Source of the DNA: a virus
IMG/VR virus record: IMGVR_UViG_3300042326_001912
Span: 1 to 59,955 of that record
Reading direction: 5' to 3' (one strand)
Length of the DNA: 59,955 bases
This document shows, one piece after another, positions 1 to 59,955 of the stretch (the stretch's first letter is position 1; each line of letters opens with the position of its first letter). Both the position numbers and the translations under genes were made by a program. The notes under the pieces were generated by a model. It saw only the letters and a list, made by a program, of their open reading frames with translations. It was not told the origin of the DNA and did not search any database.

Positions 1-494
1 GGCAGTGCACCATTACAAGTTGAATTTTCATCATAACAATGAGTGTAACAATAATCAATCGGGGTTCCTAAAGGACAATTAATATAATTTCCAGTAGGAT
101 TTAACATTCCACTTGAATCACAATAGTATTGATAACAACACCCACTATAAGTTGTACTTGTTGGTGTTATAGACCCACAATATTTAATTAAATAACAGTA
201 GTCATAACACCCAGGTATGTATTGATTTAGCATTTCCGCATCTGCTAAACACAAAGCATATCTATCTGGACCACTATATGAACCATTAGCAGAAAATTGA
301 CATTCCCAACAATCTGGATTTTGAAATAATTCTACCTTACAGTTTACATTGTATGCAGGTCTAGCTGACTCACAAAGTTGTTGTGTATCAAATTCTGCCA
401 CTCTATTTTCGCAATTTCTAGAGCAAACAAAGCAATCTGGAGTGTTTTCAATTAAACACCATTTATCTAAACAACAGTCGCATGTTTCTGCCAT
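1..494 (-). CDS. Cys-rich protein, 3' end cut by window edge
   Basis: An open frame starts at an ATG at 492-494 and runs off the left edge without a stop (164 codons visible). The product begins MAETCDCCLDKWCLIENTPD and is strongly enriched in Cys and Tyr, with many CC, CxxC and CxYC patterns such as PGCYDYCYLIKYC and SGCCYQYYC. There is no signal peptide or membrane segment. A TAAGG Shine-Dalgarno lies about 10 bases before the ATG. It follows the large hub-like tail gene, whose own C-terminus is Cys-rich, so it probably belongs to the tail-tip or fibre module. I recognise no family. The spacing of Cys suggests either many disulfides in the finished particle or metal binding; the sequence does not decide between them. 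Confidence 0.75.
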   Translation of the reverse strand, partial: MAETCDCCLDKWCLIENTPDCFVCSRNCENRVAEFDTQQLCESARPAYNVNCKVELFQNPDCWECQFSANGSYSGPDRYALCLADAEMLNQYIPGCYDYCYLIKYCGSITPTSTTYSGCCYQYYCDSSGMLNPTGNYINCPLGTPIDYCYTHCYDENSTCNGAL

Positions 495-532
495 TATTAA
501 TTAACCTTAATCTATATGTGCAAATGTTAATT

Positions 533-3500
533 TTAACAATTAGGATGTTGCCTCATTTCCCGTACAAAATTACAATTTCCTTGATCGCTAAAGGTTTGAA
601 CAACATTTCCTCTAGTTTGACTACATGCATAGCATGGGCGATAAGAAGCTAATGGATCAGAAACATCATTTAAATACCAAGGACTTTGTGTTGTTGTTAC
701 TGTTGTACTACCACATGGCACATTAATAGTAATTTTATCAACAGTTATAGATCCATCTGAACCACAAGTTACACCAGAAACAACTTCTATAGATTCTGTG
801 CATGGTTCTGGTGTTGGTGGCGGTGGTTCTGGCGGTGGGGGTGGTGCAGTGCTAGTGGTAGTAGTAGTTGTGCCTTGACCTTCAACATACCAATTTCCAT
901 CATATACAGAGTATTTGGCAATGACAGGAGATCCTTGCGGTATTTCTTTTCCTATGTTCTTTACTGGTACAGACATTACAGCAGTTGGCGAACCACCCGA
1001 AGATGTTTGCAATGCAACATTTCCAGTTGGGAAATTTGAACCAAGTAGTAAGTCGTATGCAGCAATAGGAGAAGTTGCTTGCCCAAGAAATATATCGTGC
1101 GAAGTCCATAAACTTCTTGCACTATCCCACATTAAATCTACTGGTCCAGCAAATCCTGCTGCTGTACTATAAGCGTTTTGATTTGGAACAATTTGTTTTG
1201 TAAATAAATCTGTTCCCCAACCACTAACCATTATTGGTCCACGAAGACCAATCGGTTGTCCACCAAGAATTCCGTTTTGCCCCCCTATAGCATCATATGT
1301 AGCCCATGATCCACCAGCAGAAACCATGTTTGCTATATATGATCCAGTTTTAAAAGGGTTATATGTAAACGATGTTGGTATATTTGCATCTGATTGTGTG
1401 AGTGCTCCAACAGGTGTTGCTGTACTTGAAGATAACATTCCGCTATAAAAATTATTGAATGGAGAAAATAAACCATCTAGAGATACGCCACCTTTATTAA
1501 AATATTTTCCACTTTGAGAATGAATTGCAGCGTTTGTTTCTCTGTTACTTAAAGTAGCACCAATTATTTTTGTTGGTCCATATCTACCAGCTATTTGTGC
1601 CATAATAATATTTGTATGTGGCGTATTTCTATCGTTCCTTCTTCCTAAGTAGTCTAAAAAGAATGATGATATTGCAAATCCAGCCCTTCTTCTATTTACA
1701 GCTTGAATTTTTTTAAGTGATTCATTATATAATGCCAAAAGATTTTTTCTGTCAGAGTAAGCTTTTATGGCTGTTTTTTTAAGTCTTTCATTTAAGTATC
1801 TTGATGGTAGACCAAATTTTGGTGTGAATGTTCTAAATGAATATTGTGTAGTTACTCCAGAAGATCCATAGGTACACGATAAAGATGTTAGTATTGGTCC
1901 ATTTGCAACAATTTCATCGCCCAAACTATGTTCTGGTAATCCAACCTTAGTCAATGTTCCTGTTTCCATATATGGTATTGGAACAATGTCTTTTAATTTT
2001 CCTGATGCAGCAGTCTCTAAAATAGATGAAGAATTAAATGTCCAAGGAACTAAAGAATCATCTTTTTGAACAACTGTTTTTCCACCAACAGTATTTCCAA
2101 AATACCAAGGACCATAAAAATCATTTCTAGTTGATTTAAAATTGACTAATACTCCACTTGGAGATATTGGCAAAAGACCAGTTTTTAGTGTCATAGACTG
2201 ACCTAAAACACTATTCTTGTCTCTTATTCCAAAAAAACAATTTGTTAAATTAAAATAACCAACTTCATTAACAATTAATTCATCAAATATAGTTACAGCA
2301 TTTGTTGTTGTTATTGATACATGTTCTTGATTATCTATTAGTGCATATTCTGAATTTACAGAACACTTTACCCACAAAATATCATCAACTAAAAATGTTT
2401 CTTCACTGTTTTCAAAAATAAAATTACCAGAATTTTTTTTAAATGTCATATAATTATTTGTTTTGCCATTTGCATCTAAAATGTTTCCATATATGTACTC
2501 CTTTGGAGTGTTAGATCCAATAATTGCATCTAATAATGCTGGTTCTGTCCAACCTGTGTCAGTAGGAACAATGTTGTATATTCTTTTTGGTGTTTCAGTT
2601 ACTGATGCTGATTTTAAATTAACTCCAAGTTGACTTCCAGCACCCATAGAACCACCTGGAAATGGTACTGGTGCGTTAAAAGAAGAATATGGCAAAGCAA
2701 AACTTGTTATTTCTGCTCCTGCTGATGTATAATATGTAAGTCTATCTCCATTATATTTATATGTGGTTGGTCCAGAAAACAATTGATTATATTGTGTCTT
2801 ACTTAATGTGCTTGTATTTAAAGATGACTTAGATGTTCTTGCAGCACCTGTTGATGGTTCAATCCAAACATATGAAATGCCAAGACTTATACTATAGTCT
2901 GTAGATACAGAAGGAGTTAAAGCGTCTTCATCTGTATACCATTCTAGTTTTTGTTTTCCTGCTAAAAGACCATCTGTTTTTGATGTTGGATCTGATGCAT
3001 TTATATTATAATCGCTAGTTAATGCTCCATTATAATTTACTGGCAACATAAAAGATTTGCCTAAATATGCTTCTAAAGATTGCTTCAAATAAGAAAAAAC
3101 TCTTGTTCCTCTTATTACGCCAACATCATTTTCTTTTTCTCCAAAAATTCTTGTGACAGGATATTCATCTGATCCACCAAAGTGCATAAAGTTTGCAACT
3201 TGAGCTATAAAAAGTCTAGGTGGTTTTAAAAATATTTGTTGGTAATAATCGCTTACTCCTTGATCTTGTCTTATTTCTAAGTACAACTCCCAAAGATCTT
3301 GTTGTCCACCCAATATTATTGCTACTTGAGCTATATCCAAAGTAATAAATAAACCGCCATCTGAAGAAATTATATCTTCAATTCCTTTTATCGGAAAACA
3401 AAAATATCCTGGTGCTGCTGCATGAGATTTTTTTTCAAAATCAATAAAACTTAAACTAGCACCCAAATAAGGGCATGAATATGTTGTATATGGAACATAC

Positions 3501-4387
3501 TTAGTTGAAACCCAATATGGCGTTCCTTCAATATCATATCCTAAAAATTGTTTTATTCTATCGTCTAATGAGCAATTAAATCCAAAGGTATGTTCTTTTT
3601 GTCCACCCCATAACATAAAGTTAGAATCTATATTATTTGTTGATTCAACTCCAGCATCCCAAGATATAACATCTTTATTTTTAGCAAGATCTTTAATCAC
3701 ATCATTAACTTTTTGATTGGCTGGATTATTTGCCAAACTTGTAGTTTTTATAGTAAAAACTTTTAATATAGGATCAAGTTCAATTCTATAAAGTAATCCT
3801 AAGTCATCACAAACTTTTGATATTAAATCCATCAAATTTATATTTGGAACATCAACCCTATAATACTTTGGTAGTTGTGAAGCAAAATCTAATTTAATTG
3901 AGTATGCGTTCCCTGCTGAAATAATTCCATATTTAGCAGACAAATAATTTACTGCTTCTTCAAATTTTTGATATGGCATTCCAGTATCATTAGTTTGACT
4001 AGCACCAAAACTTTTAGATTCATGATACCTAAAAACATTAAACAAATTTATTATTGGTGCATCTTCTTTTGGATCTGAAGTTCCATATAAAGATGTAATA
4101 CACTCAACATTTCTAATTAAATCTTTTCCATCGTTAAGTTTTATTTCATAAGTAAAACCACTACCATTATGTTTTTCAATTACTCTATCTAAAAAACCAT
4201 TAAATTTAAAAGAACCCATTTCAAATTCAAGTGGTTCCCCTAATTTATATGACTTTATAGTTTCTCCATCTTCTGGAGCAAGATTTATGGTTACAGATGA
4301 TTCTGAATCATTCCATCCAACAGATGAAGAAAAATCTACAACAGTTAAATCTAAAAATCTTTTTCTAGCAAAATCAGTAGTAGCCAT
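533..4387 (-). CDS. large tail-tip / hub-like structural protein
   Basis: 1,284 residues. The N-terminal ~450 residues look like a tail hub or tail-associated protein: a beta-rich start with a region about 'LGEPLEFEMGSFKFNGFLDR', then a stretch around residues 175-215 (VPNINLMDLISKVCDDLGLL) of the type seen in late-control-D/hub domains. The middle (about 450-1,100) is Gly/Ser/Asn-rich and beta-predicted. Near the C-terminus there is a Thr run followed by a Pro-rich linker (APPPPPEPPPPTPEP), then a short Cys-rich tail ending NCNFVREMRQHPNC. The start is supported by AGGTGA 5 bases before the ATG. Its position after two tail paralogues and the tape measure fits the distal tail. The hub assignment rests on weak similarity plus gene order; it could instead be another baseplate-like protein. 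The Pro linker and Cys-rich end suggest an appended exposed module. Confidence 0.6.
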   Translation of the reverse strand: MATTDFARKRFLDLTVVDFSSSVGWNDSESSVTINLAPEDGETIKSYKLGEPLEFEMGSFKFNGFLDRVIEKHNGSGFTYEIKLNDGKDLIRNVECITSLYGTSDPKEDAPIINLFNVFRYHESKSFGASQTNDTGMPYQKFEEAVNYLSAKYGIISAGNAYSIKLDFASQLPKYYRVDVPNINLMDLISKVCDDLGLLYRIELDPILKVFTIKTTSLANNPANQKVNDVIKDLAKNKDVISWDAGVESTNNIDSNFMLWGGQKEHTFGFNCSLDDRIKQFLGYDIEGTPYWVSTKYVPYTTYSCPYLGASLSFIDFEKKSHAAAPGYFCFPIKGIEDIISSDGGLFITLDIAQVAIILGGQQDLWELYLEIRQDQGVSDYYQQIFLKPPRLFIAQVANFMHFGGSDEYPVTRIFGEKENDVGVIRGTRVFSYLKQSLEAYLGKSFMLPVNYNGALTSDYNINASDPTSKTDGLLAGKQKLEWYTDEDALTPSVSTDYSISLGISYVWIEPSTGAARTSKSSLNTSTLSKTQYNQLFSGPTTYKYNGDRLTYYTSAGAEITSFALPYSSFNAPVPFPGGSMGAGSQLGVNLKSASVTETPKRIYNIVPTDTGWTEPALLDAIIGSNTPKEYIYGNILDANGKTNNYMTFKKNSGNFIFENSEETFLVDDILWVKCSVNSEYALIDNQEHVSITTTNAVTIFDELIVNEVGYFNLTNCFFGIRDKNSVLGQSMTLKTGLLPISPSGVLVNFKSTRNDFYGPWYFGNTVGGKTVVQKDDSLVPWTFNSSSILETAASGKLKDIVPIPYMETGTLTKVGLPEHSLGDEIVANGPILTSLSCTYGSSGVTTQYSFRTFTPKFGLPSRYLNERLKKTAIKAYSDRKNLLALYNESLKKIQAVNRRRAGFAISSFFLDYLGRRNDRNTPHTNIIMAQIAGRYGPTKIIGATLSNRETNAAIHSQSGKYFNKGGVSLDGLFSPFNNFYSGMLSSSTATPVGALTQSDANIPTSFTYNPFKTGSYIANMVSAGGSWATYDAIGGQNGILGGQPIGLRGPIMVSGWGTDLFTKQIVPNQNAYSTAAGFAGPVDLMWDSARSLWTSHDIFLGQATSPIAAYDLLLGSNFPTGNVALQTSSGGSPTAVMSVPVKNIGKEIPQGSPVIAKYSVYDGNWYVEGQGTTTTTTSTAPPPPPEPPPPTPEPCTESIEVVSGVTCGSDGSITVDKITINVPCGSTTVTTTQSPWYLNDVSDPLASYRPCYACSQTRGNVVQTFSDQGNCNFVREMRQHPNC

Positions 4388-4394
4388 TTTTCAC

Positions 4395-5750
4395 CTAGTT
4401 GTAATTCCAAACTACAGAACGAGTTATTTTACCAGTTTTATAATCATAAGTCACATCATCTTTTTCAAGAAACATATCTGTTGAATTTGGTTTGTAGCTA
4501 TCAACATCTGTCGGAATTTTTATTTTTCCAAGAGAATCAACTGGTTCATTGTATAATACCTCTACATTTACAGTTTTAACACCATTTTTTTTTGTTGTTA
4601 ATTTTTGTATAATTGGACCTTCTGGTTTACCAATTGCTACAATTGAAACAAAATTAATTAAGGGTGGCGTATCTGTCCAAGTAATAGACTTTGTTCTTTC
4701 TCCTGTCTCTTCTATACCTTCAGAAATATCTACAGAAAAGGTTATTACTCCAGATATTTTATTTGTTCCTTCAGAAATAGACTTTACTTTACCAGTTATT
4801 GATCCAATAGTGTATGTCTTACCTATTTCCCAAGGGTTAGCTTTTTTAATTGCTTTTAATTTATCTTCCGCATTAGCATACTTTGTCTTTCCTTCTCCTT
4901 CATATCCAGTTATAGTTCCTTGCAAACTTGCAGATTTATATATAGATTCAGAAGATTCTTTAGTGGTTGTTGTTTGTTCTATTACATATGGATTAGTTGA
5001 TATAATCCAAGATTCATTGCACTCTACACTATTCTTATAAGTATTTACTGAATAACTAGTTGTTTTATTATAAAGCCCACCTGTTGGAACAGTTAAATAT
5101 GTAGAGGCATCTACAATTGAAGTAGATGGTTTTAATTTTTTAATTGCTAAGTTATAATCTATTTCTGTTGGATCTTCAGTTTCTATGCTTTTTACTTGTA
5201 TACTTCTAGTTCTATTTATTTTTACAAATCTTCCATATTCATCTGCTGGATCTAATGACCAAGTTTCATCTGGTTCTTGTGTGTCTAAAACTATCTGCTC
5301 TAAGGATATCGTATAATCGCATATTAAACTTGCTTCGTTAATTTGAAAGTTTTTTGATTTTAATTTAAATTTTTCAGTTAAGTTTGGCAATTGAGATAAA
5401 TTTGGTCCAACTATTGGTGTTGTTATATTTATATTATTTATGTCATGAACTAATACTGATTCTAAATTTGCTATTTTATTTCTGAGTAAACTCAACTTTT
5501 TTTTATCTATATCTAATGGCGTTGCTCCAATTGGTTCTTGTTCTCCTTGTACTGGATCAACAGCTAAAATTTTTCCTTTCAATTCTACTTGCCTTGTGAT
5601 TGTTTTTACTTCCCCATTTTCTTTAAATTCTGATTGTTGACTAATGGTCATTAATGGAGTTGGTATTAATTCCATTTCATTTAATGTCATAGCCATACTA
5701 TTTGGTATTAGTGGTTCTCTAGGCGTATAAAATGGGGAATTTGTAGGCAT
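4395..5750 (-). CDS. tail protein, paralogue A of a tandem pair
   Basis: 451 residues, no recognised family. It is a diverged copy of its upstream neighbour (5763-7142). Matched segments in the same order include SASLQGTITG versus SLSIEGTITG, GPIIQKLTTKKNGVKTVNVE versus GPIFQDINTKKVRTMSVTIE, and a C-terminal GKITRSVVWNYN versus KKISRTTTFMWADD. Both look beta-rich with a repeated 'YTIS/YTIE' strand pattern. An internal Met (MAMTLNEMEL, about residue 18) would align better with the paralogue start, but the first ATG has CAGGAA upstream, so it is kept. It lies 12 bases after the paralogue and 7 before the hub-like gene, implying one operon. Role inferred: distal tail or baseplate-like structural component. 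Confidence 0.7.
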   Translation of the reverse strand: MPTNSPFYTPREPLIPNSMAMTLNEMELIPTPLMTISQQSEFKENGEVKTITRQVELKGKILAVDPVQGEQEPIGATPLDIDKKKLSLLRNKIANLESVLVHDINNINITTPIVGPNLSQLPNLTEKFKLKSKNFQINEASLICDYTISLEQIVLDTQEPDETWSLDPADEYGRFVKINRTRSIQVKSIETEDPTEIDYNLAIKKLKPSTSIVDASTYLTVPTGGLYNKTTSYSVNTYKNSVECNESWIISTNPYVIEQTTTTKESSESIYKSASLQGTITGYEGEGKTKYANAEDKLKAIKKANPWEIGKTYTIGSITGKVKSISEGTNKISGVITFSVDISEGIEETGERTKSITWTDTPPLINFVSIVAIGKPEGPIIQKLTTKKNGVKTVNVEVLYNEPVDSLGKIKIPTDVDSYKPNSTDMFLEKDDVTYDYKTGKITRSVVWNYN

Positions 5751-5762
5751 ATAATGTTCCTG

Positions 5763-7142
5763 TTATGGTCTTGGTATTGCAGTTTTTAACACGGCAAAAT
5801 TAACGGCAGGAGCAGTTGGAAAATCTTGTATAGAATCATCTGCCCACATAAATGTTGTTGTTCTTGATATTTTTTTATTTTGTGCAGTAAAGTTAATAGA
5901 GTCTGATTCAATAACACTTCCTGTTGGTTGATATCCAGTTAATGTATCTGGAGTAGCCTCAGTTCCAATTCTTTCTATTGTTACAGACATAGTTCTTACT
6001 TTTTTTGTATTAATATCTTGAAATATTGGTCCAGAAGTTCCATATATTGTATTATGAATAACATAATTTTTAAGTGATTCTGCCTTTGGATTAAAAAGAG
6101 TTACGCTTATAGATTCACTTTTAAATCCAGTTGGTCTTTTTATATTTTCAATTTCATAATTATAAGTAATGATTCCTTTTTCTAAATCTTTGGTTTCTGA
6201 AAATGACAATATGGTTAAGGCTAAATATTTTGTATCTAGTGCTGTCTTTACAGTTGTCCATAAAGTATTAGCAGCAGCATATCTATCTCCACTTGATAAT
6301 GCATTAAGTCCAGTTATTGTTCCTTCAATACTTAAACTTTCTCTTAAGCTTTCAGTCGTTGATTTGTCTGTCACTGTTTGTTCATGATAAGCATAGGCAT
6401 CTTGATCTAATTCAGAATTAAAAATTGTAGAATCATGATAAACAAGATTTATTTCGGCAGAAAACTCACCATTGTTTGGATTAACATTATAACTAATTAA
6501 TTTATTGCAAGGATTGGCATAAGTAGCTTCATAAGTACTTATAGAAGTAGAAGCTTTCTGTATATCTGTAGGAATTAAAGCATCTATCTTTTTTAAAACT
6601 TCTGTTTTTGATATTTCCCAACCTTTTTTTGCACCAACAGATTTTGATTTTGCTGAAATTTTATGAACAACCTTAGTTAACCTCAAATCCTCTTGGTTAT
6701 ATTCAGTGCTCCAAGATTCATCTATATCTGATGGGTTTACTGTTGAACTTGGAACTTTTAAACTAGTTCCATCAGCTTTTCCAATATGTATCTCATCAGC
6801 TTCCATCTCAATTGTATAATCACAAAAATTAACCCACACATCTTCTTTAAAGCTAATGCTTTTAACTCTAGGAAGAAACTTAAATGGGGCTGTTCCATCT
6901 CTTGGTTGAACTTCAAAATATTTAGCAGATGCGTTTGAATAATCTTTGAACTGATTCATTATTGCTGTTTGTCTTGCAAGAATGAATGCTTTTTTATTTT
7001 CTATAGATAATGTTTGACTTGCTACAATTTTTGCTGATACAGATATGTTAAATAAATATAGCTTTGCTTTTCCATTTTCATAGAATTGAACATCTTCTGC
7101 AATAGAAAAAGATTGAATTGGATCAGTTAATGTTCCAGCCAT
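5763..7142 (-). CDS. tail protein, paralogue B of a tandem pair
   Basis: 459 residues, beginning MAGTLTDPIQSFSIAEDVQF. It shares its whole architecture with the next gene (4395-5750), including the ENGxxK segment near residue 25, a central ESLSIEGTITG segment and the C-terminal 'ISRTTTFMW' strand. No catalytic motif, membrane segment or signal peptide is visible. The ATG follows GAGGATTAA, a good Shine-Dalgarno, 2 bases after the stop of the preceding gene. The pair lies between the tape measure and the hub-like gene, where siphoviruses encode distal-tail and baseplate proteins. I infer a structural tail-tip role and cannot name a family. Confidence 0.7.
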   Translation of the reverse strand: MAGTLTDPIQSFSIAEDVQFYENGKAKLYLFNISVSAKIVASQTLSIENKKAFILARQTAIMNQFKDYSNASAKYFEVQPRDGTAPFKFLPRVKSISFKEDVWVNFCDYTIEMEADEIHIGKADGTSLKVPSSTVNPSDIDESWSTEYNQEDLRLTKVVHKISAKSKSVGAKKGWEISKTEVLKKIDALIPTDIQKASTSISTYEATYANPCNKLISYNVNPNNGEFSAEINLVYHDSTIFNSELDQDAYAYHEQTVTDKSTTESLRESLSIEGTITGLNALSSGDRYAAANTLWTTVKTALDTKYLALTILSFSETKDLEKGIITYNYEIENIKRPTGFKSESISVTLFNPKAESLKNYVIHNTIYGTSGPIFQDINTKKVRTMSVTIERIGTEATPDTLTGYQPTGSVIESDSINFTAQNKKISRTTTFMWADDSIQDFPTAPAVNFAVLKTAIPRP

Positions 7143-7144
7143 AT

Positions 7145-8197
7145 TTAATCCTCAAAACCATGAGTGTATAATTCTACATTACCATTAAATGGTTGATTTA
7201 TTTCTGGAATTACTAACTCTATTGAATCAAAATAAGTATCTTTTGTATATATATTAAAGTCAATACTGCTAGTTATTGCAGGAGAAGCACCATAAGCGAT
7301 TAAAGGAACAGAATTCCAAGTTGCCTCAATATTTCTTTGTATAAACATGTTCATAGATGAATTATTTGGTATTCCATTAAATGTAGTTCCAAGACCAATT
7401 ATTGTTATGTTTAATGAATTATAAACTGATTTATATTCGTTGCTCAAATAAAGATTTAAACTTTCAAACATTTTTAAATTTTCAAAACTGCCATCAATAA
7501 AGAAATTAATAAAATTTGTACTATTGCCTATATTGCTGACCTTTAAAAATAATTCAAAATTCTTTTGTGTAATGCTACTTATATATAGATCAACAACATT
7601 TATTTGTGTGTCTACTGTTGAGCCATAAATATTAAAATCTATATTAGTATTTGCTAAAGGTGTAGCCAAACTAGATATATATAAACTTTTACTCGATTCC
7701 ATAAATGCTTTTATATAAAGCTCTTGACTATCTTGATATTCATACCAATATTTTATAAATAAATTAATTGAACTTTGAGGAAAAGATTTTATATATAATT
7801 CTGTTTCTTTTTGTGTGTGTGCTTCTAAATATAGAGGTAATAAATTAGCACTAAATAAAGATGATTTTATATATAAAGAAACATTATTTTCAAAAGCAGA
7901 TTTTAAAAATAAATTTTTTGTATTAAATATGTTTTTTGGTGGAATCAGTATTATTGTTGGTGCTAATGGCAAACCTAATGATACAAACCATCCAGATAGT
8001 GGTGGGCTTCCTGCACTTGCGGTATTATAATAATAAACATCTGAAAGATAACGAATAACCCATTGAGATAGTCCTGAGTCATAATCTAGTGTGTAATTTG
8101 AATCTACGCTATTTTCATATAAGTAACCGCTAACAAACACAAATGTGCCATTAAAATTTCCACCGCTGCCAGCACCAGTAATAATATAATTTGCCAT
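7145..8197 (-). CDS. beta-repeat tail protein with a shared N-terminal module
   Basis: 350 residues in two parts. Residues 1-~80 form a module starting ITGAGSGGNFNGTF and ending with a Trp and 'LPLAP'; the same pattern (SGAG...NGTY...W...APAPTV) occurs twice in the fibre gene at 43791-46016. Residues ~90-350 contain a short repeat in which strands such as NLFLKS, SLYIKSS, PLYLEA, ELYIKS, LFIKYW, ELYIKA and SLYISS recur about every 18-20 residues, then looser copies (ELFLKV, LNLYLS, MNMFIQR). This looks like a repetitive beta structure. The ATG follows TTAGGG, 9 bases after the tape-measure stop. Position suggests a tail-tip or side-fibre component; no enzyme motif is seen. Confidence 0.65.
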   Translation of the reverse strand: MANYIITGAGSGGNFNGTFVFVSGYLYENSVDSNYTLDYDSGLSQWVIRYLSDVYYYNTASAGSPPLSGWFVSLGLPLAPTIILIPPKNIFNTKNLFLKSAFENNVSLYIKSSLFSANLLPLYLEAHTQKETELYIKSFPQSSINLFIKYWYEYQDSQELYIKAFMESSKSLYISSLATPLANTNIDFNIYGSTVDTQINVVDLYISSITQKNFELFLKVSNIGNSTNFINFFIDGSFENLKMFESLNLYLSNEYKSVYNSLNITIIGLGTTFNGIPNNSSMNMFIQRNIEATWNSVPLIAYGASPAITSSIDFNIYTKDTYFDSIELVIPEINQPFNGNVELYTHGFED

Positions 8198-8206
8198 TTT
8201 TATACC

Positions 8207-11200
8207 CTAAGCCATTTCATCTGTTATTTGCCTACTTATTTCACTAGTTATCCATCCTTTTAGGGATGTGGTAGCATCTGTTACTGCCATATAAACACTA
8301 TTTACATCAAAACTAACATTTAAAGAAGCATTTAAGTTTCCAATTATTTGTAAGTTTAATGTTCCTGGTATTCTACTTATTGCAGCATTTAATTCATCTG
8401 CATATGTTTTAAATTTTTCTAATGATGAACTAAATCCACTGTTAAATCCTGTTAAGTTTGTACCAAATTGTGTAACTGCATTATTAAATTTGTCTATTGG
8501 TCCTGATCCTATTTTTATTTCAGTTTTTAATATTCTTGAAAGTTCTTCAAAACTAGACTTTGCTATGTTTATTTGATTGTTATTGTTAGAACCGCCATCA
8601 GGCCTGTTCATTCTTGATATAGCAGCATCAAATCTTGATGTTCCATTATTAAATGTTATTGCAGCTTGCAAAAGTAAGCTAGATGTTTTTCCTCCACCAC
8701 CTGTTTTTCCTCCAGCATAATAACCAACAGTACCACCATTTGCAAAGCCTTCAACATCTTTTCCAGTATTTATTGCGTGTAACAAAGATGCGTTCTTAGA
8801 TGATGATCTTGCGTTAACGACAAACTCACCTGGAGTTAACATGGCTGGAATAGTGTCAGAACTAGATGTTGGCATTCCACCTTTAAAAAAGTATAATTCT
8901 TCATTGGCCATAGCATCCTGTTGTTCTTGTAATGCTGCCATCTTGGCTTTTAACTGTTCTATTTCCCCTATACTTTGTGTTTGTGTTGTTGTTGCTGCAC
9001 CTGTGGTATCTGGTTTCTTATCTTTTGGATCTGGTGGAGTTGTTGTTGTTTGTTGAGTAGGTGGGCGTAATGGCATAGTCATTTGTTGTTGCGATTTTTG
9101 TTTTTTTTGTGCTTGTGCTTCAATTTTTGCTATTTGTATTGGTTTAGTTTCTATTGCATATGAACCAACCTCTTGTGGTCCTTCACCATAGTTTCCTGCA
9201 TCTCCAATTCTTTCTACGCCTCTTTTTTTATTAGCATCTGATCCCTTAAAGAAATTAAATCCAAGTTGCTTTTCAAGATTTTTACTAAGAGCTTCATTTC
9301 TACTATTTCTCTGTGCATCTCCTGCTTTAAGATTCATTTCATATATCTGCTGCTGATCACCAGATTGAATTGCTTCCATCATTCCTTTTTGAGTAATGCC
9401 AGCATTTTTTAATCGCTTGTTAAAGCTAGTTGCATTGTCTCCATAAGCAAGATATTCTATTAAACCACCAGTGGCAGAATACCCAACATCTTGCCCACTA
9501 TTTATCGCACTTAATAAATCGCCATGTTTGGCAGTAGCACCAGCATTTATTACAAACTCACCAGGGGATAACATAGCGGGTACTGTATCTGTACCTTTAG
9601 GCTTAAAGTAAGATGGATTAGGATTTGGTCTATATGATGGAACATTACCGCCAGTTGCTCTATATATAGGTATTTGACTATTTTGTGTCGCAAACCTTGT
9701 TGGGTCAAAACCAACTGGTGTTGGTGCAGTAGGAGGTTCTAATAAAAGATTATTTTGTTGTATTAATGAATCATAATAATCTTCCATTTTCTTTGCATTT
9801 TGAACTGACACAGATAAAGCTTTAGTATCTACTTCTGCATCATTTTTTAATTTAGCAACAGACTTTACATACTCTGGAGATCCTTCTGTTTGTTCTCCAA
9901 ATTTATAAAAATTAGCGATCTTTGCTAAAAGTTCTGGATACCTATTTAACTTATATGTGTATGGTTCTTCAATAGGAAAATAAGTACTTATTTCTCTTAT
10001 GCTATAATCTAATTTTTGAGCATTTGGATCTCTTGTAAAATATTTAAATGAAGATGCTAGAAGATTATTTCCATATTGAGCTTCTTTTTCTCCTTCATAT
10101 AAGCTTTGATCGGTATTAACTATTTTATCTGAATCTTGTCCTACAATAAGTTCTTTTGATTTTTGTCTATAAAGAGTGTTTTTAAGTTCTACAAAGTTTT
10201 TAAATAAATCTACTGTGTCGTTTTGAAATTCATCTCTAGTAGGAACTCTTTGACCAACATTAAATCTAGGGTTTTCAATTTTATTTAAATTTTTAACATC
10301 TCTTCTTGTTGTTTTTGTTTCTTTTGCTTCTATTGCTTTTGCATTTTGTTTTTCTTTTTGTATTTGTTTAATTTGTTGTGCTGGATCTCCATTTGGATCA
10401 AAAGTATTAACATTTTGATTAGGATTAGCTTGAACATTTGCTGATGGGCCTTTAAGATCAACGCTTGGCGTTCCTTTGATTTGTTTTGATATTTCCACTA
10501 GTTGTTGATATGTATTTTTATTTTCTAATAATGCAATTTTTGCTTGTCTTTCAAATGTTGTTTTTCCTTCAGCGTCTTGTTTTGGGAAAGAATTTACTTT
10601 AAACAAACCGCCATCTTTTTCTAATCCTAAAACAACATCGTCTTTTACTGTAGGAAAATTTAAGTATCCATAATTGCTAATGCTTGCTGTTGCTCCAAGA
10701 TCCGTAAGTAAATTGTTATTGATGCCATTTTTAGAAGATGCCAATTTCTTAATATCTTCTATGCTTTGTGGTGGAATAGCAGTTCTAAAATTAGTTGTAT
10801 TAAAGTCTACTTCCGTAGGGTCTTTTGCACCAAAATCTACATTCCCTAATCCTTTATCATCTATATTTCCTTTTAATTTTCCAAACTTTGTAAAAGACTT
10901 AATGTTTTTTTCAGATTTTTCTTCTAAAACACCAAGCAAACCTTTTCCTTTTTTTATTTGATTTCTATTTGCAAATACTTTATTGGCTTTAGCTTCTCTA
11001 TCTAAAAACATCAAAGCTTCAAATATGCCTTGTGCTTGTGCAGTTATAAATTCTGGATCACCGCTAATATCAGATCTTTTTTCTTTTGCCTTTATTAATT
11101 TTTCAATTAAAACTTGTGGATCTTTATTTATGGCTTTTCCATATGTTTCTATATATGAATCCATTTCTGGACCTTTTGAAGTTGCAGCACTTTCAAAAGA

Positions 11201-14200
11201 GTTCATAGTTATAAATGAACCAACTATTTTCTTTTGTCCTGGTGATATATTTGATAGTGATTTTTTATCTATAGCTGTTTCTTGTCCATTTATTAATTTT
11301 TGAAGTTCTTTTTGTCCAGTTGCAAAAGAAACTTTAGGATCAATTTTTTCTAAATTTATATTTGGATCATTTTGTATCAACTTCATTTTTCCAATAATAG
11401 CCTGTGCCTGTGCCTCTCTTTGCAAATATATTTTTGCTATAGCTTCTGGACTTCCTTTTCTTCTAAAGAAATAATTGTCTTCTTTTGCACCCTTTTCTTT
11501 AATAAATTTATCTACATTTTGTGCTCCTACTTCATTAATTGATCCGCTATTTACATAGTCACCTTGAATGCCTGACTCTTTAAGTTTTGTTTTTTGTTTT
11601 TCTATATCTTTTGTTTTTGCAATAACACCTTGTTTATCTAAAACATTTGAAGTGTCTAATTTTCCTGATGTGTCTTTTTTAAACTGCCCTTCTTTTTCAT
11701 TTTTTAATTTTTGTTGTTCATCTATTATTTTTTGTCTTTCTTCTGCTTTTCTTTTGTCAAATTGTTTTCTTGCGTTAGCAACATCTTGCGTATAATCCAT
11801 CTGTTCTGGATCACCTTTTTGTTTTACTCCTAATGCAAAATCAACATAATCTTTAGATGAAGTTTCCACTTCTTTTTGTTTTTTACCAAGTTTAGTGGTT
11901 GGAAAAAAATTGTCAAATTCTGAATAAGTGGGCGTTAGATTTAATATTCCACCAGATAATATACTAAGTCCTCCACCAAGAGCATTTGTTAGTGATTTTT
12001 TTGCAGCTATTTTATTTTTAAGTTTTTCTTTTTGACTTTCAAAACTATTTATTCCAGTATTCCTTGATGATGCATCCTTTTCTGCTTGTTTATTAAAAAA
12101 ATCTAAAATAGATGCTGTTGGATTTTTTAGTTCAAGATCATAAGCAAAGTCATTATGATTGTATAGTCCATCAATACCCAATTCTTTTATATCTTTTCTT
12201 TCTTTAATAAAATCATTTGCTGATGTTGTAAAGTTTTTACTGTATATTTTACTTATATTTTCTTTTTCATTACTATTTGAAATAGCTTTATTTATAGTTG
12301 AAGTTAATCCTCTAAAAGAACCAAAAATCACATTTGATTCTTTTAAATAATCGTTATTTGTTTTATCTTTTTGTAGTTTAAATGCTTTAGATTCTAAATC
12401 TCCAGAAAAACTATTTACTTGCAAATATTTTGTCTTAGTAGCGTTTTTATATTCATCACTTTCAATAAATTCTTGATTGTAATTAAGTGGTTTATTTTCA
12501 ACAGGAGTAGCACCATCTTCATAATACCCAACTTTTCCACCACCACTAAGATAAGATGTTTTTCCACTATTTATAGATTGTAATAATGGTAGATTTTGTT
12601 GTGTAGCACTTCTATTTACTACAAATTCTCCTGGTGTCAACATTGCAGGAACTGTATCTGTACCCCTTGGTTTAAATACTGAACCACCAACAGCAAAAGC
12701 TGAAACTTGAGGTTTGGCTTCTGCATTTGGCAATTGTTGAATTCCACCAAGTCCATTTATAGCTTCATTTAAAGCTTTTATTCTTGCTTCAGCACCTATT
12801 GCAGCAGTAGATAATCCTTCACCAACTCCAAGTTGAAGTTCTTTAACGCTAGCTAAAGCTCTATCGAATTGAACAAATGATATTTCATTACCAGCTAATT
12901 TTTGTACTAAACTATTTAATTTTTCTTCAATTCCAGAAGCTTTAAAATTATCTTGTATTTTTGTTTGTTGTGCATTAAGTTCATCCCCTCTTTGTTGCTG
13001 AAATTGTTCTTTTGCCAATCTTAACGAATCACTTGCATTATTTCCCTCAGAAAGTTTTTCTTGCGTAATTTCTCTTATTTTTGTAGCTTCACTTGCTTTA
13101 TATCCACCTTGTTTTACTAAATCGCTCTCAATATCAGTAGTATTAGTAATTACATTATTATCATCTGTTTTTATACGAGTCCTAATAGACTTAGAATTTG
13201 CTTCGGCTAATCTTTTTTGTTCTTGTTTGTTTTTTGCTAAATCTTCAACTTGTCCTTTATATGTATTTAATTTTTCAAAATCTTCTTTAGTATTAAATCC
13301 AGATTCACCTAAAAACTTGCCTTCTTTTTGAACATCTTTAATCTGTGCTGCTTTTTGTTGTTCTTTTCCTTTTTCTGCTATTAATGTGTTCTTCTGCATC
13401 TCTTGAATAAACTTTTGCAACTCAGAATAAAACTTTTCATTTCTTGAATCTAAATTACTAAAATAGTCTTGTTGCAATGATTGCTGATTAGCTATTATCT
13501 GTCTTTGTGCCTCTTCTTGTTGGGCAAAAATTCTAGCTTGTTCTGCAACGAGAGCTTTTTCTTCTGCCTTATCATCTTTGCCAGCACCATAACCATTAGC
13601 ATCAAGTATTTGGTCTTGTATTTTTTTTCCAGCAGCACCAAAATTATCTAGAAAATCAAAAAGAATAGCATTTTGCTCAGTACTCATACCTTGAAGACTG
13701 CCACCTCTAGCTTGTACTTGATTAAATACTGCCTGTCCTTGCAACATTTTTTGTTGTTCTTCTGGACTTTGAGTTAATAATCTTCTTCCTAAAGTTCTTT
13801 TTTCATCTATATTTTGTCTAACTTGTGCAAGTTTAGCTTGTGCTGCTTCTAGTTTCTTTGATTGATCAGTAAGGTTTTTTAATGCATCATTTAAATTAGA
13901 TGCTTGAGATTTTAATTTTGTTAGTTCTAATGCTGCATTTCTAAATTCTGCACCACCATTTGTAGACTTGTTTGTATTTAATACTTTCTCTTCTTGAACT
14001 CTTATTTGTTGTTGCGTGTTTTTTAATCTAGAAGCTATGGCAGCAGGATTTTCTGCTGCACCAGCACCAAAACCAGTTAGTCTTTGTTGTTGTTCAGAAA
14101 AATCATTTCTTGCACCTTGCAAGTTTATGTTTTCTGCTACTCCTTGTTGTGCCCCAGGAAGTCTTTGTATTTCATTGGCTGCAAAAGATCTAGACCTACT

Positions 14201-17200
14201 TCTTAACTCAGAAAGTCTTCCTATTTGATCACCAATAGCCTTTTGTCTTTTTGCTAAATCCTCAAGGCCACTTATGTATTTATTTCCAGCTTCAGTTAAT
14301 TTATTATCTATTTCGGTAAATGCACTTATGAGTGGATCACGAATGTCAGATAATAATTTTTGGGTTGCCTTAGAAACATCGCCACCAGCTTCAGCTAACA
14401 ATTTAGTAAAGTCTTCTGATGATACTTTTCCACCAACAGAACTTACTACTTGATCAGCAGCAGCACCTGTTATTCCTCTTGCTTTTAACCCTTCTTTTAA
14501 TGCATCAGTTATTTGTGTTGCTGTTTCTTTACCAGATATTGGATTAGCTACAGATTGTGCAAGAATGTCTGGTAAAATTTGACTTGCTGCATTTACTGCA
14601 TTACCTTGACTCTTAAACTCTTGTCCATAAGCACCTAATAATCCAGCAGATTCAGTTATTGCCATATTAAATTTTGCAAAATCGGGAGTTGATCCACCGC
14701 TTCTTTCTGCAAAAGAAGTTAGCTTTGTTGATCCAATTGAACCTTCAAATAATGATGAATTTGTATCTAACTTTGATGAAAAAGAATCGGCAGATGCAGC
14801 AGCAGCATTAACTGCATTGCTAAGTGACTGCATTGAATTTATAGCCCTTGCATTTTCTTGTACTGCTTTAGTAGTTACAGACTTTATTTTTTCTGCTTGG
14901 AAAGACTCTTGCAGTGTTTTTATAAATTGTTTTTCTGCATCTGCAATGCTAATATCTTGAGCAGAAGCAATCTTAGCTATTTGTTCGGCCCCTGCACCGC
15001 CACCAGAAGACCTCAAATCTTTAAGTAATCCACCCTTGATATCTTCAAAATTTGTTGTAGATATATCTCCACCGCCAGATTTTATTTTAAGTGCTGCATC
15101 TTTACCTATTTGTTCACTATATTTATTTAAAACATTAGTTAATGGCCCTATTTGTGCAGCGTTAGTTTCTTTTGAAGATTTGGATAATGCTTCATTGTAC
15201 TTTTTTTGATTTACATCAGTTCCAGTTAGTCCAAAACTAATAGTGTTTAAGGCTTTCATAAAACGACTATTGTTGCCACCAGATTCTTCATATGCTTTTG
15301 TAGCGTTTTCTTGACTAACAACTTTTTGATTTTCAGATATTTTTCTTAGTGTAGAATCATTTACTTCAAGCAAGCCATTTGATACTCTTTCAAATATATT
15401 TTGCAAATTATTTAATGCTTGAGCAATCTTTGCTTCTCTTATTTCTGCTTCTGCTTGTTTTATTCCATTATGATAGCCTTCAAATGCACCAACTATTCCA
15501 GCTAATCCAGCACCTACACCAGCAACAACTAGACCATATTTAGCTAATGATTGACCAGCAACAGCAGCATATGTACTTGCTGAACTTAGTGCTGCACCAA
15601 AAGCTTGTGCTGATTTAAAACTAGAAGCTGCACCTTCATCTACTTTTACAGTATCTCCTTCGCCCTTAGAAACTATTCCCGCTACTGTTCCACCAGAAGA
15701 CTTAATTCTTTCACTTAAAAAACTAGCTCCAACGGCAGCAGTAGTTAGTCTGTTAGCTAAAGTACTTCCTCTTGATTCTTTAAACTGTTGATCCCCTTCT
15801 GATCCAGCTTCAAAGTCAGTTCTTTTTGCACCAAAAATTGCTCTAGAAGCAAAGTCTTTTACTTTACCTTTAGAAGTTAAATCGCCTTCGGCAGTATAAT
15901 CAGTATTTGTTTTTCCTCTTCTTGCATTACCAGTAAGATCTCCAGCTAAAGATCTATCTCCAATAATTTCTCCTTGTTTATTATAATTAGCTTTTCTTTT
16001 TCCTTCAGAAAATTCCCTAGTGTATTGATCAGCAGTAGCTTGAAGATTTAATTCGCTTATTGGTTTACCACTTTGTACTGCTTTTGCTCTAAGTTGTTTT
16101 TCTGATGCCGTTCTATATTCAGAAAGTGCATCACCTTTTAATGTTTCTCTTTCGTTTTTTCCTGCTTTTCTACCTGTTTGTTTTTCGTAATCTGCTTCTT
16201 TTCTTTTTAATATATTTTCCATTGAGCCACGACCAGAAAGTGGCTTTGTTTCTCCAATTACTTTTCCAGCAAGCAAAACTTTTCCTGCTGCATCTTGTTG
16301 ATATTCATCTAATAGTTGTGCTGATCCTTCAGCCTTTAGTGTTGCTGCCTCAAGACCTTGTACTGCGGTTGTTGCTGCATTTTCGGCTCTAGTTAAATTC
16401 CTTACTTCTTGTCCATGCGTAACTAATAATCCATTAAGTGTGTTTGTATTAGCAACAACTTGATTGTTAGCAGAAATTGCGTTCCTTGTTGCTCTAGCTT
16501 GTAAATTTCTAGCAGTTGCTTCCGCAGTAGTAGCTGCTATCAAAGCAGCATTAGCAGCAATCAATCTAGGGTCAGTTGCTGATGCACCCCTAGCAGTTAA
16601 AGATGTTATTCTTGCTTGCTGTCTTGTGGCTTCTTGTCGATTAGATGCAACTAATCCTCTTTGTGTGTTTGCCTCATCAATATATGAGTCTCTTGCTGTA
16701 GTAGCAGATTGAACATTTGATCTTGCAGCATTAACATTTTGTTGTGAAGCACCAACCCTTCCTCTTTGTCTAGCAACCAATGCATTTCTACTATTAACAG
16801 TTGTTTCTGCTTGTTGTCTTGCATTTTCATCTGATGTATATTGCTGTGCTCTTCTTTGTATTTCATCTGTATTTTGTTTAACTTCTATTTGTACAGTATT
16901 TTCATCTTTGTTTGGGTCTTCATACCTTAATTGTTCTTCAAGAGTTTCTTTTAATTTTTTAATATCATCTGGATTATTTGGATCAAACTTACCGCTTCTT
17001 CCAAGACCAATAGGTCCACCCCTAGCAAATTTGGCAAACTTATTCATTGCATGTAATTTTGAAGATCCAATTTTACTTGCTTCTTCTGGACTATATACAT
17101 ATTCACCAGGAGTTAGTAACGCAGGAACAATACCACCATTGGCGAATCTTGAGGCTTTTGCTAAATTATCTGCCCCTATCTTATTAACTGAAGACTTTCT

Positions 17201-20200
17201 AATTACAAAAGAGCCTTCGGGCAAATCCATAGGAACAGTGTCAGAATTGCCAGTTCCTGGTACTAATCCACCAGATGCAAAACGACTTACTTTTTTAGAT
17301 CTGGACTGAGCATTAATGCTATCTAATAGTTTTTGATATTCAGATTCTTGTGCATTATAAAAATTGCTTTGTTGTGCAGAACTGGCAGTATTTTTTTTCG
17401 CCCTTGGTTTTTTTGGTTTACCATAGGGATTATAGGAATCTTCTGGAATTTGTGGTGATGGTGCTCTAGTTGAAGTAGTTGTTATTGGCTCTGAAACAAC
17501 TGGCTTTGTTTTTCGAGTTTTAGCTACTTTATTTTTTTCTGCAAGTAAGTAGAAACCAATTTTGTTTGGATCTCCTACTACTTTTCCTTGATCTTGTAAG
17601 CTTGCAAGTGCTTTATTAATAGATTCGTTATCACCTACTTTTTCCCTAAGTGTTTTCCAGAATTCACTTTGTTTACCAGCTAAAGCCTTAAGAATTACAC
17701 TTTCAACAGCAGAATTTCTATTTGTTGCTTGTGCAGCAATTGATGCTGGTGCTGGTGCTGGTGCTACTGCTTGTGCCTGTGATACGATTGGCTTTCCAGT
17801 TCCCTTAGACCTTAAACTCATTAAGTTATCTGCCAAATTTTCATTAGCTATTGCTCTTCTTTGTTGTCTTGGATTTAAGTTAAATTTAACTCTAGCACTT
17901 TCACTTGCTGCATCCCTAAATCTCTTTATCTTATCAGCATTGTCTTTAAACTTCTGTTCTTGTGTTTGATATGTACCTATTTTAGAAAGTTCGCTTTCAT
18001 CAAATAAGGTTTTTTCTTGTCTTGGTGCAGATTGTGTTCTTGCTAATTTATATCTTTCACTTTCTGTTTTTTTAACTCTTGGTTCTTTTTTAGTTTTTTG
18101 GTTTTTTGCTATTCCAATAATTGGGCCTTGAAATTCCCTTTCTTCCATTTGCATTCTTAATTTTTGTGCTTGTGGCGATGTTCCACTAATAGGTTGAATT
18201 GCTTTATAGTTTTCATTTATTCCAATTAGATTTTCTGGCTCTACGCTTTCTGTTGAATTAGGCAGTCCTCTTCCTTCTCTTCGCTGTCTATCTAAAGCTA
18301 ATTTTTTTTGTAACTCTTTATATTGATCTGAACCCTCAAATACTTTTGTATCTCTAGCGATTCCGTAAAATTTATTTTGTTGATTTTCTTCATCTATTGA
18401 TGAAATTAAAGAACTTAATCCTGATGCCGTTTCTGATTTTTGTCTTGATTTATCTATATTCTCAGCTTTTTTTCTAGCGTTTCTTTCTGTGGCTATTCTT
18501 AATTCTTCAGTGCGTTTTTCTTTTCTTGTTTTTGGTTTCCAAGGAAATGAAGCAATACTTCCAAATTTTATCACATCTTTTTCTAGCTGTATATTTAATG
18601 GGCCACGCTTATCGCCAAAATCATAAGCAAACTTAAGGTCTTTAATATTTTTTGTTCCTAGAAACTTATCTTGTGCTCTACCAATTTTTGCTCTTAGTTC
18701 TTCTGAATAATTTGGTGGTATTTTAGAAAGAAGCTCATCTAAAGATTTAACTCCTTTTAAGTCATATGTTGGTTTTCCATCTTTTGATTTTGCACTTCCT
18801 TTGTCTGCAAGATCTTTATTTGGTATCATATTAAATTTTGTACCAAGAAAATTAAATCCAACAGACTTTAATTTCATTGATCCAGATGTTCTTGCATTTA
18901 CTATTATTTGTTTAGCTGATTTTATTTTTTCTTTAAAATCTGCCAATTGTTTTGGGTTTAATCCTTTAGAAAATTCTTCAAAGCTTTGTGGCTTTGCAGT
19001 AGCCTTATCGCCATCAGCAAACATTTGTCTGCCTACATTTCCACCAAAAGCATATCTTTTAGTTTCTTTTGAGTCTGCAAAAAGAGCACCAAAATTAACC
19101 CTATTAGATGAATCACTTGGATTTAAAAGAGACATTTTTTCAGCTAGAACTTCTGGATTATCTCCATAAGCATCTTGCATCATTCTTTTAAGAACATCAA
19201 TTTCTATATCTTTATGTCTACCACCCAATACTCCTGCTGTTGGTATCTCAGAACCTTTTTGCATTGAATCAGCAAGTGTTCCATGAGCTTCACTTTTATA
19301 AAGTTTTGCCATTTTCTCTGAAGAAATAAACTCTTTCAAAGAGTTAATTTTATCTTTTTGTTTTGCAGACTGAATAGTATGTGCTTGCATTTCAGAAATA
19401 AGAGTCGTTTCACCGCTTCCTTTGCCATATGCCCCCATACGCCTACCAATAGATCCAAAAAGAGAATTTGCTAAAGGAGAACCTTCTTTTGAAGCCCCAT
19501 AAGCAGCAGCATGAGCACCTAATTCATGTCTTGTTGTGGTTTTTTTACCACTATAATTAACTAATAGATTTTTCTCATAATCAAAATTTCCATCCTCAAA
19601 CGAATTTGTTCTGGCTTTTTCTTGGGCTGAAGGCAATGCTTTTGCTGCTGCCAACAATCTCATATTGGCTGGCAATTTATTAAGTTTGTCGTATTTATTA
19701 GCTGATTCTACATCATTATTTTTAAGTGCTTCTTGGTACAACCTTTGATATTCAACGGCTCTTTTAAACTGAGATGCTTTTCTGGAACCAACAAACATTT
19801 CTGAAAATTGTTCAAAATGAGGGGATGTGTGATCCATGTTTGGGAATTTTTCATATTCCTTTGGTTGTCTTTTGAATATAATTCTTGGGGTGTCCTGCAA
19901 TGCAGACTTTAACTTCATGCCAGGATTAAATGAATTATCGAGAAAAGCTTTACGATGAGTTACTTCTTCACCTTCCATAAATCTCTGTCTATTAACCGAT
20001 CCACCAGTATTTTTTGGTACTCTTATTATTTTTTTATTTTTTGAAAATGCGGTTATTCCAAAATTTTGATTGCCTTCTTCTTTGTCATGAAACTTATTGA
20101 TTAAATTGTTAATATTAGCAAACGCTGGTTCTAAAGAATTAGAAACCTGTGGATCAATATCATATTTTTGATCTGCATTTATTGAATTAATTAATATTGA

Positions 20201-22291
20201 CTTTGCATTTTTTATATTTTCTTTTTTACTAAAAAATTCTTTTAAGTCTTTTGTTGTATATAAACTTGATGTTGATCCTTTTCCTTGGAATGTCTTAAAA
20301 ACATTTCTTTTTTGAATGTAATTCTGAAGCGTTTTTCCTTTAACAAAAATATGGTTTGGTTGTTTATTCCAATCTAAATTCCAATTGCTCGGTAAATCTA
20401 TACCAATATTTGAATAATGTTTTGTTTGTGTCGTTTGTCCACTTGCATCTTTAATTTCATAAGTATACCCTAAATCACCATGAGTAAAATGAGTTTCTTT
20501 TTTAGCTTTATTTGATTTATTTTTTTTCTTTTTAGCTAAATATTCTGAAACTTGTTTTTCATCATCAACATCTATATTTTCACTTCCAGGAATTTTTTTA
20601 GACAACCATTCAGATACAGAAATCTTGCGTGTGTTTTGTGGCAAATCCAATGTTGAAAATAAATTTTGCCCTTCTTTGTTTTTTAATCTTTGTCTTCCTT
20701 TTATTGTTGCACTTTTTACTTCTCCAGCATTTCCTGGCATGTTTTCTTGATTGTACTTTTGTCTTACAACTTGATTTCTAGGCACAACCAACTCACCTGG
20801 CTCAAGCAAAGCTGGCACTTTATCTCCAGTTCCACTTCCAGGAACTATGCCACCTTTTTGCATCCTAAGAAAACCACCATCTGCTTTTCTAGCTGACCCT
20901 GTCTTTTTAATAGATGAAGTATCTGCACCAGCACCTTTTACAAAACCTGTGGCAAAAGAGCCAAGTCCTTGACCAATTTTTACGGCAGCAAGGGCAGTAA
21001 ATAATGGGAGTAAACCTTTAAGTGAATTGATTAATGACAAAACAGAAGTGGCAGCACCAATGAATGTATCAGCTAAACTTCTAAAGCCGGGGCTATTAAC
21101 AATACTTCTACCAACCTCAAAAAAGCTTTCCTTCAACTTCTGTAGTTTTACAGCAAGAGCATCCTGTGCTTGACCAGCATTAACAGCTAAAGACACACTA
21201 CCAGCTTGAGCTATACCCAATGCCTTCTGTGCAGTAGCAAATTCTTGAATAAGTGGGATAACCTTACTGATCTGCCTATAACCACCTAATTGCTCAACAA
21301 TGGCACTAAATCGGGGGTCTGTTGACCTTAGTTCAGAAAGTCCAGCAGATAATCTTTTGACTGCTTCATATGGACCAACAAACTGCTGTTCTAATCCAAC
21401 ATCTCCTAAAGCTCTAGCCTCTTCTGCTGTATACCTAAGATTTATACCAACTTCTTTTAGGGCGTTAGCCGTATCATTTCTTTGTATTCGTGTAAATATA
21501 GTTCGCAAACCAGTACCAATACTTTCGGCACTTTCTCTTGTCGTTTGTCGTACTGATGTAAATAAAGCTATAAGTTCATTTAATTGACCACCAGCAGCTT
21601 TAAATGCACCCCCTGTCTTTCTAATCGCCTCAATAATGTCTGATGCTTCAACAGCAAACTCACCCGCTACAGCATTAACAGAACCTAAAGCTGCACCAAG
21701 GTCTTTTGCCTCAACCTTAAACTGCTTCATAATAGCAATAGCACCTTCAGTCGTATCTTTGAGGTTATCAAAGTTTGGTGCTAAAGCAGCTTGTGCCATT
21801 GCTTCTAAGGCATCTTTAGTTTCAGAAAGAGTTAAGTTAGCTTGTTTTAAAACTACTGCTACGCCAATCAAATCCTTGCTAGAAACACCTAAATTTTTAG
21901 ATAAATTTGTTACTTGATCACCTACAGCAGCAACATCTTGTACTGTGTCTGAAGAAACTTGTCTTAATCTAATCATTTCTCTATCAAAATCTACGGCAGC
22001 AGAAACGGCTTCTTTCATTGTGTTAGTAAAAGCAATGATTGAGCCAGCAGTAACGGCAAATGCAGCAAACCTTTTGGCAGCAAAGCCAGCTTGTCTACCA
22101 AAGTTCTCCATAGAATCAGTAGCTTCAGAAATTTGAGACTTTATTTGCCCCAATCCAGAAGAACTATTTCTATCAATACCAAGCTTTATTTGCGTGTTTG
22201 TATTTAATGCTGAATTTATCTGACTTGAAGCATTTCTCAAAGAAGCACTATTGAGAGCAATATTCAATTGAGCAGTTAAATTAAAAGCCAT
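8207..22291 (-). CDS. giant tape-measure protein (4,694 aa)
   Basis: Sets tail length by spanning the tail tube and is usually involved in DNA ejection. The N-terminal ~450 residues match the TP901-type tape-measure domain: Ala-rich helices (GRQAGFAAKRFAAFAVTAGS), 'NLSKNLGVSSKDLIGVAVVL', 'SIGTGLRTIFTRIQR' and 'VEQLGGYRQISKVIPLIQEF'. The remainder is mostly helical and coiled coil (very Gln/Ala/Arg-rich near 1805-1990), with a hydrophobic Gly/Ala segment near 2225-2275. Six Gly-rich insertions carry a (T)DTVPAMLTPGEFVVN-type motif near residues 485, 1680, 1725, 3210, 4235 and 4480. At the usual ~0.15 nm per residue the tail would be near 0.7 micrometres. Start: GAGGTATAAAAATG. A terminator lies just upstream, so a promoter of its own or readthrough is needed. 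It occupies about a quarter of the window, among the largest tape measures I know of. Confidence 0.93.
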   Translation of the reverse strand: MAFNLTAQLNIALNSASLRNASSQINSALNTNTQIKLGIDRNSSSGLGQIKSQISEATDSMENFGRQAGFAAKRFAAFAVTAGSIIAFTNTMKEAVSAAVDFDREMIRLRQVSSDTVQDVAAVGDQVTNLSKNLGVSSKDLIGVAVVLKQANLTLSETKDALEAMAQAALAPNFDNLKDTTEGAIAIMKQFKVEAKDLGAALGSVNAVAGEFAVEASDIIEAIRKTGGAFKAAGGQLNELIALFTSVRQTTRESAESIGTGLRTIFTRIQRNDTANALKEVGINLRYTAEEARALGDVGLEQQFVGPYEAVKRLSAGLSELRSTDPRFSAIVEQLGGYRQISKVIPLIQEFATAQKALGIAQAGSVSLAVNAGQAQDALAVKLQKLKESFFEVGRSIVNSPGFRSLADTFIGAATSVLSLINSLKGLLPLFTALAAVKIGQGLGSFATGFVKGAGADTSSIKKTGSARKADGGFLRMQKGGIVPGSGTGDKVPALLEPGELVVPRNQVVRQKYNQENMPGNAGEVKSATIKGRQRLKNKEGQNLFSTLDLPQNTRKISVSEWLSKKIPGSENIDVDDEKQVSEYLAKKKKNKSNKAKKETHFTHGDLGYTYEIKDASGQTTQTKHYSNIGIDLPSNWNLDWNKQPNHIFVKGKTLQNYIQKRNVFKTFQGKGSTSSLYTTKDLKEFFSKKENIKNAKSILINSINADQKYDIDPQVSNSLEPAFANINNLINKFHDKEEGNQNFGITAFSKNKKIIRVPKNTGGSVNRQRFMEGEEVTHRKAFLDNSFNPGMKLKSALQDTPRIIFKRQPKEYEKFPNMDHTSPHFEQFSEMFVGSRKASQFKRAVEYQRLYQEALKNNDVESANKYDKLNKLPANMRLLAAAKALPSAQEKARTNSFEDGNFDYEKNLLVNYSGKKTTTRHELGAHAAAYGASKEGSPLANSLFGSIGRRMGAYGKGSGETTLISEMQAHTIQSAKQKDKINSLKEFISSEKMAKLYKSEAHGTLADSMQKGSEIPTAGVLGGRHKDIEIDVLKRMMQDAYGDNPEVLAEKMSLLNPSDSSNRVNFGALFADSKETKRYAFGGNVGRQMFADGDKATAKPQSFEEFSKGLNPKQLADFKEKIKSAKQIIVNARTSGSMKLKSVGFNFLGTKFNMIPNKDLADKGSAKSKDGKPTYDLKGVKSLDELLSKIPPNYSEELRAKIGRAQDKFLGTKNIKDLKFAYDFGDKRGPLNIQLEKDVIKFGSIASFPWKPKTRKEKRTEELRIATERNARKKAENIDKSRQKSETASGLSSLISSIDEENQQNKFYGIARDTKVFEGSDQYKELQKKLALDRQRREGRGLPNSTESVEPENLIGINENYKAIQPISGTSPQAQKLRMQMEEREFQGPIIGIAKNQKTKKEPRVKKTESERYKLARTQSAPRQEKTLFDESELSKIGTYQTQEQKFKDNADKIKRFRDAASESARVKFNLNPRQQRRAIANENLADNLMSLRSKGTGKPIVSQAQAVAPAPAPASIAAQATNRNSAVESVILKALAGKQSEFWKTLREKVGDNESINKALASLQDQGKVVGDPNKIGFYLLAEKNKVAKTRKTKPVVSEPITTTSTRAPSPQIPEDSYNPYGKPKKPRAKKNTASSAQQSNFYNAQESEYQKLLDSINAQSRSKKVSRFASGGLVPGTGNSDTVPMDLPEGSFVIRKSSVNKIGADNLAKASRFANGGIVPALLTPGEYVYSPEEASKIGSSKLHAMNKFAKFARGGPIGLGRSGKFDPNNPDDIKKLKETLEEQLRYEDPNKDENTVQIEVKQNTDEIQRRAQQYTSDENARQQAETTVNSRNALVARQRGRVGASQQNVNAARSNVQSATTARDSYIDEANTQRGLVASNRQEATRQQARITSLTARGASATDPRLIAANAALIAATTAEATARNLQARATRNAISANNQVVANTNTLNGLLVTHGQEVRNLTRAENAATTAVQGLEAATLKAEGSAQLLDEYQQDAAGKVLLAGKVIGETKPLSGRGSMENILKRKEADYEKQTGRKAGKNERETLKGDALSEYRTASEKQLRAKAVQSGKPISELNLQATADQYTREFSEGKRKANYNKQGEIIGDRSLAGDLTGNARRGKTNTDYTAEGDLTSKGKVKDFASRAIFGAKRTDFEAGSEGDQQFKESRGSTLANRLTTAAVGASFLSERIKSSGGTVAGIVSKGEGDTVKVDEGAASSFKSAQAFGAALSSASTYAAVAGQSLAKYGLVVAGVGAGLAGIVGAFEGYHNGIKQAEAEIREAKIAQALNNLQNIFERVSNGLLEVNDSTLRKISENQKVVSQENATKAYEESGGNNSRFMKALNTISFGLTGTDVNQKKYNEALSKSSKETNAAQIGPLTNVLNKYSEQIGKDAALKIKSGGGDISTTNFEDIKGGLLKDLRSSGGGAGAEQIAKIASAQDISIADAEKQFIKTLQESFQAEKIKSVTTKAVQENARAINSMQSLSNAVNAAAASADSFSSKLDTNSSLFEGSIGSTKLTSFAERSGGSTPDFAKFNMAITESAGLLGAYGQEFKSQGNAVNAASQILPDILAQSVANPISGKETATQITDALKEGLKARGITGAAADQVVSSVGGKVSSEDFTKLLAEAGGDVSKATQKLLSDIRDPLISAFTEIDNKLTEAGNKYISGLEDLAKRQKAIGDQIGRLSELRSRSRSFAANEIQRLPGAQQGVAENINLQGARNDFSEQQQRLTGFGAGAAENPAAIASRLKNTQQQIRVQEEKVLNTNKSTNGGAEFRNAALELTKLKSQASNLNDALKNLTDQSKKLEAAQAKLAQVRQNIDEKRTLGRRLLTQSPEEQQKMLQGQAVFNQVQARGGSLQGMSTEQNAILFDFLDNFGAAGKKIQDQILDANGYGAGKDDKAEEKALVAEQARIFAQQEEAQRQIIANQQSLQQDYFSNLDSRNEKFYSELQKFIQEMQKNTLIAEKGKEQQKAAQIKDVQKEGKFLGESGFNTKEDFEKLNTYKGQVEDLAKNKQEQKRLAEANSKSIRTRIKTDDNNVITNTTDIESDLVKQGGYKASEATKIREITQEKLSEGNNASDSLRLAKEQFQQQRGDELNAQQTKIQDNFKASGIEEKLNSLVQKLAGNEISFVQFDRALASVKELQLGVGEGLSTAAIGAEARIKALNEAINGLGGIQQLPNAEAKPQVSAFAVGGSVFKPRGTDTVPAMLTPGEFVVNRSATQQNLPLLQSINSGKTSYLSGGGKVGYYEDGATPVENKPLNYNQEFIESDEYKNATKTKYLQVNSFSGDLESKAFKLQKDKTNNDYLKESNVIFGSFRGLTSTINKAISNSNEKENISKIYSKNFTTSANDFIKERKDIKELGIDGLYNHNDFAYDLELKNPTASILDFFNKQAEKDASSRNTGINSFESQKEKLKNKIAAKKSLTNALGGGLSILSGGILNLTPTYSEFDNFFPTTKLGKKQKEVETSSKDYVDFALGVKQKGDPEQMDYTQDVANARKQFDKRKAEERQKIIDEQQKLKNEKEGQFKKDTSGKLDTSNVLDKQGVIAKTKDIEKQKTKLKESGIQGDYVNSGSINEVGAQNVDKFIKEKGAKEDNYFFRRKGSPEAIAKIYLQREAQAQAIIGKMKLIQNDPNINLEKIDPKVSFATGQKELQKLINGQETAIDKKSLSNISPGQKKIVGSFITMNSFESAATSKGPEMDSYIETYGKAINKDPQVLIEKLIKAKEKRSDISGDPEFITAQAQGIFEALMFLDREAKANKVFANRNQIKKGKGLLGVLEEKSEKNIKSFTKFGKLKGNIDDKGLGNVDFGAKDPTEVDFNTTNFRTAIPPQSIEDIKKLASSKNGINNNLLTDLGATASISNYGYLNFPTVKDDVVLGLEKDGGLFKVNSFPKQDAEGKTTFERQAKIALLENKNTYQQLVEISKQIKGTPSVDLKGPSANVQANPNQNVNTFDPNGDPAQQIKQIQKEKQNAKAIEAKETKTTRRDVKNLNKIENPRFNVGQRVPTRDEFQNDTVDLFKNFVELKNTLYRQKSKELIVGQDSDKIVNTDQSLYEGEKEAQYGNNLLASSFKYFTRDPNAQKLDYSIREISTYFPIEEPYTYKLNRYPELLAKIANFYKFGEQTEGSPEYVKSVAKLKNDAEVDTKALSVSVQNAKKMEDYYDSLIQQNNLLLEPPTAPTPVGFDPTRFATQNSQIPIYRATGGNVPSYRPNPNPSYFKPKGTDTVPAMLSPGEFVINAGATAKHGDLLSAINSGQDVGYSATGGLIEYLAYGDNATSFNKRLKNAGITQKGMMEAIQSGDQQQIYEMNLKAGDAQRNSRNEALSKNLEKQLGFNFFKGSDANKKRGVERIGDAGNYGEGPQEVGSYAIETKPIQIAKIEAQAQKKQKSQQQMTMPLRPPTQQTTTTPPDPKDKKPDTTGAATTTQTQSIGEIEQLKAKMAALQEQQDAMANEELYFFKGGMPTSSSDTIPAMLTPGEFVVNARSSSKNASLLHAINTGKDVEGFANGGTVGYYAGGKTGGGGKTSSLLLQAAITFNNGTSRFDAAISRMNRPDGGSNNNNQINIAKSSFEELSRILKTEIKIGSGPIDKFNNAVTQFGTNLTGFNSGFSSSLEKFKTYADELNAAISRIPGTLNLQIIGNLNASLNVSFDVNSVYMAVTDATTSLKGWITSEISRQITDEMA

Positions 22292-22305
22292 TTTTATACC
22301 TCAAT

Positions 22306-22355
22306 AAAAAAGGGCAGAGCATAAGCGTAGTTACTTCTACGATTAAACCCTGCCC
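22306..22355 (-). terminator. hairpin terminator before the tape measure
   Basis: On the coding strand GGGCAG (22350-22355) pairs with CTGCCC (22312-22317), with an inner stem CGTAG/CTACG (22337-22341 with 22326-22330), followed directly by a run of six T (complement of 22306-22311). This has the form of a rho-independent terminator. It lies between the last chaperone-like gene and the tape-measure start, so it may lower readthrough into the giant gene. Confidence 0.7.
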
Positions 22356-22375
22356 ATCTATGCGATACTGTCCGT

Positions 22376-23248
22376 TTAGTTCTCAACGACCTTTGCTGGT
22401 TCAACAACAACTGCTGGTGCTTCTGTTGTTTTAACAGCTTCAACTTTTTCTTGAATCGGCTTGCCTTCGTCATCAAGGAATGGAGAGAAGTCAACAACAT
22501 AATCTCCTTCCTCGTTAACTCGATTGCCGTTAATATCAATGAGTTCACCAGCCTCATTAATATACCTACCATCCTTATTGACTAGCCTACCCTCAGAATC
22601 AATCCTTCGGCCTGTCTTATCAACTAAATGCAACTCTTCATCCACAAAGTTATATTTAGATAAAAACTGGTTCTCAGGGAGCTTCTTTTCATAATCTGGA
22701 TCAAGATTATAAAGCAACATAGCAAGACTTCCTGCTGCCTGTCCAGTTGCTGGATCGTCATCTCTATTTAAGTAATCTTCATAATTACTAAAATATGTTT
22801 TCCCTGTCTCTGAATACACCGTACACGAACTAACCCAGTAATTGAATTGGGCATTATCTGCTTGACCTTCAGCAGTATTATTATCTAGAGATGATCGCTC
22901 AGAGGTTAAAGCCCTAAGTTCCGCACGATCTTTCCTCATTTCAAGAGCTAAGTCCTTAGCCTGATTGAGTTTAATACCGCCAGACTTAATCTTTCTTTCT
23001 GCCCCATTAATTTTTTCCAATAATTTGCGATATTCAGCTTCTTTGTTATCATCCCAAAGATTCTGCTCTCGCATAACATTATTGACTTTACCACGAAGAA
23101 TTGCTCCAGATTCGACAGCATCTCTAAATGCTTTATTGTAAATCTTTTGCCCTTCTTGCCTTTGCTTAACATTAGGTCGAACAACACAAAGTTCGATTTC
23201 TTTGCTATCCAAAGTTACCTTAAACTGCTTCTTATTTGTGACACTCAT
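22376..23248 (-). CDS. tail assembly chaperone-like protein with C-terminal repeats
   Basis: 290 residues. The N-terminal half contains a 'MREQNLWDDNKEAEYRKLLE' segment resembling 'NNVWDEEKEKQI' in 23618-24664, followed in both by charged helices. Residues ~205-255 hold a short tandem repeat of about 8-12 residues (DKTGRRIDSEGRLVN, KDGRYINEAGELID, INGNRVNEEGDYV). The C-terminus is acidic then Ala/Val/Pro-rich. It begins after AAAAGGAGGATTAGTT, one of the strongest Shine-Dalgarno sites here. Genes just upstream of the tape measure usually encode tail assembly chaperones, and this is the main reason for the call; no family is firmly recognised. The classic ribosomal frameshift product is not evident. 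Confidence 0.55.
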   Translation of the reverse strand: MSVTNKKQFKVTLDSKEIELCVVRPNVKQRQEGQKIYNKAFRDAVESGAILRGKVNNVMREQNLWDDNKEAEYRKLLEKINGAERKIKSGGIKLNQAKDLALEMRKDRAELRALTSERSSLDNNTAEGQADNAQFNYWVSSCTVYSETGKTYFSNYEDYLNRDDDPATGQAAGSLAMLLYNLDPDYEKKLPENQFLSKYNFVDEELHLVDKTGRRIDSEGRLVNKDGRYINEAGELIDINGNRVNEEGDYVVDFSPFLDDEGKPIQEKVEAVKTTEAPAVVVEPAKVVEN

Positions 23249-23250
23249 AA

Positions 23251-23616
23251 CTAATCCTCCTTTTGCTTAAGAATATTCTGGTGTCTGTTCCAATAAACAA
23301 TATACTGCATTATCTCATTTTCGCAAGATCTAATTTGATGATTACCATTGTTCAAAACATTTGTTCTACACAGATCCCATAGTTCCCTCCACTTTCTTTG
23401 TTTGTCAGTTAAATCAGCTTCACTTATTCCATATCCCCAAATCTCTCCGAAGTTTTGTTCAAAAGAAGAAAGAGCACCAATAAATGATGTTCTTAGCTTA
23501 GTAGTTATAATTTTTTGCAATCTTGCTTTTGATTCAGTCTCATACTTTTTCCTGTTTCTTTCTTCATCCTTTTTAGAAAAGTTAGAAGCATCTTCCATTT
23601 GTGAATATATGTCCAT
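23251..23616 (-). CDS. small charged protein in the tail chaperone cluster
   Basis: I start it at the ATG at 23614-23616 (MDIYSQMEDASNFSKKDEER, 121 residues), because GGAGG sits 8 bases upstream; an in-frame ATG 18 bases earlier has no such site and would overlap the previous gene. The first ~45 residues are charged and helical (KKDEERNRKKYETESKARLQ), followed by a part with several Trp (EIWGYGIS, RKWRELWDLC, YWNRHQN). It lies 1 base after 23618-24664 and 2 bases before 22376-23248. Function unknown; position between two chaperone-like genes suggests tail tube or tape-measure assembly. Confidence 0.65.
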   Translation of the reverse strand: MDIYSQMEDASNFSKKDEERNRKKYETESKARLQKIITTKLRTSFIGALSSFEQNFGEIWGYGISEADLTDKQRKWRELWDLCRTNVLNNGNHQIRSCENEIMQYIVYWNRHQNILKQKED

Positions 23617-23617
23617 T

Positions 23618-24664
23618 TTACTTACCTCCAGCATTCATTTGCATTTGAATATCCCTTATGGAGTCGGGCATATTTTCTTCTGCAAGAGTGCCATGTTTTT
23701 TTAGAGCTTGTGATCTTTCTTTCTTAATCATCCTTGCATTCATATCATTTAAAGATTCTATCTTCTTAGCATCTTCCTTGCTTTCTGCAATTATAAATAT
23801 TTCTTTGCTGTTTCTTATTTTGTCATTTGATAGTAATCCATCTATTCCAGTTTCTACTCCTTTTTTAACCCTTTTTCTTCTTTGCAAAATCAACCATCCA
23901 TCAAGCATATCATCATCTTCTAAAACTTCTTCTGATGGTGATTCTGGATGCTCATATATATTATCATAGAGTGATGACCAAATGATAACGCTTTTTTGTT
24001 CTTCTGTTAAATCTACAGCAGGAACACCAAATAAGCTCCCCTCAGACTTTTTACATGACCATGTAGATCGCCAAGGATCTGTTCTTGCTATTTCTCTAAA
24101 TTCAGAATCAGATATTTTATTTTCAACAAATACCGAAGTGGCATCTTCTAAAAGTGGTTCTGTCTGCTTCCAAAAATCATCGCCTTCCCAAACTCTAGTT
24201 CCATCTTCAAATAAAAGCCCTTTACCAACTAAATACCTCATTTTATTCATAGAGGAAATGCCCTCACATGATAAATGATTATATGCATTTTTTTCTCTGT
24301 ATAGTTCAGAGAATGATTGCTTTGCTATTTTTAACATTTTTCTAATTATTTTTCGTTCTTCTGTTTTAAATGTGGCTTCAAATAGTCTTACTTTTAATTC
24401 CTCAATATCTTTTGGCATTTGAACGATTTGTTTTTCTTTTTCTTCATCCCATACATTATTGCTATACATGAAGAATTCTAATTCTTCTTGATTGTATAGA
24501 CCTTCTAATTCTGCTTCTTCAAATGATTCTATGAATATTTCTTGAGCGATGTGGCGAGTGTGGCGATCTGGCTGTTTAAGCAAATAGACTTTTCCGTTGA
24601 TTTTACAACGAAAAAATCCAGTAATAATTCTACTAATATATAATTCCTTCTTAAACTGATCCAT
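23618..24664 (-). CDS. putative tail assembly chaperone
   Basis: 348 residues, starting MDQFKKELYISRIITGFFRC. Charged and mostly helical, with 'FMYSNNVWDEEKEKQI' near residue 65-80 that recalls the 'QNLWDDNKEAEYRK' segment of 22376-23248, which hints at common ancestry. A Trp-containing region near 200 (TDPWRSTWSCKKSEGSLFGV) and an acidic linker (PSEEVLEDDDMLDGW) follow, then a basic helical C-terminus. It is the first gene after the probable major tail protein and its terminator, so it is expected at lower expression than the tube protein. The role is inferred from gene order. Confidence 0.5.
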   Translation of the reverse strand: MDQFKKELYISRIITGFFRCKINGKVYLLKQPDRHTRHIAQEIFIESFEEAELEGLYNQEELEFFMYSNNVWDEEKEKQIVQMPKDIEELKVRLFEATFKTEERKIIRKMLKIAKQSFSELYREKNAYNHLSCEGISSMNKMRYLVGKGLLFEDGTRVWEGDDFWKQTEPLLEDATSVFVENKISDSEFREIARTDPWRSTWSCKKSEGSLFGVPAVDLTEEQKSVIIWSSLYDNIYEHPESPSEEVLEDDDMLDGWLILQRRKRVKKGVETGIDGLLSNDKIRNSKEIFIIAESKEDAKKIESLNDMNARMIKKERSQALKKHGTLAEENMPDSIRDIQMQMNAGGK

Positions 24665-24676
24665 CCTATATTCCTA

Positions 24677-24709
24677 AAAATAAGGGGCAACAGGTTTCCC
24701 TGCTGCCCA
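24677..24709 (-). terminator. strong terminator after the tail tube gene
   Basis: On the coding strand a 10-bp stem (24700-24709 with 24686-24695, one G-T pair) closes a GAAA tetraloop, and CTTATTTTT follows. It is a textbook rho-independent terminator, 19 bases past the stop of the probable major tail protein. It fits high expression of that gene followed by reduced readthrough into the chaperone genes. Confidence 0.85.
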
Positions 24710-24728
24710 CATATTTGTTTGCAAACTA

Positions 24729-25829
24729 TTATAGATCAGCAGTGCTTCGTAAAGCAGATGTAGGATCTACTGGATGCTTAACAGTAAAGTCATTGAAGGT
24801 TCGGAATGAGTAGGTGACAGTTGCATTATTGCCGTCAACACCACCACCTTGGTAATTACAAGATTGCATCTTGTTTTTTGTACCAAGATCAATAACAGTA
24901 CCTTCAGTAAGAACTAACTTAATTGTCTGATCTTTCAAGTTGTTACCATTGTAACTATTGAAAGCAGAACCACTTTCGGTTACTTCAATATCATCTCCAC
25001 CTTTTGCCAATACTTCAAATTCAGCAGTAACTTCTACTGGGAATTTAGTATATCGGAAGTAAGGTGCTTTTCGACCCAATTCAAGAATCTGTTCACGACC
25101 AAGAGTCGCAGAAGCAGAAGCAGATTGGAAAGATGTATTAAAGCAATTTAAAGTAGTATTAAGAGTATTTTTACCAGAAGCATCAATACCAGGAATCTGA
25201 GTTGGGAAAAGTGATTTGCTCATATTAAGATGCTGTCTTTGGGCAATGCCAGAAGCAGATCGTTGAGCACTAAAATTAGTCGCCTCATCATATGGATCAG
25301 CATCCCAAGTAGGATTGCTACCACTATTGTCTACTGGTTGGAAGTTTGGTGTCCACTTGCCAGTAGAACCAGTATTCCAAACTTTATTGTTTGCAACCAT
25401 AGTTACTGATTCAGTAGCATTTCCATCGATGCCAATTTTGTAAGAAACTTGACTTACAAAGCATCCAGAAACAATACAAGTAGAACTTGGAACTCCAGAA
25501 GCAGCTTCTTGAGTATCGTCAGTAATAGAAAGAGCAAGAATTGCTTTCTTATTAGATCGACCAACCAAAGTAGAACTAGAAGCACCTTGAGTTCCAAGAT
25601 GGTACAACAATGGAAAACCATCGAGTACTTTTTCAAGTGTAACTTCTACATCTGCAACGCCTTCAATGTTTTCATAGATTGAAATCATACCGATTTCAAA
25701 AACTTGTTGAAGATTAAAAGTGGTATTAATACCAACAGATTGAAGACCACGAACTTCTTGGTAAGTGCTGCTACCATCTGCTGCGATACCTACTGCTTGA
25801 CAAGCGTAAAATATTCTTCGATTTGCCAT
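24729..25829 (-). CDS. probable major tail (tube) protein
   Basis: 366 residues from the ATG at 25827-25829 (MANRRIFYACQAVGIAADGS), chosen because GGGAG lies 10 bases upstream; an earlier in-frame ATG at 25868 has no ribosome site and would add 13 unlikely residues. Beta-rich and rich in Thr/Ser/Gly/Asn, with no membrane segment or catalytic motif. Segments such as 'NTTFNLQQVFEIGMISIYEN', 'DVEVTLEKVLDG' and 'YKIGIDGNATESVTMVANNK' fit a tube protein. It stands alone between a promoter-like motif and a strong terminator, ahead of chaperone-like genes and the tape measure, which is the classic tube-gene position. No sheath gene accompanies it, so a non-contractile tail is favoured. Confidence 0.75.
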   Translation of the reverse strand: MANRRIFYACQAVGIAADGSSTYQEVRGLQSVGINTTFNLQQVFEIGMISIYENIEGVADVEVTLEKVLDGFPLLYHLGTQGASSSTLVGRSNKKAILALSITDDTQEAASGVPSSTCIVSGCFVSQVSYKIGIDGNATESVTMVANNKVWNTGSTGKWTPNFQPVDNSGSNPTWDADPYDEATNFSAQRSASGIAQRQHLNMSKSLFPTQIPGIDASGKNTLNTTLNCFNTSFQSASASATLGREQILELGRKAPYFRYTKFPVEVTAEFEVLAKGGDDIEVTESGSAFNSYNGNNLKDQTIKLVLTEGTVIDLGTKNKMQSCNYQGGGVDGNNATVTYSFRTFNDFTVKHPVDPTSALRSTADL

Positions 25830-25880
25830 TTTATGAATCTCCCATATAAAATTCTGTCCAAAAATCAACCCTCATTTAAT

Positions 25881-25890
25881 TAATACACCA
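25881..25890 (-). promoter_or_regulatory. recurrent TAATACACCA motif upstream of tail tube gene
   Basis: Plus strand TAATACACCA, reading TGGTGTATTA on the coding strand, about 52 bases before the tube-gene ATG. The same core occurs at four other gene junctions of this window. It is a candidate phage promoter element; no transcript data are available. Confidence 0.4.
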
Positions 25891-25892
25891 AT

Positions 25893-26849
25893 TTAAAGAG
25901 AATCTATTGAGAAAGTAACTCTTATGCTAGATCTATACATAGGTGGGGCAGCAAACTGCTCTTGAGATCTAATTTTATCAAAAGATATCAGCTTCCATTG
26001 ATAATCAGTTGTTATATCTCCATAATTTAATCCAGATGGAGCTATTTGCCCATCATATGTAAGCGGGTATTTTTGATCGGCTAAAAGTTTTGTCTTATCT
26101 ATACCCCAAAATCTTTTTTCCCATTGATTAATAATAACATCATGAACTTGCCTTCTATCCCAAGGTGTTTCTGCAAAAACATGCATTAATATATCTTGTT
26201 TATGAACCCTATTAATAGCTCCTAGCTCATAAGGTGTCATGCTCACGGATGGCAATGTTTCTAAAACTATGGCAGGAAGCTGTATTCTATTTAGGGAAAG
26301 GACATCCCAAGCACCAGACCCTTTAGACGAAAATTGAACATCATCAACTCTAAAGCTGTCGTATTGTATAGTTTGAAACCAAGGTATATCAGCAGATACA
26401 ATCTTTACATTTCTATAAGAATGTTCGCATTTAACTGTACTAGTTGTAGCTATTGGGGAATTAAAAATAATTTTTCCTTCGGGATAATTTATCTTATATC
26501 CAGAAGGTCCAGATGTATTTTTAGGTATAAAAGATGTGTTTACATATATACCACTAATGCTTATAGGCTGATGGGTATATTCAACTCCAGACTCCCACAC
26601 CCAATCTGATCTAGCACCTTCCCAAACAGAACCATTTGCATATCTAGGATCTCTAGAAAGTCTCATCTTATAAGATGGTAAAGAATGTGAGCCAACTCCT
26701 GTCGGGTAAACTCCTGTTGGAACATAAATATTTGTAAAAGCACCAGCAGATAAAAATCCATTCTGCATAAACATATGGACAGATGTTTCTAATAGGTCTG
26801 AAGTTAAGGCATCACCATAATTTGTTACGCCATGAAATTTTATACTCAT
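25893..26849 (-). CDS. neck / tail-terminator-like structural protein
   Basis: 318 residues, beginning MSIKFHGVTNYGDALTSDLL. A beta-rich protein with many Trp/Tyr and segments such as 'SSKGSGAWDVLSLNRIQLPA' and 'PPMYRSSIRVTFSIDSL'. No catalytic residues or membrane segments are seen. It overlaps the preceding gene by 4 bases (ATGA), so translation is coupled, and it is the last gene before the probable tail tube. By synteny this slot often holds the tail terminator or a tail-completion protein. I do not recognise the family; a virion neck role is an inference. Confidence 0.5.
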   Translation of the reverse strand: MSIKFHGVTNYGDALTSDLLETSVHMFMQNGFLSAGAFTNIYVPTGVYPTGVGSHSLPSYKMRLSRDPRYANGSVWEGARSDWVWESGVEYTHQPISISGIYVNTSFIPKNTSGPSGYKINYPEGKIIFNSPIATTSTVKCEHSYRNVKIVSADIPWFQTIQYDSFRVDDVQFSSKGSGAWDVLSLNRIQLPAIVLETLPSVSMTPYELGAINRVHKQDILMHVFAETPWDRRQVHDVIINQWEKRFWGIDKTKLLADQKYPLTYDGQIAPSGLNYGDITTDYQWKLISFDKIRSQEQFAAPPMYRSSIRVTFSIDSL

Positions 26850-27502
26850 TTTAATAATTCCTCTAAGCCTTGTTGTAACTTTGCTAGCATGTCTACTTCT
26901 GTTGCAGCTAATGCCCTAGTTATCCAATTATCATCTATTGTTCCAGAATGATTTGGGTCTACCCTAAAACCCTTTGACATTTTTGGAGAAATCATTAATG
27001 CGTAACCACTTCTTGAACCCTTTAAAGGCGTACCCTTGTCTTTCATTACCTGATAATCAGCAACAACTATAGTGTCGCCAGCAGTCAATAGCCATCTTAG
27101 CCAATCTACAGTATTTCCATTTGAATCATAAGCCCCAAAATCTTTATCTAATAAAAATTCTATGCCACCCTTTAACAATTGCAATCTAACCCCGCCCAAA
27201 CTTGCTGAAGTTGGTCCAAGTTTTGTAAGTTCAATTGATCCAGATATTGCTTTTACAACTCTTTCTCCAGCATTTTGTCCTGACCTAAAGCCAAAATCGT
27301 TTCTTAAATCTCCAATATCTAAAGAGTAGTATGTATTATTAGGGTCTTTTCTTAATTTGTTTTCAATATAGGCAATAAGACTTGGCCTTATTTTTCTAAT
27401 TAACTGACTGATTGTTCGATCAAGAATTGCTTTTAGTTCTTGTGCTACAGCTAATGCAAATTGTTGTTGGTTAAGCTCAACATTGTATCTAAAAGAAGCC
27501 AT
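26846..27502 (-). CDS. tail completion protein, gp10-like by position
   Basis: 218 residues: MASFRYNVELNQQQFALAVA, then a long helix (ELKAILDRTISQLIRKIRPSLIAYIENKLR) and a mixed alpha/beta domain with a Trp pair (DWLRWLL) and a C-terminal helix (DMLAKLQQGLEELLK). Long N-terminal helices followed by a compact beta part are typical of HK97-gp10-type tail-completion proteins, and the gene lies between a neck protein and the probable tail terminator. It is separated from the upstream gene by 1 base and overlaps the downstream gene by ATGA. The assignment depends mainly on order and architecture. Confidence 0.5.
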   Translation of the reverse strand: MASFRYNVELNQQQFALAVAQELKAILDRTISQLIRKIRPSLIAYIENKLRKDPNNTYYSLDIGDLRNDFGFRSGQNAGERVVKAISGSIELTKLGPTSASLGGVRLQLLKGGIEFLLDKDFGAYDSNGNTVDWLRWLLTAGDTIVVADYQVMKDKGTPLKGSRSGYALMISPKMSKGFRVDPNHSGTIDDNWITRALAATEVDMLAKLQQGLEELLK

Positions 27503-27503
27503 T

Positions 27504-28025
27504 TTAAGCTCCTATTCTATTCCATACAGCAACCCAATATCTGTTTTGCACTATGTTTCCTTGATCAATAGGCTCGCCAGCAAGTTCATATGTATATCTA
27601 ATCATTGGCTCTAAGCTTATTTGCATAATCATTTTTCTTGACTGCAAAACATTTGCTAAATCTTTTATATATCCCTTGGTCTGAATTGTTCCTGCTGGAT
27701 GCTGTATGTTTGCTGGAATTTTAACAAACCAATCAGAAGGGCTATTTGATATTAAAAGCTTTATCGGAGTTGTTGTTTCTGAAAAATGATACCCCCTACC
27801 ATCACACATAGGGCAAATACTGTTATTTGGAAATGGCATAGGTCCACCATTAGTCCAATGATTTGATGACTTATTTCCAATTGGATCTATAACGCAGTTA
27901 ACACAAACATTTGGAAGTGGAGGATAAACCAATAGGCAATCCTTGCCCAATTGATCTATTAGGTCATCTATAGCATCTTGAGCTATTTTTTTGACATCAT
28001 CAGATAATGTAAATAATTTGCCCAT
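27504..28025 (-). CDS. zinc-binding head-tail neck protein
   Basis: 173 residues. Two Cys pairs, CVNC (residues 41-44) and CPMCDGRGYH (71-80), form a probable four-Cys zinc site; the second has the DnaJ-like CxxCxGxG pattern. The rest is a beta domain (PIKLLISNSPSDWFVKIPAN, EPMIRYTYELAGEPI). Its place between connector-like genes and tail-completion genes suggests a head-closure protein. The ATG has no standard Shine-Dalgarno, but a GGTGTATTA motif ends only about 10 bases upstream, so either the leader is very short or the GGTG serves as a weak ribosome site. Zinc binding is inferred from Cys spacing only. Confidence 0.6.
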   Translation of the reverse strand: MGKLFTLSDDVKKIAQDAIDDLIDQLGKDCLLVYPPLPNVCVNCVIDPIGNKSSNHWTNGGPMPFPNNSICPMCDGRGYHFSETTTPIKLLISNSPSDWFVKIPANIQHPAGTIQTKGYIKDLANVLQSRKMIMQISLEPMIRYTYELAGEPIDQGNIVQNRYWVAVWNRIGA

Positions 28026-28031
28026 AATGTA

Positions 28032-28041
28032 TAATACACCA
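28032..28041 (-). promoter_or_regulatory. recurrent TAATACACCA motif upstream of neck gene
   Basis: Coding-strand TGGTGTATTA lies 6 to 15 bases before the ATG at 28025. Same core as at 25881, 30923, 51448 and 55034. If it is a promoter -10 element, the transcript would be almost leaderless here. Confidence 0.35.
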
Positions 28042-28056
28042 CTGATAATTATACAA

Positions 28057-29856
28057 TTAAAGCTTCTTTAAAATTAAATAATCGTCTGATGAATTAATTA
28101 CACTAAGTTTTTCAGATTTTTTATAAATATCTGCAACTTCTTGGTCTGCATTGACTATAATTAAGCAGTCCTTAGACCTTAAAAATGTTTCTTGTTTGAC
28201 CAATGAAAAATCAATAAGTTCTTGAGACAAGCCTTTATAGTTAATCAGTAGAGTTCTAGGGTTCTCTTCTGGTGCTTGAAAATCATCTTCTTTATCTGTA
28301 AGAATAAAGTTTTCATAGCTAAAATTCTTTATTGTTGTTTGTAATTGCTCTTTAGATTTATTTTTATATTCATCTACTCTAACTACTCCAAGACCCCTTT
28401 GGCAAAGAGCAATGGTGGTTTGTAGACCTTCTGAGCTTATATCTAAACAATACGAGTTGCTTGCTGCCCAAACAATTTCTCTTACTGCTTCAACTGAAAG
28501 CCCACCATCAACATTAGGTAGAGGAACATATTGCATTCTAAGTCTAAGAATGTTTTCTTCAAATGTATAAAGAAAAGGAACAATATTTTCTTTTTCACAA
28601 ATATAAGAAAACTCTGCACCTTCTTTGTAATCATCTAGAACTTTTTGTGCAAAATCTTTGCTAACAAAATATAAAGGTGCATCGTCTAGTTCGTCAATAT
28701 CTGCAATTTTATAAGAAAGTTGAGAATGCTTTGTCTTTAGAGATGACTTATTTATCTGATCAAATATAGTTATCTTTGCTTGACCTGTTTTAATTAATGG
28801 CCAAAAATCAATCATTATATTTATATTTTTTTCTAGCCTTAAATTACCCTTACATATTAACGCATAGTCATTTCCTTCTGCGATAAATTTTTCTAATACA
28901 GATTTTAAATTTGCACCCAACATATATTCTTTTTCTTTAGTCCATTTAATTTTTTTAAATGATTCTTCAGTAGTTACACTTTCTCTTCCAATAACATAAG
29001 CTTTAACTTTAATTGCATTTTTTTCTGAAGAGTTTATTGGAGTGGGATTGCCAATAAATTTAGCTGAATCAGAAATTGCTTTAAATAGCTCTTCTTGCGT
29101 TACTTTACCACTAAAATAATTAATTACTTCTCTATGATTCCAACCAATTTCTGTCCAACCAACAATATAATTAAAAATTCTATCTACAACAGATAATGGG
29201 TATGGAACACCTTTTGGTCTGCCAAATCTATGTATCCATTTTAAAAATGTTAGACAAACTGCTTTGCCACCATTCTGCCTAAACTTTTCTTGAATGTATC
29301 CTTCTTCAGAACCAAATCCACGAAATGCTGGATGAAATTTTGGCCAAGCATCTTTTCTACAGCAATAAAGCCCACCACCCTGCATTGGAATTTCAAATTC
29401 TTCTTCTGAAATAGCTCTAGGATCATTGCCCCAAGTTCCATACATATGACCTCTCCAGCCTGGATCAAAATGCGTAGATGTGCTTTTTTGATCATCGTAA
29501 AGAAGTGGTCCTTGAATTAAATTTTTTGTATTTTCGTTTTGCTTTAAATACTCTTTAAGTTTTTTAATTGAGTCTTTGACTAACAAAACATGGCAATCAA
29601 CACACATAACAAACTTACCTTTTGCAAGTTCAAATACTGCATTTTTAGCTGGTGCTGTTCCCTGACAATCAGGTCTATGATAATAGGAAGCACCAACACT
29701 TTCGCACAATTTTTTGGTGTCTTCACAAAGTTTTGGCTTTGTATCTACTACTAAAAGCTCAACACCTTCTAGATCATGATAAGCTTTTAGAGATTGAAGT
29801 GTAAAGTAAACACCATCGAAATCATCGTATGTAGGCATACCAATAGTTAAAAACAT
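28057..29856 (-). CDS. GT2-type glycosyltransferase with a second unknown domain
   Basis: 599 residues. Residues 1-~260 form a GT-A fold glycosyltransferase of family 2: 'FLTIGMPTYDDFDGVYFTLQ' at the start, VELLVVDTK, a metal site VDCH at 86-89 (the usual DxD has become DCH), and 'FRGFGSEEGYIQEKFRQNGG' near 178-197, the acceptor-side acidic motif of GalNAc-transferase-like enzymes. Residues ~280-599 are separate; 'YCLDISSEGLQTTIALCQRG' followed by 'GVVRVDEYKN' resembles a Rossmann-type nucleotide or SAM-binding start, but I cannot name it. AAAGGAGG precedes the ATG. It lies inside the neck operon, so modification of virion proteins is more likely than of DNA; the substrate is unknown. Confidence 0.75.
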   Translation of the reverse strand: MFLTIGMPTYDDFDGVYFTLQSLKAYHDLEGVELLVVDTKPKLCEDTKKLCESVGASYYHRPDCQGTAPAKNAVFELAKGKFVMCVDCHVLLVKDSIKKLKEYLKQNENTKNLIQGPLLYDDQKSTSTHFDPGWRGHMYGTWGNDPRAISEEEFEIPMQGGGLYCCRKDAWPKFHPAFRGFGSEEGYIQEKFRQNGGKAVCLTFLKWIHRFGRPKGVPYPLSVVDRIFNYIVGWTEIGWNHREVINYFSGKVTQEELFKAISDSAKFIGNPTPINSSEKNAIKVKAYVIGRESVTTEESFKKIKWTKEKEYMLGANLKSVLEKFIAEGNDYALICKGNLRLEKNINIMIDFWPLIKTGQAKITIFDQINKSSLKTKHSQLSYKIADIDELDDAPLYFVSKDFAQKVLDDYKEGAEFSYICEKENIVPFLYTFEENILRLRMQYVPLPNVDGGLSVEAVREIVWAASNSYCLDISSEGLQTTIALCQRGLGVVRVDEYKNKSKEQLQTTIKNFSYENFILTDKEDDFQAPEENPRTLLINYKGLSQELIDFSLVKQETFLRSKDCLIIVNADQEVADIYKKSEKLSVINSSDDYLILKKL

Positions 29857-29886
29857 AAATCCTCCTTTAGCTTCCTAAAACTTAAA

Positions 29887-30345
29887 TTAAGCCTGTTTTG
29901 CAACAAACAATCCAGATAGCTCAACTGAATAAACATTGACAGCATCCAATGGAACAAATCCATTTTCAAATACTAGTTCTTGACTTGCTGCCAAATTATA
30001 TGATGTAGTTGTATCAGCATCTTCACCAAAATTCAAGTGCATAATTCCAGTAGAATTGTTTTTAAAGTAAAAATAATTTCTTCCTGATTTTGCAGGGAAG
30101 ATTTGTTGGCTAATTCCTGTTGCAGCAATAGCACTAGAACCATCTTCAAGACTATCGCTCATGCTAGTATCTACATTGTAATAGCCAAAATTTCTACTTA
30201 AATTTACTGGTTCAATATCAGAAAATGTTCTAACATCAACCCTATTGTAAGTAGTTACTTCTCCAGAAGGATGCCCTTCAGTTGGTTGAATAGTTGAAGA
30301 TCCAATTTTAATCACACCGCTATTAATTATATGATGAGTTGCCAT
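29887..30345 (-). CDS. small virion protein with a decoration-like beta domain
   Basis: 152 residues. The C-terminal half carries 'NYFYFKNNSTGIMHLNFGED', 'QELVFENGFVPLDAV' and 'VNVYSVELSGLF', a pattern seen in small phage surface proteins where an aromatic strand is followed by 'NFG' and a final 'VPxxAVxVYS' strand. The N-terminus (HHIINSGVIKIGSSTIQPTE) looks like an attachment arm. No Cys cluster, membrane segment or enzyme motif. The ATG follows AGGAGTAGGTAG. It sits between the connector-like gene and the glycosyltransferase. A head or neck decoration role is inferred. Confidence 0.5.
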   Translation of the reverse strand: MATHHIINSGVIKIGSSTIQPTEGHPSGEVTTYNRVDVRTFSDIEPVNLSRNFGYYNVDTSMSDSLEDGSSAIAATGISQQIFPAKSGRNYFYFKNNSTGIMHLNFGEDADTTTSYNLAASQELVFENGFVPLDAVNVYSVELSGLFVAKQA

Positions 30346-30356
30346 CTACCTACTCC

Positions 30357-30887
30357 TTATCTTGGGAAAAATGTTCTGCCTTCATTGCTAGTATAATAAA
30401 CTTGATCTCTAGAACCAGCAAATATTCTAAACGGACTCATTATAGCAGCACCAGCTACTAATCCAACTCTTGCCGTTTGATATTCTAGTTTAACTTCTTC
30501 GTAAACAGAACACCAACCCTTTTCTAGTAATTTCATTCTACCATCCATAGTTCCACGCAAGTCAATAGAAGAACTACCATCTCTAATAGCAATTCCTTGA
30601 CCAACAGCCCTTCTTGTCTCGCCACGCTCTATTAAACATGCTGATTTTATAGTCACTAAATTTATAAAGTTGTCATCTCTAGTAGTCGCCCTATCTACTG
30701 GACTAGGATTAATTGTAAGTGCTTGAATATCAACTTGAAAATTATTTGCAAATCTTAATTCTGAAGTAACTAGTTGAGCAGCAACAGCAATTACTTGCGT
30801 AAGTCGTTTGTCTGTATAGAGTTGTGGAGAAACTAAATCGTCTAGTAAAACTCTCAATAATGTTATGAATTCTGCTTGCCAGTACAT
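30357..30887 (-). CDS. head-tail connector / adaptor-like protein
   Basis: 176 residues, mostly helical at the N-terminus (MYWQAEFITLLRVLLDDLVS, then 'QVIAVAAQLVTSELRF') with a beta hairpin in the middle and a Tyr/Arg-rich end (DQVYYTSNEGRTFFPR). Helical adaptor proteins of the HK97 gp6 / SPP1 gp15 kind have this size and shape and are encoded at this point of the neck module. 'IRDGSSSIDLRG' may be the loop that contacts the portal. It has only a weak ribosome site (AGAGG). A TAATACACC motif lies in the short gap upstream, making it the likely first gene of the neck transcript. Confidence 0.55.
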   Translation of the reverse strand: MYWQAEFITLLRVLLDDLVSPQLYTDKRLTQVIAVAAQLVTSELRFANNFQVDIQALTINPSPVDRATTRDDNFINLVTIKSACLIERGETRRAVGQGIAIRDGSSSIDLRGTMDGRMKLLEKGWCSVYEEVKLEYQTARVGLVAGAAIMSPFRIFAGSRDQVYYTSNEGRTFFPR

Positions 30888-30922
30888 AATAGCCTCTATG
30901 GTTAGAGTATTGTTTCAATTAA

Positions 30923-30932
30923 TAATACACCA
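30923..30932 (-). promoter_or_regulatory. recurrent TAATACACCA motif upstream of neck operon
   Basis: Coding-strand TGGTGTATTATTAATT, about 36 bases before the ATG of the connector-like gene, in the 49-base gap after the Cys-rich stalk protein. This is the position expected for a promoter of the neck genes. Confidence 0.4.
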
Positions 30933-30936
30933 TATT

Positions 30937-33900
30937 TTAATCGGTAAATGGTGGCACTATAACTATATTGCCAACAGACAGCGTAATTATATGGGTATTA
31001 GATAATGTAGATCTAAATTCATATGACCACCTTCCTGCCCCAATTTGTGCTAATTCTTCATTGCTAAGTTCAATTCTTAAAGATGTTCCATTAAGTAGCT
31101 GTGCTCGTTTAATGAATGTTGGTCTAGAATCAATCATAAAGTCTGTAGTAGAACCAGTTAGATCTGGCCAATCAACAGAAGTTATGTCTATCGACCTTGA
31201 TTCTTCTGTTAAGTAGTCATCTGTGAGTCTTAGTTCTATAGGATCTTCTGGATTAATTGGTATTGGATTTGTTAATGCTGGAACTCCTACTCCAGAAGTA
31301 GCACACCTTGTACTTACTTTAACATCTACATTTTCATATTCTTCTGGATTAATTGCAGTAGCACCTAAAAGTTCAGACCCACAATAAAACTTAATCGCAC
31401 CTCTAAATGATGTTGGTATTATTCCAGTAAATAGATAATTTCCGTTTGTAAGATTTACAAATCCTGTTGAATGTGAAACGCCATAATTTGTTCCATCACC
31501 ATTTATTAATTGTGCATATATGTTTTGACAATTTTCATATCTTTTTCCCAAAGAAAGACTAACCCCTAAAGTAAATCCTTCTGATGGATTAGGATTTAAG
31601 TTAGATGTAAATACAGCTATTTCATAACCAAGATATTCTTCTGAAGTAGGCGTTGGCGTAGGAGTAGGTGTAGGCGTTGGGGTAGGTGTCGGTGTTGGAG
31701 TTGGTGTAGGAGTTGGCGTTGGAGTCGGTGTTGGAGTTGGAGTCGGGCTAGGTGTAGGACTCGGTGTAGGTGAAGGCGTTGGGCTTGGGCTTGGAGTCGG
31801 ACTAGGCGTTGGCGATGGACTAGGTGTCGGTGAAGGCGTTGGGCTTGGGCTTGGAGTCGGGCTAGGTGTAGGACTCGGTGTTGGACTAGGCGTTGGGCTA
31901 GGCGTTGGACTAGGTGAAGGTGTAGGGCTAGGCGTTGGACTAGGAGTCGGACTAGGAGTCGGTGAAGGCGTTGGACTTGGTGTAGGCGATGGCGTTGGAC
32001 TAGGAGTCGGGCTAGGTGTTGGACTCGGAGTCGGTGAAGGCGTTGGCGAAGGAGTCGGGCTAGGTGTTGGGCTTGGTGTAGGCGATGGCGTTGGACTAGG
32101 AGTCGGGCTAGGTGTTGGACTCGGAGTCGGTGAAGGCGTTGGACTAGGGCTAGGTGTTGGACTCGGAGTCGGTGAAGGCGTTGGACTAGGACTTGGTGAA
32201 GGCGTTGGGCTAGGCGTTGGACTTGGAGTCGGTGAAGGCGTTGGGCTAGGTGTAGGCGAAGGCGTTGGACTAGGACTTGGTGAAGGCGATGGACTAGGGC
32301 TAGGACTTGGTGAAGGTGACGGACTGGGGCTTGGGCTAGGCGATGGCGATGGACTAGGGCTAGGACTTGGTGAAGGCGATGGACTAGGGCTAGGACTCGG
32401 TGAAGGTGACGGACTGGGGCTTGGGCTAGGCGATGGCGATGGACTAGGGCTAGGACTCGGTGAAGGTGATGGACTGGGGCTTGGACTAGGCGATTGATTA
32501 ACACACTCCCAATCAACACATATTTGACCTTCTGCACAAGGAGTTGCACAACCCCCACAATTTTCAATATCTATTCTTATATTTATGCATATTCCATCAC
32601 AACAATATTCTCCTGATGCACATTGAACTCCACAATCTCCACAATTTGAAAAATCTGTATTTAAATTTATACATTCACCAAAACAACACACTTTTTCTGC
32701 TTGATCACAACAAACTCCAGAACAACAAGAACCAACACATGGAAAAGCATCACATGCACCACAATTATTAGGATCACCCATAGTGTTTGTACATTGACCA
32801 TTACAGCATTCTTCATCAGGACCACAAACATTTCCACAAGAACCACAGTTTTCTGAATCTAAATTTAGATCTTTACATTCTCCAAAACAACACGCATAGG
32901 GATCACCAAATTCATCACTCGCACAAGGAATATATGAACCGCCACAAAATGGACTGGTACATTCTCCCTCTATACATGTAGCAGGAGGAAGACAATCCCA
33001 TGTACAAGCACCACAATTATCATTGTCAGTACTTATATTTTTACATTGACCATCACAACATGTTTCTCCTATAGCACAGACATTTCCACAACTGCCACAA
33101 TTATTATTATCACCTTTAAAATATGTTATTTTTTTCTGTAAAGAAACTGGATTTACACAACATAGAGCAACTGAATCTAAAACGCATTGACCCTCACAAC
33201 AAGTTCTTCCTGCTGCACAAACTACTCCACAATCACCACAATTAGCATTATCTATTGTTTGATCTATACAAATTCCATTGCAACATATTCCCTGACAAAT
33301 AGTTCCACAGCTACCGCAATTTAATCTATCTGTTAATACTTCTTTACATATTCCATCGCAACACATTTCATCTTGAGCACAAGCAGTGCAACCACCACAA
33401 TGTAATTCATCGCTTAATATATCTATACAGCTTCCGTCACAACATGCTTCTCCTACGCCACAGGTTACTCCACAAGCACCACAATTTGCATCGTTTTCTA
33501 AGATATCTATACAGATTCCATTACAGCAAGCCGTTCCAGTACCACAAACAGTTCCACAAGCACCACAATTTGAATTATCAGTTAAAGTATTTGTGCAACC
33601 ATTGCCACAACATTCTTCTTCTTCAGCACAAGTAATTCCACAACCACGACAATTTGCATTAGTATTAAGTGTTACGCATTGCCCATCACAACAGAGTCTT
33701 CCTGCTTCACAAACTATTCCACAATCACCACAATTTGAACTATCTGTTAGAGGATCTATACAATTTCCATTACAACATATTTGACCAATAGGACAAATAT
33801 TTCCACAGCTACCACAATTTGAATTATCTGTATTTACATTGACACATTGATTATTGCAACATCCCAAAGGGTATACGCATGAATTATTACAGACATCACA

Positions 33901-34545
33901 TTCTGCATTATCTGAAACGCACTCTCCAGCACATGGATGAGTACCAGTAGGACAGGGAGGCGTACATACGCCAAGATTGCATATTTGACCAGGAGGACAA
34001 GCATTTTCACAACCAGCACAATTTGCTGCATCATACCAAATATTTGAACAACCACTATTACAACATGTTTCATTATTTTCACAAACTGTGCCACAAGTTG
34101 AGCAATTCCATCTTTGTAATCTAGGAACACATGCACCCCCACAACAATGTTCATCTGGAGCACATACATGACCACAAGTTCCACAGTTGTTTTCATCAGT
34201 CAAATAATATTTTTGAACACCATTACAACAGATTGTGCCAATTATCCAATTGTCACAACTGCCACAATTTTGATCATTTGTTAACAAATTTACACATTCA
34301 TATGCAAATGGTCCTGGTATTACATCTTGAAAAGCACAACAAGTAAGACCTTCGCCACATGATGGAAAACAACCATCATCTCCTGATCCATCTGGTATAC
34401 AATCATAAGTTACCTGCTCACCAAGAGTTCCAACCCTTTGAGGTGATGGTGGACACACACAACTACCTTCACTGCATGGGTTTACAAGAACCCAATATCC
34501 TGAGTAAGTGTCGAATGAATAAGTACAACTTTGAGAACAACTCAT
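30937..34545 (-). CDS. giant Cys-rich repeat protein with (S/T)P stalk and C-terminal anchor
   Basis: 1,202 residues in three parts. Residues ~1-680 contain about 18 tandem Cys modules of ~28-45 residues, typified by CCNGxCxxxxTDxxNCGxCG and CxxGxxCCxGxC, resembling Stig1-type and myxobacterial Cys-rich repeats; they should form disulfides once outside the cell. Residues ~684-967 are a pure Ser-Pro/Thr-Pro stalk. Residues ~970-1,202 hold an Ig-like domain and then a ~100-residue end domain ([19 protein letters not shown] ... [16 protein letters not shown] ... [16 protein letters not shown]) nearly matching the end of the protease at 38038-40038. AGGAG precedes the ATG. No signal peptide, as expected for a virion protein. 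Probable surface-exposed adhesin; receptor unknown. Confidence 0.75.
31645..32495 (-). repeat. Ser-Pro/Thr-Pro coding repeat of the first Cys-rich protein
   Basis: About 850 bases of 6-base units (plus strand GGNNNN types such as ggcgtt, ggagtc, ggtgaa, ggacta) encoding alternating (S/T)P. A longer 90-base periodicity is visible: a unit starting tgaaggtgacggactggg occurs at 32311 and again at 32401. The region is much richer in GC than its surroundings, with C on the coding strand. Confidence 0.9.
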
Positions 34546-34554
34546 TTTAAACTC

Positions 34555-37500
34555 CTATATATGACCAACTGGTCTAAAATAATATGTTGTGTTGGGCAAA
34601 AGACCAGTGACAGTAATGCTATGTGTTGTAGTTAGTTGAGTATTTTCTATTGTTGAATTTTGATAACCATAATTTGGATAAGTCGATGGAGATAAAACCT
34701 GTGTTGTTCCATATAAAACACGACTAGTTAATGGTATCTCACTTCGCCAAGTAACTGTTACTGATGTTGTTGTTCTTGCAGAATAATCAATGTTGTAAAT
34801 TAAAGGACTTGGAATAGTTGTAGGTGAAGGCGTTGGACTAGGAGTCGGGCTAGGCGATGGCGTTGGACTCGGTGTCGGTGAAGGCGTTGGACTAGGAGTC
34901 GGGCTTGGTGTAGGACTCGGTGTTGGGCTAGGCGTTGGCGATGGACTAGGAGTCGGGCTTGGACTCGGTGTAGGTGAAGGCGTTGGGCTTGGGCTTGGAC
35001 TAGGTGTTGGACTAGGCGTTGGACTTGGAGTCGGGCTAGGCGATGGCGATGGACTAGGTGTAGGACTAGGTGAAGGTGTAGGGCTAGGCGTTGGACTCGG
35101 TGTCGGTGAAGGCGTTGGACTAGGAGTCGGGCTTGGTGTAGGGCTCGGTGTAGGTGAAGGGGTTGGACTAGGGCTTGGAGTCGGGCTAGGCGATGGCGAT
35201 GGACTAGGTGTAGGACTCGGTGTAGGACTCGGTGTAGGTGAAGGGGTTGGACTAGGGCTTGGAGTCGGGCTAGGCGATGGCGATGGACTAGGTGTAGGAC
35301 TAGGTGAAGGTGTAGGGCTAGGCGTTGGACTCGGTGTCGGTGAAGGCGTTGGACTAGGAGTCGGGCTTGGTGTAGGGCTCGGTGTAGGTGAAGGGGTTGG
35401 ACTAGGGCTTGGAGTCGGGCTAGGCGATGGCGATGGACTAGGTGTAGGACTCGGTGTAGGACTCGGTGTAGGTGAAGGGGTTGGACTAGGGCTTGGAGTC
35501 GGGCTAGGCGATGGCGATGGACTAGGTGTAGGACTAGGTGAAGGTGTAGGGCTAGGCGTTGGACTCGGTGTCGGTGAAGGCGTTGGACTAGGAGTCGGGC
35601 TTGGACTCGGTGTAGGTGAAGGCGTTGGACTAGGAGTCGGGCTTGGCGTTGGGCTTGGAGTCGGGCTAGGCGATGGCGATGGACTAGGTGTAGGACTAGG
35701 TGAAGGTGTAGGGCTAGGCGTTGGACTCGGTGTCGGTGAAGGCGTTGGACTAGGAGTCGGGCTTGGTGTAGGACTCGGTGTTGGGCTAGGCGTTGGCGAT
35801 GGACTAGGAGTCGGGCTTGGACTCGGTGTAGGTGATGGACTAGGACTAGGTGAAGGCGATGGCGAAGGTGATGGACTCGGTGAAGGTGACGGACTGGGGC
35901 TAGGCGATGGACTAGGGCTTGGGGGCGATGGGGGCGATGGTGGTGGAGATGCAGGACAATATGGAAGAACAGTTACTGTTGCCGATCCAGAAAGCTCACT
36001 TTCTATTGTGTTTTGAAAAATTGTAACAGATGAAGTAACATTCGCCCCTAAACTCTGCCCTGTGCTATTAACAAAAGTATCGCTTGTTTCTAATTTTAAA
36101 TAACCATAAACTGTATCATTAATGTTTTCTGGTATTACATTTGCAACTTGAACAAGAGAATACTGAGACAACATAGTTCCACTTGCTATAGTAGTAGATG
36201 TTTGTGGAACATTTACACCACCAGTATTAACACTATAACTTATAGTAATTTGAACTTGACAACTTGATGCACCAATACAAAAATTAGATTCGCCATCCCC
36301 ACAAACTGTTCCACCACTAAGACACTCAGATCCAGGGCATCTACATGCACCATTTGAAAAACAACCAGCAGCACCACTGCCACATTGATTATTTGTCAAA
36401 TCTGCTGCATAAGTATTTGGAAGTTCTTCTTCTGTACATGCATTTGAGGTTATGGTTGATTCACAAAATCCTTTAGTTTTAAATGGTCCTGCACTACCAC
36501 TGTCAGACGGAAGACTATTTAAATATATCTTTTCACAACCAGTGCAACCACAAGATGAAGAAAATTTTGTCCACCCAAGAAAACAATCGCCAGTATTTGC
36601 ACCAGCAAAAGCTTCTGCATCTGCTTTTGTGCTAAAATAAAATGTATCGCCATCTTCAACTGATGGACTGGGATTAGATGTTAAAAGTGCAGTACATGCT
36701 GTTGAACATATTAAATAATCTTCAAAAGGACAATCGCCACAAATTTGACGATTACAAGTATTGCTACCAACTTGCATTCCAGTTGCACATGAACCAAATT
36801 GACTATTTGCTGGACCAACAGAATAACATGCTGGACTATCACCACCAGGAGTTGCAGCCCAAACTAAAGCATTACATTCTTGTTGTGGTAGATTATTAAG
36901 ACATTGACCACCACAACATGTTGCATTAGCTCCACAAGGAGCACACCCAGCACAATGTTCAGCAGTTCCAGTACTAACACACACCCCATCACAACATATT
37001 TGATTAGTCTGACATGGAACACCACACCCACCACAATTGTTCCAATCTGTGCCATTTACATTTATGCAAATACCTATTGATTCATTAAAAGGACAACATG
37101 TCCTTCCTGCTAGACAAGGCTCACAACCATTCCTTCCTGGTCCAGTACCACCACAATGTGCATCAGTTTGAAGTGTCACACATTGCCCATCGCAACATCC
37201 TTGCCCTGCTGGACAACACACCCCATTGCAACCTTCTTGCCCTGCTGGACAACAAACTCCATCGCTACATGACTCCATTGCTGCACAACATATTCCAACG
37301 CAACAAGGGCCAGCACATGGAGGGGCATCACATGCACCACAATGATTCTGGTCTTCATTAAGATTTGTACATACGCCATTACAACATGCATTAACTCCAT
37401 TGCAACTTGTTGGATTACAAGTAGTTGAAGTTGTTGGTGCAGCAGTACTTGAAGTTGAAGTTGAAGTACTAGTAGGTGCTGGTATACAATTATAAGTAAC

Positions 37501-38034
37501 TGTAGGTTGAGACACTTCGGTTGCACTAGCTGGTCGTTCTCCATCGCAAATACAACCGTACAAACATGTTGTGCCTTCCATATAATAATACATTCCTGGT
37601 GAAATTTCAGACAGATTAAAAGTGCAAGAACTAGGAGAACATAATGGTGCTTCAGTAGTTGATCCTTCAGCACAACCTTCAGTAGTCCATCCACAACCCA
37701 TATCACAATTAGTACCATTAGAAAGAAAACCAACAATCTGACATGTAGTACTTCCTTCAGCACAATTACCAGAACATGTTCCAGTAGAATATATTTGTCC
37801 TTGTGAGGTTGGCAAATTTGCAAGTATTGGATTTAAATTTTCATCTGATATTGGTGGTGGTGATACACTACAATTACAACCACCAACCCCATAAACCTTC
37901 AATTCTTCATTCTCTTCCCAAATTAAATTCCCATCTTTTTCTGTTGCAGTATAGGAACATGCCCCCAACAGTAAAAGTTCTCCCTCATAAGATGGTTTAA
38001 AGTTTATGTTTAATGGATCAATACAATTAGACAT
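34555..38034 (-). CDS. giant Cys-rich protein with very long (S/T)P stalk and FN3-like end
   Basis: 1,159 residues. Residues 1-~580 are Cys-rich; the part around 205-350 repeats the [20 protein letters not shown] / [17 protein letters not shown] pattern of 30937-34545, while the first 200 residues use different Cys spacings and a Thr/Ser linker. Residues ~585-690 form a beta domain without Cys clusters. Residues ~697-1,073 are a Ser-Pro/Thr-Pro stalk of ~376 residues, the longest here. The last ~85 residues ([20 protein letters not shown] ... [18 protein letters not shown]) are a fibronectin-III-like domain, not the RLTDDY anchor of the two neighbours. GGAGATTAAAAA precedes the ATG. Likely a virion adhesin; partner unknown. 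Confidence 0.75.
34815..35945 (-). repeat. long (S/T)P coding repeat with higher-order units
   Basis: About 1.13 kb of 6-base units encoding (S/T)P. A mark sequence, cgatggcgatggactaggtg, recurs at 35041, 35275, 35509 and 35671, giving spacings of 234, 234 and 162 bases, so the array grew by duplication of large blocks and not only by single-unit slippage. Confidence 0.9.
35041..35508 (-). repeat. two identical 234-base tandem copies
   Basis: 35041-35274 and 35275-35508 are identical by base-by-base reading. Each codes for 78 residues of (S/T)P. Because the third base of these codons is free to vary, identity over 234 bases points to a very recent duplication or active homogenisation, or to an assembly artefact. 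Confidence 0.85.
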
Positions 38035-38037
38035 TTT

Positions 38038-40038
38038 TTAATCTCCAAATGCTGGCGTGATAATTAAATTGCCAACACTAATTGTCACAGTATGACCACT
38101 AGGAAAAATAGATCTAATTTCATAAGACCATCTTCCAGCACCAATACTTTGTAAGTTTGTGCTGCTAAGTTCAAGTCTTAAAGTTTTGCTATCAATATAA
38201 GAAATTGTCTTTGAAAAATTTATTTTGCCATCAACATAAAACATTGATGTTACTTCACTTAAATTTGGATAATCATCAGAAATAAAGTTTATACCCCTAC
38301 CATCTATTGCATAATAATCATCTGTTAATCTTAAGTCTAATGTTTCGCCAGCATTATATTTTATGTTGTTTTCTGGTATAGCAACTGGCGTTGGGCTAGG
38401 CGTAGGAGTCGGTACTGGCGTTGGTGTAGGCGTTGGCGTAGGAGTCGGTGTTGGACTCGGTGTAGGCGTTGGTGTTGGCGTAGGAGTCGGTACTGGCGTT
38501 GGTGTAGGCGTTGGCGTAGGAGTCGGTGTTGGACTCGGTGTAGGCGTTGGTGTTGGCGTAGGAGTCGGTGTTGGACTCGGTGTAGGCGTTGGTGTTGGCG
38601 TAGGAGTCGGTGTTGGTGTTGGTGTTGGTGTTGGTGTAGGCGTAGGTGTTGGACTAGGAGTCGGACTAGGTGTTGGCGTAGGAGTCGGGGTGGGAGTTGC
38701 ACCACCCAAACTTCTAAATCCAGCTTGATAATATAATTTTCCATCTATAGTTAATGTTGGCTGGCTTATTCTTGGGTCTGTAACACTAATTGAATAAATA
38801 GTAGGTGTCGATGGTGTGGTTGATGATGCACTATCATAAGCCTTTATCTTCATTAAAGATGCAACTCTATCTATTCTTGCAGCTATACCATCAAATCTTC
38901 CTCCAGCAAAAACCAAACCTATAATTTTTTTAACGCCATTAATAACTTTAACTAATGCAGATCCAGAATCTCCAGAAAAAACTGGCCAAAAAGAATTATT
39001 ATAACTAGGCTGATATTTAAATTGTATGCAATCAGAATATGAAACTCCAGAAACACTAGATCCTCTTATATCGTCATAACCAATTGTAGTTGAAAAACCT
39101 ATAGATTGTATTTGTAATTTACAAGTATTCCAACCTTTTGGGCCAGTAGTTCTACCAGTACTATAAACTTCTGTTGGATTAAATAGTAAATCATCTATCT
39201 CTTCTGTTGTTGCAAAAGGATATTCTAAAGAATAACTATCTGGATTAGTTGTTGGGGTATGAATATGATTAATATGACTTATATTTTCTGGATAATAAAG
39301 TGCAGCATCAATATAGTTAGCATTTGTTAAACTAACTGGATAATATCTTTTAGTAGAACCTATACGGATAACTTTTTTAGTGCTGTCATTATCAAAACTA
39401 AAAAGTCCTGGTCTATGTTTTTTTTTGTCAATAAACCATTCTAATTCATCATAAATATTATATGTATAATCTAATTCTTTTTGTGTGTCTCTATCTGATG
39501 CAATTATGAAGTCTGAAATTGCAACATGTGCATTAGTAACACCAACAACTTTATTGTCTATTTCATCTGTTGCCCAAAAACCAAGCGTTCCAACATTAGT
39601 GTTTATATAAGGTTTTGTTGTAAACCAACTCCCAGAATATTTATCTGGAAAACGAGATATTTCTTGACCACCTTGAAATGGTGTTATCATACCATAACTA
39701 CCACTTAATCTAGTAACATTTGTATTTGTAGAAGTAAAATTAAAATATTCTAGTGGTTGACCATATAAATCGTTGTAGCAAGCTAAACCTTTTATGGGTT
39801 CTGATTCTACAACATCTGTTATTATGTCAATACCATCTACACGAATAGTTTTTGGAAGTATTTCATTGTTTCCTAACTCATTTTCATTTAATTTTTTTAT
39901 TACATTAAAAACAACCCCAACTTTTCCAGTGTTAATATTATTTGTATGTTTAAAACCAAAAGAAACACCATGAACATCATCTGGTGTTAAGTCATATAAT
40001 TCTTGTATTTTATTCTTTATCTCATCAGTTAACTTCAT
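38038..40038 (-). CDS. trypsin-like serine protease with Pro-rich stalk and C-terminal anchor
   Basis: 666 residues from the ATG at 40036-40038 ([20 protein letters not shown]) after TTGGGAATAATA; a TTG 12 bases earlier is less likely. Residues ~1-90 look like a bacterial protease prodomain ([20 protein letters not shown]). The trypsin fold follows with all three catalytic residues visible: His171 in [10 protein letters not shown], Asp244 in NYIDAALY and Ser358 in [10 protein letters not shown]. Residues ~445-550 are a Thr/Ser-Pro stalk. The C-terminal ~100 residues ([19 protein letters not shown] ... [16 protein letters not shown] ... [16 protein letters not shown]) match the end of 30937-34545. 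The enzyme is therefore probably mounted on the particle. Targets could be host surface proteins or other virion proteins; the sequence does not say which. Confidence 0.85.
38384..38700 (-). repeat. Thr-Pro coding repeat of the protease stalk
   Basis: About 315 bases of 6-base units encoding (T/S/V)P. Two identical 78-base copies lie at 38401-38478 and 38479-38556, with a partial third copy after them. 78 bases is one third of the 234-base block in the neighbouring gene. Confidence 0.9.
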
Positions 40039-40040
40039 TA

Positions 40041-40325
40041 TTATTCCCAAGCAATATAAATTACACTCATGCTTGAAGATGGACTAGTTCCATCAGAAGG
40101 CATTGTTTCAGAACAAGTATTAGCATCTAAAACCCAAGTAGCTATTTGATTAATAGTTTGCATTTTATAAACACATCTCCCATAACAATCAGCACATTCT
40201 ATGAGCAACAACGAAGCTGCATTTACTGCTGCACCAACATAATTTGGTGGATAAACAGCACCTTGATCTGGAGCACAATCACATGCCATAAACAAACCCA
40301 CTTGTATATATGTAAGTACACTCAT
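40041..40325 (-). CDS. small Cys-containing protein upstream of the protease
   Basis: 94 residues from the ATG at 40325, or 82 from the second ATG ([20 protein letters not shown]); neither has a good ribosome site, so the start is uncertain. Cys pairs occur in [12 protein letters not shown] and NTC. A short hydrophobic stretch ([12 protein letters not shown]) is too short to be a clear membrane helix. The stop lies 2 bases before the protease ATG, so the two are probably co-translated. No family recognised. It could be a small tail or fibre accessory protein that adds to the Cys-rich theme of this region. Confidence 0.5.
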
Positions 40326-40328
40326 TGC

Positions 40329-40344
40329 TATTTAATACAGTGTA
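40329..40344 (-). promoter_or_regulatory. AATACAGTGTATT palindrome in the gap before 40041-40325
   Basis: AATACA G TGTATT (40334-40346) is a perfect inverted repeat with 6-base arms, 9 bases before the first ATG. It also resembles the TAATACACC motif found at other junctions (one strand reads TGTATTAAAT). It may be an operator or a promoter; the evidence is only the sequence symmetry and the 57-base gap around it. Confidence 0.25.
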
Positions 40345-40381
40345 TTGTACAGCAACAATGGTGTCGTTTGTGTAAATAATC

Positions 40382-40669
40382 TCATTCTGCATTGGCAGTT
40401 TCCTTTTTATTCCTTTTGAGTTCGTGTAATTCCCTAGTGTTCAACAATATCTGATTAAGTATGTCCATAGTGTTTTCTTGGCTTTTGACCACACTTTCTA
40501 GACCATTTTCCAACCTATCTATAAATTTGATGTGTCTATCATGCAAAGGAAGGATGATCTTCTCACCCAACCAAGTAGATGCTCTATAGGTTGTCCAAAC
40601 AAAGAATATTAAAAAGCTGCAAGAAACACCTAATCGTTCAATTAATAGGATAAAGTCTTTATCATCCAT
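40382..40669 (-). CDS. small membrane protein with coiled coil, holin candidate
   Basis: 95 residues from the ATG at 40667-40669 (MDDKDFILLIERLGVSCSFL), which has GGGGG 8 bases upstream; a TTG 15 bases before is a poorer start. One transmembrane helix (GVSCSFLIFFVWTTYRA, residues ~14-30) is followed by an amphipathic helical region with a coiled-coil look (FIDRLENGLESVVKSQENTM) and a charged end (KRNKKETANAE). Small phage proteins of this form are often annotated as holin-like. No endolysin is nearby in the window, so the lysis role is uncertain; a membrane-anchored assembly factor is also possible. Confidence 0.55.
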   Translation of the reverse strand: MDDKDFILLIERLGVSCSFLIFFVWTTYRASTWLGEKIILPLHDRHIKFIDRLENGLESVVKSQENTMDILNQILLNTRELHELKRNKKETANAE

Positions 40670-40704
40670 TGTTCTAACCCCCAAATAATGTAGTTGTGCC
40701 TACA

Positions 40705-41265
40705 TTAAATTACACCTGTCACTCCAACTTCTGTGGCATTCTCTACTACCTTTCTTTTTTCTGCAAAGGTGCTAGCTAAGATTGAACGAGCTTGACCATA
40801 TTCTAAAAGAACAGCGGTCATTTCTTCTATAGACGAGAAAACAACAGGCGTATTATCCATGCTAATTAGGTTGGGAAGTTCTAGGCCCAATGCTGCTGCC
40901 TCTTTTGCAAGAGAAAATACACCCACAAGAAGTGCCACATCAGAAGGTGAAATGCCTAAACGATAGCCACGACCAGAATCCCAACCAACTTTTTCTAAAG
41001 CTGCCCATTCATTGTCTATATTTTGAAATGACCACGCCTTTGCTTGAGAGAGAGCATCTGGAGGTGCAGCAGCTATATAATCCCATGTTTGATCAGCAAG
41101 CTTAGATATAAATTTGCCAATTTCTGAGTCAAGTAAAACTGGCATGGTTATATTTCTTGAAACACCATCTGAATTTGTTTTAATCAGATTGATGTTGTAT
41201 ATGTCCTCTGTTGCTATTCCAGAGTTATCTATCCTATTTGTCAGTATGATACTTAAGCTTAACAT
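40705..41265 (-). CDS. fibre-associated protein, possible tail-fibre chaperone
   Basis: 186 residues, starting MLSLSIILTNRIDNSGIATE. It has a beta-rich N-terminus (NLIKTNSDGVSRNITMPVLL), then a helical middle (TWDYIAAAPPDALSQAKAWS) and helical end (LLEYGQARSILASTFAEKRK). There is no Cys cluster, membrane helix or enzymatic motif. It follows three tail-collar proteins by 8 bases with AGGAG before the ATG. Proteins encoded just after receptor-binding fibres are often assembly chaperones, and the short C-terminal helices with repeated Ala/Arg would fit, but I do not recognise a family. Confidence 0.45.
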   Translation of the reverse strand: MLSLSIILTNRIDNSGIATEDIYNINLIKTNSDGVSRNITMPVLLDSEIGKFISKLADQTWDYIAAAPPDALSQAKAWSFQNIDNEWAALEKVGWDSGRGYRLGISPSDVALLVGVFSLAKEAAALGLELPNLISMDNTPVVFSSIEEMTAVLLEYGQARSILASTFAEKRKVVENATEVGVTGVI

Positions 41266-41273
41266 TTTTGCTC

Positions 41274-41957
41274 CTATGCTTTTATGATGAAATTAACAAC
41301 TATCGCTGGTGGAATAATCCCGAATGCAGTTCCACCTCCAGTACTGGAATTTGTAACTGTATGATTATGATTAGCACTTTCAGTTCCAGTAGTAGTACCA
41401 TGACTATGATCTTGATGTGCTCCTTGCGTATTAGGGGTTCCATTAGCACTTCTATTCGTGCCATCTCTTAAGCCATATGATCCAAACGATCCCACATTTC
41501 TTCCCCAACCATGCGTATGATCAGCAGACACTGTACCACTTGTTCCTGAGTGTGTATGATTAGCGGTTTGCGTTCCTACTGTGGCTGTATGAGTATGAGA
41601 AGCCATATTAGCTTCAGATAGTGTTGCGGTTTCTGCTCCTACATTTGACCCTAAAGTTCTAGTGGTTAAAGAAGTGCCTGTTCCTGCACAAATTGGAATC
41701 CTGCCTCTCATATCAGGCAAAGTAAAAGTGTCATTAGAATTGCCAGCACCAAAAGTTGTTCCTATTACTTTAAATAAATCGCCATAAGCTTTTCTGCTAA
41801 CAGTACTTCCATTGCATAAAAGCCATCCGTTAGGAACTACAGATCCAGCAAAAAATCTTATAACACCAATAGGAGTAATGGATGATTGTAAACCTTGAAA
41901 GGAGCTACCTTTAGGGGAGTTAGTTGGTATCGAATTATAAGAAAAAGATCCAGCCAA
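41274..41957 (-). CDS. tail collar domain protein, copy 3
   Basis: 227 residues. N-terminal arm (SFSYNSIPTNSPKGSSFQGL), then a phage tail-collar domain (FFAGSVVPNGWLLCNGSTVS, 'YGDLFKVIGTTFG', 'FTLPDMRGRIPI'), then His/Thr-rich tip repeats (SHTHTATVGTQTANHTHSGT, 'DHSHGTTTGTESANHNHTV') and the end FGIIPPAIVVNFIIKA. This is the MdpB/microcystin-dependent type found in phage receptor-binding fibres; the HxH pairs may bind metal inside a trimer, as in T4 short fibre tips. The start codon is TTG (41955-41957), with AGGTGA upstream, and the same junction is present before copy 2. Differs from the other copies mostly in the tip region. Confidence 0.85.
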   Translation of the reverse strand: MAGSFSYNSIPTNSPKGSSFQGLQSSITPIGVIRFFAGSVVPNGWLLCNGSTVSRKAYGDLFKVIGTTFGAGNSNDTFTLPDMRGRIPICAGTGTSLTTRTLGSNVGAETATLSEANMASHTHTATVGTQTANHTHSGTSGTVSADHTHGWGRNVGSFGSYGLRDGTNRSANGTPNTQGAHQDHSHGTTTGTESANHNHTVTNSSTGGGTAFGIIPPAIVVNFIIKA

Positions 41958-41964
41958 TTTTCAC

Positions 41965-42648
41965 CTATATCTTTATAATAAAATTAACAACTATGGATGG
42001 AGGCATAATACCAAATGCTGTTCCACTTCCAGTATTAGAATTAGACACCGAATGGTTATGGGTAGCACTTTCTGTTCCTGTCGTAGTAGCATGAGTATGG
42101 TTTTGCTGAATGCCACCAGTATTAGGTTGACCAGAACTACTAGCTGTTCCTGAGTCCATTAACCCATATGAACCAGATGTACCCGCAGTATGAGAAAAGT
42201 TGTGTACATGATTTGCACTTTCACCTCCACTTGTTCCTGTGTGTGTATGCGTAACACTTTCTGTTCCTACTGTAGTTGCATGTGTGTGAGAAGGCAAATT
42301 GGTTTCTGCTAATGTCGCTGTTTCTGAACCAAGAGTTGCTGCTAATGTCCTTGTGGTTAAACCAGAACCAGAACCAACACCAATAGGTAGTCTGCCTCTC
42401 ATGTCTGGTAAAGTAAATGTACTATTAGAATTTCCAGAACCATAAGTAGTGCCTATAATTTTAAATAAATCGCTAAAAGCTACTCTACTCACAATACTTC
42501 CATCACAAATCAACCATCCAATTGGAGCAACAGAACCAGCAAACATTTCTATTACACCAGTCGGTATGATTGGTGTTTTTATAGGCTCAAAAGAACTACC
42601 TTTAGGGAAGTTAGTGGGTATCGAATTATAAGAAAAAGATCCAGCCAA
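41965..42648 (-). CDS. tail collar domain protein, copy 2
   Basis: 227 residues, same architecture as the copies on each side: arm (SFSYNSIPTNFPKGSSFEPI), collar domain (MFAGSVAPIGWLICDGSIVS, FTLPDMRGRLPIGVGSGSGL), His-rich tip (SHTHATTVGTESVTHTHTGT) and FGIMPPSIVVNFIIKI at the end. The start is TTG at 42646-42648 preceded by AGGTGAAAA, the same as in copy 3. The bases around the two junctions (about 41930-41985 and 42622-42675) are almost identical, including the A/T-rich end of the preceding gene, which indicates duplication of a unit spanning the gene boundary. Likely a receptor-binding or fibre-tip protein. Confidence 0.85.
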   Translation of the reverse strand: MAGSFSYNSIPTNFPKGSSFEPIKTPIIPTGVIEMFAGSVAPIGWLICDGSIVSRVAFSDLFKIIGTTYGSGNSNSTFTLPDMRGRLPIGVGSGSGLTTRTLAATLGSETATLAETNLPSHTHATTVGTESVTHTHTGTSGGESANHVHNFSHTAGTSGSYGLMDSGTASSSGQPNTGGIQQNHTHATTTGTESATHNHSVSNSNTGSGTAFGIMPPSIVVNFIIKI

Positions 42649-42655
42649 TTTTCAC

Positions 42656-43342
42656 CTATATCTTTATAATAAAATTAATAGCTATTGATGGGGGCATAAT
42701 TCCAAATGGCGTTCCACTACCTGTGTTTGAATTGGTAACTGTATGTGTATGCGTAGCACTTTGAGTTCCGAATGTAGTTGAATGAGTATGACCAACAGAA
42801 TTACCACCTGTTTGCGGTGTTCCCGAACTACTAGCAGTAAGCGAATCTATAATACCATTTGTAGCTCCAGTAGTTCCTATCGGTAAACCATAGCTATGTG
42901 TATGATTTACACTTTGACCACCGCTTGTACCTGTGTGAGTATGATTAGCACTTTGTGTTCCAACTGTAGCGGTATGGGTATGTGGTGGAAGATTTGTTTG
43001 TGCTAATGTTACTGTCTCTGCACCCAAATTCGCCCCTAAAGTTCTAGTTGTCAAAGATGTGCCTGTTCCAGCACCTATGGGTAATCGCCCTCTCATATCT
43101 GGTAATGCAAATGTAGTATTGGAATTGCCAGCCCCATATGTGGTTCCAATAACTTTAAATAAATCGCCATAAGTCTTTCTACTAACAGTACTTCCATCAC
43201 ATATAAGCCACCCATTTGGAGCAGTAGAACCAGCAAACATTTGAATAATACCAGACGATATAGTAGTTTCTTGGACTGCTTGAAACGCAGAACCCTTTGG
43301 CGAATTGCTTGGTATCATGCCATAGTTAAACGCTCCAGCCAT
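42656..43342 (-). CDS. tail collar domain protein, copy 1
   Basis: 228 residues from the ATG at 43340-43342 (MAGAFNYGMIPSNSPKGSAF). This start aligns with the MAGSFSYN starts of copies 2 and 3, and TAATG makes it overlap the previous stop by 1 base; an earlier in-frame start would add 8 residues and overlap the upstream gene. Collar domain MFAGSTAPNGWLICDGSTVS and FALPDMRGRLPIGAGTGTSL; His-rich tip (PHTHTATVGTQSANHTHTGT); C-terminus FGIMPPSIAINFIIKI. It is the only copy with an ATG start, so it is perhaps the best translated. Likely forms homo- or heterotrimers with copies 2 and 3. Confidence 0.85.
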   Translation of the reverse strand: MAGAFNYGMIPSNSPKGSAFQAVQETTISSGIIQMFAGSTAPNGWLICDGSTVSRKTYGDLFKVIGTTYGAGNSNTTFALPDMRGRLPIGAGTGTSLTTRTLGANLGAETVTLAQTNLPPHTHTATVGTQSANHTHTGTSGGQSVNHTHSYGLPIGTTGATNGIIDSLTASSSGTPQTGGNSVGHTHSTTFGTQSATHTHTVTNSNTGSGTPFGIMPPSIAINFIIKI

Positions 43343-43788
43343 TAATAACTTCCCCCCATTACACAAACTTGCAATGCAGTAGTGCTAGCGGTAGTAGTAA
43401 CACTAACGGAGGCAAAAAGTTTAAATGTAGATGGTAAAACAAGAGGGTTGGCAAAAGTCAATGTAGTAGTAAATCCAGCAACAGTAGTTGAAGGAGTTAC
43501 AGCGGTCACAAGTATTTCTGTAAACAAATAAGCTGTAGTGCCATCCCATACCCATATGCCTACGATATTACCAGCGGTAGGTGCAGTAAAAGAAGTAGAA
43601 CAAGCATTGACTTGGATGCTATCAATTCTTAGGCCATTGGTAGAAGTCGGCACAACTTCGATGATGTTAGCTGCTGCAAGGCTAGCCGTTGCTGTTGGGC
43701 CTCTAGTTGTACATGCTGTTTGTGCTGCAAGTGTTTTTGCAACAAAGTATGGGGCTTGAGGAAAAATAGGTGTTGATGTCACTGGCAT
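43342..43788 (-). CDS. small beta-rich virion protein
   Basis: 148 residues, Thr/Ala/Val-rich with almost no charge: 'AAQTACTTRGPTATASLAAA', 'GLRIDSIQVNACSTSFTAPT', 'GIWVWDGTTAYLFTEI', 'TFANPLVLPSTFKLFASVSV'. The alternating pattern of strands suggests a beta sandwich. TGGAGG precedes the ATG, and its stop overlaps the start of collar copy 1 (TAATG). I do not recognise a family. The lack of charged residues and its position between collagen-like and collar fibres suggest a surface or fibre-associated protein. Confidence 0.6.
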   Translation of the reverse strand: MPVTSTPIFPQAPYFVAKTLAAQTACTTRGPTATASLAAANIIEVVPTSTNGLRIDSIQVNACSTSFTAPTAGNIVGIWVWDGTTAYLFTEILVTAVTPSTTVAGFTTTLTFANPLVLPSTFKLFASVSVTTTASTTALQVCVMGGSY

Positions 43789-43790
43789 AG

Positions 43791-46016
43791 TTATAAACCT
43801 CCAAAATTGTTAGCTAAGAAAATATCGCTTCCTGATGACTTAGAAGTTTGTGTACCCCAAGAAGGTGCTGCTGTTCCATTGGATTGCAATACTTGCCCCG
43901 CTGTTCCAGCAGCAAGAAAGCTTGTTGCACCAGATGCAGTATTGTAAGGTATCTGCCCTGCACCACCACCAGCGAGATTAGTTGCACTTAAAACACTTGA
44001 AGCCCATGATAATGTACCTGACCCGTTAGTTACAAGTGCATAATTAGCTGTTCCTGCATTCTGAGGTAAAGTTAGCGTATAACTGGCTGCAAATGTAGAA
44101 GGTTTTGCTATTGTGATTGTTCGACCATTACCACTATTTTTGATAACTAAATTGCTATCAGCTACTACTATGTCTCCACCACTAACATTTAAACCACCAG
44201 ATTGAGTAACATATAAAAGAACTGTTGCATTTGAAGATCTAATTTCAAAAAGATTGTTGGTTTGACTAGTTGCTCCTTGGACAACAAGTGGAACTTGAGA
44301 ACTAGAAGTAGCGTAAACACCTATATCATCTCCAGCTACAGCTTGATAAGTTAATGCAGCAGCCCCAGAAAGTCCCCCAGATACATTTTTGTATTGAAAT
44401 TGCCCACTAGACCCCCCAGCAGTAGCAGCCGTTCCGGTTGTGCCTTGATTTCCTTGAAATCCTTGGTTTCCTTGAAATCCTTGGTTTCCTTGTTGACCTT
44501 GAAATCCTTGTGTGCCTTGATTTCCTTGATTGCCTTGTGAACCTTGGTTTCCTTGAGAACCTTGATTCCCTGTTCCTGTTATACCTTGAAAACCTTGATT
44601 GCCTTGATTGCCTGTTCCTGTTATGCCTTGAAAACCTTGATCACCCTGCCAACCCTGATCCCCTTGATGACCTTGAAAACCTTGTCTTCCTTGGAATCCT
44701 TGATCGCCCTGCCATCCTTGATCCCCTTGATGTCCTTGCCATCCCTGTTCACCTTGCCAACCTTGATTCCCTGTTCCAGTTAATCCTTGAAAACCTTGCG
44801 ATCCATTGTTTCCTGATGCACCTTGCAATCCTTGTAAACCTTGTGAACCAGTAGTTCCAACGACACCTTGGTAACCTTGGTTCCCCTGAGATCCATTAGT
44901 TCCTGCTGCACCTTGATTGCCTTGCAAACCTTGTAGTCCTTGGCTTCCTTGAAATCCTTGGTTTCCAACAGTGTTAGAAAATATTTGCCAACCACCTGTT
45001 CCGTTATCTGTAGCGGGGTCTACTCCATTGTTAGCAACAGAACGAGTGGTCATATAAAAAGAACCATTCCGTTTTACCACATCGTTCTTTTTGTAATTAA
45101 CAGCAAGATCCCAATCCCCTTGATATACAAAAGTATTTTGATAATCTGACAACACAACAGGAACTTCGCTACTGTTTCCAACCCAAACTTTTTGATCTAC
45201 TATATTTATCCCTAATTCACCCAATAAAAGTGTAGCAGGAACAGAAGAAGATGTACTAGATCTTTTAATACGAATTTTATCTGGAGGTAGTGTTGTTGTG
45301 GTTGTAGTCGTAGGTGCAGCAGTAGTAGTAGTTGTAGTAGTTGTAGTAGTTGGTGCAGCAGTAGTAGTAGTTGTAGTAGTTGGTGCTGAAGTAGTAGTGG
45401 TAGTAGTTGTTCCACACTCCCCTGATGCTACTGTTGGTGCAGGTCCAGTACCATAATCTACAGTCCAAGTGCCAGTTAAGGTCGATGCGTAATAAAGTCT
45501 AGTGTAATCATTGTAGATTTCATACGACCCCATCATGCCATAGCCCATCTTCAAATTTATCTCGCTCACATGCTGCCAATATCCAGACATAAACATGTTG
45601 TACGAACTATTTACAAAAGTGTATGTTCCGTTAGCAACAGCGGTTCCAGCACCAGAAACACAGTATGGGTCAACTAAAGGTGCTGCTGTAGTAGTAGTTG
45701 TAGTAGTTGTAGTAGGTTCAGCAGTTGTTGTAGTAGTTGTAGTAGTAGGTTCTGCACATGCTCCTGCTGTAACTGTTGGTGCAGGAGCAGTGCCATAAAC
45801 AGTTACCCATCCAGTAGTTGCTGGTGTAGCTGAAGCTGATGCACTTTGATATAATAAATTGCCCTGATATCGTAACATCCAAGCATAGTCTCTGTCACCA
45901 TAGTCATTTTCATATTCTATGCTTGTGTTTACATCTTTTATCCATACGCTGCCACTTTGTGTATAGGTTCCATTTGCAACAGGGTTACCAGCACCAGAAA
46001 CGCAAACGCTAGGCAT
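43791..46016 (-). CDS. collagen-like tail fibre with two NGTY modules and CBM-like domain
   Basis: 741 residues, domains in order: NGTY-type module (residues ~6-84: VSGAGNPVANGTYTQSG ... GTAPAPTV), poly-Thr linker (~91-112), a second NGTY module (~119-196), poly-Thr linkers (~203-243), a short strand region (ATLLLGELGINIVDQKVWVG, a typical fibre N-terminal sequence), a carbohydrate-binding-like module (~296-348: FVYQGDWDLAVNYKKNDVVK ... GGWQIF), a collagen-like X-Q-G region (~351-530), then a fibre tip domain ending FLANNFGGL. The ATG overlaps the stop of the 1,803-residue fibre by 1 base (TAATG), so they are translated together. Probably a host-contact side fibre; ligand not known. Confidence 0.8.
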   Translation of the reverse strand: MPSVCVSGAGNPVANGTYTQSGSVWIKDVNTSIEYENDYGDRDYAWMLRYQGNLLYQSASASATPATTGWVTVYGTAPAPTVTAGACAEPTTTTTTTTAEPTTTTTTTTTAAPLVDPYCVSGAGTAVANGTYTFVNSSYNMFMSGYWQHVSEINLKMGYGMMGSYEIYNDYTRLYYASTLTGTWTVDYGTGPAPTVASGECGTTTTTTTSAPTTTTTTTAAPTTTTTTTTTTAAPTTTTTTTLPPDKIRIKRSSTSSSVPATLLLGELGINIVDQKVWVGNSSEVPVVLSDYQNTFVYQGDWDLAVNYKKNDVVKRNGSFYMTTRSVANNGVDPATDNGTGGWQIFSNTVGNQGFQGSQGLQGLQGNQGAAGTNGSQGNQGYQGVVGTTGSQGLQGLQGASGNNGSQGFQGLTGTGNQGWQGEQGWQGHQGDQGWQGDQGFQGRQGFQGHQGDQGWQGDQGFQGITGTGNQGNQGFQGITGTGNQGSQGNQGSQGNQGNQGTQGFQGQQGNQGFQGNQGFQGNQGTTGTAATAGGSSGQFQYKNVSGGLSGAAALTYQAVAGDDIGVYATSSSQVPLVVQGATSQTNNLFEIRSSNATVLLYVTQSGGLNVSGGDIVVADSNLVIKNSGNGRTITIAKPSTFAASYTLTLPQNAGTANYALVTNGSGTLSWASSVLSATNLAGGGAGQIPYNTASGATSFLAAGTAGQVLQSNGTAAPSWGTQTSKSSGSDIFLANNFGGL

Positions 46017-49000
46017 TAGAATGCACCCCCATCTATATCCGCACCGATTATTGCCGAAGATGATAAGCTTCCAGCAAGTACTGCATTTGTTCCATCAAAA
46101 GTAAAATTTGAAGAACCAGCAGCATCGTTAGTTATATTTTTATAAACAACTTGATTAGCAGTTCCGGCAACTGGGCCAGTTACACCTTGGTAACCTTGAT
46201 ACCCTTGGTTGCCTTGTGAGCCTTGGTTTCCTGTTGTTCCAACGACTCCTTGAAAACCTTGCGAACCCTGTGATCCAGTTGTTCCAACGACTCCTTGGTA
46301 GCCTTGGTTTCCAATGGTTCCAACAACACCCTGATAACCTTGGTTTCCTTGTGATCCTTGATTACCAGTTGTTCCTACGACACCCTGATAGCCTTGTGAG
46401 CCTTGATTGCCTGTGGTTCCAACAACGCCTTGTAATCCTTGGCTACCTTGATATCCAGTATCGCCCTTATCCCCAGTTCTTGCAAAAGTGAGCAATACTT
46501 CATCATCATTAGAAAATGTTCCGATTCCAGACAGATAAGAAATTGTGACATCAAAGAAGCTAGGCTCTTGCTCTAAAGAATTGCTTATAGTGTAAAGTGC
46601 AAATACTGTAGAGTCATTTTTCTTGGATAATTTAAAATGACCTTTCATAGTGCTTGTTGAAGCAGCGATTGTAGCTAAGAACAGAGAAAGATCTATGTTT
46701 GCATTATTTGGATTATCATCAATTATAACATGCGTAGCTGATGCAAGAGAAGCATTATTAAATCTTATATAATTGTCGCCTGGATCATTGATTGAATAAT
46801 TATTTGTATCTATTTTATATTCAACTGTTACACCGCCAAAGCTACCAGTTGCTCCCTGATATCCTTGGTCGCCTTGATTGCCATAATTACCTTGATCTCC
46901 CTGTGATCCCTGATCACCTTGATTTCCCTGTTCTCCTTGATTGCCTTGTTCGCCCTGCCAACCTTGATCGCCTTGATTCCCTTGTTCTCCTTGAAATCCT
47001 TGCTCGCCCTGTTCGCCTTGGAATCCTTGATTGCCTTGAAATCCTTGCTCACCTTGGAAACCTTGGTCGCCTTGATTTCCTTGGAAACCTTGCTCACCCT
47101 GATTGCCTTGTTCTCCTTGGAATCCTTGATCGCCCTGTGAACCTTGTTCACCCTGCCAACCTTGATTTCCCTGATCTCCTTGAAAACCTTGAAATCCCTG
47201 TTCTCCTTGATTTCCTTGGAATCCTTGTTCACCTTGAAAACCTTGATCTCCTTGACTACCTTGAAATCCTTGATCTCCCTGTTCACCTTGATTTCCTTGA
47301 TAGCCTTGTTCCCCTTGATTTCCTTGAAAACCCTGTTCGCCTTGATTGCCTTGATTGCCTTGTTCACCCTGATTTCCTTGTAAACCTTGATTTCCTTGTA
47401 GTCCTTGATCTCCTTGGTTTCCTTGGAAACCCTGTTGACCTTGAAATCCCTGTTCGCCTTGATGACCTTGAAAACCCTGTTCCCCCTGACTGCCCTGATC
47501 TCCTTGGAATCCTTGTTCTCCCTGTGAACCTTGACTACCTTGATTTCCTTGAAAACCTTGAAAACCCTGTTCGCCTATTACCGGCACTACGCTGACAGTT
47601 GTTCTTACAAACGAATAATATGCGGTTCCTTCGGTATACCATTTCAAAGAGTGAGAATTACTATCATCGTTATTTGCATAAATCTTAACGATCATACGAT
47701 TAGTAGGATCTATAGTCGTTGTTGTTAACACTAAATCCATTAAGGTTTCTACTGCATTAGTACTATCAGTCCACCCTATCATTGGAGCATTTGTTGATAA
47801 TATTGGCCCTATTGGAGTTCCAGTAGAGTTTGCTAATTGTATTGTAATATAAGTTTGAATGTGGTCGTTTGAGGCTTGCTTTAGAAAGTGTTGGTGGAAT
47901 AACTGAGATCCACCTGGTATAACTGAAAACCCTAATTGTGGCGTTATGAAACTAGCGATAAGTATATTGTCTGTGCTTCCAGCCAATGATGTTGTTACCA
48001 TCTGTTGGGCTGTAGCAATTGGGGTTATAGAAAGTTCTTTATATCCAGCCACATCAGATGCTACAGAGTAATTAAAATAATATGTTTCCCCAGTAGACTC
48101 GCCTCTATATCCTTGATTTCCTTGGTTGCCTTGAAATCCTTGGTTGCCTTGAAATCCTTGGTTGCCCTGATGTCCTTGTGATCCTTGTTGACCTTGGAAA
48201 CCTTGATTTCCTTGTTCTCCCTGATTGCCTTGTAAGCCTTGATTGCCTTGTAAGCCTTGTTGACCTTGAAATCCTTGACTGCCTTGATCGCCTTGACTTC
48301 CTTGAATACCTTGACTTCCTTGCGAACCATTAGATCCTTGAGGACCACGAATAGGACCAACATTTTGCCAATAAATTGGCGATGTTCCTGTGTATACAAC
48401 ACCATCTCCAGCAGAAGCTGTACCACCAGAAGGATTTGGACATGCTTGAGATGCAGTACCTTGCAATGTAGATGTAAGTATCCACATATCACCAAGTATA
48501 GAACCAGAAGTTTCATTGTTAAATATGTTTTCCCATGTTTCTGATCCTTGAATAGTTACTCCAGAACCAGATGTTCCTTGATATCCTTGGTCACCTTGAC
48601 TTCCTTGAAAACCTTGTTGCCCTTGAAATCCTTGATTACCTTGTGAACCTTGTTCACCTTGGTATCCTTGTAATCCCTGTTCGCCTTTCTGAGCAATCAA
48701 TGTCCAGAATCCTGGCGAAGGAATATCTCCAACATTACCACCATTAGCACCAACACGATACCAAGTTTCACCTGAGTAAGTTGCTACATCACCTATGGAG
48801 TATGATGCACCACCGCTATAAGCACCTGTGAAATTCCATAATGCATCTGATCCTTGATTGCCTTGAAATCCTTGGTTTCCTTGCGAACCTTGATCACCCT
48901 GAGAACCTTGTTCTCCATAATTACCTTGTGATCCTTGATCACCTTGATTTCCTTGAAATCCCCGATCTCCTTGGTTGCCTTGATTTCCCTGATCTCCTTG

Positions 49001-51427
49001 ATTTCCTTGTTCGCCTTGTAATCCTTGGTTACCTTGGTCGCCTTGATTGCCTTGGGAACCCTGTTCTCCTTGAAAACCTTGATCACCCTGTGAACCTTGC
49101 TCGCCAATTTTTCCTGCAAGACAAATTGAAAGCGTGTTATATGTTTTAAATCCTGGGCTTAAAGAATGTGTAACGACTGCAACTATATCCCCTGTTGTGG
49201 GGTTATAAGAAGTTATTCTCATGTACTGTATAATATTATCAGTGGGTGCGTATACAGACAGTATTTGTCCAGCAGCAAATGCCAATCCTGTTGCTATAGG
49301 GCTTTGATAGTAATTTTCACCTACTGCTTGAAAATAATATTCACCTGTGTTTTGCGTAGTGCAAATTAAAGGTGTTGTGCCTTGATTTCCTTGGTCACCC
49401 TGATTGCCTTGCGATCCTTGATCGCCTTGATTTCCTTGGTTTCCTTGAAAACCTTGATTTCCTTGTAAGCCTTGATTGCCTTGAAAACCTTGATTTCCTT
49501 GCTCACCCTGATTTCCCTGTGAACCTTGGTTACCTTGCGATCCTTGTGAACCAACAAGTCCAATAGACAGAGTAACAAAATCTTCGTTATTTATTACTCC
49601 GTATGTACTAACTAGTGCCACATTAAATATTACATAACTTCCATCTTCAGTATCGTTTGTTGAAGTACCATCTACACAAGAAGTTATTTGATAAGTAACA
49701 TATGTTGAAGGATTGGCTTGATCTGTTAAAGTTAAATAACCACTCTGAATACTTAAGAATAAATCATGTAAAGTAGTATTTATTCCGTATGGATTATCAT
49801 CTACTTTAACTTGAGTGGCCGAAGTAAAAGGATCAGCATTAAAACTTATATAATCATTAGTTGGATCAAGATCTGTAAGAGTTGTTGTGTTTACCTTGTA
49901 TGTCCAAGACAATGCACCAATTCCACGATCACCTTGAAATCCCTGTTCGCCCTGATTACCTTGCGATCCTTGATCGCCCTGAGAACCCTGTTCCCCTTGG
50001 TTTCCTTGAAATCCTTGATCTCCTTGAAATCCCTGATAGCCTTGATTGCCTTGATTGCCTTGATTGCCAGTATCTCCCTTATCTCCAGTTCTTGCAAAAG
50101 TTAAAAGAACTTCATCATTATTTGAAAATGTTCCACTTCCAGATAGATAAGAAATAATAATGTCAAAAAAACTTGGTTCTTCTTCTGTTGCAGAACTAAT
50201 TGCATAAAGAGCAAATACTGTAGAATCATTTTTCTTAGATAATTTAAAGTGCCCCTTCATCGTGCTTGTTGATGCAGAAATAGTATTTAAATATAAAGAA
50301 AGATCAATGGTTGAGTTGTTTGGATTATCATCAATAATGACATGTGTAGCTGATGGAAGAGAGGAATTGTTAAATCTTATATAGTTATCGCCTGGATCGT
50401 TTATCGTATAATTAAGAGTATCTATAAGGTATTCAACTGTGACACCACCAAAGTTTCCATTTAAACCTTGTGATCCTTGATCTCCTTGATTTCCTTGCAG
50501 TCCTTGTTCACCTTGAAATCCTTGATAACCCTGATTTCCTTGATTTCCTTGATTTCCTTGATAACCTTGAAATCCTTGTTGTCCTTGATCACCTTGTTCG
50601 CCTTGGCCACCCTGATAGCCTTGTTCGCCTTGAAAACCTTGTTCGCCTTGGTCACCCTGATTGCCTTGATCTCCCTGATCTCCTTGATCTCCTTTTGCAG
50701 AAATCAATGTCCAAAAAGTTCCTTCTATGGGGGAATCACCAACATTCCCACCATTAGAATTTACACGATACCAAGTTTGCCCTAAATAGGTTGCTATATC
50801 ACCTACGGCATATGCTGCACCGCCATTATAAGCACCTGTGAAGTTCCATAATGCATCTATTCCAGCTACGCCTTCAATTCCTTGAAAGCCAGTTATGCCT
50901 TGTAATCCTTGTTCTCCTTGAAATCCTTGTCTTCCTTGAAAACCTTGATCTCCTTGGTGACCTTGAAATCCTTGTCTTCCTTGAAATCCTTGATCTCCTT
51001 GCCAACCCTGATCACCTTGATGGCCTTGAAACCCTTGTCTTCCTTGGAATCCTTGATTGCCTTGATTACCTTGATTGCCTTGAATGCCTTGATAACCTTG
51101 TAAGCCTTGATTTCCAATTGTTCCTTGAAATCCTTGATTGCCTTGATTACCTTGTAACCCTTGATTTCCAATTGTTCCTTGAAAGCCTTGCAATCCAATT
51201 AGACCTTGATCACCCTGACTTCCTGCTCCAGTTAAACCTTGAAAACCAGTTATGCCTTGAAATCCTTGGTTTCCTTGTGAACCCTGATTACCCTGCGATC
51301 CTTGATACCCAGTAATATCTGCTGTAATAAAATTTTCACCATCAAAAAAAACGGCTTCTCCAGAGGTAGGTACTCCAGAAAAGTCGTCTTGGTCTTGTAT
51401 TCTTGTTATGTTTCTTTGGAAGTGCAT
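46016..51427 (-). CDS. giant multidomain collagen-like tail fibre (1,803 aa)
   Basis: Starts MHFQRNITRIQDQDDFSGVP, a short attachment-type N-terminus. Then about nine collagen-like segments of X-Q-G triplets (FQG, NQG, EQG, DQG, LQG) alternate with globular domains: two CBM5/12-like modules (ALWNFTGAYNGGAAYAVGD near 195; ALWNFTGAYSGGASYSIGD near 862), a GGVTVEY domain near 325-450 and an almost identical one near 1,530-1,655, a related LSWTYKV domain (~503), and unrelated domains near 683, 955 and 1,113. The C-terminus (TANQVVYKNITNDAAGSSNF ... IIGADIDGGAF) is fibre-tip like. Nearly every triplet has Gln in the Y position, unlike animal collagen. Likely a trimeric long fibre. Start: TTTGGAGAAAATAAAACATG. 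Confidence 0.85.
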   Translation of the reverse strand: MHFQRNITRIQDQDDFSGVPTSGEAVFFDGENFITADITGYQGSQGNQGSQGNQGFQGITGFQGLTGAGSQGDQGLIGLQGFQGTIGNQGLQGNQGNQGFQGTIGNQGLQGYQGIQGNQGNQGNQGFQGRQGFQGHQGDQGWQGDQGFQGRQGFQGHQGDQGFQGRQGFQGEQGLQGITGFQGIEGVAGIDALWNFTGAYNGGAAYAVGDIATYLGQTWYRVNSNGGNVGDSPIEGTFWTLISAKGDQGDQGDQGNQGDQGEQGFQGEQGYQGGQGEQGDQGQQGFQGYQGNQGNQGNQGYQGFQGEQGLQGNQGDQGSQGLNGNFGGVTVEYLIDTLNYTINDPGDNYIRFNNSSLPSATHVIIDDNPNNSTIDLSLYLNTISASTSTMKGHFKLSKKNDSTVFALYAISSATEEEPSFFDIIISYLSGSGTFSNNDEVLLTFARTGDKGDTGNQGNQGNQGYQGFQGDQGFQGNQGEQGSQGDQGSQGNQGEQGFQGDRGIGALSWTYKVNTTTLTDLDPTNDYISFNADPFTSATQVKVDDNPYGINTTLHDLFLSIQSGYLTLTDQANPSTYVTYQITSCVDGTSTNDTEDGSYVIFNVALVSTYGVINNEDFVTLSIGLVGSQGSQGNQGSQGNQGEQGNQGFQGNQGLQGNQGFQGNQGNQGDQGSQGNQGDQGNQGTTPLICTTQNTGEYYFQAVGENYYQSPIATGLAFAAGQILSVYAPTDNIIQYMRITSYNPTTGDIVAVVTHSLSPGFKTYNTLSICLAGKIGEQGSQGDQGFQGEQGSQGNQGDQGNQGLQGEQGNQGDQGNQGNQGDRGFQGNQGDQGSQGNYGEQGSQGDQGSQGNQGFQGNQGSDALWNFTGAYSGGASYSIGDVATYSGETWYRVGANGGNVGDIPSPGFWTLIAQKGEQGLQGYQGEQGSQGNQGFQGQQGFQGSQGDQGYQGTSGSGVTIQGSETWENIFNNETSGSILGDMWILTSTLQGTASQACPNPSGGTASAGDGVVYTGTSPIYWQNVGPIRGPQGSNGSQGSQGIQGSQGDQGSQGFQGQQGLQGNQGLQGNQGEQGNQGFQGQQGSQGHQGNQGFQGNQGFQGNQGNQGYRGESTGETYYFNYSVASDVAGYKELSITPIATAQQMVTTSLAGSTDNILIASFITPQLGFSVIPGGSQLFHQHFLKQASNDHIQTYITIQLANSTGTPIGPILSTNAPMIGWTDSTNAVETLMDLVLTTTTIDPTNRMIVKIYANNDDSNSHSLKWYTEGTAYYSFVRTTVSVVPVIGEQGFQGFQGNQGSQGSQGEQGFQGDQGSQGEQGFQGHQGEQGFQGQQGFQGNQGDQGLQGNQGLQGNQGEQGNQGNQGEQGFQGNQGEQGYQGNQGEQGDQGFQGSQGDQGFQGEQGFQGNQGEQGFQGFQGDQGNQGWQGEQGSQGDQGFQGEQGNQGEQGFQGNQGDQGFQGEQGFQGNQGFQGEQGEQGFQGEQGNQGDQGWQGEQGNQGEQGNQGDQGSQGDQGNYGNQGDQGYQGATGSFGGVTVEYKIDTNNYSINDPGDNYIRFNNASLASATHVIIDDNPNNANIDLSLFLATIAASTSTMKGHFKLSKKNDSTVFALYTISNSLEQEPSFFDVTISYLSGIGTFSNDDEVLLTFARTGDKGDTGYQGSQGLQGVVGTTGNQGSQGYQGVVGTTGNQGSQGNQGYQGVVGTIGNQGYQGVVGTTGSQGSQGFQGVVGTTGNQGSQGNQGYQGYQGVTGPVAGTANQVVYKNITNDAAGSSNFTFDGTNAVLAGSLSSSAIIGADIDGGAF

Positions 51428-51447
51428 GTTTTATTTTCTCCAAAGAT

Positions 51448-51457
51448 AAATACACCA
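51448..51457 (-). promoter_or_regulatory. recurrent AAATACACCA motif upstream of the long fibre
   Basis: Coding-strand TGGTGTATTT, about 20 bases before the fibre ATG, in the 34-base gap after the zinc-ribbon gene. Same core as the other junction motifs. The strong capsid terminator lies upstream, so a promoter here would let the fibre genes be transcribed separately. Confidence 0.4.
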
Positions 51458-51461
51458 TATA

Positions 51462-51713
51462 TTAAGTAATCGCTGGCCACTTTTTAATAGGACAATCTTG
51501 ACCAGCCCAACTAGCTTTTACCTTTAAATTACAACCACACTTCGTACATGTCCAATTAGGGCTAGACTTATTTACTTCGGGGCATGTATCACAAATATCT
51601 AATCGTATTTTTACCTTATCTTCTGTTAAGGTTGGCATTCCAGTAGCTACATGTTTAGTTAATGCTACTGCAAAATTAGCTGCTTTTTCAAAAATTGTTG
51701 GTTCTTTAGCCAT
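51462..51713 (-). CDS. small zinc-ribbon protein
   Basis: 83 residues from the ATG at 51711-51713 (MAKEPTIFEKAANFAVALTK), with AAGGAG 7 bases upstream; an upstream TTG in frame lacks a site. A helical N-terminus is followed by six Cys: CDTC (41-44), CTKCGC (56-61) and CPIKKW (74-79). The pattern CxxC...CxxCGCxLxxK...CPxxKW is common in small phage and bacterial proteins, and probably binds zinc; the function of that family is not known to me. It is the first gene after the capsid terminator and the last before the fibre island. Confidence 0.7.
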   Translation of the reverse strand: MAKEPTIFEKAANFAVALTKHVATGMPTLTEDKVKIRLDICDTCPEVNKSSPNWTCTKCGCNLKVKASWAGQDCPIKKWPAIT

Positions 51714-51755
51714 GATAATCTCCTTTAGTGTTTCAAATCCTTTGACCAATATAAC

Positions 51756-51784
51756 AAAAAAAACAGTCCTCGTAAAGAGGACTG
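51756..51784 (-). terminator. strong terminator after the major capsid gene
   Basis: On the coding strand CAGTCCTC (51777-51784) and GAGGACTG (51764-51771) form a perfect 8-bp stem with a 5-base loop, followed by eight T (complement of 51756-51763). The other strand has a looser T-rich flank, so termination could be bidirectional. It lies 25 bases after the capsid stop codon. Confidence 0.85.
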
Positions 51785-51809
51785 CTTTATTTTATTTAAT
51801 ATTTTAACA

Positions 51810-52802
51810 CTATACTGCACCAAGAAGAACCCTTCGGTTATCAAGTACAGCAAAGCCGTGTTCACCAAAACCATACATACCCATCCTGCGTTGACGATGG
51901 AAAGTAGGATCTTCGTAAACTTCGATTTCTTGACGAACAGGATGAACAAAGCTGTCTTGTTTATCGAGGTCTAAGCCGATAACAATTTCAAGTTTGCTGC
52001 CTGGCATAGATGCACCAAGAGGTCCAGTATAATACTTCTGGAATTCTTGACCAACGCCAATTTCATCAAGATCGTGAAGGTTAACGCCAAATACCCTTGG
52101 AAGTGGAGTTTCTTCTTGAACGAAGATTTCCCTTCGGGTAAAGTCATCAACTTCACCAATCTGCCATCCACGAATGTCTTCAAGACTTTCTGGACTGATA
52201 TAAAGGTCAGTAAGCTTACCACGATTAATCGAGGTACTATTACCACCAGTATTTCGCCTCATGGAAGTTTTGAGAAGAGCAACTAGCCTCTTGCTAAAGT
52301 AGCCAGCAGCAGCAACATCGTCATAAATGACAAGGCCACGACCAACGCCAGCAGCAAGAATAGTTCTCCAGCCATCGCTATTCATTTTACGAACAAAGGA
52401 TGCTTCAAGAACTTGCATTGCTCGACCAATGATATCCCACCTTGCATCCCTAGCATAACGCAGGGAGAAGTCGATGGAAGCACCAACTTCATAGGTAGGA
52501 ACCATTACATAGTCGCCTTCTACGCTTCGCTCAGGAATTTTACCCTGTGCAGGAATCGTATAAGCAACGAAATCTTTCTCAGTACCAGGAGCAAGAAAAT
52601 CCAAAGGAAATTCTACCGAAGTACCAGGAGCAAAATTTACAGTTTCAAAAATATTGCTAACGATATCTCCGTTAACAATACCCTGACGAAGAGGGAGGGT
52701 TAAAGCTTTGGCCAATTCAACTTGTGCAGCACAAGCAACTTCATAATTGTTGCTGCCTGACTTTTTCAACAAGTCTACCATTTCTGGAGTTGGTGTCTTC
52801 AT
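51810..52802 (-). CDS. major capsid protein, HK97-fold type
   Basis: 330 residues, starting MKTPTPEMVDLLKKSGSNNY. Builds the icosahedral shell. The arrangement fits an HK97-type capsid protein: a helical start, a beta E-loop-like part (PAQGKIPERSVEGDYVMVPT), a spine-helix region (GRAMQVLEASFVRKMNSDGW), and a beta-rich P/A domain end (VHPVRQEIEVYEDPTFHRQR, GMYGFGEHGFAVLDNRRVLL). The protein is charged and well balanced, with codon use like that of its neighbours. AAGGAGAGATAG precedes the ATG. It follows the protease/scaffold and decoration genes and is closed by a strong terminator, as expected of the most abundant protein. Any N-terminal processing site is not evident. Confidence 0.85.
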   Translation of the reverse strand: MKTPTPEMVDLLKKSGSNNYEVACAAQVELAKALTLPLRQGIVNGDIVSNIFETVNFAPGTSVEFPLDFLAPGTEKDFVAYTIPAQGKIPERSVEGDYVMVPTYEVGASIDFSLRYARDARWDIIGRAMQVLEASFVRKMNSDGWRTILAAGVGRGLVIYDDVAAAGYFSKRLVALLKTSMRRNTGGNSTSINRGKLTDLYISPESLEDIRGWQIGEVDDFTRREIFVQEETPLPRVFGVNLHDLDEIGVGQEFQKYYTGPLGASMPGSKLEIVIGLDLDKQDSFVHPVRQEIEVYEDPTFHRQRRMGMYGFGEHGFAVLDNRRVLLGAV

Positions 52803-52827
52803 GGAACTATCTCTCCTTTTTTAAAAG

Positions 52828-53292
52828 TTATGCAGGAAGGTCAATATACACTTTTGCGAAACCACTTTCGTCTTTTGCAGTAGCAAAAGCCCCTACTAGT
52901 GGAGTAGCAACTACACCAACAGGAGAAATTACAGTTGATAGAACACCAGTTCCAACAAGATATGCTGGAGCACCTGGTGCTGGAGTACCAGCTACCGCAT
53001 CAGTTACAACATAACCTTTGCGAAGTAGTGGGGCTTTTTCGCCAACTACTTGTTCATCTTTCATAAAGTTGCGATGCTGACGAGTCTGGTCAATGCTTAC
53101 AAAGCTTGCCAAAGTCAAACCAGCTACTTTATATCCAGATGGATTTACAACTAAAGATGCAATTCCTGGAGTTTCGTTACCAACACCAGAAGCTTGAGTA
53201 CCATAAACAAGAACAAGACCCTTGCTTACAACATCGTTGCAAACCAAAGAAATGTCAGTCTCAAGTACATTACGGTCAGATTTAAGAGCCAT
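52828..53292 (-). CDS. probable capsid decoration / head stabilisation protein
   Basis: 154 residues: MALKSDRNVLETDISLVCND, then a beta-rich protein with 'GLVLVYGTQASGVGNETPGI', 'LRKGYVVTDAVAGTPAPGAP' and an end 'ESGFAKVYIDLPA'. Small Gly/Ala/Val-rich beta proteins encoded directly before the major capsid gene are usually capsid decoration proteins. The ATG follows AAGGAGAGACTA; the gap to the capsid gene is 25 bases, so the two should be made together in large amount. No enzyme motif. The call is based on position, size and composition. Confidence 0.65.
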   Translation of the reverse strand: MALKSDRNVLETDISLVCNDVVSKGLVLVYGTQASGVGNETPGIASLVVNPSGYKVAGLTLASFVSIDQTRQHRNFMKDEQVVGEKAPLLRKGYVVTDAVAGTPAPGAPAYLVGTGVLSTVISPVGVVATPLVGAFATAKDESGFAKVYIDLPA

Positions 53293-53307
53293 TAGTCTCT
53301 CCTTTTA

Positions 53308-54768
53308 TTACTCTGTGGCCGATGTTTCTAAACCAAAATAAGACGCAATTTGCGATGCTACTTGCTTTACACCATTAGAACTTTCTGAAGTTGCAAGAGC
53401 AGCATCTGATTTAACTTCAGCAGTATCCAAGATAGATGCAGATGCTTTAACATCTGCTGGATCTTCACTAATTTCTACATTTTCACTTGGAGCTTTCTTT
53501 TTGTCTTCTTCTGGATCTTTTGCTGGTGCTTCTTCATTAACAGTTTTACCAGATTTATATTCAGACATTTTCTTATTAAAGTAATCAGACTGCATAGTAA
53601 CTGCACTGGCAAAAGATTCGTCATTAAGAGCACTTAATGCAGAAACTACCAAAGTAGCTTCATCTTTATTCATGCCAAACTTTTCAATTACCATTTCTGC
53701 ACGATTAGCTTGCATTTTTTCTTTTTTCATGTTGTTAAGTTCATTAACTACCATGTCAAGTTGTTTTTTCATGGCTTCAGATTCAGCCATCATTTTCTTT
53801 TTATCTTCCATATAATTAGCTTCTTCTTCGCCCATCTTTTCTTCTTTTTTAACTGCTGGATCTTCAACAGTATCTTCTTTTTCTTCTTCGGGCTTTTCTT
53901 CTGGAGGAAAAGCAGCAGCTACTTCTTCAGTAACTTCTGCAATTTGCTTTTCGATTTTTTCTTCTTCAATACTCATAATGATCTCCTTTGACTTTGTAGT
54001 CTCATCTAATTGGTACACCGAACTTGTAATAAAAGCTTCCGTTTCATCAAAAATAATACTTTCTGGATTGGCTGGCTTGCGTACAAGCCCCTTTCCAGAG
54101 AAGACAATGTTCTTTAAAACCCTTCCTATTTTGATATTATTAAAGACACCATTACCGCCATATGCTCGTAAATGTTTAGTTAGAAAAGCAGTCTTTTCAT
54201 TTCTAGCAATTACTTTGGCAGTAACGCCATCATCCATAGCGTAATCAAAATTATTAAATAATGCTTCCATAGAAACAAACCATTTGTTGTTTGCTATGCC
54301 AGAGATTATATCATTCATCTCTTCTTGTTTTTTTGGATCTTCCCAAAATTTGTAAAGTACAGCAGAAGTCAAGATGTGAAACTTTTTAGGTAGTTCATCA
54401 ACACTCACTCCTTCTGCCACATCATTGCCATCTTCGTCAATTACTTTAGATCCAGTAATATGTCCAATTATTTGTTTTTGATCATGCTCATAATTAAATG
54501 GCTTATCAGATGGAGTATTTCTTGCAGTCCAAACTTCTGCTTTATCAAACACATCATCGTTTTTATTCCAGCCAGTAGTAACTAAAATAGATTTCAAGTA
54601 ATGAAGATCCATCTGGTTTTTATTTTCTGCTACTGCCCTAAGTGGCTTATTTAATAGGAAAGGATCGCAAATTTCTAATTCACATGTAGAAGAAATAGAC
54701 ATGCTAGAAATAATTTTTTCTTTAAGTCCGTCTTGTATTTCTGACTTAAAAATTGCAAATTCTTTCAT
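53308..54768 (-). CDS. prohead protease fused to a scaffold-like coiled coil
   Basis: 486 residues. Residues ~40-245 look like a herpes/T4-type prohead serine protease: candidate catalytic His95 (KPFNYEHDQKQIIGHITGSK) and Ser166 (KWFVSMEALF), then FSGKGLVRKPANPES near 235, a typical sequence after the active site. Residues ~265-400 are strongly acidic and helical (EEEKIEKQIAEVTEEVAAAF ... EEEANYMEDKKKMMAESEAM), as in scaffold proteins, and a Pro/Glu-rich linker with an Ala/Ser end follows. So one polypeptide probably forms the core and then cleaves itself out of the prohead. The AGGAG site lies inside the previous gene, which overlaps by ATGA. The third catalytic residue is not clear. Confidence 0.8.
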   Translation of the reverse strand: MKEFAIFKSEIQDGLKEKIISSMSISSTCELEICDPFLLNKPLRAVAENKNQMDLHYLKSILVTTGWNKNDDVFDKAEVWTARNTPSDKPFNYEHDQKQIIGHITGSKVIDEDGNDVAEGVSVDELPKKFHILTSAVLYKFWEDPKKQEEMNDIISGIANNKWFVSMEALFNNFDYAMDDGVTAKVIARNEKTAFLTKHLRAYGGNGVFNNIKIGRVLKNIVFSGKGLVRKPANPESIIFDETEAFITSSVYQLDETTKSKEIIMSIEEEKIEKQIAEVTEEVAAAFPPEEKPEEEKEDTVEDPAVKKEEKMGEEEANYMEDKKKMMAESEAMKKQLDMVVNELNNMKKEKMQANRAEMVIEKFGMNKDEATLVVSALSALNDESFASAVTMQSDYFNKKMSEYKSGKTVNEEAPAKDPEEDKKKAPSENVEISEDPADVKASASILDTAEVKSDAALATSESSNGVKQVASQIASYFGLETSATE

Positions 54769-55019
54769 TTGTTTTCTCCTAAATTAAAATAGTTTGTTAT
54801 TTTGCTTAAAAACAAAACATTATCTATTTCTTTTTCAACATCTGCATTCTTAAATTTAAGAATACCATCGTCTACACTAAACAATTGCAATGTAAACTTA
54901 TATGAATTTTCAATATCTTGATGCAAAAAAACTGCGTAAATATCGTCAACTTTCTTTTTGCCCATATATACTTCTACATCAGAAGTTTCTGTATCATATA
55001 TTACTTTTATCTTTGGCAT
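54765..55019 (-). CDS. small protein between glycosyltransferase and protease
   Basis: 84 residues, beginning MPKIKVIYDTETSDVEVYMG. It looks like a small alpha/beta or beta protein (KVDDIYAVFLHQDIENSYKF, 'FTLQLFSVDDGILKFKNADV') and has no Cys or membrane helix. AGGGAGATACT precedes the ATG. It overlaps the end of the glycosyltransferase-like gene by 26 bases and the protease start by 4, so expression is coupled. No family recognised; a head-assembly accessory role is suggested by position alone. Confidence 0.65.
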   Translation of the reverse strand: MPKIKVIYDTETSDVEVYMGKKKVDDIYAVFLHQDIENSYKFTLQLFSVDDGILKFKNADVEKEIDNVLFLSKITNYFNLGENK

Positions 55020-55755
55020 AGTATCTCCCTATTAAATACACCCAAAAATCATATATTCTTTTAATTAAAGATTTTTGCCCTTTTATAAACAACCCCATGC
55101 TTTCTTTTTCATTAATAAATTTATCTAAAAATTTTGGAAGTTTTTCGCTTTTATGTTCATGAGTAAATATAAAATTAGATTGATTTCCAAGTACTGTAAT
55201 ATAATCTTTTTTACTATTTTTAGCAAATTCTTTATACCAGTATCTTTCTAAAGTATCAATTGTGTCGTATTCAACAAATGGAGGCCAAAATTTTCTGGCA
55301 GATGAAACTGCAAAACAATTTGTTGCCCAAGCATCTGATGTATATCTATTATTCCAAATAAAAGTTACAGCACTAGCACCAGAAAGCATTTCGTTTTCTA
55401 TAACATTAAAGCCATATTCTGTTATTTTTACATCTGCTGCTTGAACTATGCAGTATGAATCTGGATGATCTCTGAATACAGTTTCTAATCCTAGTCTTAT
55501 GTTATGAGACTCAAAAAAAGATGTTGGTAGTTTTCCATTTTCGTTTGGAAAGCCTTTTCTTGTAATTAACTTTTGAATGATATCTTTTTTAATTAAATCT
55601 TCAAACAACCAAAACTTTCCATGTTCTGGAGAAGACCATATTACATATATATCTGGCTTAACCTTGAAAAATTTTTTATATCTTTCTATGTTTTCAATGC
55701 TATTACAAAATTCATGATATCTACGATATAGGGTAATCAGAATTATTGGTTTCAT
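54994..55755 (-). CDS. glycosyltransferase-like (GT-A fold) protein in the head operon
   Basis: 253 residues, beginning MKPIILITLYRRYHEFCNSI. The layout fits a GT-A fold: an initial beta strand and helix, 'PDIYVIWSSPEHGKFW', then 'FESHNIRLGLETVFRDHPDS' leading to YCIVQAADVKITEYGF, where AADVK replaces the usual DxD, and later 'VTFIWNNRYTSDAWATNCFA'. The C-terminal ~30 residues are basic with aromatic residues (RIYDFWVYLIGRYYAKDK) and could touch a membrane. It overlaps the portal end by 35 bases and the next gene by 26. It is not a standard head gene, so it may glycosylate a virion or host component. The divergent metal motif lowers confidence in activity. Confidence 0.6.
   Translation of the reverse strand: MKPIILITLYRRYHEFCNSIENIERYKKFFKVKPDIYVIWSSPEHGKFWLFEDLIKKDIIQKLITRKGFPNENGKLPTSFFESHNIRLGLETVFRDHPDSYCIVQAADVKITEYGFNVIENEMLSGASAVTFIWNNRYTSDAWATNCFAVSSARKFWPPFVEYDTIDTLERYWYKEFAKNSKKDYITVLGNQSNFIFTHEHKSEKLPKFLDKFINEKESMGLFIKGQKSLIKRIYDFWVYLIGRYYAKDKSNI
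55034..55043 (-). promoter_or_regulatory. recurrent AAATACACCC motif near the start of 54765-55019
   Basis: Coding-strand GGGTGTATTT, 14 bases before the ATG at 55019, inside the end of the glycosyltransferase gene. Similar to the motifs in true gaps, but here the last base differs and the site is coding, so it is the weakest of the five. Confidence 0.3.
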
Positions 55756-57865
55756 CTTGTTTGCCTATAAAATAAATTGCAACAGATGATGCTTCAATTT
55801 TCCTTCTAGTTTCCGTATTCGGCTGATTTCCTTCTTTAGAAATATAATTTTTAGTGGCTATAGATAGCACCTTATTTATATCGTCATGAATTTTCATGTC
55901 TGTATTAATAATCTTTGCTATTGTTTGCTTATCTACTTTTTCCAAATAGCTTAAATTACATAATATATGGAACTTTGTTTTTTCCAAAGAATTAAAATCT
56001 TCAGAAGATAGTTCTCTTATAGATTTCTTTTTTGATGAATGTAAAAAAGCTGGATTAACTAAATCAGATATAGATTTTTGAGCAGCTTCTGCCCAAGACA
56101 TTATCTCTACTAATTCAGCAGCAGTCCTTGGTTTTATTTCTTTTTTCTTTCTTACTTCTTGATCTTTAACGCCAACTGGTCTTCCTTGCCCTTCAATGCC
56201 AATAGGTTTATCTTGAGATTGATTTGGATTTTGACCCATTGGAGGAACTTTTGGCGGTGCTGTTTCTTGAGAGGCTTCAACCCCAAAATCTTTTGGGGTA
56301 AGCACACCCATTTGTGCCCAAAGTTTTTTGATTTCTTCTAGTCTTTGTGGGTTGTGCCAAGGGCCAGCCTTCTTAGGCATTTGATCATTTTCCCTTTTCT
56401 TAAACTCTCTTTTTCTTCTAACACTTTCAATTTCTGGAACAAAGTTAAATCTTTCTTGAATTGCTTCTTCACTAATAATATCTCTATCAATTAAGTCGAT
56501 AAGCAATCTCTTCTCTGCTGCTTCGTCTTGTAGTGTTTGATGATCAAAAACAACTTGAGCAGGGAACTTAAATCCCATTGCCTTCTGAACTACTTTTATT
56601 TCAGTTTCCCAAAATCTAGCTAATAATTGTCTGCCATAATCTAGTCTTTCAATTAATGTTCTAAGACTAATGTAATTGTTTGAAAAGCCTTGACCAGTAG
56701 GCAAACCAGTTAAAGATGGTGGTATACCCAAACCTGCAAAAATTGCATTTAAAATTGGCTTGTACTTTTCTTCACCTAAAAATTTAGCTACATCAGTAGA
56801 TGTTTCTTTAAAGTCTAATTCTGGACCCCATATAAGATCGATAGATCCACCACCAACATTATTCAATAACATATCTGCAAGTCTGCCGATTGCATTTTCT
56901 GTTGGTAATATTCTATGTTCTAAAGAGCCTAATTTCCAAAGTCGAATATGACTAACCGCACCATCTAATGCTGCAAGATCTGCAAGCTTCATTTTCTTAA
57001 GCATCAACAAATCTTCTAAGATGCAATAGATCATTGGCTTTGCCCAAACTTGCCAATCATCTCGCTTGTAGTAAATAGCAACAGTTTTATCTGCTGGTAA
57101 TGGAATTGATTTACCACCAGCAATACTTGGGGTGAAGTTTGATGTAGGTACTCCAGACAACATTTCTTTTTCTATTTCTTCTTTTGGATTCTTTAATTTT
57201 TTGGCAATTATTTCTGGAATTCTAACGCCATATCTAAATGCATTTGGCCCAAGAAATGGTGCTAACTCTTCTCCATATACTTCAATAGTACAAGGATTAT
57301 AAATCGTGTATGACCAAGGAATTTCATTCTTAGCTGTAGCCACTGGTTTTTCAACAACTAAATCTGCTGCTGAACCTTTTTGCAAATTTTCAACTTCTGA
57401 GTTTTTAAGTTTTGCAGTGGATCGTTTTATAATTACATTTCCTGCACGATAAAGCATATTTAAAATACGCTCAGTTCTTTCTACCCCATTTACTTTTTTA
57501 AACCATTCTCGATAAAAATCTTGAATTTTTTCATTTGGATGAACAAGTTCTATTCCTTGACAAGCAAATTCTGCCATCATATCTATTACATTACGCACAA
57601 TGCCAATGCGTTCATAAGCTTGCATACAAGCTAACATAATGTCTTTATCAAATAAAGGAATCTGCTCGCCTGGTCTAAAGAAATCGTAGTCTCTTCGATC
57701 AAACGATTCCCTAACTGAAACATGATTAGTGGCAACATTTTGAAAAGAATTACCAGCAACAGATCTACTTAATGAGTCTGCATGACTGGCTTTTGCGAAT
57801 GCTTTTTGTTTTGATTCTGGATCATTTTCATCCCAAGTTACAAACATTGCTTTATCATTTGACAT
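55721..57865 (-). CDS. portal protein
   Basis: 714 residues. Forms the dodecameric ring for DNA entry and exit at one vertex. The N-terminal clip and wing parts have 'FFRPGEQIPLFDKDIMLACM', then 'MQAYERIGIVRNVIDMMAEF' and 'ERILNMLYRAGNVIIKR', common in long phage portals. The central helical part is followed by 'FAGLGIPPSLTGLPTGQGFS' and 'NNYISLRTLIERLDYGRQLL', the portal stem/crown signature. The C-terminal ~230 residues are charged with a Pro/Gln-rich stretch. It lies immediately after the terminase. The start codon has AGGG at a 9-base spacing, partly within the palindrome at 57877. The final 35 bases overlap the glycosyltransferase-like gene. Confidence 0.88.
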   Translation of the reverse strand: MSNDKAMFVTWDENDPESKQKAFAKASHADSLSRSVAGNSFQNVATNHVSVRESFDRRDYDFFRPGEQIPLFDKDIMLACMQAYERIGIVRNVIDMMAEFACQGIELVHPNEKIQDFYREWFKKVNGVERTERILNMLYRAGNVIIKRSTAKLKNSEVENLQKGSAADLVVEKPVATAKNEIPWSYTIYNPCTIEVYGEELAPFLGPNAFRYGVRIPEIIAKKLKNPKEEIEKEMLSGVPTSNFTPSIAGGKSIPLPADKTVAIYYKRDDWQVWAKPMIYCILEDLLMLKKMKLADLAALDGAVSHIRLWKLGSLEHRILPTENAIGRLADMLLNNVGGGSIDLIWGPELDFKETSTDVAKFLGEEKYKPILNAIFAGLGIPPSLTGLPTGQGFSNNYISLRTLIERLDYGRQLLARFWETEIKVVQKAMGFKFPAQVVFDHQTLQDEAAEKRLLIDLIDRDIISEEAIQERFNFVPEIESVRRKREFKKRENDQMPKKAGPWHNPQRLEEIKKLWAQMGVLTPKDFGVEASQETAPPKVPPMGQNPNQSQDKPIGIEGQGRPVGVKDQEVRKKKEIKPRTAAELVEIMSWAEAAQKSISDLVNPAFLHSSKKKSIRELSSEDFNSLEKTKFHILCNLSYLEKVDKQTIAKIINTDMKIHDDINKVLSIATKNYISKEGNQPNTETRRKIEASSVAIYFIGKQDETNNSDYPIS

Positions 57866-57876
57866 TGTATTTTCCC

Positions 57877-57898
57877 TAATCTGATTGCAATCGGATTA
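57877..57898 (-). promoter_or_regulatory. 22-base palindrome at the terminase/portal junction
   Basis: taatctgattgcaatcggat plus ta: an inverted repeat with one mismatched pair around a perfect GATTGCAATC core. It contains the terminase stop codon and ends 11 bases before the portal ATG. It lacks a T run, so it is not a standard terminator; it might be a binding site or RNA hairpin that controls portal translation. Confidence 0.3.
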
Positions 57899-59955
57899 CT
57901 CTATAGTGTTATTACACCTTGTGGGAACAACTATACCATAACCAGAACCATGATTGGTAGCTTTTTTGAACCATTCTGGTCCAATATACATTTCTTTATC
58001 CTCTGCATTTTGAGATGCGACATGCCTAGCAAACCCACCAGTATGAGTATATTCATCTTGAACTTCAATTCTTTGAAATGCTCTAGCTACCATATTTGCC
58101 ATAAGCAATGCAGAATACCTATCTTTTCTTGTTCTGCTCTTTTTACCATCTGGATCTCTACTTTCTGGAGTATCCCATCTATCTCTACCCGATGGGGTAT
58201 GAACATGAACAATACTAGAAAGCTCATCTTTTAGTTCTTCTATATCCATCACACAATCTTCTAGGGTGTCATACATATTAACCCTTCCTGTTGCCATATC
58301 TTCTTCTTGTGCAAGAGTCAATGAGATTGGGTCAAAGTATGGAAATAGCAAAGTCTTGTCTTCTAAATCTTTTCTTAATCCATGATTTGCTTCTACTACC
58401 CAGTTTGGATCAGCAAAATTTATCATTGATAAAATATGTTCACCACTTTTATCGTCTGAGTCTTTTCTTTTAAGTGGGTCAATTACTTTATAGATTGCTT
58501 TTTCTGAATCCTGCAATCTATTCGTATCTTGAAGTCCTTCCTCAATAGCAATACCTCCACCTTGACTATCCAAAGCTATGCGAACCATATTGGGAAACAT
58601 CTTTGCTAAATTTCTTATTTTTCTACAGCAATAACTGTAAAAGTCTTTTTCATTTACAATTCCACTTTTCATTTTTTCTTTAAACGAAGATCTAGTTGTA
58701 GTCCAGCAATATACTATTCGTCTATGATCTGGATAAAGTGCCAAGATTATTACTGCAAAATTATCTCTTTCAGATGCTGGATCAATAGCCATAACATGCT
58801 GCACAGATGAATCGCCAAGAAGAGAAGCATGAAATAAAACTTCCCCACTAGGTAAAACAATTGGTGAACTTGGATTTCCAGAAACGCAAGATTCAATTAA
58901 GCTTCTCTTGAAGAAACCATCTGAATCAGTTGCAAATGTAGCACCATATTCAATTAGATAATTCGCCTTAGTGCTATTTATTCTTGCAGAAGTTATTTGT
59001 TTAGCATCCATAAAACCTGGCGGTAATATTTCCACAGGCAGTCTTATGATGGAATAATCTCTCCAATCAAAGCCATCTGGAACTGGGCCTTGAAATATTT
59101 GCTCCAACAAATTTTTGTCGCCATTACTTTCAATAATTCTTTTATAGTTAAACCATGTTTTATAAAAATGATTAAACGAGTAGTATGCTGTACCAGAAAC
59201 TATGTTTTGATTGCTTCTAAGTATCTTGCTTTCCTGTGCTTCATCTTCATCAGTCCAAACCCCAAGCTGTTTCATCAATCTTATTTTTGCTTGCCTATGA
59301 ACTTTTTCACTTGGGTTAGAAGATACGCTAGAGAAACCCCTTACCACATTTTGATAAATGTCTTCTCTAATAGAAGCGAACTCGTCACAAACTGTATAGT
59401 TAGCTCTTTGACCTCTAATCTTTTCACCTGTTCCCAATGGCAATGCCATAGCAACGCTTTCCCCAACAATCATTTCGCATCTATCTATATCTCGTCTTGG
59501 ACCTTGATCTCTATTATTTCTACCTTTGCCAACACCACATATATCTCTATAGATAACCCCATTTGCCCATAGACCTTCCATGTATTCAAATATAACTTTA
59601 CTCTGCCTAAATACTTTACCTATGATTGCAATCTTGCATCCTTGAGTAAACAAAAGTCTAAGCATAGAATATAACGCAAGGATATAACTTTTCCCTGCAC
59701 CACGACCAGCGATGATCATTGGGAATGGTCTTTTCCAAAGCTCTTTTAAAATGATGTGTTGAAAAGGAAATATATCTATTCCAAACAGAAGCTTGCATGT
59801 AAAAGGAAAGTAGTCTGGATTTCTCATTATCTTTAGCAGATATATATCCATTCTTTCCATGTCTGCTTTAGAAATGTTTTTAAGAGGATGGATCGTATTT
59901 AATGGAACATCAACTATTCGTTGAATATCATTAATGTCTGTAAGAGGATTTACCG
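57896..59955 (-). CDS. terL: large terminase subunit, 5' end outside the window
   Basis: Packages DNA into proheads by ATP-driven translocation and cuts concatemers. Counting from the Met at 59860, Walker A is AGRGAGKS (residues 51-58), Walker B is YTVCDEF (D158, E159), and the nuclease domain has Asp359 in HVMAIDPASE, Asp430 in MVRIALDSQGG and a late RKDRYSALLMA near 610. The frame is open for 31 more codons to the window edge (…NPLTDINDIQRIVDVPLNTI…), and the Met at 59860 has no ribosome site, so the true start lies beyond 59955 and the gene is partial here. The portal follows 30 bases later. Full nuclease and ATPase motifs imply an active enzyme. It is the most conserved marker in the window. 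Confidence 0.95.
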   Translation of the reverse strand, partial: VNPLTDINDIQRIVDVPLNTIHPLKNISKADMERMDIYLLKIMRNPDYFPFTCKLLFGIDIFPFQHIILKELWKRPFPMIIAGRGAGKSYILALYSMLRLLFTQGCKIAIIGKVFRQSKVIFEYMEGLWANGVIYRDICGVGKGRNNRDQGPRRDIDRCEMIVGESVAMALPLGTGEKIRGQRANYTVCDEFASIREDIYQNVVRGFSSVSSNPSEKVHRQAKIRLMKQLGVWTDEDEAQESKILRSNQNIVSGTAYYSFNHFYKTWFNYKRIIESNGDKNLLEQIFQGPVPDGFDWRDYSIIRLPVEILPPGFMDAKQITSARINSTKANYLIEYGATFATDSDGFFKRSLIESCVSGNPSSPIVLPSGEVLFHASLLGDSSVQHVMAIDPASERDNFAVIILALYPDHRRIVYCWTTTRSSFKEKMKSGIVNEKDFYSYCCRKIRNLAKMFPNMVRIALDSQGGGIAIEEGLQDTNRLQDSEKAIYKVIDPLKRKDSDDKSGEHILSMINFADPNWVVEANHGLRKDLEDKTLLFPYFDPISLTLAQEEDMATGRVNMYDTLEDCVMDIEELKDELSSIVHVHTPSGRDRWDTPESRDPDGKKSRTRKDRYSALLMANMVARAFQRIEVQDEYTHTGGFARHVASQNAEDKEMYIGPEWFKKATNHGSGYGIVVPTRCNNTIE

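Follow-up and report, generated by a model that had tools for sequence, protein, structure and literature searches.

Six copies of one motif in the giant tape measure protein (TMP) of an uncultivated virus genome mark joints between interchangeable modules of that protein; the stretch analysed, hereafter the window, is a virus contig of 59,955 bases and may be a fragment. TMPs lie inside the phage tail and set its length. The motif, with consensus F-A-x-G-G-x-V-x-G...D-T-V-P-A-M-L-T-P-G-E-F-V-x-[N/K]...L..(I/M)-N, recurs in the TMPs of very distant phages, is kept by selection on the protein and sits where related TMPs part from each other.

All six copies are carried by a single ORF (Table 1), which is a TMP as judged from its matches to PhageMin_Tail (PF10145, E = 4e-23) and to PHROG 28 (phrog_28, 'tail length tape measure protein', E = 4e-22). 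It stands in a long series of large ORFs, all on one strand, at the end of which there is a weak match to a terminase. The 4694 aa of this TMP and the about 5600 aa of that of a relative (L008, 9673-26532), taken at 0.15 nm per residue, would correspond to very long tails of about 700-840 nm, unless what lies between motifs adds nothing to the length; TMPs of only 1500-3600 aa are found in several relatives that are complete and have a related N-terminus. Upstream of the TMP, a 92-aa ORF (22294-22572, -) overlaps the 3' end of ORF 22376-23248 (-), an arrangement that recalls frameshifted tail chaperone pairs, but a pair of this kind was discarded, no in-frame slippery heptamer being found there. 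No clear relationship is seen between ORF 22376-23248 and ORF 23618-24664. Elsewhere the window encodes two collagen-like repeat proteins (46016-51427 and 43791-46016, -; Collagen E = 8e-141 over 19 stretches and E = 4e-25), a 1202-aa protein (30937-34545, -) that matches the plant STIG1 family in ten strong stretches (E = 1e-79) and may be a repeat protein rich in cysteine to which the family name attaches by resemblance, and a family 2 glycosyltransferase (28057-29856, -; E = 8e-11) among structural-type ORFs.

A motif profile (HMM) built from the window copies and their relatives finds exactly six matches in the TMP, at E = 8e-11 to 4e-19, starting where the copies of Table 1 start (cores at aa 498, 1692, 1728, 3220, 4243 and 4487), and scores no more than 1.8 bits on 200 shuffled versions of the protein. 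Likewise, the core pattern P[AM]xLxxG[ES][FYL]V occurs six times in the TMP and not once in 2000 shuffles. The six PGEFVVN-type copies placed in the TMP by the first-pass annotation are all confirmed, within one ORF, and so is the 'L..IN[ST]G' tail that it read in copies 4-6 (SINSGK, AINSGQ and AINTGK), whereas the GG(I/L/S)V said to precede each copy holds for copies 1-4 only (GGIV, GGLV, GGIV and GGSV), copy 5 having GGNV about 15 aa further upstream and copy 6 having GGMP.

Table 1. Features of the tape measure gene, in order from the N-terminus of the protein; coordinates are those of the window.
Feature	Residues (aa)	Coordinates	Strand	Basis
Giant TMP ORF	1-4694	8207-22291	-	ORF and family matches
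PhageMin_Tail domain, conserved N-terminal block	125-335	21287-21919	-	profile match
End of conserved helical hairpin, hydrophobic stretch directly upstream of copy 1	405-456	20924-21079	-	
Motif copy 1, GGIVPGSGTGDKVPALLEPGELVVPR; homology with most relatives ends here	480-519	20735-20854	-	
Segment 2, orphan; replaced or rearranged in relatives	521-1670	17282-20731	-	
Motif copy 2, conserved doublet, first half	1674-1713	17153-17272	-	motif HMM
Motif copy 3, conserved doublet, second half	1717-1752	17036-17143	-	motif HMM
Segment 3, rich in helix formers, rod-like by composition	1776-3190	12722-16966	-	composition
Motif copy 4, conserved island; flanks unalignable in L008 and L009	3202-3241	12569-12688	-	
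Segment 4, orphan	3251-4205	9677-12541	-	homology search
Motif copy 5, conserved island	4229-4264	9500-9607	-	
Motif copy 6, conserved island	4475-4508	8768-8869	-	
C-terminal segment, expected tail-tip plug	4531-4694	8210-8701	-	analogy

Copies 2 and 3 are a doublet, 43 aa apart. From copy to copy, the steps are 1194, 43, 1485, 1027 and 246 aa in the window and 489, 1210, 44, 1432, 1086, 575 and 140 aa in L008, whose TMP has eight copies versus six; a doublet with a 40-44 aa step was met seven times, of which four were in close relatives of the window. Conservation in relatives, named beforehand as the point on which the motif should be judged, is thus found for the residues and not for the spacing, save for the doublet. 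A fixed spacing or a tube-ring periodicity was rejected, for close relatives differ in spacing, and a residue subtype tied to the first or last position appears as a weak trend only. Nor is there a hydrophobic segment before every copy: the tendency is confined to first copies (median upstream peak 1.30 versus 0.74 at random positions) and does not extend to later ones. In the window, the hydrophobic stretch that ends the hairpin has a Kyte-Doolittle peak of 1.58.

The motif is not confined to the window: 186 copies were collected in 87 ORFs, at 1-8 per ORF, in a set made up nearly entirely of viral contigs. The motif is present in TMPs of Mycobacterium, Gordonia, Pseudomonas, Nodularia and Brevundimonas phages and, more weakly, in that of lambda. 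With a window copy as query, 213 of 50,697 phage records were matched, nearly all of those among the matches listed being annotated as TMPs; the versions of the motif in phages JBD30 and lambda matched 414 and 1031 records, respectively. In their N-terminal parts, up to 59 of 77 motif ORFs match a TMP family. The 80 motif loci under comparison were selected by the motif pattern, so that the conservation of P-A-x-L-x-x-G-E-x-V among them is partly built in. Independent of that choice are the PHROG family matches: one-copy cyanophage proteins match, along the motif, about a dozen families that mostly bear the name tape measure, and the matched part is often no more than about 120 aa from the family C-terminus. 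Given this wide spread, and since neither Pfam nor NCBIfam places a model on the motif and none of the literal motif strings tested is printed in the literature searched, it is regarded on sequence grounds as a real, widespread and apparently unnamed element.

That the motif marks joints between TMP modules is seen in where homology between relatives stops and where it persists. In L006, a relative that is otherwise 98-99% identical, the TMP is 98.9% identical to that of the window over aa 1-505, its homology stops inside copy 1 and returns at aa 762, and, further along, aa 1495-1670 are absent and 98% identity resumes exactly at copy 2. In L008 and L009 the motifs stand as islands of 51-90 codons with 76-87% DNA identity; for copies 4 and 5, whose flanks were profiled, identity drops to background on either side. 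The copies correspond by position between relatives. Within these islands dS is 0.45-0.67 and dN 0.07-0.19, hence selection acts on the motif protein. Over 25 TMPs, including that of the window, the hairpin and copy 1 align and the sequence beyond is mostly unrelated; 55% of the 543 N-terminal HSPs end between -10 and +40 aa from the end of copy 1. Internal HSP ends fall at motifs in 37% of cases versus 8% (sd 2%) with shifted motif positions, a 4.5-fold excess drawn from pairs that are not independent and dominated by the first copy, and short TMP-TMP alignments run from motif to motif in 1929 of 2013 cases, partly due to the choice of loci. Along the same line, the alignment of the lambda and HK97 TMPs ends at lambda 737, in the FATGG of the lambda copy. 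Because swaps and deletions end at copies, islands persist and homology stops after copy 1, the motif is taken as a joint between interchangeable modules.

As for its structure, AF2, given 145 copies, predicts an extended core with moderate confidence and short helices after it (pTM 0.36), with no fold match in the PDB, and a self-folding mini-domain was rejected on that account. Predicted for aa 340-600 from 25 rows, a long helical hairpin leads to copy 1 in a low-confidence linker. Among solved structures, the motif matches by sequence the TMP gp16 of mycobacteriophage Douge (8zdo), with two copies at 973-1011 and 1413-1459 (together E = 1e-8), and, weakly, Chi (8vjh); the Douge copies are not resolved, only 1658-1699 being modelled (PMC13033339), so that the motif has no solved structure there. 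An explanation as a plain flexible hinge, placed between rod segments, kept for flexibility only and with neither partner nor protease, would suit an element that is Gly/Pro-rich, predicted as coil with low confidence and placed between modules. Of the roles first proposed for the motif, that of a hinge, or more broadly a joint, is supported by the position of copies at module exchange points and of copy 1 in the predicted linker. However, D, P-A, L, G-E-V and N are kept across very distant phages, under purifying selection at dS about 0.5, and a mere hinge would keep composition and not sequence, which makes the plain hinge rather unlikely.

The known systems point to a more specific role. 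In phage JBD30, the C-terminal 'hook' of the TMP gp46 (residues 1022-1066), itself a prediction, is predicted to anchor the TMP in the baseplate once the C-terminal domain leaves (PMC11445458). Judged by profile (E = 0.004 for 100,000 sequences) and by tblastn against Gordonia TMPs (E = 6e-8), this hook is the PGEFV motif. It is a proposed holder of the TMP in the baseplate and lies about 140 aa from the C-terminus, yet it is present once in a TMP of 1158 aa, as against six times along 4694 aa in the window, and was published for one phage as a prediction and not as a family; moreover, the predicted cut after 1066 falls after the motif and not before A-x-G-G (PMC11445458). The TMP of T5, pb2, is cut after R1127, a single and experimentally mapped site; docking to the opened hub is by the 42-43 residues that precede the cut, and the muralytic domain and the plug lie in the part beyond it (PMC10038345). 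Like the motif, the T5 site (SFVPR/AEGGMMYPGVSYQMGEHGTEVV) has A-x-G-G and, after it, GE..E.V; it lies about 92 aa before the C-terminus and occupies the same place, between a hydrophobic stretch and the muralytic/plug part. Since the PGEFV core is absent from pb2, which has no match to the motif HMM, T5 is to be seen as an analogue in place and logic and not as a proven homolog.

Lambda gpH is cleaved as well, to gpH* (PMC10038345, PMC3224144), and its C-terminal helix 818-842 is nevertheless found in the virion (PMC10721106), like the cut fragment of T5. It carries FATGG...GEFVFTKEATSRIGVGNL (RGEFVFTKEATSRIGVGNL) at 733-771, after a hydrophobic segment and 120 aa from the C-terminus, as a single copy with a divergent upstream half; the match to the motif profile is weak (12.4 bits, E = 0.5 for 100,000 sequences; with lambda added to the model, 15.8 bits), the likeness being clear by eye and by position. 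A cut at F733/ATGG would leave a computed 79.8 kDa, close to the size of gpH* (about 78-79 kDa). In the homologous TMPs of lambda and HK97 (L093 143-2704; L096 1-2705), the same place is held by a PGEFV-type and a GEAGPEAIMPL-type sequence, respectively. Homology between the two types is not supported (hhalign probability 2%, not profile-homologous), and they seem, from their sequences, to fill one slot without detectable relationship.

A strong copy is also found in virion lysozyme proteins of T4-like cyanophages (S-SCSM1 gp159, Bellamy gp12), which are contractile-tailed phages and have the motif mid-protein (800-950 aa); unlike in the window, the motif protein of S-SCSM1 is a separate gene beside the annotated TMP. 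A glucosaminidase lies C-terminal of the motif in S-SCSM1, and domain searches found M23 in five and GH19 in one of 125 downstream segments, versus a muralytic domain in one of 77 upstream segments; recognisable cell-wall enzymes thus tend to lie C-terminal of the motif, an excess that is small and counted on small numbers. In the window, no phage homologs were found for segments 2 and 4, nor any homologs of segment 2 outside near-identical contigs. Segment 2 contains RHELGAHAAA at aa 921 (TTTRHELGAHAAAYGA, 19511-19531 (-), aa 921-927), which resembles a metallopeptidase site; HELGAH was dismissed as such, its spacing being HExxxH and not HExxH. In L061, the segment after copy 1 (about 10139-11488) contains VWGPAGSGKTTLSR, a Walker A-like P-loop that suggests an unusual cargo.

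On account of the JBD30 hook, the T5 site, lambda gpH* and the cell-wall enzymes after the motif, the favoured reading, which comes somewhat short of probable, is that of a docking/processing joint at the tail hub. For this virus, recognition, docking and cleavage, and a like action of all six copies, are what I infer. The joint would be an exposed Gly-rich linker whose core, D.VPA.L.PGE.V, is conserved and extended, and after which a short helix follows. Joints would lie between the N-terminal block, which includes the hydrophobic hairpin, the rod and cargo segments of the interior and a plug at the C-terminus, a role expected for the last segment of the window TMP by analogy with T5, lambda and JBD30 (PMC10038345, PMC10721106, PMC11445458). 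The tail tip would recognise the joint during assembly or ejection, and the joint would either be cleaved close to A-x-G-G or be kept in place by the opened hub, a hub partner being suggested by the predicted JBD30 hook and by T5 pb2*. The downstream part (cell-wall enzyme, plug or other cargo) would then be free to leave, while the upstream part would stay docked and open its membrane channel; that each joint may dock or be processed at the tail tip would be the likely reason for the six copies of this giant TMP, whose release or docking would then go in steps. For the cutting role proposed at first, the cleavage of T5 at the equivalent R/AEGG and that of lambda gpH, which has the core, would speak indirectly in favour, and the absence of PGEFV in T5 against. 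Docking at the hub alone hardly accounts for internal copies far from the tail tip. A bolder and rather doubtful extension is that giant environmental TMPs resemble polyproteins, with processing or docking at each of their PGEFV joints, modules (channel, rod, cargo, plug) delivered in a set order and phages evolving by swaps of the modules between joints.

Binding to a tail assembly chaperone or to the tube lumen would agree with the coating of TMPs by chaperones during assembly (PMC9022992) and with the Douge copies, which lie in an unmodelled TMP part expected in the lumen (PMC13033339). However, a copy number of 1-8 and an irregular spacing do not match a regular coating or periodic ring contacts, and the genes at 22376-24664, earlier put forward as chaperone-like partners, have no informative family match, nothing being found that points to them; such binding is therefore improbable. 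Likewise, the motif might be a recombination anchor, the shared DNA of the joint permitting swaps of TMP modules and its conservation being a by-product, as swaps and deletions ending at motifs in 98%-identical genomes would suggest. Yet synonymous sites have diverged (dS 0.45-0.67) and the protein is kept, and the motif protein is common to actinophages and to this virus of 36% GC, so it is not in the DNA that identity is maintained, and the anchor is improbable too. A trimer clasp, by which every joint would keep the three chains of the TMP in register, draws on the trimeric state of TMPs (PMC13033339, PMC10038345) and on the positional correspondence of copies between relatives, but is the least probable reading, the monomer prediction being an extended core and short helices with no fold match.

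To sum up, few phage proteins are as large, or as little understood, as TMPs, the lumen part of which is unresolved in the structures examined. The motif can serve in practice to split TMPs into domains and predicts places of processing in lambda and others; it also joins lambda gpH*, T5 pb2*, the JBD30 hook and the cyanophage tail lysozymes, which would otherwise be considered apart, into one question.

Follow-up and report, generated by a model that had tools for sequence, protein, structure and literature searches.

The end domain shared by two large viral proteins is itself a complete small phage protein, encoded in two adjacent copies (A and B), and near-identical viruses carry different heads on this two-gene slot. 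Both proteins are encoded in the window, by which we mean the whole analysed stretch of viral DNA (59,955 nucleotides, IMG/VR record IMGVR_UViG_3300042326_001912). On balance, we favor the view that A and B are neck-proximal structural sockets of a long-tailed phage, onto whose N-termini stalked heads acting on a surface or matrix have been grafted.

The three large genes of the window lie on the minus strand, as do the parts of them located below. An earlier note on this DNA had proposed that the protease gene (38038–40038, with its ATG at 40038) and the Cys-rich gene (30937–34545; STIG1 head, stalk, a domain termed BN and end domain B) share an end domain. This proved to be the case: their last 109 residues are homologous, with end domains A (38041–38367, 109 aa) and B (30940–31266) having 47 of 108 residues identical (44%) in a gap-free BLASTP alignment (E = 1e-33). 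The BLOSUM62 score of the pair is 244, against a mean of 27 (sd 5, maximum 51) over 1000 shuffles. The middle gene (34555–38034) encodes a Cys-rich head, a stalk and an end (34555–34818) that, just as the earlier note had described it, is FN3-like (PF16656, E = 2.9e-7 in Pfam). This end scored 28 and 30 against the two end domains, which is the shuffled level; the end domain is thus absent from the middle gene. For the Cys-rich protein, the proposed succession of head, stalk and end domain holds, but the stalk does not run directly into the end domain. Instead, BN (31267–31638), the first half of core protein B, intervenes. In the structural model BN is a second β-sandwich of about 100 residues, and it is kept in all B proteins.

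To obtain relatives, IMG/VR was scanned with the end domain, its alignment and the connector-like neighbor of the slot; all relatives (L-numbered loci) are metagenomic contigs. Listing what is fused upstream of the end domain in viral and metagenomic sequences, a check that had been suggested from the sequence, revealed several types of head or none. End domain A has its own gene of 109–121 aa in L008, L009, L010, L011 and L069, while BN and end domain B together form a gene of 212–218 aa in most loci. Both A and B are headless in L008, L010 and L011, and A is headless in L009 and L069. The end domain is present in exactly two copies in all six viral contigs with a complete slot (records up to 221 kb) and in one copy in each of three records whose slot is cut by the contig end. 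The headless pair also occurs in three distant groups (L037, L038–L047 and L085–L088; B identity 41–51%), where the order is B, A′, directly before the connector-like gene. The borders of the slot are fixed as well. On the left is a small gene with one hydrophobic stretch (40382–40684, minus strand, 100 aa), 84–100% identical in closer relatives and about 55% in distant ones. On the right is the connector-like gene (30357–30887, minus strand, 176 aa), which is 56–100% identical and adjoins the pair in every group; it is called connector-like only by its position and neighbors. The presence of the headless pair in distant groups marks it as the conserved core; the simplest reading is that the heads were added to it.

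A tblastn search of 50,697 named phages with the protease protein and a B core gave no relevant match. Bacterial genome contigs yielded a single match, L069, which belongs to a MAG of Proteobacteria and has a headless A gene of 109 aa; as a pointer to the host it is weak. The Cys-rich gene that follows this A gene ends after 101 codons.

The idea of a constant end with a variable head, put forward from the window alone, is strongly supported by the comparison of related genomes. In the window and in L003, the protease is on A and STIG1 on B; the protease is likewise on A in L004–L006. In L009, A is bare and B bears a Cys-rich/FN3 head: here a homolog of the middle gene joins end domain B through FN3. 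L012–L015, L017 and L019–L021 (L016 is cut) have STIG1 on A, with TTT-rich stalks, and a headless B. Since B of the window also carries STIG1, this head is found on both sockets. A different Cys-containing head is present on A in L018, a β-rich head on A in L007, and a seven-bladed propeller with FN3 on B in L048 (PF10282, E = 9.4e-43). On a tree of flanking genes, in which too much data is missing for gains and losses to be counted, the distribution of heads is patchy. We also observed an N-terminal module of about 50 residues that is common to many Cys-rich heads regardless of their C-terminal end (window 34555–38034, L009, L012, L015, L018 and L048).

The borders of the head cassette are precise. 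Up to position 40292, contigs L009 and L008 share 96.1% and 92.0% DNA identity, respectively, with the window, and in both the match resumes at 38353. Both are without the small gene of 82/94 aa, the protease and its stalk, and their junctions are identical; in L008, 38038–31552 is missing as well. The left junction is formed by the leader TACATATATACAAGTGGGTTTG (40293–40314, minus strand). This leader is nearly unchanged in L026, L080 and L069, where the start codon of A follows immediately; in the window it leads instead to the ATG of the cassette's first gene. The fused gene of L007 even retains a fossil ATG (...SPAPSMIKFVAGDTLDLR, compared with MITFVAGDTLDLR in headless A). The cassette border falls after the leader and before the A start codon, and its anatomy is direct evidence of grafting at the start codon or of the reverse, loss back to it. 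The small gene (40041–40289, minus strand; 82 aa from the ATG at 40289, 94 aa as listed) is present in protease loci L003–L006 and absent from L007–L021. As it co-occurs only with the protease head, it may be a partner of that head.

As to the location of A and B, the structural genes are arranged in the order TerL, portal, major capsid, collagen-like fibers, collar-type tail proteins, slot, connector-like genes and tape measure. The tape measure (window 8207–22291; 4694 residues, PhageMin_Tail E = 4.3e-23) predicts, at about 0.15 nm per residue, an extremely long tail of near 700 nm. The AlphaFold model of the B core shows two β-sandwiches with a mean pLDDT of 61 and low whole-model TM-scores. 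With this pLDDT 61 model, Foldseek detected BppU of TP901-1 (4v96_AH, probability 1.00, E = 9.6e-3) and 9mt4_H, a chain of the phage Bas63 connector structure (probability 1.00), as well as many small phage proteins and, in BFVD, several phage BppU-domain proteins. In lactococcal phages, β-sandwiches of the BppU type serve as anchors for baseplates and for neck whiskers. At the sequence level, phrog_1084 is weakly matched both by end domains (best E = 1.1e-4) and by the N-terminus of the TP901-1 neck passage structure (NPS) protein (E = 0.004). The Pfam BppU_N model (PF10651) matches TP901-1 NPS at 8.7e-29; window A, L085 B and L038 A′ were not matched at E up to 5–10, nor were the L008 and L037 proteins at 0.05. 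The end-domain profile, compared directly with TP901-1 BppU and NPS, found nothing. Because of this lack of a direct profile match we claim no sequence-level membership of A and B in the NPS family, which is unsupported by Pfam BppU_N and by profile comparison alike. Given the resemblance of the predicted fold to BppU, a modular decoration of the virion close to the neck is most likely. In the large proteins, hydrophobicity revealed no N-terminal hydrophobic signal or signal peptide. Taken together, gene position, the lack of a signal peptide and the BppU-like fold, modeled with modest confidence, suggest an attachment of the end domain to the virion. With their heads, A and B probably decorate the neck region of the virion and function in the manner of the neck passage structure.

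Alternatively, A and B might be mounted on the tail tip, the tail tube or the capsid, with the heads being ordinary side or head fibers. We consider this unlikely but worth serious weight: BppU, the protein behind the 4v96 match, is a baseplate protein, the slot adjoins collagen-like and collar-type fiber genes, and Ig-like domains occur all over phage particles. However, in every group, even the most distant, the pair lies immediately beside the connector-like gene, where the neck and tail-completion genes begin, and a long way from the genes on the other side of the tape measure. It is more doubtful still that the large proteins are released at lysis, with heads acting on neighboring cells or matrix and an end domain that multimerizes or binds debris. 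The gene for a small hydrophobic protein beside the slot (40382–40684) and the expectation that Cys-rich heads would normally be oxidized only outside the cell fit such a release, yet the absence of a signal peptide speaks against it, as does the conservation of free-standing A and B across distant phages, locked between structural genes.

The Pro-rich stalk that had been described between head and end is found in all three proteins. The Pro-Thr stalk of the protease protein (38386–38697, 104 aa) and the Pro-Ser/Thr stalks of the middle gene (34819–35949, 377 aa) and the Cys-rich protein (31645–32493, 283 aa) are half proline. An extended polyproline helix rises 0.31 nm per residue; if fully extended, the three stalks would reach 32, 117 and 88 nm, respectively. 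The stalk of the middle gene contains a 234-bp tandem unit (35024–35634). Across 20.3 kb, one contig (L003/L022) departs from the window in a single respect: this stalk is 234 bp shorter, a difference of exactly one tandem unit, which possibly represents either stalk-length variation or an assembly effect. Stalk lengths also differ between L005 and L006, the heads of which are near-identical. That the large genes are assembly chimeras joined via low-complexity stalk repeats is very improbable: the long, repetitive DNA of the stalks is difficult for short reads, the head–stalk joins fall in low-complexity repeats and L003 differs from the window only within one stalk repeat, but the head–stalk–end joins recur in several independent assemblies with heads 87–100% identical (L003–L006), TTT-stalk heads recur in about ten contigs, and the fossil start codon is kept in the L007 fusion.

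If A and B are indeed neck-proximal sockets, the system could work as follows. A and B would be small structural proteins with BppU-like (Ig-like) β-sandwich domains, situated on the virion near the head–tail connector, and their N-termini would point outward. Foreign heads on Pro-Ser/Thr stalks, inserted between leader and start codon, would yield one fused protein. With its 104–377 residues (at full extension roughly 30–120 nm), the stalk would let the head reach the cell surface or matrix, where STIG1, Cys-rich and propeller heads would bind and the protease head would cut protein. We tentatively extend this to a two-socket tool holder at the neck, in which the start codon is a hot spot for cassettes of stalked enzymes and adhesins, reach is set by tandem-repeat copy number and one lineage comprises headless, protease-armed, Cys-rich-armed and propeller-armed particles of what is in other respects almost one virus; this extension is possible rather than probable. 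The sockets would represent a natural case of phage decoration, with interchangeable enzymes or binding heads fused N-terminally to a small structural protein, and they predict that a virion can be equipped to degrade protein. Since it is mainly the heads that distinguish the near-identical genomes, what each head contributes to attachment can be tested directly.

The protease head (38698–40038) comprises residues 1–447 and has a putative triad of His171, Asp244 and Ser358. These residues, in GVTNAHV, NYIDAAL and GDSGSALV, are invariant in all four close heads aligned. The phrog_20754 profile, annotated "protease", gave E = 1e-8 for the whole sequence, and matched the N-terminal and catalytic halves separately at E = 9e-5 and 6e-4, collinearly. 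A PDB profile search gave matches only at E of about 0.5, to 3C proteases in the nucleophile region, and AlphaFold with four close relatives of the head gave no usable model (pLDDT 29). The head is predicted to be proteolytic. In the literature searched, we found no counterpart of such a trypsin-like protease carried on a virion.

The Cys-rich repeats noted at first sight in the 30937–34545 protein are present and belong to a named family, STIG1 (PF04885). The head of this protein (32494–34545) contains 10 STIG1 stretches and 134 Cys, and matches both PF04885 (E = 1.8e-80, 266 bits against a curated cut-off of 24.1) and NF041328 (MXAN_6577-like, E = 8.8e-52) far above cut-off. As their names indicate, these families were named from plant and bacterial proteins, whereas here the head belongs to a protein of a phage. 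A scan for STIG1 heads, within the sensitivity of its patterns, matched only this phage lineage and contigs L097 and L098. The Cys-rich head of the middle gene (35950–38034) has a homolog fused to B in L009. In L048, a 1215-aa STIG1 protein (541–4188) has neither stalk nor end domain, its gene lying between an FN3-ended gene and the propeller–B fusion.

The earlier note knew of no described phage system of this form, which was too strong. The NPS proteins of 936 and P335 phages of lactococci, TP901-1 among them, likewise mount exchangeable heads by way of a stalk on an anchor that stays constant: their first 180 residues are nearly constant and have a BppU-like fold, as predicted here with modest confidence, followed by a coiled-coil fiber and seven classes of end, and they have been modeled as a collar at the tail–capsid connector (PMC6669499). 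Part of the statement stands, as NPS has no protease, Cys-rich or propeller heads and carries its anchor at the other end. The NPS anchor is N-terminal with a trimeric coiled-coil stalk, whereas here the anchor is C-terminal and the stalk Pro-Ser/Thr. NPS heads are of carbohydrate-binding or esterase type, in contrast to protease, STIG1 and propeller, and the anchor here also exists alone as a gene, with no direct sequence homology to NPS detected. The β-sandwich of TP901-1 BppU is similar by Foldseek to our modest-confidence model, with no Pfam match, but the receptor-binding part of BppU is at its C-terminus, while our heads are N-terminal to the anchor. Domain shuffling of phage neck and receptor-binding proteins is documented (PMC10684548); there too, exchange on a conserved attachment domain is recent, but that domain is usually N-terminal, whereas here it is the N-terminus that is exchanged, right where translation of an entire small protein starts. 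Different here are the C-terminal anchor with N-terminal grafting, the free-standing socket gene, the Pro-rich stalk, the kinds of head and, above all, the protease.

Two further observations concern the neighborhood of the slot. Among the neck genes is a glycosyltransferase-2-like gene (28057–29856, 599 aa, PF00535 E = 7.8e-11), which is 49–98% conserved in relatives and may modify virion proteins. We make no claim that it serves the stalks, as the gene is also conserved in L008, which is without these stalks. At 41274–43366 there are three tandem collar-type tail protein paralogs, 65–67% identical, with one to three copies in relatives.
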